Shown piece after piece: positions 1 to 20,868 of a stretch of DNA of 20,868 nucleotides. The first letter of the stretch is position 1. The number at the start of each line of letters is the position of its first letter. This stretch comes from a virus. The DNA lies in IMG/VR virus record IMGVR_UViG_3300020158_000019, positions 1-20,868 of that record; one strand, written 5' to 3'. Under the pieces are notes generated by a model, which did not search any database, was not told the DNA's origin, and saw only the letters and a program-made list of their open reading frames with translations. The translations under genes were made by a program, and so were the position numbers.

Positions 1-447
1 AGCACTAGAACCAAAATAGAAAGCAATAATTCCTGTCCAAGCAGTACCAAGTGAACCAAGCATAATCATTAAGGGTGTGTTGCTAGTGTCCGCTGGAGTA
101 ACCATAAGATAGGCAAGTATGCCAAAGAACCCCCCAGTAACAAGAATAGAAAGCACAGGAGGGATAAGACTCTGAGTAGTAGTCTGCATATCTCTAGCAC
201 TTTTTCTATCCTCCACAGCAAGTTGTTCAAAATTTAAACCTAATGCTTGTGTCTGTTCTTTGAATTTAATTTCTTCAAGTTTGACAGCCGCTATCTGTTC
301 AGCAGATAATTTGTTTTCACTTATCATACTCTGAACTTGGTCAGGTGCAACTCCAAACAATTTGCTCAATGCTGTAACGGCAAGACCAGCCAATGGTCCA
401 CCTAGACAAGTAGCAATAGTAGGAGCTATCTGATTAAGCCAATTCAT
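1..447 (-). CDS. Three-helix phage holin (GTA_holin_3TM type), 3' end cut by window edge
   Basis: The reading frame is open from ATG at 447 to position 1, giving 149 residues without a stop. Three hydrophobic segments are visible: about residues 8-27 (IAPTIATCLGGPLAGLAVTA), 94-115 (LIPPVLSILVTGGFFGILAYL) and 125-146 (PLMIMLGSLGTAWTGIIAFYF). The soluble linker carries the motif AVEDRKSARDMQ, which I recognise from three-TM holins used for lysis or gene-transfer-agent release. The role inferred is permeabilising the inner membrane at lysis. The gene overlaps the upstream 83-residue gene in an ATGA junction, so translation is probably coupled. Related proteins are only slightly longer, so few residues should be missing. 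Alternative: another small membrane protein of the lysis cassette. Confidence 0.85.
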   Translation of the reverse strand, partial: MNWLNQIAPTIATCLGGPLAGLAVTALSKLFGVAPDQVQSMISENKLSAEQIAAVKLEEIKFKEQTQALGLNFEQLAVEDRKSARDMQTTTQSLIPPVLSILVTGGFFGILAYLMVTPADTSNTPLMIMLGSLGTAWTGIIAFYFGSSA

Positions 448-695
448 CTGTCTGCTTTTGAATCTAATTTAAATTCAATTCTATCCAGCTTTTTAAATAT
501 GGCATCTGACAATCTATCTAAATCATCATGCTTTACATATTCTCCAGCTACTAATACTTCAATCTTGGAAACTTTCTCAGCAAGCTCTTTATCAGCATCT
601 CTTAAATCACGCAAAGAATCCCACATAAACTTTAGGAAGAATCCTATTGCTACATTCATCAGCCCAAAGAGCCAGTTGAGAAAAGTTTGTTCCAT
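444..695 (-). CDS. Small membrane-anchored coiled-coil protein, probable lysis-cassette accessory
   Basis: 83 residues. A hydrophobic segment at about residues 5-25 (FLNWLFGLMNVAIGFFLKFMW) is followed by a charged, heptad-like helix (residues 28-50), a short VLVAGEYV motif and a second helix rich in K, D and L (residues 56-83). The layout, one N-terminal membrane helix plus coiled coil, recalls XhlA-like or holin-partner proteins of phages. It lies directly upstream of the three-TM holin and overlaps it by 4 bp, which supports a lysis role. Start ATG at 695 is 2 bp after the stop of the preceding gene. Family is not certain; a membrane-bound late structural protein is the alternative. Confidence 0.7.
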   Translation of the reverse strand: MEQTFLNWLFGLMNVAIGFFLKFMWDSLRDLRDADKELAEKVSKIEVLVAGEYVKHDDLDRLSDAIFKKLDRIEFKLDSKADR

Positions 696-697
696 TA

Positions 698-871
698 TCA
701 GCTTTCTTTATTCTTTAATTCATCAGGTACTTGAGGTTCGCATTGTTCTTTAATTAAATTCATCAAAGCCATAGCATTAGTTTTAGCTGGTCTTTCACCT
801 AAAGATTCTAGAATAAAATTTACATCGCCAATTTCTAACTCTAATTTCATTTTTGGTAGTTCTGTTGTCAT
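698..871 (-). CDS. 57-residue phage protein of unknown function
   Basis: Short ORF from ATG at 871 to TGA at 700-698. It begins MTTELPKMKLELEIGDVNFI and contains the segment GERPAKTNAMALMNLIKEQ, ending in an acidic tail. A clear ribosome binding site (AAAGGAAAAGAC) precedes ATG in the 11-bp gap after the long fibre gene, and the next gene begins 2 bp after its stop, so it fits the operon exactly. It looks soluble and mixed alpha/beta. I have an impression of similar small proteins in other phage late regions but cannot name a function; a fibre-assembly or lysis accessory is possible. Confidence 0.75.
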   Translation of the reverse strand: MTTELPKMKLELEIGDVNFILESLGERPAKTNAMALMNLIKEQCEPQVPDELKNKES

Positions 872-882
872 GTCTTTTCCTT

Positions 883-3276
883 TTATACAATTACCCAGTT
901 TGAACCTGTCGGGATAGTCACAGTAATACCAGTATTGATGGTAATAGGACCAGCCGATTGACCATTTGCACCAGTTGTCATTGTATAGTTACTGGTAATA
1001 GTTTGTCCATTCTCCCATACGCATCCATTTGCAAAACTACTATTAGAAGCATTTGTAGCGTTTGTTGCCGTTGTTGCTGTTGTGGCAGTTGTAGCTGTTG
1101 CCGCATTTCCTGTGCATGAGCCTGAAGAACCAGTTGTGTTTTGATTTAGCGTAGGAATATCTGCGGCTTGAATTGTAGACATAACGACATTCGTGCCGTT
1201 GCCACGAAGATAAGAGCCGCTAGTAACTGCTCCAGCAAAAGCGTTCATCGCTAACTGTGCTGTCGTTGTTCCTGTTCCGCCGTTTGCAAGACTTAAAGTA
1301 CCAGCAAGGGTAATAGCACCAGCAGTAGCGGTAGAAGGAGTAAAGCCAGTTGTGCCAGCACTAAATGTCGTTACACCACCAGCCGCACCGCTAGATGCCG
1401 CAGTAATGCGACCTTGTGCATCTACTGTAATATTTGTATTAGTGTAAGAGCCAGCCGTAACAGCAGTATTAGCAAGAGCAATAGTTCCTGATGTTGTAAT
1501 TGTTCCGCCTGACAATCCTGTTCCAGCAACAATACTTGTAACTGTTCCTGTATTTGAAGTGTATCCGCTAGGGTTAGATGCCGCATAAGCACCTAAATTA
1601 GTTAATGCTCCACCCGCAGTCGTAGCTCCAGTACCACCATTTGCAATAGCTACTGTTCCCGTAACATTAGACGCCGTTCCAGTAGTGTTTTGATTTAGCG
1701 TAGGCACATCAGCCGACAATAAAGCACGGAATGTTGGCACACCAGCAACTCCATTAGGAGCAATCAATAGTTGATTAGCCGTCTGACTTGCAAAGTTTGA
1801 GGCTGTTACTGCAAGAGTGCCACCTAAAGTAAGGTTGCCTGATGTAGTAACTGTGCCTGTTAAAGTTAAACCGCTAACTGTTCCAGTACCACCCACAGAA
1901 GTAACTGTTCCTGTATTGCTTGTTTTGTTGTTAAATGTTGTCCAATCTGCGGCACTTAAAGCACCACGATTAGTCGCTGAAGCAGTTGGAACATTCAAAG
2001 TAATAACTGGAGTGGTTGTCCCAGTAGCAACAGTTGAACTTAAATCTGTTCCAGTTGTGCCTAAAGTTAATGCCGCAACGCTAGTAACTGTTCCTGTATT
2101 TGATGTAAAACCGCTAGGATTAGAAGCCGCATAAGCCCCTAATGCTGTTAAAGCTAATGGAGCTGTGATAGCACCAGTACCACCATTGGCAATAGCGACT
2201 GTGCCTGTTACATTGGCAGAAGTACCAGTTGTGTTTTGATTTAGCGTAGGAAATGTGCAGTTAGTTAATGTTCCGCTTGATGGTGTACCCAACGCACCGC
2301 CTACTGTTACATAAGAGCCAGCCGCTTGTTTGCCATTAAATGTATTCCAATCAGTAGAAGTCAAATATCCGCTTACTGTAGTTGTAGCGGCTGGCATTGA
2401 AATAGCAGGAGTATTGCCACCGCTACTGACTACTGGTGCTGTTCCTGTAACGCTAGTAACTGTTCCACCGCTTGAAGGTGCTGTATTAGTAACAGTAAAG
2501 TTAGGGTAAGTACCAGTAACACTAATTCCTGTGCCATTTGTAAAAGCTACAGTTTGGTCAGGAGCAGTATTTGTAATAGTTAAAGTACCGCTTGCTGTTA
2601 TAGGACTACCAGTAACGCTTATTCCTGTTCCAGCAGTTGCCGCAACAGAAGTAACTGTGCCAGTTGTAGATGATGTACCAGCACCAATAGCAGTTCTAAA
2701 GGTTGCCGCATCTAATGTACTTACTGTGTTATCTGCATTGATTCTTGGGAATGTAATAGCTGTAGGATTGGTCAGCGTAAAGAAATTTTGACCAACAGTA
2801 GTACCGCCAAGACTTGTTCTGCCTGTTGCCGCAACAAGACTTGTAGCACCGCCATCCCATCTTAAATTATTAGTGTAAGCAGTATCCCAATTTGTCTGAC
2901 TAGCTGTAGTAGGTATTGAATAACCAGCAGTCAATGTAACCGCTAATGTGCCAGTTGTTGTAATTGGTGAGCCTGTTACTGTAAGACCAGTAGGCACAGT
3001 CATAGCAACGGAAGTAACTGTTCCACTACCTGATGCAGTTGCGTTAATCCAATTAGTGCCGTTGTATTGTAATACTTGATTAGTAGACGGAGTTGTAATA
3101 ACTACACCGCTTAACGCTGGAAGTGTGCCAGCACCTACTTGGACAATGGATGTGCCATTGTTAATATAGATTTTTTGGTCTGCCATATTAACTGCTAACT
3201 CTCCCGAAGTAGTGTTAGCAGTTGTAGGCACATTACTAGCCGTATTACTACGCTTTGGTTTTATTACATTAGCCAT
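883..3276 (-). CDS. Large repeat-rich tail fibre protein (797 aa)
   Basis: Predicted extended adhesin on the virion tail. Residues 1-50 form a collar-like N-terminal domain (SGELAVNMADQKIYINNG) of the kind seen at the start of many phage tail fibres and resembling the N-terminal domain of major tropism determinants. The body (about 60-720) is low-complexity beta-rich Thr/Gly/Ser sequence with six copies of GTVTS[VI], several NGGTG motifs and three copies of PTLNQNTTG spaced 182-183 residues apart. A tract of A-T-T/A-T-N triplets lies near residues 727-744. The last ~45 residues (from WENGQTIT to SNWVIV) match the end of the 155-residue protein at 7603-8070. The RBS AGGGA is 6 bp before ATG. 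It is probably a trimeric receptor-binding fibre. Confidence 0.88.
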   Translation of the reverse strand: MANVIKPKRSNTASNVPTTANTTSGELAVNMADQKIYINNGTSIVQVGAGTLPALSGVVITTPSTNQVLQYNGTNWINATASGSGTVTSVAMTVPTGLTVTGSPITTTGTLAVTLTAGYSIPTTASQTNWDTAYTNNLRWDGGATSLVAATGRTSLGGTTVGQNFFTLTNPTAITFPRINADNTVSTLDAATFRTAIGAGTSSTTGTVTSVAATAGTGISVTGSPITASGTLTITNTAPDQTVAFTNGTGISVTGTYPNFTVTNTAPSSGGTVTSVTGTAPVVSSGGNTPAISMPAATTTVSGYLTSTDWNTFNGKQAAGSYVTVGGALGTPSSGTLTNCTFPTLNQNTTGTSANVTGTVAIANGGTGAITAPLALTALGAYAASNPSGFTSNTGTVTSVAALTLGTTGTDLSSTVATGTTTPVITLNVPTASATNRGALSAADWTTFNNKTSNTGTVTSVGGTGTVSGLTLTGTVTTSGNLTLGGTLAVTASNFASQTANQLLIAPNGVAGVPTFRALLSADVPTLNQNTTGTASNVTGTVAIANGGTGATTAGGALTNLGAYAASNPSGYTSNTGTVTSIVAGTGLSGGTITTSGTIALANTAVTAGSYTNTNITVDAQGRITAASSGAAGGVTTFSAGTTGFTPSTATAGAITLAGTLSLANGGTGTTTAQLAMNAFAGAVTSGSYLRGNGTNVVMSTIQAADIPTLNQNTTGSSGSCTGNAATATTATTATTATNATNASNSSFANGCVWENGQTITSNYTMTTGANGQSAGPITINTGITVTIPTGSNWVIV
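1046..1099 (-). repeat. 9-bp-period low-complexity tract inside the long fibre gene
   Basis: Six consecutive 9-bp units on the plus strand (agaagcatt, then gtagcgttt, gttgccgtt, gttgctgtt, gtggcagtt, gtagctgtt) encode Ala-Thr-Thr or Ala-Thr-Asn triplets, read on the minus strand. Units are degenerate at third codon positions, so selection acts on the protein repeat more than on exact DNA identity. Such tracts can change length in frame. Confidence 0.7.
1136..2250 (-). repeat. Three-copy long-period repeat in the fibre gene (period 546-549 bp)
   Basis: An identical 20-bp stretch (gtgttttgatttagcgtagg on the plus strand) occurs at 1136-1155, 1685-1704 and 2231-2250, encoding PTLNQNT. Spacings are 549 and 546 bp, both multiples of three, so the protein period is 182-183 residues. 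In the two units that start at 2250 and 1704 the first ~57 residues are nearly the same, running from TLNQNTTG through VAIANGGTGA, GAYAASNPSG and SNTGTVTS. The third copy leads into the C-terminal tip. Confidence 0.8.
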
Positions 3277-3329
3277 TTGGCATCCCTATTCTTGCTATAT
3301 AGCAGGGTTAATAAAAATTTAATCGTGCA

Positions 3330-4841
3330 TCAGAATGTTCCACCATCAATAGTAATACCATCAAAAGTAGTCAAATTGGTAATTGAACCGCCAGTAATTG
3401 CAACGCTGGAAGCCGCCTGTGTAGACATTGTACCAAGACCAGTAATATCGGTATTAGGGATAGTAGAAGAAGCTGTAAATGCAGTAGTGCCACTCGCTTT
3501 AACATATCCAGTCAATGTAGCAACCCCTGTTCCGCCATTGGCTACTGCAAGAGTACCAGTAACACCAGTAGTCATAGGCAAGCCTGTGCAGTTAGTCAAT
3601 ACACCGCTTGTAGGAGTGCCAAGTAAAGGAGTAACTAATGTCGGGCTTGTAGCAAATACTAAAGCTCCAGTTCCAGTTTTATCAGTAACAGCCGCTAATA
3701 AATTAGCAGATGATGGAGTAGTCAAGAATGTAGAGACCCCAGTACCCATACCAGTAACAGAGCCGATTGCTGGAGTAATAGTAGTATTAGTTACACTTGT
3801 TACTTGACCTTGTGCATTAGTTACAAATACAGGAGTCTGAGTAGCAGAGCCATAAGTACCAGCAGTACCAGCATTAGTGATGCTAAATACTGTGCCAGTA
3901 AGCGTTAATCCTGTTCCAGCAGTATAAGTACCCGCACCGCTAAATTGTGTCCAAGTGACGGCTGTAGTGCCTAAAGTGCCACCCGCATTTACTGTGCAAA
4001 CCCAACCAGTATCAGATTGTGTTGTTCCTGATTCAACAAATACATAAGCAGAAACTAATTCAGCCCAAGTATCAGCATCAGTAGTCCTAGTCCAAGCAGA
4101 AGCAGAAGCAAGATAAAGACCATTCTGAGATTGAGTGGTTTGATTCTTAACTAATACTCTATCGCCAGCAACAATAGAAACACCATCAATAGTTTGAGCC
4201 GCAGATAGCGTGATGTTTGCAGTAGTAGCCGCAACAACGGAAGCCTTAGTATCAAGACCTTGTGCCACATTATCTACATAGTATTTAGTTGCCGCATCTT
4301 GATTGCTGATAGGGTCAGCAAGACCAGTAATTTTAAATCCACCAAACGCATAATCGGCAGTAGGTACAGTTAAGTCGTTAATGTTTGCTGAAGTTGCCGC
4401 AGTAATAAGACCTTTGGCATTAACAGTCATTTTTAAATATGTACCCACATTACTATTAACTGTAGCAAGTGTACCTGTACCAGTTACATTCCCTGTACCA
4501 TCAAAAGAACCTGATGTGTAGGCTATATCACCAGTAATGGAAATTGTGCGACCAGTAGCAAGTGCAGTAGCAGTACCAGCGTTACCAGTAATAGAACCAG
4601 TAATAGTAGAACTAAATGTCTTTGCTCCACCGATTGTCTGAGTGGTAGAAGTATCAACAAAAGCCCCGTTACCAGCGATAGCAATAATTGAAGTTGCAGA
4701 GCCACCCGAACCTCCCGTGCCTGTTCCGTAATACAAAATATTTGTTTGTTCATTAAATGCTAATTCAGCATTTGCTAATGAAGCTGGAGCACCCGCACCA
4801 CCGCCATTTGCCCGTCTTTTAATACGAATAGTATTACTCAT
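3330..4841 (-). CDS. Tail fibre protein (503 aa)
   Basis: Residues 1-45 form a collar-like fibre N-terminus (IRIKRR, then LANAELAFNEQTNILYYGTG) parallel to that of the 797-residue fibre. A GNAGTATAL segment near 87-95 and a TGLADP...DAATKYYVD motif at 172-190 are typical of phage tail fibres. Residues about 195-300 form a discrete domain (IVAGDRVLVKNQT, GLYLASASAWTRTTDAD, then TWTQF) that I recognise from many fibre proteins. After it come NGGTG and GTPTSGVLTNCT repeats also found in the neighbouring fibre, and the protein ends in GITIDGGTF. ATG at 4841 has the RBS TAGGAGC. It is likely a virion adhesin or fibre segment co-assembling with the 797-residue protein. Confidence 0.87.
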   Translation of the reverse strand: MSNTIRIKRRANGGGAGAPASLANAELAFNEQTNILYYGTGTGGSGGSATSIIAIAGNGAFVDTSTTQTIGGAKTFSSTITGSITGNAGTATALATGRTISITGDIAYTSGSFDGTGNVTGTGTLATVNSNVGTYLKMTVNAKGLITAATSANINDLTVPTADYAFGGFKITGLADPISNQDAATKYYVDNVAQGLDTKASVVAATTANITLSAAQTIDGVSIVAGDRVLVKNQTTQSQNGLYLASASAWTRTTDADTWAELVSAYVFVESGTTQSDTGWVCTVNAGGTLGTTAVTWTQFSGAGTYTAGTGLTLTGTVFSITNAGTAGTYGSATQTPVFVTNAQGQVTSVTNTTITPAIGSVTGMGTGVSTFLTTPSSANLLAAVTDKTGTGALVFATSPTLVTPLLGTPTSGVLTNCTGLPMTTGVTGTLAVANGGTGVATLTGYVKASGTTAFTASSTIPNTDITGLGTMSTQAASSVAITGGSITNLTTFDGITIDGGTF

Positions 4842-4856
4842 TTGATGCTCCTAATT

Positions 4857-5093
4857 TTAAAAGTTACCGCCATCAGCGATTTCTACTTGGTTTACATTGA
4901 CCCATTGATTACTTAAAAACATTAAAGCGTCATAGTTAGTTGGCGAGGAAATAGCTATTGGAAATCCGCCAATATCATTTGGACCAGCAGGACCAATTAA
5001 GCCTCTGTTAATTTCTATCTTTTGCTGTGGTGTAGGTACAACTTCAACATTGATATTGTTTCCATCTTGAACTTGTATGCTTAGATTAGCCAT
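4857..5093 (-). CDS. Small fibre-associated structural protein (78 aa)
   Basis: 78 residues with a beta-like N-terminus (MANLSIQVQDGNNINVEVV), a short collagen-like GPAGP, and the motif YDALMFLSNQWVNVNQVEI. This last motif resembles the NGTNWINA stretch of phage fibre N-termini. It ends ADGGNF, close to the IDGGTF end of the adjacent 503-residue fibre. The gene starts 2 bp after the previous stop and is followed by a 15-bp gap with the next gene's RBS. Placement suggests a linker or short fibre subunit joined to the fibre complex. No enzymatic motif seen. Confidence 0.68.
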   Translation of the reverse strand: MANLSIQVQDGNNINVEVVPTPQQKIEINRGLIGPAGPNDIGGFPIAISSPTNYDALMFLSNQWVNVNQVEIADGGNF

Positions 5094-5095
5094 TT

Positions 5096-5581
5096 TTATT
5101 CTTTCACAATGCCATCAGAACGAACTAAAAACAATAAAAAAATAATATTATCTTCCGCTGGACTAGAGCCAGTAATTGGAAAACTAATTTTTATACGACC
5201 CGAGTAACCGATGCCATCAATATCGTTAATATTTAATTCTGCATCGCTAGAAATAAGACCCCAAGCATCTGAATCAATTACAAGCGTAAATTGACCAGCT
5301 AAATTGCTTCTATTTGTAATGGTTAAAGATACTGGGTCAGGTGTAGGAGTAAAATCTGCTATGTCAAAAGTAAGTCCATAACGACTGTCTTTAACATTAG
5401 AAAGTTGTCTGCGAATAATTTGAGCATCAATGGTTGCATCAGTCAAATCTACGGCATCGCCAGCAGTATTTGTCATGGTCAAATTCCAAAATGTATTCTG
5501 ATTGAATACTAGCTCACCAGTAATACAAGGGTTATCAAACCCACTTACTTGATAGATGGAATTTTTATTAAAAACAGCCAT
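5096..5581 (-). CDS. Beta-rich tail-tip or fibre-attachment protein (161 aa)
   Basis: 161 residues starting MAVFNKNSIYQVSGFDNPC. The pattern (FWNLTMTN, AGDAVDLTDATIDAQIIRR, SLTITNRSNLAGQFTLVID, GRIKISFPI) is a run of beta strands like an immunoglobulin-type or BppU-N-like domain used to attach receptor-binding proteins to a tail tip. That resemblance is from pattern only. ATG at 5581 has the RBS AGGGGCTGAT. It follows the longest gap of the window (88 bp), which could carry a promoter. A hypothetical structural protein is the safe fallback. Confidence 0.65.
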   Translation of the reverse strand: MAVFNKNSIYQVSGFDNPCITGELVFNQNTFWNLTMTNTAGDAVDLTDATIDAQIIRRQLSNVKDSRYGLTFDIADFTPTPDPVSLTITNRSNLAGQFTLVIDSDAWGLISSDAELNINDIDGIGYSGRIKISFPITGSSPAEDNIIFLLFLVRSDGIVKE

Positions 5582-5637
5582 ATCAGCCCCTAATCTCGGT
5601 TATAGCCCCATGCACTCACGGAAGCCGCTAATTATGT

Positions 5638-5666
5638 CTTATATTGTTTTGCTTATTGTAACTTAA
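5638..5666 (-). promoter_or_regulatory. Possible sigma-70-like promoter in the 88-bp gap
   Basis: On the minus strand TTAAGT (5666-5661) and TATAAG (5643-5638) are separated by 17 bp, upstream of ATG at 5581. The -10 matches 5 of 6 consensus bases but the -35 only 3 of 6, and AT-rich DNA gives such matches by chance. An alternative pair is TTACAA/CATAAT with a 19-bp spacer. It is listed because this is the largest non-coding gap in the fibre region. Confidence 0.25.
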
Positions 5667-5669
5667 TTT

Positions 5670-5894
5670 TTAGCCTATTAATGCCTTTACTTCATCTTGC
5701 GTTAAACCTAATTCGTCAAGTTGTGTTTGTAAATCAGCAATTTGTTTAGCAATTACAGTAGGCAATTCAGCTTTACGCTTGGCTTCGTCAGCTTCCCATT
5801 GAGCATATTGAGCTTGTGCTTGTGCTATTTCTTCAACAGTTAGCTCAACAATTTTTTGTTCACCAGTAGTAACATCAATTTCTATTTTGTTCAT
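5670..5894 (-). CDS. Short charged helical protein, possible fibre-assembly factor (74 aa)
   Basis: 74 residues: an N-terminal strand (MNKIEIDVTTGEQKIVELT) followed by a long helix with heptad-like spacing (EEIAQAQAQYAQWEADEAKR) and a second helix (IADLQTQLDELGLTQDEVKA). No hydrophobic segment. Small proteins of this shape often sit next to phage fibre genes; an assembly-chaperone role is inference. ATG at 5894 lies just after the stop of the upstream adhesin, with GAG of that stop region as a weak RBS, implying translational coupling. Confidence 0.65.
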   Translation of the reverse strand: MNKIEIDVTTGEQKIVELTVEEIAQAQAQYAQWEADEAKRKAELPTVIAKQIADLQTQLDELGLTQDEVKALIG

Positions 5895-5897
5895 GGC

Positions 5898-6434
5898 TTA
5901 CTCGTAAAGAATGTTAATTTTGCCAGCGGTAAATGTATCTGTACCATTTACAGTTGTAATTCTAAGTTGCGTTAAAGCACCTGATAAAGCTATTGAATAC
6001 GATGTATAAAAAATATAATTAGCGTCAGATTGTGCTGTAAATCCGTTGCCAGCCCAAGTGTTAGAAGAAGAATCTAACAAACAAATTGTTACAATTCCAT
6101 GCCTTACATTTGTAGGTGTATCATGAAACTGAACAAATCCAGTTGTAGGGTTACCGCAAGCACCGCCAGCACCATTGCTATATAAATAAGCTCCTAAATA
6201 CCCTGATGTAACAATTCCACCACTTGTTCCTAATTGAACTTGCCAATTAGAACTTCCGCTTGTTGAAACTCCGCTATACATTACAGTTATGCGTTTTACC
6301 CAAGAAGGAATAGAAGTGTAATTGATGCTTGTGCCGCTTGTAGAATTTACAGAAGTACCGCTAGTTACTACACCACCAGCATAGCCAGTAGCCGCACTAA
6401 AAGTAGGTGTGCTTCCTGAAATAGTAACAGCCAT
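5898..6434 (-). CDS. Tail fibre tip/adhesin domain protein (178 aa)
   Basis: 178 residues forming essentially one domain that I recognise as a frequent C-terminal module of phage fibre proteins. Landmarks are SGTSINYTSIPSWVKRITVM (about 33-52), VQLGTSGGI, a Gly/Ser-rich loop, a strand GIVTICLLDSSSNTW, and the ending LRITTVNGTDTFTAGKINIL. Here it stands as its own gene after a short N-terminal leader (MAVTISGSTPTFSAATG). It probably forms a beta-structured distal tip for receptor contact. RBS AAGGTG, ATG at 6434, stop 4 bp before the next gene's start. Confidence 0.82.
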   Translation of the reverse strand: MAVTISGSTPTFSAATGYAGGVVTSGTSVNSTSGTSINYTSIPSWVKRITVMYSGVSTSGSSNWQVQLGTSGGIVTSGYLGAYLYSNGAGGACGNPTTGFVQFHDTPTNVRHGIVTICLLDSSSNTWAGNGFTAQSDANYIFYTSYSIALSGALTQLRITTVNGTDTFTAGKINILYE

Positions 6435-6436
6435 GA

Positions 6437-6841
6437 TTACACCTTAATGGCTCGTAAGCCTTCTAAAGTTGTTTCGGCATCTGCCAAAGAAGTTACATCA
6501 CGCAATCTAGCTTTTTCAGCAACGATAGCTGAAGTATCAGCACCAGTTTCTAATGCTCTTTGGAAAGCTACATCTTGTGCGGCAAGCAAAGGTTCTCTTT
6601 CGCTACGCAAACGCTTCTTGGTGAGTTCTGTAGCTTTAGCTAGGCTCACTTCTACTTTGCCAGCTTTCAATTCCCAAGCATCAAAGAAGTCATTGTGTTG
6701 ATTAGGAAGGGAAGATTGTTCGACAATTAAAGAACCTTTAGGGGTATCTTTAGTTTGTACCGCTTCGATTGAAATTTCGCCAGTAGGGATGCAAACTGAT
6801 ACACCACCATTGTCGTTAGTAAAAATAATTGCTTGTGTCAT
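6437..6841 (-). CDS. Phage protein beside fibre genes, possible tail-fibre assembly factor (134 aa)
   Basis: The start is placed at ATG 6841 (MTQAIIFTNDNGGVSVC), which has the RBS AAAGGAAAC; the longer reading to 6919 would overlap the upstream gene and lacks such a site. The N-terminal half is beta-like (IIFTNDNGGVSVCIPTGEIS) and includes DFFDAWEL. The C-terminal half is helical and charged (KKRLRSEREPLLAAQDVAFQ, then RALETGADTSAIVAEK and RLRDVT). This helix resembles C-terminal regions of phage fibre-assembly or DUF4376-like proteins. I infer a chaperone or accessory role; it is not proven. Confidence 0.72.
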   Translation of the reverse strand: MTQAIIFTNDNGGVSVCIPTGEISIEAVQTKDTPKGSLIVEQSSLPNQHNDFFDAWELKAGKVEVSLAKATELTKKRLRSEREPLLAAQDVAFQRALETGADTSAIVAEKARLRDVTSLADAETTLEGLRAIKV

Positions 6842-6855
6842 TTTGTTTCCTTTAA

Positions 6856-7221
6856 TTAAGCAAATACTGCAATGCAAATGTTTGTTGAATTTACTATGCT
6901 TACACCTACCGCACCACATCCGATACGAACATAAGTTGTAGCTTGTGTATCTAAATAACCACTTAAATAATTTCCACTACTTGATGGTGGATAAAATCCC
7001 ATTGTTGTTGCGTATGTAGCAGTTGCCATTGCATTAGTAAAATTAACTGTGTAATTACCTGTGCTGTTATATGTTATTGAAGAAACATTGTATGATTTGT
7101 TAATTGTTTGAGCAGAGCCGTTATAACTTGCCCAAGCCTTTGCAGAGCCTTGAATACAGTTAGTTGTAGAAGTGCTATTAGTGCCGTCTGAAAGCGTTGA
7201 TATTGTTAGTGTGCCAGCCAT
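6856..7221 (-). CDS. Small fibre-tip protein, paralogue of the next upstream gene (121 aa)
   Basis: 121 residues. It begins MAGTLTISTLSDG and contains GSAKAWASYNGS, YNVSSITYNSTGNYTVNFTN and AMATATYATT, a beta-strand pattern known from short fibre-tip domains. The upstream neighbour (7231-7593) carries the same sequence of landmarks, so the two are tandem paralogues. The C-terminal thirds differ, as expected for a variable receptor-facing surface. RBS AAGGAT precedes ATG at 7221. Confidence 0.78.
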   Translation of the reverse strand: MAGTLTISTLSDGTNSTSTTNCIQGSAKAWASYNGSAQTINKSYNVSSITYNSTGNYTVNFTNAMATATYATTMGFYPPSSSGNYLSGYLDTQATTYVRIGCGAVGVSIVNSTNICIAVFA

Positions 7222-7230
7222 GATTTATCC

Positions 7231-7593
7231 TTATGAGCCATGAATTACAACAGTAACAGGGTTGCCGTCAGCAACGCCAACATAAGTTACGCTATAAAAA
7301 TTTAACGATGTTGTTGTAATTCCACCAGTTGATACAGGAATAATCCATGTCTGAGGAGAACCCAATGAAGTTCCCGAAATGATGTAATTAGCGTTAGGCA
7401 TAGCAGTTGTAAAATTCATTGTGTAATTTCCTGAGCTATTTCTAGTTACAGAGCTTACATTAAACGAATTATTAATTGCGGCAGTAGAACCTACAAAATT
7501 AACCCATGCTTTAGCAATACCAGTCATGCCGTTTTGAGTAGCAAGAACTCCGCTACTTGCTCTTAGTGTGTCGATTGTTAATTGACCAGCCAT
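7231..7593 (-). CDS. Small fibre-tip protein, first of a tandem paralogous pair (120 aa)
   Basis: 120 residues with the order MAGQLTIDTLRASSG, GIAKAWVNFVGS, FNVSSVTRNSSGNYTMNFTT and AMPNANYIISG, then a divergent end rich in Thr, Val and Ser. The AKAWVNF / FNVSSVT / GNYT.NFTTAMPNANY pattern is one I recognise from the ends of many phage fibres. It has its own RBS (AAGGA overlapping the previous stop, TAAGGA) and start at 7593. Probably a short adhesin or fibre tip, trimeric by family habit. Confidence 0.78.
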   Translation of the reverse strand: MAGQLTIDTLRASSGVLATQNGMTGIAKAWVNFVGSTAAINNSFNVSSVTRNSSGNYTMNFTTAMPNANYIISGTSLGSPQTWIIPVSTGGITTTSLNFYSVTYVGVADGNPVTVVIHGS

Positions 7594-7602
7594 AATTTTT
7601 CC

Positions 7603-8070
7603 TTAGACGATTACCCAATTAGAGCCTGTTGGTACTGTAACAGTTACTCCGTTGTCGATTGTTATATCTCCAGCACTCATAGCATTTTTACCAGTTGTAA
7701 TAGTATAGCTTGCTGTAACTACTTGCTCATTCTCAAAAAATATCTGATTGTTTCCGCCACCTGTAGCACCAGCCCCAATAGCACCCCATTCCGAGCCATT
7801 GTAGCCTTCAAATTGTGAATAGTCACTATTGAATCGTATATAGCCTGAGCTAGGACTGCTATCTCTCTGAGAAGTTGTGCCTACTGGTAATTTTTCTGAG
7901 CCAGTAATGGAAGTAATAACACCTAAATTGATACGAGCATTAGTAGCAGAAGTAGCTCCAGTACCGCCATTAGTAATAGATACAGAGTTATAAAGACCAG
8001 CAGAAGCATCTAACTGTCCGCTTGTATTTGTAAAATTTGCCAGTTGGCTTAAATTAAAGGCTTGTGTCAT
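7603..8070 (-). CDS. Short tail fibre protein with a shared C-terminal tip module (155 aa)
   Basis: 155 residues in three parts. The N-terminus (MTQAFNLSQLANFTNTSGQL, then LYNSVSITNGGTGATSATNA) is a common fibre leader. The middle (PVGTTSQRDSSPSSGYIRFN, then FEGYNGSEWGAIG) is a compact domain frequent in phage fibres. The end (FENEQVVTASYTITTGKNAM to SNWVIV) matches the end of the 797-residue fibre: 29 of 44 residues by hand alignment. ATG at 8070 overlaps the J-like gene's stop in ATGA, so it is translated directly after the hub and is probably the hub-proximal fibre. Confidence 0.83.
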   Translation of the reverse strand: MTQAFNLSQLANFTNTSGQLDASAGLYNSVSITNGGTGATSATNARINLGVITSITGSEKLPVGTTSQRDSSPSSGYIRFNSDYSQFEGYNGSEWGAIGAGATGGGNNQIFFENEQVVTASYTITTGKNAMSAGDITIDNGVTVTVPTGSNWVIV

Positions 8071-11000
8071 GCCGCACCCGTTCTATCAAAGGTTTGCTGT
8101 ATAAATATTTGGTTTACATCAGTTGGTGTATTAGCCAAAACATAATCTCCAAATCCAGCCGCATAGTCTGTAACATCATCTAATAGTACCCCATTTTGAT
8201 AAATGTTCAAAGCATCAGCTACATAGCTAAATGGATAAGTGTCTTGTCCTATTACTGAATTACATACTACATTTATTGGAGTTCCATTAGGAATATTCAA
8301 ATTATTATTAGCCCATTGGTATATAGCTAATCTTCCAGTTACTAGACTTGGAAAATTTGTAATAGTCTGACCAACAATATCATAATCTTGCTCATTTACA
8401 GCAATACCATTTAAGAACATAAATTCATAGCCGCTATATATTGTAAAGGTTGTAGCCGTATAATTATTAGCATTTACTAAATCTACATAGTTCAAAGTAA
8501 ACGCATCATAAGTGCCTGTAGTCGTATTGTATGGTCTGAATGAAATAATAGTAATGATGTCATATATATTAGCACCAACTCCAAGCGTTACATTGCCAGT
8601 AGAACCGCCTGTATCTGTAAAGTTAGAAGTATCTAACAAAGAACCATTTTTAAACACCCAACAATTATTGATTCTGTAATTAGCGTTTCTAGTTACATGG
8701 AACAATGTCTGACCGCTTGTAGCAGTAAATTGTTGCATTGTGTAATTGAAATCATCAGGTGGCTCAAAGCCTAATACTCTGCCATAAATATCAATGGTCA
8801 ATTTTGCTACTGCCGCTGTGTATGTACCCGCACCACCTGATAGGGCTTGTAGTGCGGGGATAGGAGCAAGAGAAGCAACTACCTTACCATCAGAATTATT
8901 GGTTACTTTAATCTCGCCTGTCCCAACGCTAGTTGTCCCTGTTTCAGTAATTTGTCCTGTCCTATGGTCTAGGTCAATATAATTAGTTCCATCAGGCAAT
9001 CCCGACCACAAAGACGGGTCATAGTTTGCAAAATCAGTAGGCACAAAAGACCCAGTAGTAGCCGCATAATCCGCTTGCCCAGTACCGAAGCTGAATTTTC
9101 TACTACCTCTATTTATAAAAATAAGAAAGTTGTTTGTGCTGAAAGTAGGTGATGCGGCAAACCATGTAAACAATGCTGGATTAGTTACTGGAGAAGATGA
9201 AGATTCATTGTAAATTCCAAAAAATGATTTTCCTCTAGGATTAGTAGTAAATCCTGTTCCTGTAATACTGTCTGCATAAGCTACAACAAGATAGCGTTGG
9301 CTAAACTGTAAAGTATATGGTCGCCATACTAATACTGAACTAGGTAAACTGAAATTTGATGTGCTAAGACTATTCACCATACGACTAAAGAAATAATAAT
9401 CTCCAGTAGGAAGATTAGTTATATCCACATTACCCATAGATGAACTTGGGTCATAAGGCAATCCGCTTGGTCTTACGGCAGTAGTGCCAGCAAAGAATCG
9501 TTGTCCATCCGTAGGGTTTGAGTAAATTGAGTACCAAACTTCTGCGTACTGTGCAATACCAGCAGAAGAAGAAGTAATTGCTAAAGTAATAGTAGGATTA
9601 GCACCATTAGGTGTCGTAGATGCCACTACAGGAGGCGGAATTGTTCCGAAGGTACTAGGGCTAGGCAGACCAGTATTTGGAGGAGGTGCGTATTGTGTAA
9701 TACTTACATCATCATAAACTGCGGGGTCATACTCTTGCAGAAGCAAAGAAACTGTAATACCCGAATCAGATTGAAAATTCTGTTCTACACGCAAGCATCG
9801 GAATAATTTAGCAACCCATCCATAATTGGCATTTGTTACAGATACAATATCACCCGCTTCTAATTCCAATCCAGTAAAGTTAATAGTTGTCTGAATTTGT
9901 AAATCTTGACGAGCCGACTTTAAAAAACGAGTAGCTAATAATTGAGCTTGAACATCGTTATTTACTAATGGCAAAGCAATAGTCTGACTATTCTGAGGTT
10001 CATTGGGGTACAGCAAAGAAGGGTCTACTTCTGATAAATCAATAGTGCTTGTATTGAAAGCAGAATTTAAAGTCATGTCAGGAAATTGACACTCTGCAAT
10101 ATTATAAGTATTAGATATATCTAAAGTAGTAATGGTGATAGCAGAAATCATATTGCTATCGTTGATATCCATTACTGATGGGGTAGATGGAGATTGAACT
10201 ACTATGCTCCATTGACCATAAATTTCATTGTATTTAAGCAAACAATCACAGCAAGCAGTCATATTTTGAAGATTGACCATTACTGATTTTGTTGTATCTA
10301 CTGCACCATTAAATTTAAATCTTGCCTGAGTAGATGGAACGCCTAGATGGTCATTAAATGTAATAAGTTCATTACTGTATGCAGTTAAAGCCGTAAGGCT
10401 TGCGGTATCAATCTGTGTTGGGTCAATAGCCGCACCATATACAGTATTGGTTAAATAATCATAGAGAACATCTCCAGTATTATTTGTAGAATTATTTATT
10501 TGAAATTGGGTCTGTGCTAATTGAGTTACATTAGCATTAGTATTATAAGTAAGTCTAATAATTGCAAAAACTGTGTTTGTCATCAGTTTTGTGCTATCCC
10601 ATGTATAAGTCAATCCATCAGCTTGCATTACTTCTATGGCAGTTGCCGTAGTATTGGTAGGATTTAATGAACCATTGTTATATAGATAAAAATGAATTAA
10701 ACCATTGACGGCTGTATCTACTGCTCCTGTTGATGTATCAATCAATCCAGTTACGCTTGTGCCATCTAATACAACTTTTTTTCCGCCATAAAAAATATCA
10801 CCGAATGTAATAGTAGATGCACCGCTATTAGTTACTTCGCTAATAGATACAACATAGTAAAGATTTTGATTGTCTGATGTAATAGAAAGGTCGGTAACTG
10901 TGCCACCAATAAAAGTGCTTCCATACACTACAGGCAATTTATTATTAGTTGCTGGAGGTACTTGGACATTTGAACCCGAATTAAGAGTTAATTGATTTGA

Positions 11001-11168
11001 GGTATTTTGGTCATAGCTAGGAGGTTTAGGTGCTGTTACGGCAGAAATAATAGAAGAAGCCATCATAGTGACTCCCATCATTATCAGTTGCGGTTGTCCA
11101 GTCCATACACCAATGACTACGACTACTGCACCGACAATAGCTCCTATAATTCCTCCGCCTCCGCCCAT
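8067..11168 (-). CDS. J-like tail tip / central hub protein (1033 aa)
   Basis: Large tail-tip protein, positioned as lambda J is, after the distal tail proteins and before the fibres. Residues 1-47 are glycine-rich and hydrophobic (MGGGGGIIGAIVGAVVVVIG, then further hydrophobic stretches to about 47), which is common in this hub family. The next ~450 residues look like a phage hub of the Phage-tail_3 kind (YGAAIDPTQIDTASLTALTA, then CCDCLLKYNE and LEAGDIVSVTN). The middle has fibronectin-like strands. Residues about 808-1033 hold three related modules around ...F.NG..L/V...Y.... : VFKNGSLLD, MFLNGIAVNEQDY, IYQNGVLLDDVTDY. It probably caps the tube and carries fibres. Start ATG 11168 lies 1 bp after the previous stop; its RBS is weak, so coupling is likely. 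Confidence 0.87.
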   Translation of the reverse strand: MGGGGGIIGAIVGAVVVVIGVWTGQPQLIMMGVTMMASSIISAVTAPKPPSYDQNTSNQLTLNSGSNVQVPPATNNKLPVVYGSTFIGGTVTDLSITSDNQNLYYVVSISEVTNSGASTITFGDIFYGGKKVVLDGTSVTGLIDTSTGAVDTAVNGLIHFYLYNNGSLNPTNTTATAIEVMQADGLTYTWDSTKLMTNTVFAIIRLTYNTNANVTQLAQTQFQINNSTNNTGDVLYDYLTNTVYGAAIDPTQIDTASLTALTAYSNELITFNDHLGVPSTQARFKFNGAVDTTKSVMVNLQNMTACCDCLLKYNEIYGQWSIVVQSPSTPSVMDINDSNMISAITITTLDISNTYNIAECQFPDMTLNSAFNTSTIDLSEVDPSLLYPNEPQNSQTIALPLVNNDVQAQLLATRFLKSARQDLQIQTTINFTGLELEAGDIVSVTNANYGWVAKLFRCLRVEQNFQSDSGITVSLLLQEYDPAVYDDVSITQYAPPPNTGLPSPSTFGTIPPPVVASTTPNGANPTITLAITSSSAGIAQYAEVWYSIYSNPTDGQRFFAGTTAVRPSGLPYDPSSSMGNVDITNLPTGDYYFFSRMVNSLSTSNFSLPSSVLVWRPYTLQFSQRYLVVAYADSITGTGFTTNPRGKSFFGIYNESSSSPVTNPALFTWFAASPTFSTNNFLIFINRGSRKFSFGTGQADYAATTGSFVPTDFANYDPSLWSGLPDGTNYIDLDHRTGQITETGTTSVGTGEIKVTNNSDGKVVASLAPIPALQALSGGAGTYTAAVAKLTIDIYGRVLGFEPPDDFNYTMQQFTATSGQTLFHVTRNANYRINNCWVFKNGSLLDTSNFTDTGGSTGNVTLGVGANIYDIITIISFRPYNTTTGTYDAFTLNYVDLVNANNYTATTFTIYSGYEFMFLNGIAVNEQDYDIVGQTITNFPSLVTGRLAIYQWANNNLNIPNGTPINVVCNSVIGQDTYPFSYVADALNIYQNGVLLDDVTDYAAGFGDYVLANTPTDVNQIFIQQTFDRTGAA

Positions 11169-11169
11169 G

Positions 11170-11592
11170 CTATATTTTCCAAGTATTTTGTAACTTCGTT
11201 GCTCCGTATCTACTAAAATCAGATTCGCTAAAACAAGAGAAATGAGCTTCTTTAATTTCTCCAGTATCTTTCATAGCATTTCCAATTTCCATAAATTTCT
11301 TAAATAACTTTAATGATGTCTTATCATTTTTTGAGTGCCAAATTATTTCATGCAAAGAAAAAGCATTTTCTATAAAAAAACAAGGGGCTTTTAATGCCAC
11401 CAAAATTCCGCTTCCATCTTCTGCTATCAATATAAATCCAGCACCAGCCAATACCATGCTTAATTGTTTATTAACATATTCCTCTGACCATGTTGCTTCA
11501 TCTTTTAATATGGCAAACTTATGCAATCTACAAAAATGTCTTAATAAATCATGTATTACAGGAAAATCAAATTTGTTTCCATATCTAATCAT
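11170..11592 (-). CDS. GNAT-like N-acetyltransferase encoded within the tail-tip operon (140 aa)
   Basis: 140 residues with the layout of a short GNAT domain: an N-terminal helix after MIRYGNKFDFPVIHDLL, a central beta hairpin AGAGFILIAEDGSGILVAL (about 49-67), a strand SLHEIIWHSK (79-88), a helix (about 92-108), and an ending SRYGATKLQNTWKI (127-140) like the GNAT C-terminal element. The expected V-x-x-x-x-R/Q-G/A-x-G/A acetyl-CoA loop is not obvious to me, so activity is uncertain. I recognise the opening and this tail-gene location from other phages. The gene overlaps the upstream gene by 4 bp (ATGA) and ends 1 bp before the J-like gene, so it is co-expressed with tail proteins. The substrate is unknown: tail or host protein, or an assembly factor without activity. 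Confidence 0.7.
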   Translation of the reverse strand: MIRYGNKFDFPVIHDLLRHFCRLHKFAILKDEATWSEEYVNKQLSMVLAGAGFILIAEDGSGILVALKAPCFFIENAFSLHEIIWHSKNDKTSLKLFKKFMEIGNAMKDTGEIKEAHFSCFSESDFSRYGATKLQNTWKI

Positions 11593-12182
11593 GTTTGTTT
11601 ACCAAAAGGCAAATATAGATTTGAAATTGTTGCTACTCTATTCATTGATGTATCAGTAGGATTATAAAATTGCCAACTAGCATTATTGGTAAATCTACCA
11701 GCAACTCTATTTTGTAAAATCATTTGAATATTAGCCGCATTTACTGTAATCAATCCAACATACATCCTAACTTCTTCCATCCATTGTTCGCCAATAGAAA
11801 AAGAATTGATATATCCATAAAAATATTGATATAGACCACCCATGCCTCCTGTAGTAAGAAGCTGTCCATTTGTATCAAAAAAGCCTTTCCACATTGTTAT
11901 TTGTGAGCCTTTTAAATTTGTACCTAAGACAAGGCTTAGCATTGATGTATCAATACCTATAAGCGTAATACTTGTTTGATTTGCAGTAGATTTAATATCA
12001 CGCTGAATCTTTCCGATATCTACAAGTTGTCCAAGACCATCAAATGGTAATGGGTCTACAGCAGTAATAGTCAATGCCGTAGGTGATGTAGAAAAACGAT
12101 ACTCACCTTCTCCTGTAACAATGCGAACAAAATCCGCATAGCGAATATTATTAGTATCTACTACTGGAGGAATTACATTCAT
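11589..12182 (-). CDS. Minor tail / tail-tip protein (197 aa)
   Basis: 197 residues, beta-rich. It contains FVRIVTGEGEYRFSTSP near the N-terminus, SQITMWKGFFDTNGQLL mid-protein, and NRVAGRFTNNASWQFYNPTD followed by MNRVATISNLYL near the end. The N-x-x-G-x-x-TN ... Q-x-Y-x-P-x-D pattern recalls minor tail proteins (lambda L / DUF2163-like) that sit between tape measure and hub. The gene is coupled on both sides by 4-bp overlaps. By position it belongs to the tail-tip complex that nucleates tube assembly. Confidence 0.72.
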   Translation of the reverse strand: MNVIPPVVDTNNIRYADFVRIVTGEGEYRFSTSPTALTITAVDPLPFDGLGQLVDIGKIQRDIKSTANQTSITLIGIDTSMLSLVLGTNLKGSQITMWKGFFDTNGQLLTTGGMGGLYQYFYGYINSFSIGEQWMEEVRMYVGLITVNAANIQMILQNRVAGRFTNNASWQFYNPTDTSMNRVATISNLYLPFGKQT

Positions 12183-12862
12183 ACAATAGCCTCAAATGCT
12201 TTGAATGCTTGATTCCAGCTAACAAACGAATCATTAGTCATAGGTATTAAAGTATAGTTTGGATATTGCTGAAGTATGACAGGAAAAGTTATTCCTGTAT
12301 AAGTAGAGCCGCCCATTGATACAGTAGTCCCGTATTGACCTATAACTGCATTTATTGGACTCGATAAGCTAGATATAAGGTTGCGATGAACAGGGATAGA
12401 AACAGTAGACCCACTACCACGCAATACATCAGATGTAGCAATATACGCATATCTCCCCACTTGGCAAAAATCTCCAGCCTTAACAATATAAGCTGTAGAA
12501 CTAATAGAAGGTAAAGAACCTAAAACTAATATTTTATTAGCGGATGCAATCTGCCATTGGCAAGTAGCTATTTGTCCCGAAGTCATGCTACCTTGATAGG
12601 CAACATAATTAACCCATCCAGTAGGAGTGAAGTTTAAATATTGTTCTAACGATTTATCGTAGTAACGAAGATTAGCTAATAAATCACGGCTCTGAGAATA
12701 TAGTTGGAAATTATTAGGTTTAAATTCAAATTGGAATGGCACATTAGTAACAATCTCACTTGTGCTAATTCGTTGATTACGGCTAATAGCTTGACCAACA
12801 AATCTTTGGTCAGTAATAGATACTTGTTCTGAAATAGAAAGGATAGTAGTTAGGTTTGCCAT
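12179..12862 (-). CDS. Distal tail protein-like (227 aa)
   Basis: 227 residues. The N-terminal half has ISISEQVSITDQRFVGQAIS-like wording and a strand-rich stretch (TNVPFQFEFKPNNFQLYSQS, then DLLANLRYYDKSLEQYLNF and GWVNYVAYQG), and the C-terminal half is beta-rich (AIVGRYAYIATSD-like strands, then PVILQQYPNYTLIP). It is the first gene after the tape measure, the usual place of the Dit/lambda-M-type protein that caps the tube's distal end. Its ATG shares an A with the tape-measure stop (TAATG). I recognise the family from other phages as an unnamed tail protein; the Dit assignment rests on position. Confidence 0.7.
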   Translation of the reverse strand: MANLTTILSISEQVSITDQRFVGQAISRNQRISTSEIVTNVPFQFEFKPNNFQLYSQSRDLLANLRYYDKSLEQYLNFTPTGWVNYVAYQGSMTSGQIATCQWQIASANKILVLGSLPSISSTAYIVKAGDFCQVGRYAYIATSDVLRGSGSTVSIPVHRNLISSLSSPINAVIGQYGTTVSMGGSTYTGITFPVILQQYPNYTLIPMTNDSFVSWNQAFKAFEAIV

Positions 12863-14805
12863 TATCTGCTCGCTGGTAAACTTCTTTGTGCATTTAGATT
12901 AGCCGCCCAAACTGCTTGCTGATTCTTAGCAAGAAACTGCGTTGCAGATTGAGTGTCAATGGCTGATAGATTTGCAATATATGGACCATTGTAAGTAACT
13001 CCACCGCCACCGCCCATTACATCGCTTAATTGATTATTAGGGACAATAGTTCCAGCACGATTTGGAATAAATAATTCGGGTCCATGTTCACCTACAAGGC
13101 TTGGCACTCCTACTGGAGGACTACCGCCATCGGCAAATCCTTGTGCCGCTAACATAGCTGTTTGTTGAGAACCAACATTTGTTCCATATTGCATTGCAGT
13201 TCCAATATTTAAACCGCCCATAAATCCAAACATTGAACTAATGCCTTGCATCATTAACATTCTTAATTGAATTTTAATAAGGTCTTTTATAATACTTGAA
13301 GCTAAATCACCAAAAGATATTTTCCCAGTTTCAACAAAATTATCTAATGCTGAATTCATATTTCCAGTAAAACTGGTAAACATATCTTCAGCCATTTTTC
13401 CGTAATTTTTAGAATCTTCTGCATATTGTTGAAACGCTTTATCCCATCCATAAGCGAAAGTTCTTTGAGCTTCAATAGCACCTTCTTCTTGTATGCGAGT
13501 AGTTTCAGCAAATGCTTTACCTAGTTCTTTTACTTTTTCAATTTGGTTATCATACTCAGCAAGAATTTTTTTATCTGCTCCACGACCAGCCGCATCTTCT
13601 CGCTTCTTAGTTATTTCATCAATTTTTTTGCTAGTATCATCTAATGCTTTTTGTACGGCTTGATATATTCTAGCTTCGTCTTTAGTCATAGCCAATATAG
13701 CTATTTCATTTCTTTGCTTCTGTTCACTAAATTCGATTTGTCTTTTATATTCAACAGATATTAATCTTGTTACTGCTAACATTTCTTCTAGCTTTTTAGC
13801 TTCGCTAGATAATTGTGTTGTTCTATCTTTCTGTGGAGTTACACCTTTAGCAGTAGTAGTCGGGTTCATTAGCTCTTTAGCAAAGGCTCTATCTGCTTCA
13901 CGTAGCTTGCCTACGTATTGGTCATACTCTTTTAATCGTTGGCTAAATGTATTGAACTTGCCATTAGCCATATCATCTAAAGTAAGTCCAACTAAATTTA
14001 CTGCGGCATTTATTGTTTGTAGAGCAGTAACAAAAAGCCGAACATCATAGATTACTGCCTTAAAAGCAAGTCCCGCTATGAACATAAAATCTTCCATAGC
14101 ACTTCCCGCTTTGTTCATTGCATCAAAAACAGTATTCATCGCTGGCAAAAAAGTAGCGGTAAACATTAAAGTAGTACGAGTAGCTTTAGCAGTAAGTTTG
14201 TCATGCAAGTCTGCGGCTGTTGCTACAGCATCCGCATATTTTTGCCATGCTCCATCACCTTCTTTGATTAGGTCGTTGAAATTGACCATATCTACACCAC
14301 GCATACCTTTACCCATTAACTGAATTTTTATATCAGTCATGGTTGCGATATCCCCTAGCTTGGCAATCCCAGCTACAGTTCGGTCAAATAGCTTTGCTGT
14401 GTCTCCGCTACTTAAATCTTTTAATGAGATGCCTACCTTTTTAAAGGCATCTTGCAAAGATTGAGAGCCCATAGCGGCTGAAGAAATATTGGCATTAAAT
14501 TTTTCTAATACTTTGCCTACATTGTCAAATTTACCGCCTGACATTTCTAAAGCATCGCCAATTTTTAATACGCTGGCAATAGTATGGTTAGTAGAATCGG
14601 CAGTATCAGAAATAGAATCTGCAAAGTCCATAGCGTGCTTTGCCATGCCAATAAAAGCCGCACCTACAGCTAGAGCCGCCATTGGAGCTTTAGCCGCTAA
14701 GTTGTTTGTAAAGTCATTTAGCGACTTTTTAGCCGATTCCATGCCCATTACAAAATCGCCTGTTTCTAAGGCTAGAACCACTCCAAGTCTTGCTGTATTT
14801 GCCAT
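12862..14805 (-). CDS. Tail tape measure protein (647 aa)
   Basis: Sets tail length and is later ejected into the host envelope. Start MANTARLGVVLALETGDFVM is the typical opening of these proteins. An N-terminal hydrophobic stretch spans about 34-56, and further hydrophobic helices lie near 210-275. Residues ~330-450 are charged and coiled-coil-like. The C-terminal part contains AYGWDKAFQQYAEDSKN and FGDLASSIIKDLIKIQLRML, typical of lambda-type tape-measure C-termini. The end has FADGGSPPVG, VGEHGPELFIPN and GTIVPNNQL. RBS GGAG lies upstream of ATG 14805. At the usual ~0.15 nm per residue, 647 residues predict a tail near 95-100 nm (inference). Confidence 0.95.
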   Translation of the reverse strand: MANTARLGVVLALETGDFVMGMESAKKSLNDFTNNLAAKAPMAALAVGAAFIGMAKHAMDFADSISDTADSTNHTIASVLKIGDALEMSGGKFDNVGKVLEKFNANISSAAMGSQSLQDAFKKVGISLKDLSSGDTAKLFDRTVAGIAKLGDIATMTDIKIQLMGKGMRGVDMVNFNDLIKEGDGAWQKYADAVATAADLHDKLTAKATRTTLMFTATFLPAMNTVFDAMNKAGSAMEDFMFIAGLAFKAVIYDVRLFVTALQTINAAVNLVGLTLDDMANGKFNTFSQRLKEYDQYVGKLREADRAFAKELMNPTTTAKGVTPQKDRTTQLSSEAKKLEEMLAVTRLISVEYKRQIEFSEQKQRNEIAILAMTKDEARIYQAVQKALDDTSKKIDEITKKREDAAGRGADKKILAEYDNQIEKVKELGKAFAETTRIQEEGAIEAQRTFAYGWDKAFQQYAEDSKNYGKMAEDMFTSFTGNMNSALDNFVETGKISFGDLASSIIKDLIKIQLRMLMMQGISSMFGFMGGLNIGTAMQYGTNVGSQQTAMLAAQGFADGGSPPVGVPSLVGEHGPELFIPNRAGTIVPNNQLSDVMGGGGGVTYNGPYIANLSAIDTQSATQFLAKNQQAVWAANLNAQRSLPASR

Positions 14806-15156
14806 TTATTTTTCTCCAAACAATACTGAGGGTGCATTAGGACTCATCATGGCAAAAGCCAATAAGTTGTCGCTTGCTAACTGTTTCTTGTCTTGTTCTA
14901 GTAATGGCGGGTACAAGTAATCATAGACCTGCGGGATAATGTCATTGAGTTTATATGGTGCAGAACCTTTTGGCAATACTTTGTTAAATTGTCCAGCCGT
15001 TAATGCACCAAGAACTTGAATGATTCCTAAGTTACCTATTACTCCATCGTTATACATAATGCAAATATCTGCAAAAGTGTCTTGGTCTATTACTGATGGG
15101 TCAGCTCCGTGTGCAGTCAAATAGGCTTTGACTTGCCTTCCGACTGACCTAATGAC
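14806..15156 (-). CDS. Tail assembly chaperone C-terminal (T) part, made by -1 frameshift
   Basis: This frame codes 116 residues plus stop and lies between the G-like gene and the tape measure. It has no ATG: the first initiation-type codon is TTG at 15120 and no RBS precedes it. The frame stays open upstream through the end of the G-like gene to the GGGAAAG heptamer at 15162-15156. A -1 slip there fuses 160 residues of the G-like protein to VIRSVGRQVKAYLTAHGADP and onward, giving a 276-residue product (15635-14806). The segment contains FADICIMYNDGVIG and LYPPLLEQDKKQL and is helical. In lambda the GT fusion binds the tape measure and recruits tube protein; I infer the same role. Confidence 0.85.
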   Translation of the reverse strand, partial: VIRSVGRQVKAYLTAHGADPSVIDQDTFADICIMYNDGVIGNLGIIQVLGALTAGQFNKVLPKGSAPYKLNDIIPQVYDYLYPPLLEQDKKQLASDNLLAFAMMSPNAPSVLFGEK

Positions 15157-15635
15157 TTTCCCCGAGTAGATGAATACTCAGGTGAAATAGTTTCTGCAAT
15201 CTGTTCCATTACTTGAACTTGGATGGAGAAAGGAAATAGCTCGTCAATCATTTCATAAGTAATAGTTGCCATGTCAAAACCTTCTTCTTCGGGAACAAGG
15301 AATTTAAACATCTCAGTAATCTGTCTATCAGTATTAGATTTATGAGTAGCGGCTTCACGCATAGAACGACCATCGAGTATTACGTCATGCTCTAAAAACT
15401 TTATATCCATTCCTTCTACAGCATCATCTTTATGAGCAATAAGGTCTGCAGTAAGTTTGCTGTAATACTTCTCAATAGCTTCTTCGTCTTTAATTTTAAG
15501 ACGTTCATTCATTGCTTCTACCTCAGAAGTCAATGGGACTTTAACTTTGAACGTATGACTGCCTAATTCAAAAGTTCGTGTCCGTACAACAATCTTATTA
15601 AATTTCCCGCCAAATGCTTGTGCTAAATCAGCCAT
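15117..15635 (-). CDS. Tail assembly chaperone, G-like (172 aa)
   Basis: 172 residues, starting MADLAQAFGGKFNKIVVRTR, with a beta-like N-terminus (ELGSHTFKVKVPLTSEVEAM) and helices further on (EEAIEKYYSKLTADLIAH, FKFLVPEEEGFDMATITYEM). Size, charge and the position between tube and tape measure fit lambda gpG. The last dozen codons after the slippery heptamer encode a hydrophilic tail (SLGQSEGKSKPI) absent from the frameshift product. ATG 15635 has the RBS AAAGG and overlaps the previous gene's end by 8 bp. It probably coats the tape measure before tube polymerisation. Confidence 0.85.
   Translation of the reverse strand: MADLAQAFGGKFNKIVVRTRTFELGSHTFKVKVPLTSEVEAMNERLKIKDEEAIEKYYSKLTADLIAHKDDAVEGMDIKFLEHDVILDGRSMREAATHKSNTDRQITEMFKFLVPEEEGFDMATITYEMIDELFPFSIQVQVMEQIAETISPEYSSTRGKSLGQSEGKSKPI
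15156..15162 (-). promoter_or_regulatory. Programmed -1 ribosomal frameshift site, G GGA AAG
   Basis: On the minus strand the heptamer GGGAAAG occupies 15162-15156. In the G-like frame the codons are CGG GGA AAG, so it reads G GGA AAG in the phase needed for tandem -1 slippage. The same heptamer is the known lambda G/GT shift site. After slippage the -1 frame (GTC ATT AGG TCA ...) stays open into the T-like region with no stop. Confidence 0.88.
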
Positions 15636-16182
15636 ACAATACCTTTCTCGCTTGTCTTACCTTGTATTTTTCTAATGCTATCTTTAATGTATTACTTAAT
15701 GAGTTTACTACAGCTCCAGCGTTGCTTTCTAGGGCTGGTCTGAGATAAGGTCTAGCGGCTACATTAGCTGTGCCGTATTCCATAGCGACTGCCCGTGCAT
15801 CAGGCTTTCCAATAATTTTGTGCTTCTTATCTTTCTTGGCATCGTAAGAGCCTTTGATGTCATATACCTTAAAGCCTTTTGCCAGCCGTTTAAGATTAGC
15901 GGTAGTCACTACGGCAATTACTGCATCCGTTGATTTAACATATTTGCTATTAAGGTCACGTCTTGATGGTCGTCTTGCTTCTATATGTAATGAAGCCCTA
16001 AGTTGACCTGTATCAGAAGGAGCTAGAGTCCTTGCTGTAGATAGAACGGGAGCCATAGACATACGAACTGCGGAAGTCAATATGCCTTGTGCATCTTTCG
16101 GACCAAAATCGACTTGCATTTGATTTAGCAATTCGATTAACTCTCTACCGCCCGTAAATCCAAATTTGACGTTATATGCCAT
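15628..16182 (-). CDS. HK97 gp10-like head-tail / tail-completion protein (184 aa)
   Basis: It contains GGRELIELLNQMQVDFGPKD, the APSDTGQLRASLHIEAR motif, and near the end AVAMEYGTANVAARPYLRPA, which are the landmarks of the HK97 gp10-like family: DTG-x-L-R-x-S, then an E-[YF]-G-T ... ARP-[YF]-L-RPA motif. Family members complete the head-tail or tail-tube interface. I chose ATG 16182 (MAYNVKF) because GGTGA sits 5 bp upstream; ATG 16194 would add four residues and lacks a good RBS. Both overlap the end of the preceding gene. Unusually, it follows the tube gene instead of preceding it. A KKDKKHK patch lies near residues 119-126. Confidence 0.83.
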   Translation of the reverse strand: MAYNVKFGFTGGRELIELLNQMQVDFGPKDAQGILTSAVRMSMAPVLSTARTLAPSDTGQLRASLHIEARRPSRRDLNSKYVKSTDAVIAVVTTANLKRLAKGFKVYDIKGSYDAKKDKKHKIIGKPDARAVAMEYGTANVAARPYLRPALESNAGAVVNSLSNTLKIALEKYKVRQARKVLYG

Positions 16183-16408
16183 TGCTTTCACCATTCTTAA
16201 TCATCTTATTGTAGATAGCATTATTTAATGCCATTACATATTCAACGACTTCTTCGGGTGAAATTTTGTCTGCATGAATCTTAGCAATCTCATACGCAGT
16301 ATGGATGCCAGCAATACGTTGTTGATGAAAGCCAAACCAATTCTTAGTTCCCGAATTGGATTGGCTAATCAGGAAACTCAATAAATCATTATTCGATTGA
16401 ATCTGCAT
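16172..16408 (-). CDS. Small phage protein of unknown function (78 aa)
   Basis: 78 residues, mostly helical by composition (NNDLLSFLISQSNSGTKNWF, then QQRIAGIHTAYEIAKIHADK and EEVVEYVMALNNAIYNKMI). No membrane segment, catalytic motif or family that I recognise. ATG at 16408 overlaps the 52-residue gene by 20 bp and has no strong RBS, so translation probably depends on the upstream gene. Its location after the tube and before the gp10-like protein suggests a tail-assembly accessory role. Confidence 0.7.
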   Translation of the reverse strand: MQIQSNNDLLSFLISQSNSGTKNWFGFHQQRIAGIHTAYEIAKIHADKISPEEVVEYVMALNNAIYNKMIKNGESNGI

Positions 16409-16547
16409 TTTTTATTGTTTTCTTTTGTGGTTCATCTTGTAATACTACTGGGTTGAATGGGTCGTTTCCATCAGCAAGGCATTTAGCAATAGCCTCATCA
16501 ATGTCTGCGACCTCATACACCTTGCCATTAGCAAATTGAACTTTCAT
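16389..16547 (-). CDS. Small phage protein of unknown function (52 aa)
   Basis: 52 residues from ATG 16547 to TAA 16391-16389. It begins MKVQFANGKVYEVADIDEAI, continues DGNDPFNPVVLQDEP and ends in a Lys/Asp-rich tail. A textbook ribosome binding site (AAGGAG, 6 bp before ATG, overlapping the tube gene's stop TAAGGAG) supports strong expression. It overlaps the following gene by 20 bp. No family recognised; it may be a small tail-assembly accessory, judging from its place right after the tube gene. Confidence 0.75.
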   Translation of the reverse strand: MKVQFANGKVYEVADIDEAIAKCLADGNDPFNPVVLQDEPQKKTIKNADSIE

Positions 16548-16556
16548 AACTACTCC

Positions 16557-17051
16557 TTAAGCTGAATTGCTCCAGCCGTATTGATTGCCACGTGGGTGGA
16601 TAGTAAACACACATTTGGATTCAGCACCGGGCTGTGCATCTATATGGAATTGACTTACTCGACCATTGAAAGCGTAGTAAACAATGTTTGCTCCATCAGT
16701 AGCAGAGATAACATAAGTGCGGTCAACTGTTCCGCTATAAGCATCGCCACGAATCAATAGCAAGTTAGCATCGCTAGGATTCCAAGCGGCTGTTATTGTC
16801 ATTGAAGTTGGTGCTGACTGTGTAGGGATTTTGTCTGACTGACGACTACCAGCAACCATAAAAGATGCAACAGCATCGTCTTGACCAAAAGTAGGGACAG
16901 CTTCAACTGGTACTAAATTGTTTGTTACTGCAATAGCAGAAACAGAAGCTAACACAGAAAGGTTTGCAGTAGTCAAAGCAGTAGGAGATGCACTTGGTTG
17001 CATATAGAGTGCCGCACTAAAGCCGGGTAATACTTTATTTGGGAGAGCCAT
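16557..17051 (-). CDS. Major tail tube protein (164 aa)
   Basis: 164 residues. It begins MALPNKVLPGFSAALYMQPS, a pattern typical of tube proteins with a beta-sandwich core. Further landmarks are TFGQDDAVASFMVAGSRQSD, SAPTSMTITAAWNPSDANLL (a tube-type T-x-x-x-x-W-P/NPSD feature), RTYVISATDGANIVYYAFNG and VFTIHPRGNQYGW. Length and position, between the terminator-like gene and the gp10/chaperone genes, match a siphovirus tube subunit assembled as stacked hexamers. It has a good RBS (AAAGGAC) in a 34-bp gap. Confidence 0.87.
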   Translation of the reverse strand: MALPNKVLPGFSAALYMQPSASPTALTTANLSVLASVSAIAVTNNLVPVEAVPTFGQDDAVASFMVAGSRQSDKIPTQSAPTSMTITAAWNPSDANLLLIRGDAYSGTVDRTYVISATDGANIVYYAFNGRVSQFHIDAQPGAESKCVFTIHPRGNQYGWSNSA

Positions 17052-17085
17052 GATAAGTCCTTTTTAAAAGTTAAATAATTTTATC

Positions 17086-17496
17086 TTATGTTGGAATATC
17101 TAGAGTGCAATCCATAATAATCTGGTGCAATCCTACCGCATTGTCGTATGTGTTGTAAAGCCAATCTACGTCTGCCTTTGATACCCAAAAGCCGCTACTG
17201 CCTCCAAACTGTCCGCTATAGCCATGGAGAGATTGTAGGATAGTATTTGAAATATTAAAAGCAGTTTGCATATCTTGACTAAAGACGGACATTTGAAAGA
17301 TAGGTCTATCAATGCCTTTTATGTTTTGGACTGTACCCGTATAGACGGGTTGGTGGATGTGACGTAATTGCCAAGTCAAAAAACTAGGCTCAGTCGCAAA
17401 GTTTCGATTAAAGTTAGCATAGACTGGAATAGTAAGAAGCGTATCTAATTGGTATTGAATAGCTTGTGCATATACCGAAGGGCTGTTCTGACTCAT
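17086..17496 (-). CDS. Tail terminator-like protein (136 aa)
   Basis: 136 residues beginning MSQNSPSVYAQAIQYQLDTL. An N-terminal helix is followed by strands (RPIFQMSVFSQDMQTAFNIS) and a C-terminal HQIIMDCTLDIPT. The helix-beta layout, length and place upstream of the tube gene fit DUF3168/lambda U-type tail terminators, which cap the tube's head-proximal end. The QxSVFSQD strand is what I would expect of this family. Overlaps the upstream gene by 4 bp (ATGA). Confidence 0.75.
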   Translation of the reverse strand: MSQNSPSVYAQAIQYQLDTLLTIPVYANFNRNFATEPSFLTWQLRHIHQPVYTGTVQNIKGIDRPIFQMSVFSQDMQTAFNISNTILQSLHGYSGQFGGSSGFWVSKADVDWLYNTYDNAVGLHQIIMDCTLDIPT

Positions 17497-17837
17497 ACTG
17501 GCACCACAGGGTCATTACGATAGCAATAAAAAATAACAGTCATGCGGTCATCTGCTTCAACAGCAGAATCAATCCGCCAAGCCTTATCCCGCCAAAGGAT
17601 GCTATATAGGTTTTGGTTATCTACCATTTCTTTAGTATTAGGTGTGTAGTTCACTTTAAAATTTACTAAGTCGGTATAAACCCTATCATTCGGATTGATA
17701 TTTAAAGAGTTGCGTACTGAATGAACAACGGCTCTCGTTCTGAACCATAAAGCGGTAGACGTAGTTTGTTGTCCAAAAGAATCTACTCCATTGGTTACGT
17801 TGTTGACTTCAATGTTTTCAAACCGAGCTATCCCCAT
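17493..17837 (-). CDS. Head-tail stopper-like protein (114 aa)
   Basis: 114 residues of beta-rich sequence: ENIEVNNVTNGVDSFGQQTT, WFRTRAVVHSV, VNFKVNYTPNTKEMVDNQNL, ILWRDKAWRIDSAVEADDRM. These are features of the Phage_H_T_join family (SPP1 gp16-like), especially the conserved W.I......DDR.....Y pattern. It would seal the connector after DNA packaging. Its ATG shares its A with the stop of the upstream adaptor gene (TAATG), a coupled junction. Confidence 0.78.
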   Translation of the reverse strand: MGIARFENIEVNNVTNGVDSFGQQTTSTALWFRTRAVVHSVRNSLNINPNDRVYTDLVNFKVNYTPNTKEMVDNQNLYSILWRDKAWRIDSAVEADDRMTVIFYCYRNDPVVPV

Positions 17838-18496
17838 TACATCACCAATGGCTTATATGGTCGTAGTAATTGAGCAACACCAAAAGGAATTTCTCTCAAT
17901 ATAGATTCAGAAGTATTAGACCTATTGTTATAAAGATGAGTAAACAACAATAGACCCGCTTGCTTCACTACTGGGTATTGTGCAATAAAGCTAGCCTTAG
18001 TCGAATACGTTACCTGTATAGGATTACTCATACTTGTATTGATTGAATCAGGCAAAGTCTGAATGATTACTTTATTGCCTGTTTGGTCATAGAAGTATTG
18101 TGTAGAAGCAAGCACATTCTTAACAGCACTAAAGCCATCTGAACCAGTAGTGTAGTAAGCAACTTCGTTAATCGTGATTCCAGCTTCGCTAACCTCAGGC
18201 AAATCCAAGAAAGCGGGAGAGCCAAAAGTATCCGTAGCTCCGTAGTAGCAACGATATTGAACTGGAAAAATAGTCAGCCCAATAAAATCTTCAATAGCCA
18301 TGCGGACAGCGACTTCTAAACTAGACAGATAAGTGTCCTGACTTTCATCTTGAAACAGATTAAGTTGTTGCGTAATCTCATCAAGCGTTAGCCATTCTGT
18401 AACGATGTCACGACTGATTTGCTCAACCTTTTCATAATTGAAAGGATTACGATTAGTCCCGTAACTTGGGTTAGTCATCAGTCCATTATTAGACAT
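17837..18496 (-). CDS. Head-tail connector adaptor, HK97 gp6-like (219 aa)
   Basis: 219 residues. WLTLDEITQQLNLFQD (about 36-51) is the typical opening of gp6/SPP1 gp15-like adaptors. VAVRMAIEDFIGLTI-type helix and a helical end (YPVVKQAGLLLFTHLYNNRS) followed by FGVAQLLRPYKPLVM complete the all-helix-plus-insert layout. A dodecamer attaching under the portal is the family role. Located directly after the second capsid gene, whose final codons supply its RBS (GGAG, 7 bp before ATG 18496). Confidence 0.83.
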   Translation of the reverse strand: MSNNGLMTNPSYGTNRNPFNYEKVEQISRDIVTEWLTLDEITQQLNLFQDESQDTYLSSLEVAVRMAIEDFIGLTIFPVQYRCYYGATDTFGSPAFLDLPEVSEAGITINEVAYYTTGSDGFSAVKNVLASTQYFYDQTGNKVIIQTLPDSINTSMSNPIQVTYSTKASFIAQYPVVKQAGLLLFTHLYNNRSNTSESILREIPFGVAQLLRPYKPLVM

Positions 18497-18498
18497 GA

Positions 18499-19530
18499 TT
18501 AAGCTCCGTAGAGACGGACACCAGCAAATACATCACGAATAGAAGAACATACACGCTTCTCAGCATACAAAGTAATAAAGCCGGGTGCTGTTTGGTCTAG
18601 ACGTTGAATAGTCATATCTTCACGGTCTGCAATAGAAAAGAACTTGTCCCATTCAGCAAGGTACACGGGATAGTGACCCGAAGCCGCAGTCTCCATGTAC
18701 GCATTAGGGATTACAGGCATACCAAAAACATAGAGAACAGAACCGCCATCATCATCGCCAACCTCTAAGAACATAGGTGAGCCGCCAGTAGATGCTTTTA
18801 ATTTACGCAAAGCACCAATGGTAGTTGGGTGCATCATCCAAGCTGTTGTTGGTTGATACAAATACTGGGCTGGCAACTTGGCTTGTAAGTTAGCTAAGTC
18901 GTCATAAGAAATTGCTGTTGCAGATGCTTGTGCTACTTGTAATACTGTATGCAAGCCATCAGTCATAGCACTTCCGCTAGAGCCAAATGATGCGGCAGAG
19001 GTAGAGCCAGCGTAGCTATTTAATCCACGCAAACCAGCCGTGCCGCCATACGTAGTAGTCGTAGAACCTGATTGGTCATTGTTATACATCATAGATTGAG
19101 CTTCAATTTGGCTGAACTCTAAAGCCAAGTCTGCAACAATCGCTTCTTCTAAATAATTTACATCCTCTAAAACTGCTGTGCGGATAGGCAGAGAAGCATT
19201 GATAACTTGCAAAGGCAATTCCCAAAATACTGTTGCTGTGTTGGGACTACCTGTATTGTCTTTAACTCCATATCCCCATGGGTTTGTTGGGTCAGTAGCA
19301 TTACCGACTTTAGCAACAAAGGCTTCTTCTGAGCCGATAGTAGGAAATTGTCTTGCTACTTTACGTAATGGGTTAGCCAAACGTAGTGAAGCGAAGGCAT
19401 CGTCATAAATTACACGACCACCAACCCCTGAACCAGAACCAGTAAGGGCTGATGCTTCTTTTAAATTTACAGTTGCTTTGCCATGAGTAATGGCTTCCTT
19501 AACAGCTTCGAGAATAAGATTGGTTGTCAT
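18499..19530 (-). CDS. Second HK97-fold major capsid protein paralogue, no delta domain (343 aa)
   Basis: 343 residues. From KEASALTGSGSGVGG (about 24-38) it aligns along its whole length with the upstream capsid protein: LRLANP, AKVGNA, IEAQSMMYNNDQSG versus VEAQSMILNSDQTD, YGGTAGLRGLNSYAG, and the end DQTAPGFITLYAEKRV. It lacks the long coiled-coil N-terminus of its neighbour and starts almost at the mature core (MTTNLILEAVKEAITHGK). It could be a second shell subunit, a pentamer (vertex) subunit, or the product of a duplication. RBS GGAAT precedes ATG at 19530. Confidence 0.85.
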   Translation of the reverse strand: MTTNLILEAVKEAITHGKATVNLKEASALTGSGSGVGGRVIYDDAFASLRLANPLRKVARQFPTIGSEEAFVAKVGNATDPTNPWGYGVKDNTGSPNTATVFWELPLQVINASLPIRTAVLEDVNYLEEAIVADLALEFSQIEAQSMMYNNDQSGSTTTTYGGTAGLRGLNSYAGSTSAASFGSSGSAMTDGLHTVLQVAQASATAISYDDLANLQAKLPAQYLYQPTTAWMMHPTTIGALRKLKASTGGSPMFLEVGDDDGGSVLYVFGMPVIPNAYMETAASGHYPVYLAEWDKFFSIADREDMTIQRLDQTAPGFITLYAEKRVCSSIRDVFAGVRLYGA

Positions 19531-19534
19531 TTTG

Positions 19535-19577
19535 ATTCCAAATAAAGATTAAGAATGGGGGGATTTCTCCCCCCATT
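19535..19577 (-). terminator. Hairpin with T-rich tail between the two capsid genes, likely attenuating terminator
   Basis: On the minus strand AATGGGGGGA / GAAA / TCCCCCCATT forms a perfect 10-bp stem (19577-19568 with 19563-19554) closed by a GAAA tetraloop, followed by CTTAATCTTTATTT (9 T of 14). It sits 3 bp after the first capsid gene's stop. The T tract is interrupted, so partial termination or an mRNA-end stabiliser is likelier than full termination, since the downstream genes have no evident new promoter. Confidence 0.72.
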
Positions 19578-19580
19578 TCA

Positions 19581-20868
19581 TTAGGTTGCAGTACCAGTAG
19601 AACGGAAACGAATAATGCTGAATGGGTCTACAACAGAAGTTGCCAAACGCTTCTCACCAAAGAAAGTGATATAGCCTGGCAATGTCTGGTCGTATCTACG
19701 CAGAACCATGTTCAAGCGGTCAACGATGGTAAAGCCTTTTTGCCAGTCCCCAAAATACATTGGATAGAGGCTAGTTGTACCAGCAGAGCCAGTAGTTGTC
19801 TGTGAAGGAGTAGAAAGATATTTGTTAACTACTACATCAAAGCCTAACAACTGACCAACGATGCCATCAGTACGAGCCAAGCCATCAACATAGATTGGGC
19901 GACCTTGTGAGTCTACCAAGCCACGAATTGCTTGCAACAAGATTGGGTTGATAACAAACTTAGCTGTCTCAGTCCAATATTGTTGTGGCAAGCTATATAC
20001 AAAGTTGATAACGTCTTTATAAGTGATGGCATTAGCACCAACTGTATTTACGTTTGAAGTCAACTGGTCGTATGTAGCAATGCTATGCAAACCGCTTGAA
20101 GAACCTGTACCGCTAGTACCGAAAGCGGCTGTAGAGATTGTTCCACCAGCGTATGTAGCATTAGCACCAGCGTATTGATTTAGACCACGCAGACCATTTG
20201 TTCCACCATAAGTATTAGGTGAATCAGTTTGGTCGGAGTTCAAAATCATACTTTGTGCTTCGACTTGTGAGAATTCAGCAAGCATGTCTGATACAACATT
20301 GCTTTCCAAACCATCAATGTCATCCAAAGCGGCAGTACGGATTGGGAACTGTACGTTCAAATCTTGCAAAGTTAATTGCCAAATATTGGTGTTTTCAGTT
20401 GTGGCAGAGCCATTGTTTTGAATTGAGTAACCCCAAGTAGCACCAGCATTGCCAACTTTTGCACGGAATTGATAAGTAGAGCCATCAGTAGCTACTCCAC
20501 GTGCAACACCACGCATTGGATTAGCAAGACGCAACGGAACGAATACTGGGTCATAGGCAGTACGACCACCTACACCAGCACCGCCACCTGTCAATGCAGA
20601 TGCTTCTTTGAAGTACGCATCATATTGACCAGCATCTTCAAACATTTTGATTTCTTTTTGCACACGGGCTTCGCCAGCAACAAAAGACTTCAACTGTTCT
20701 TTAACTGAACGATTAACTTCAGAAGAAATAGTTTTGTAAGTCTTTATTAAAGAAGGAGCTTGAATAGAGGCAACTTTGGCTTCTAATGCGGCAACTTTTT
20801 CTTCAAAAGATACAACTGCTTCTTCAACTTTTTTTACTGCTTCGGCTTTGCCTTCTTCAATCTTAGCA
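19581..20868 (-). CDS. HK97-fold major capsid protein with delta domain, 5' end cut by window edge
   Basis: 428 residues are visible and the frame is open to the right edge. Visible residues 1-36 are a charged coiled coil (KIEEGKAEAVKKVEEAVVSF, FEEKVAALEAKVASI), as expected for the HK97 delta/scaffold domain. The segment VKEQLKSFVAGEAR links it to the core, which begins near KEASALTGGGAGVGGR. Core landmarks are PVFVPLRLANPMRG (N-arm/E-loop region), FSQVEAQSMILNSDQ, TYGGTNGLRGLNQYAG, a PILLQAIRGL helix and the ending RRYDQTLPGYITFFGEKRL. The TTG near 20693 is internal and not the start. A cleavage site near the delta/core junction is inferred. Confidence 0.92.
   Translation of the reverse strand, partial: AKIEEGKAEAVKKVEEAVVSFEEKVAALEAKVASIQAPSLIKTYKTISSEVNRSVKEQLKSFVAGEARVQKEIKMFEDAGQYDAYFKEASALTGGGAGVGGRTAYDPVFVPLRLANPMRGVARGVATDGSTYQFRAKVGNAGATWGYSIQNNGSATTENTNIWQLTLQDLNVQFPIRTAALDDIDGLESNVVSDMLAEFSQVEAQSMILNSDQTDSPNTYGGTNGLRGLNQYAGANATYAGGTISTAAFGTSGTGSSSGLHSIATYDQLTSNVNTVGANAITYKDVINFVYSLPQQYWTETAKFVINPILLQAIRGLVDSQGRPIYVDGLARTDGIVGQLLGFDVVVNKYLSTPSQTTTGSAGTTSLYPMYFGDWQKGFTIVDRLNMVLRRYDQTLPGYITFFGEKRLATSVVDPFSIIRFRSTGTAT

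Follow-up and report, generated by a model that had tools for sequence, protein, structure and literature searches.

A covarying RNA stem follows a predicted -1 frameshift site between tail-assembly chaperone-like genes of a long-tailed phage and its relatives

Introduction

Frameshifting between genes G and T is widely conserved in long-tailed phages, and the ratio of the G to the GT product is critical for tail assembly in lambda (PMC5009743). In certain tailed phages, the shift has been described as seeming to proceed without stimulatory signals (PMC5009743), and structures downstream of the slip site have been called rare (PMC3091744). The P2 E/E+E' pair is likewise produced by a tail-chaperone -1 frameshift, again located between tail tube and tape measure, but its heptamer is TTTTTTG and no downstream hairpin has been reported (PMC3091744). 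A putative tail-assembly -1 site in corynephage phi16 has a predicted 3' RNA structure, a pseudoknot; that proposal concerns one genome with another slip sequence and an internal Shine-Dalgarno element, and the accessible part of the report holds no comparative evidence for the structure (PMC5506516). A 3' structure thus has precedents. In the accessible papers that we searched, we found no comparative proof of such a structure for any family of tail chaperones, so that its novelty is provisional.

We analyzed a stretch of 20,868 nucleotides from a virus (IMG/VR record IMGVR_UViG_3300020158_000019, positions 1 to 20,868), hereafter the window. Its tail region resembles that of lambda gpG/gpGT in that a G-like gene is followed by a T-like reading frame in the -1 frame and then by a tape-measure gene. 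A first-pass annotation of the same DNA had proposed a G/GT-type frameshift and had noted that lambda uses the same heptamer; in the lambda sequence, an in-phase G_GGA_AAG is indeed present close to the 3' end of G. No fold follows the site in lambda (z -0.12), whereas the family to which the window belongs has a covarying stem at +6 nt. G-T frameshifting is already known, and the features of the present variant are this stem and a sister clade that keeps only an A_AAR-stop element. We estimate from sequence comparison, at a probability of about 0.93, that ribosomes entering at a single start codon produce two tail-assembly chaperones at this locus by programmed -1 frameshifting.

Homologue Collection and Statistics

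A search with the G-like protein returned 35 loci, giving a first set of 36 sequences including the window. More distant relatives were collected with a profile search based on T, which was later extended; they fall, together with the first set, into two clades, A and B. Many loci derive from overlapping searches of the same contigs, and statistics therefore count distinct sequences only. A scan of a genome contigs collection found no relatives. The alignment used for RNA structure analysis does not include the row for phage P19250A. For permutation tests, synonymous codons were swapped among sequences with amino acids kept, in 2000 rounds, and step counts were made on trees for which the remainder of the T sequence was used.

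The Slip Site in the Window

The G-like open reading frame (15117..15635, minus strand) encodes 172 amino acids, the first 160 of which would be common with a fusion product. The first-pass annotation had placed GGGAAAG at 15162-15156 in the zero frame of this gene, and this proved exact to the base: the heptamer G_GGA_AAG (15156..15162, minus strand) lies in the codons CGG GGA AAG, which specify Arg-158, Gly-159 and Lys-160. It is the only copy of GGGAAAG on both strands of the window. Given the codon usage of the window, R-G-K would be spelled as the heptamer with a probability of ~0.009 (~0.03 for K-G-K). In the -1 frame, the last stop before the heptamer lies 15 nt upstream, and the frame is then open for 123 codons up to the T-like stop at 14806, with a G/T overlap of 58 nt. 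From the slip site to the T stop it is uninterrupted, as the proposed fusion demands. The T-like part (14806..15156, minus strand) comprises 116 amino acids plus stop. A shift at the heptamer would hence yield the 160 + 116 = 276-residue fusion that had been calculated before, reading ...SSTRGK-VIRSVGRQVKAYLTAHG... with the junction ...TRGK-VIRSVG... The T-like frame was also said to have no ATG start, and we find none before its codon 34; the sole earlier start-like codon is a TTG at codon 13 (15120). Every prediction from the first-pass reading that could be tested on sequence held.

In the lineage of the window, which includes L002-L007, the zero frame runs on for a 12-residue tail after the slip site, SLGQSEGKSKPI (15117-15156, minus strand), and most relatives stop directly. 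The zero-frame stop 36 nt after the slip site is thus an unusual trait of this small lineage.

Slip-Site Conservation in Clade A

Homologues had been named as the test of whether the heptamer is conserved in phase. An exact GGGAAAG, in phase and inside the G/T overlap, is present in 36/36 sequences of the first set, far above chance, and the conservation holds down to 46-47% identity in G. In four relatives (L015, L032, L033, L035) the overlap measures seven bases, TAA-GGGAAAG-TAA, so that the heptamer is the whole overlap and a -1 shift into T is hardly possible elsewhere. The 79 distinct slip sites of clade A are GGGAAAG (59), GGGAAAA (14), AAAAAAA (4), GGGAAAC (1) and GGTAAAG (1), all of the form X_XXY_YYZ except the last, which is a near form. 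This slip-site class has been retained across about 9 parsimony steps, and a zero-frame stop follows the site directly in 66 of the 79 sequences.

The codon that provides the first G of the heptamer is AAG in 44 members of a 70-sequence clade A set and AAA in none. As AAG accounts for 32% of the lysine codons in the window, this exclusive choice points to selection on nucleotides. An upstream Shine-Dalgarno-like stimulator of the dnaX type, an optional feature, is not conserved: we found no AGGAG, GGAGG, GGAG or GAGG before the slip site, and AGGA occurs in 17/70 clade A and 17/47 clade B sequences and not in the window. Transcriptional slippage was set aside, as GGGAAAG contains no long homopolymer, although AAAAAAA or a longer run occurs in four distinct sequences of clade A.

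Conservation of T begins at the slip point. In a 21-row alignment, the post-slip residues V, S, V, Q and V (positions 1, 4, 5, 8 and 9) are invariant or nearly so. T is thus conserved from the slip point on without a conserved start codon, which is the pattern predicted for a fusion product.

A Covarying Stem 3' of the Slip Site

Neither the RNA stem described here nor the slip-site variants of the sister clade formed part of the first-pass reading. RNAalifold, run on 17 relatives, places the beginning of a stem six nt after the heptamer. In the window, the spacer occupies 15150..15155, the 5' arm 15140..15149 (alignment A5 columns 14-23) and the 3' arm 15099..15109 (columns 54-64), all on the minus strand. 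The conserved stem is 8-10 bp long, with one mismatched pair in the window (column 22). Among 63 distinct clade A sequences, 97.9% of the cells are paired, and covariation reaches 0.270 compared with 0.168 in shuffles (0/500) and at most 0.073 in slid controls. Clade B (39 sequences) has a stem of other sequence after a spacer of the same length; here 99.7% of the cells are paired, a value that is partly built in because the stem was drawn by eye before counting, and covariation, which is not affected by this, is 0.159 compared with 0.066. In both clades the covariation score exceeds that of every shuffle and every slid control. When all column pairs were scanned, the two highest covarying pairs in each clade were wobble-wobble pairs of the stem.

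Clade A (n = 80) has 781 paired cells compared with 739 +/- 3.3 after synonymous-codon permutation, and clade B (n = 54) has 479 compared with 446 +/- 2.5, with 0/2000 rounds in either case (Z 12.7 and 12.8, respectively). The mean folding energy is 3.6-3.9 kcal/mol below that of the permuted sequences. Columns 18/60 of clade A changed in 14, 13 and 14 steps for the 5' base, the 3' base and the pair, and the corresponding counts for stem pairs in clade B are 7/7/7, 7/8/8 and 6/7/7. Such near-equal numbers for bases and pairs indicate that the stem changed repeatedly, with nearly every change matched by one in its partner. For the 65 nt that follow the slip site, mean z is -4.4 in clade A, where 62/62 sequences are below -2, and -3.8 in clade B (97%); the window itself has z -2.7 to -3.5. 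At four other offsets mean z is about 0; a strong local fold is thus found only directly after the site. These findings together make the existence of a conserved base-paired stem at +6 nt well supported by the sequence comparison.

An inner loop hairpin (A5 columns 31-36/42-47), which is part of the minimum-energy fold of the window, was rejected because its covariation equals the shuffle mean. No pseudoknot partner stands out in a covariation scan to +90 nt.

Clade B and Phage P19250A

The slip sites of clade B are mostly NTCAAAG, with GGAAAAG, TGCAAAG, CCAAAAG, TCAAAAG and GTCAAAA also present and GGGAAAG found twice. HK97 gp13, in which a -1 frameshift is annotated, has GGAAAAG in phase near its end, the same bases as in several of these sites. 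A zero-frame stop directly follows the site in 53 of 54 clade B sequences. Their common element consists of A_AAR, the stop and the stem, and the XXX triplet is absent from most sites (L117-L278). Judging from the bases, dual-tRNA re-pairing at NTCAAAG looks poor. For heptamers with AAG at the end, single-tRNA slippage by the modified lysine tRNA has been described in bacterial systems (PMC7618472). It appears about an even bet that the two clades form a large, mostly uncultured phage family with stem-stimulated G-T frameshifting, in which clade B would use a non-canonical, stem-dependent variant: most of its slip sites would have lost the P-site half of the heptamer, and slippage would rest on the stem and on a single tRNA-Lys on A_AAR by the stop.

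An isolate, the Methylophilaceae phage P19250A, encodes homologous G and T halves in its genes 0013/0014 (42% and 32%, respectively). Gene order in P19250A agrees with that in the window as far as the tape measure, and P19250A likewise has a stem at +6 nt and a zero-frame stop directly after its slip site, which is GTCAAAG rather than the GGGAAAG of the window. The halves have been deposited as two hypothetical proteins with no frameshift noted. Pairs of 'hypothetical proteins' in such phages should be joined in annotation as a tail-assembly chaperone pair.

Interpretation of the Locus

In the mechanism we propose, most ribosomes would stay in the zero frame and terminate at the stop of the G-like gene. 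A minority positioned on G_GGA_AAG would meet the hairpin six nt downstream and slip by -1 into T. Drawing on lambda, we would expect both forms to bind the adjoining tape-measure protein and the T part to recruit subunits of the tail tube. From its position, the stem is likely a stimulator of frameshifting, and it probably sets how often the slip happens.

An error in sequencing or assembly that breaks one continuous gene is a general concern with metagenome contigs, where frame breaks are sometimes errors. The same break is however common to more than 100 distinct sequences from many contigs and to the genome of the isolate P19250A, and this reading is already refuted. It is also very unlikely that the heptamer is incidental and T a separate gene, whose translation would start at the TTG at 15120 or would be coupled to that of G, with ribosomes reinitiating once they have passed the G stop. 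The TTG does overlap the G stop in the window (TTGA), and P19250A has been deposited with its own T-like CDS, but the codon is not conserved (many relatives have another Leu codon; TTA, CTA and CTG occur), the first 33 codons of T contain no ATG in most clade A sequences, and a product started at codon 13 would lack the conserved residues that precede it. In addition, in the relatives with a seven-base overlap the G stop is upstream of codon 13 rather than at it, and the invariant in-phase slip site would be left without explanation.

A programmed frameshift could also be real and the stem serve another role, for example in mRNA stability or in protection from nucleases. The stem is tied to the slip site by position only, and stems in mRNAs can have other functions. 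Yet in either clade a stem begins at a distance of exactly six nt from the slip site, even though its sequence and the codons that contribute the 3' partners differ; -1 stimulators are usually located there, and a comparable fold is absent at the four other offsets. We thus regard a different role of the stem as rather improbable and favor stem-stimulated frameshifting. A stem whose position stays at +6 nt across both clades and more than 100 distinct sequences, with differing stem sequences and slip sites, provides a natural series in which the trade-off between slip site and stem can be tested.

The G-like and T-like Proteins

The G-like protein belongs to no Pfam or PHROG family, has no detected sequence similarity to lambda G or to HK97 gp13, and a PDB sequence search returned nothing convincing. 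Its structure model (pLDDT 79.8) matches YqbN (3klu, Z 6.7), PICI ORF19 (5ir0, Z 6.4), the HK97 chaperone gp13 (2ob9, Z 5.6) and 3fgx (Z 5.3), and the next match drops to 2.8. The assignment of G as a tail-assembly chaperone derives from a named tail-assembly chaperone among these four clear matches, whose Z values are only middling, and from the adjoining tape-measure gene; based on the model, it is good but not certain. T likewise has no Pfam or PHROG family. Its structure model is too poor to assign a fold, and most of its matches in a viral library are unnamed proteins. Very probably, the G-T pair functions like lambda G-T yet lies outside the lambda gpG/gpT sequence family and represents a sequence-novel family.

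Gene Neighborhood

The window contains the structural module of a long-tailed phage, including capsid, an HK97-gp10-like protein, tape measure and the central tail fiber J. The first-pass reading is borne out here as well: two overlapping open reading frames, the second in the -1 frame, precede a tape-measure gene (12862..14805, minus strand; Tape_meas_lam_C, E 7.6e-21; PHROG tape measure) that starts directly after the T stop, in keeping with a G/GT arrangement.

The gene order in lambda is Z-U-V-G-T-H. In the window, the HK97-gp10-like gene (neck/tail completion; 15628-16194, minus strand) lies between a tail-tube-like gene (16557-17051) and G, whereas in lambda its counterpart precedes the tail-tube gene. 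At the corresponding place, P19250A carries a CDS of comparable size. Two adjacent capsid-family open reading frames (18499-19530 and 19581-20867, minus strand) are 42% identical over ~340 amino acids and thus look like tandem capsid paralogues; in P19250A, the matching place is occupied by a capsid gene and, after it, a hypothetical gene of similar size. Finally, two separate fiber-like open reading frames (883-3276 and 7603-8070, minus strand) have almost identical terminal motifs (ITI..GVTVT/ITVTIPTGSNWVIV), a similarity that suggests modular duplication of surface genes.

Follow-up and report, generated by a model that had tools for sequence, protein, structure and literature searches.

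A second HK97-fold capsid protein gene, here called M2, was found directly behind the major capsid protein gene (M1) in a 20,868-base virus fragment, and the pairing of M1 with M2 is obligate in the group of phages to which this fragment belongs. The whole fragment that was analysed is referred to as the window. These data indicate that what is annotated as 'hypothetical' in these phages is the gene of a second capsid protein. The pair appears to be an independent as well as obligate case. It occurs in widespread small phages of fresh water, one of which, Methylophilaceae phage P19250A (KX815270), is in culture, and the question of why one capsid protein splits into two becomes testable in this simple ~38-kb system. 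No report of a tandem or duplicated capsid pair of this kind was found in the open PubMed Central literature, although an unseen report is possible; within that literature the conserved M1-M2 pairing is so far unremarked.

Results and discussion

Tandem capsid genes in the window

The start of a minus-strand head-and-tail operon lies at the right-hand end of the window. M1 (19581..20867, minus strand), the major capsid protein with a delta-like N-terminus, is represented by 428 aa; its start codon lies outside the window, the 5' end being off the contig at 20867, and about 18 residues are missing as judged from relatives. M2 (18499..19530, minus strand; 343 aa), a second HK97-fold capsid paralogue that we propose to be a minor or vertex subunit, follows after 50 bases. 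Both proteins match PHROG 10 (major head protein) and PF05065 (Phage_capsid), M1 with an E value of 5.8e-30 (105.1 bits) and M2 with 2.4e-23 (83.4 bits) against a curated cut-off of 24.2. M2 is a member of the PF05065 HK97 capsid family, and this is its only Pfam match up to E 0.1. In a preliminary description of this DNA the two minus-strand reading frames had been read as tandem HK97-fold paralogues with cores aligning end to end, and both points were borne out: M1 and M2 of the window share 41% identity over 342 aa (E 6e-67), and all of the motifs quoted there (KEASALTG, LRLANP, VEAQSM, YGG…GLRGLN and DQT.PG.IT…EKR) were found.

A gene for a head-tail connector of the gp6-like/Ad1 type (17837..18496, minus strand; PF05135, E 9.3e-6; PHROG 40) comes directly after M2. 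Further downstream, weak matches to head-completion and tail-tube proteins were obtained, and a lambda-type tape measure (12862–14805) forms part of the same head-and-tail operon. At 883-3276 and 3330-4841 the window also encodes two repetitive Thr/Gly/Ser-rich proteins with recurring GTVTSV and GTGLTLTGT motifs, which are likely to be tail-fibre or tip proteins.

Predicted fold

Structure prediction gave a model of M2 with a mean pLDDT of 70.7, for which the best match was the RcGTA capsid protein (Foldseek E 1.6e-18; VIA Z 22.7 and rmsd 3.9 over 253 residues against 6tb9), followed by the capsids of cf-PICI EcCI2, Mycofy1 and HK97. According to this model M2 has the HK97 fold, so that the fold assigned in the preliminary description was recovered by structure prediction. 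T4 gp24 was absent among the 50 structural-aligner entries listed for the M2 model, an absence that excludes nothing. The model of M1 is poor (mean pLDDT only 46.8), and its fold assignment is therefore based on sequence, namely on PF05065 and a profile match to RcGTA 6TB9 (E 8.5e-11). The RcGTA major capsid protein is the nearest solved structure to the M2 fold and the nearest by sequence for both M1 and M2, but it belongs to a different lineage.

Conservation of the pair and the isolate P19250A

Loci were collected with M1 or M2 as the query from scans of IMG/VR, together with the isolate P19250A, and the survey thus covers this group rather than all phages. One alignment scan alone returned at least 585 IMG/VR relatives. 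M1 is followed by M2 on the same strand in all 136 distinct complete pairs fetched, and each fetched locus that shows only one paralogue is truncated by the end of its contig. The search for other phages with the same pair that had been suggested for this DNA was therefore successful, both among these pairs and in P19250A. In 115 of 116 loci the gene immediately preceding M1 encodes a relative of the S78 protease, and in 121 of 121 relatives the gene immediately following M2 encodes the connector. Complete M1 proteins have a median length of 447 aa and M2 proteins one of 348 aa. One locus (L176:2078-2421) has a 344-bp gap between M1 and M2 with a short reading frame in it; the motif DVDHKDGDRKNNLESNLQTLCANCHR of this frame is like that of HNH endonucleases, and the product may be a small homing endonuclease. 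In a search of bacterial genomes the only matches were five MAG contigs with unrelated taxonomic assignments; they look like co-binned phage contigs and for that reason no host was drawn from them.

The P19250A genome (38,749 bp) carries the pair in the same order and setting, with the gene sequence terminase, portal, S78 protease, M1, M2 and connector, and its M1 is 70% and its M2 56% identical to the proteins of the window. The order portal, protease, major capsid protein and paralogue resembles that of T4 genes 20-24. In the P19250A record M1 is named 'gene transfer agent capsid protein' and M2 'hypothetical protein', and no second capsid protein was recognised. Gene 23 of this phage (L003:21390-24995) is annotated as tape-measure, a label that may be wrong; gene 15 (10718-12502) occupies the usual tape-measure position. 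The marine phage Venkman has been described as a relative of P19250A, and the paper on it speaks of just 'a capsid protein' (PMC8163748). Venkman was absent among the matches listed in a terminase search of the phage collection.

Origin, selection and recombination

In the maximum-likelihood tree all M1 sequences formed one clade and all M2 sequences its sister clade, split together from the single-capsid outgroups with support of 100/100. As M1 and M2 are sister clades, the duplication would precede the diversification of the group, and the tree points to a single ancient duplication of the major capsid gene as the source of both. The precise position of the root is less certain than the split between M1 and M2, because the support of the M1 clade is weaker (84/72) and the tree program warned of long branches meeting. 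The stem branch of M2 is long (1.48).

Both proteins are under strong purifying selection, with median omega values of 0.110 for M1 and 0.107 for M2. M2 has diverged faster than M1 (mean pairwise identity of 63% versus 69%). Across phages the M1 and M2 identities are moderately correlated (Spearman 0.32) and some phages carry a swapped M2, from which it follows that co-adaptation of the two proteins is not tight. In the window itself, M1 is nearest to L084/L086 (90%) and M2 to L091/L087 (95–96%); these different nearest relatives suggest recombination within the capsid gene pair, and M2 is exchangeable among phages.

N-terminal regions

The N-terminal region of M1 in the window (residues 1-87; 20607..20867, minus strand) contains 34% charged residues versus 14% in the M1 core, is predicted to be mostly helical (helices 2-34, 47-64, 66-73 and 79-87 in a low-confidence model) and ends at the K-EASALTG junction. 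Its charge fits an HK97-type delta domain. Domains of this type combine a charged helical N-terminus of ~100 aa with an adjacent prohead protease gene, and both features were found for M1, the protease gene in P19250A and other relatives, as it lies outside the contig of the window. Only M1 of the pair has such a delta-like N-terminus. Before the shared EASALTG junction, of which the E is invariant in the M1 alignment and in the M2 alignment, M2 has ~24 aa versus ~105 aa in M1. The M2 segment (residues 1-24; 19459..19530, minus strand; MTTNLILEAVKEAITHGKATVNLK in the window) is conserved, follows the pattern LILEAVKxALxEGxATVNLK and includes a model helix at residues 5-16; we propose that it is a short propeptide. 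If the protease cuts M1 at the EASALTG junction, M2 may be trimmed too. The preliminary description had placed a scaffold domain in the upstream protein only and had M2 starting at the core; the delta-like N-terminus is indeed confined to M1, while the second part has to be modified in view of the ~24-aa N-peptide of M2.

A subclade of M2 proteins carries an extra N-domain of ~100 aa (L005:4701-6029; also L007, L015, L016, L021, L032, L033, L051 and L162). This domain belongs to phrog_2859, is unrelated to the M1 N-terminus and shares ~61% identity with the N-terminal part of the Roseobacter phage CRP-406 capsid protein; phrog_2859 also occurs in Synechococcus phages S-CBS1 and S-CBS3, in S-CBS1 at the N-terminus of the capsid protein. 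The long M2 form was considered as a carrier of the ancestral delta domain and rejected, since its N-domain is of a different family. In another relative (L117:2858-4105), M2 has an insert of ~80 aa after VVNTGNATN that matches the tail-fibre-type families phrog_21413 and phrog_38233; it looks as though this second capsid protein had taken up a surface domain.

Expression signals between the two genes

A hairpin resembling an intrinsic terminator is located between M1 and M2 of the window (19554..19577, minus strand; AATGGGGGGAGAAATCCCCCCATT, then CTTAATCTTT). It heads the terminator-like list in a scan of 9000-20868, with the most G-C pairs, and the post-M1 hairpin likewise heads the corresponding list for P19250A. 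Among distinct loci, a G+C hairpin and then T-rich sequence come right after M1 in 105 of 117, compared with 5 of 117 after M2 and none of 98 before M1; dinucleotide-shuffled sequences gave 7%. The post-M1 hairpins comprise 90 distinct stem-arm pairs, and the structure is therefore kept while its sequence varies. A hairpin after the capsid gene was also found in the single-capsid outgroups Bcep176, Azospirillum phage Cd and the phage IMGVR 517045, so it did not evolve to dose M2; it seems to be an old terminator of the capsid gene, with M2 placed downstream. It could instead stabilise the M1 mRNA rather than end transcription.

The calculated ribosome-site energy is -5.6 kcal/mol for M1 and -3.6 kcal/mol for M2, and the site of M1 is the stronger one in 95 of 99 loci. 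The sites listed by a promoter scan of the window include no minus-strand site immediately in front of M2. By these indirect signs, the terminator-like hairpin after M1 and the stronger M1 ribosome site among them, M2 should be the scarcer subunit, and we predict that M1 is made in excess of M2.

Comparison with known systems

The closest parallel is T4, in which gp24 forms pentamers and is thought to be derived from gp23 by duplication, with a propeptide of 10 aa versus 65 aa in gp23 that is removed by the prohead protease (PMC9958956). Like gp23 and gp24, M1 and M2 are two HK97-fold paralogues of which the second has a much shorter N-terminal segment, and M2 may work like gp24. Unlike T4, the phages with M1 and M2 are much smaller (~38 kb), encode PF05065 proteins resembling the RcGTA capsid and have the scaffold fused to M1. 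In the capsid tree, which was built without T4 proteins, M2 grouped with M1 apart from the single-capsid outgroups; because the two group together within their own lineage, the duplication looks independent of that in T4. In SaPIbov5, the pentamer-forming protein Ccm is a homologue of the delta-domain capsid protein of the helper phi12, with a delta region of 87 residues versus 128 in the latter (PMC8569155). Ccm is a satellite product by which the head size of the helper is redirected, whereas M2 is a gene of the phage itself and always present. A two-protein shell with a scaffold-less second subunit, earlier regarded as unusual for this DNA, thus has precedents in T4 gp24 (PMC9958956) and SaPIbov5 Ccm (PMC8569155).

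Two HK97-fold shell proteins that are encoded together and co-assemble are also known from the Family 2B encapsulin Enc1/Enc2 of Streptomyces lydicus, in which tiling is irregular and composition variable (PMC12407261). An encapsulin is a cellular compartment without portal, protease or DNA, unlike the M1/M2 phage, and is encoded in a non-viral operon with a cargo enzyme; M1 and M2 belong to an operon of phage head genes that also includes terminase, portal, protease and connectors.

Proposed role of M2

On balance, and by analogy, we favour the view that M2 co-assembles into the shell as a minor subunit, most likely as the protein of the pentameric vertices. The shortened N-terminus that it shares with the precedents, together with its dose signals, makes the vertex role the best single guess, and the signals of M2 scarcity fit the vertex or minor role suggested in the preliminary description; sequence alone cannot separate a pentamer from a hexamer position. 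In the proposed scheme, M1 and M2 go back to a single ancient duplication of the gene for the major capsid protein, in a lineage of siphovirus-like phages of ~38 kb. M1 would be the main shell subunit with its delta-like N-terminus as a built-in scaffold, which the S78 prohead protease from the preceding gene would cut off. M2 would be a second shell subunit that leans on the scaffold of M1 and is incorporated into virions, probably after trimming at the K/R-EASALTG junction as in M1. Its dose would be lowered by the post-M1 terminator and the weaker ribosome site, and its position would most likely be at the eleven pentameric vertices, as for T4 gp24. We infer a T=7 head from the genome size of P19250A by analogy with HK97, which would correspond to about 55 copies of M2 versus about 360 of M1.

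It is possible, though unlikely, that M2 and M1 co-assemble across the whole shell in mixed capsomers or by irregular tiling, like the two-component encapsulin. The full HK97 core is kept in both paralogues and aligned end to end, the M2 model matches both encapsulin chains with Z of about 16, and in the Streptomyces lydicus particle all interfaces are allowed (PMC12407261); against this, the dose signals of the two genes differ, with a consistent bias towards M1, the phage and satellite precedents both put the paralogue at fixed pentamer positions, and the long M2 stem branch suggests specialisation. A more specific version, an obligate two-paralogue T=7 shell with M1/M2 mixed capsomers in which the one scaffold-bearing subunit directs both, appears more doubtful still, and no description of such a plan for a tailed phage was found in the literature searched.

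Quite unlikely in our estimation is an M2 of very low copy number that sits near the portal vertex only or aids the start of assembly or the choice of head size. Its weaker ribosome site, its place behind a terminator and its adjoining connector genes would agree with this, but a full HK97 fold under strong selection is what is expected of a lattice subunit, and no HK97-fold paralogue of a portal ring was found in the literature searched. That M2 acts outside the phage's own mature head, in assembly only or in alternative particles, seems improbable. No virion proteomics or structure for these phages was found in the literature searched, but M2 occurs throughout the group, in obligate pairing with M1 and among head genes, and a relic or interference gene would have disappeared or changed place in part of the 136 pairs. 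A redundant recent copy without a special role, to which the 34-43% identity between M1 and M2 of one genome might be thought to point, was rejected as highly improbable, since the tree indicates a single ancient duplication, omega is about 0.11 and M2 is never lost in complete pairs.
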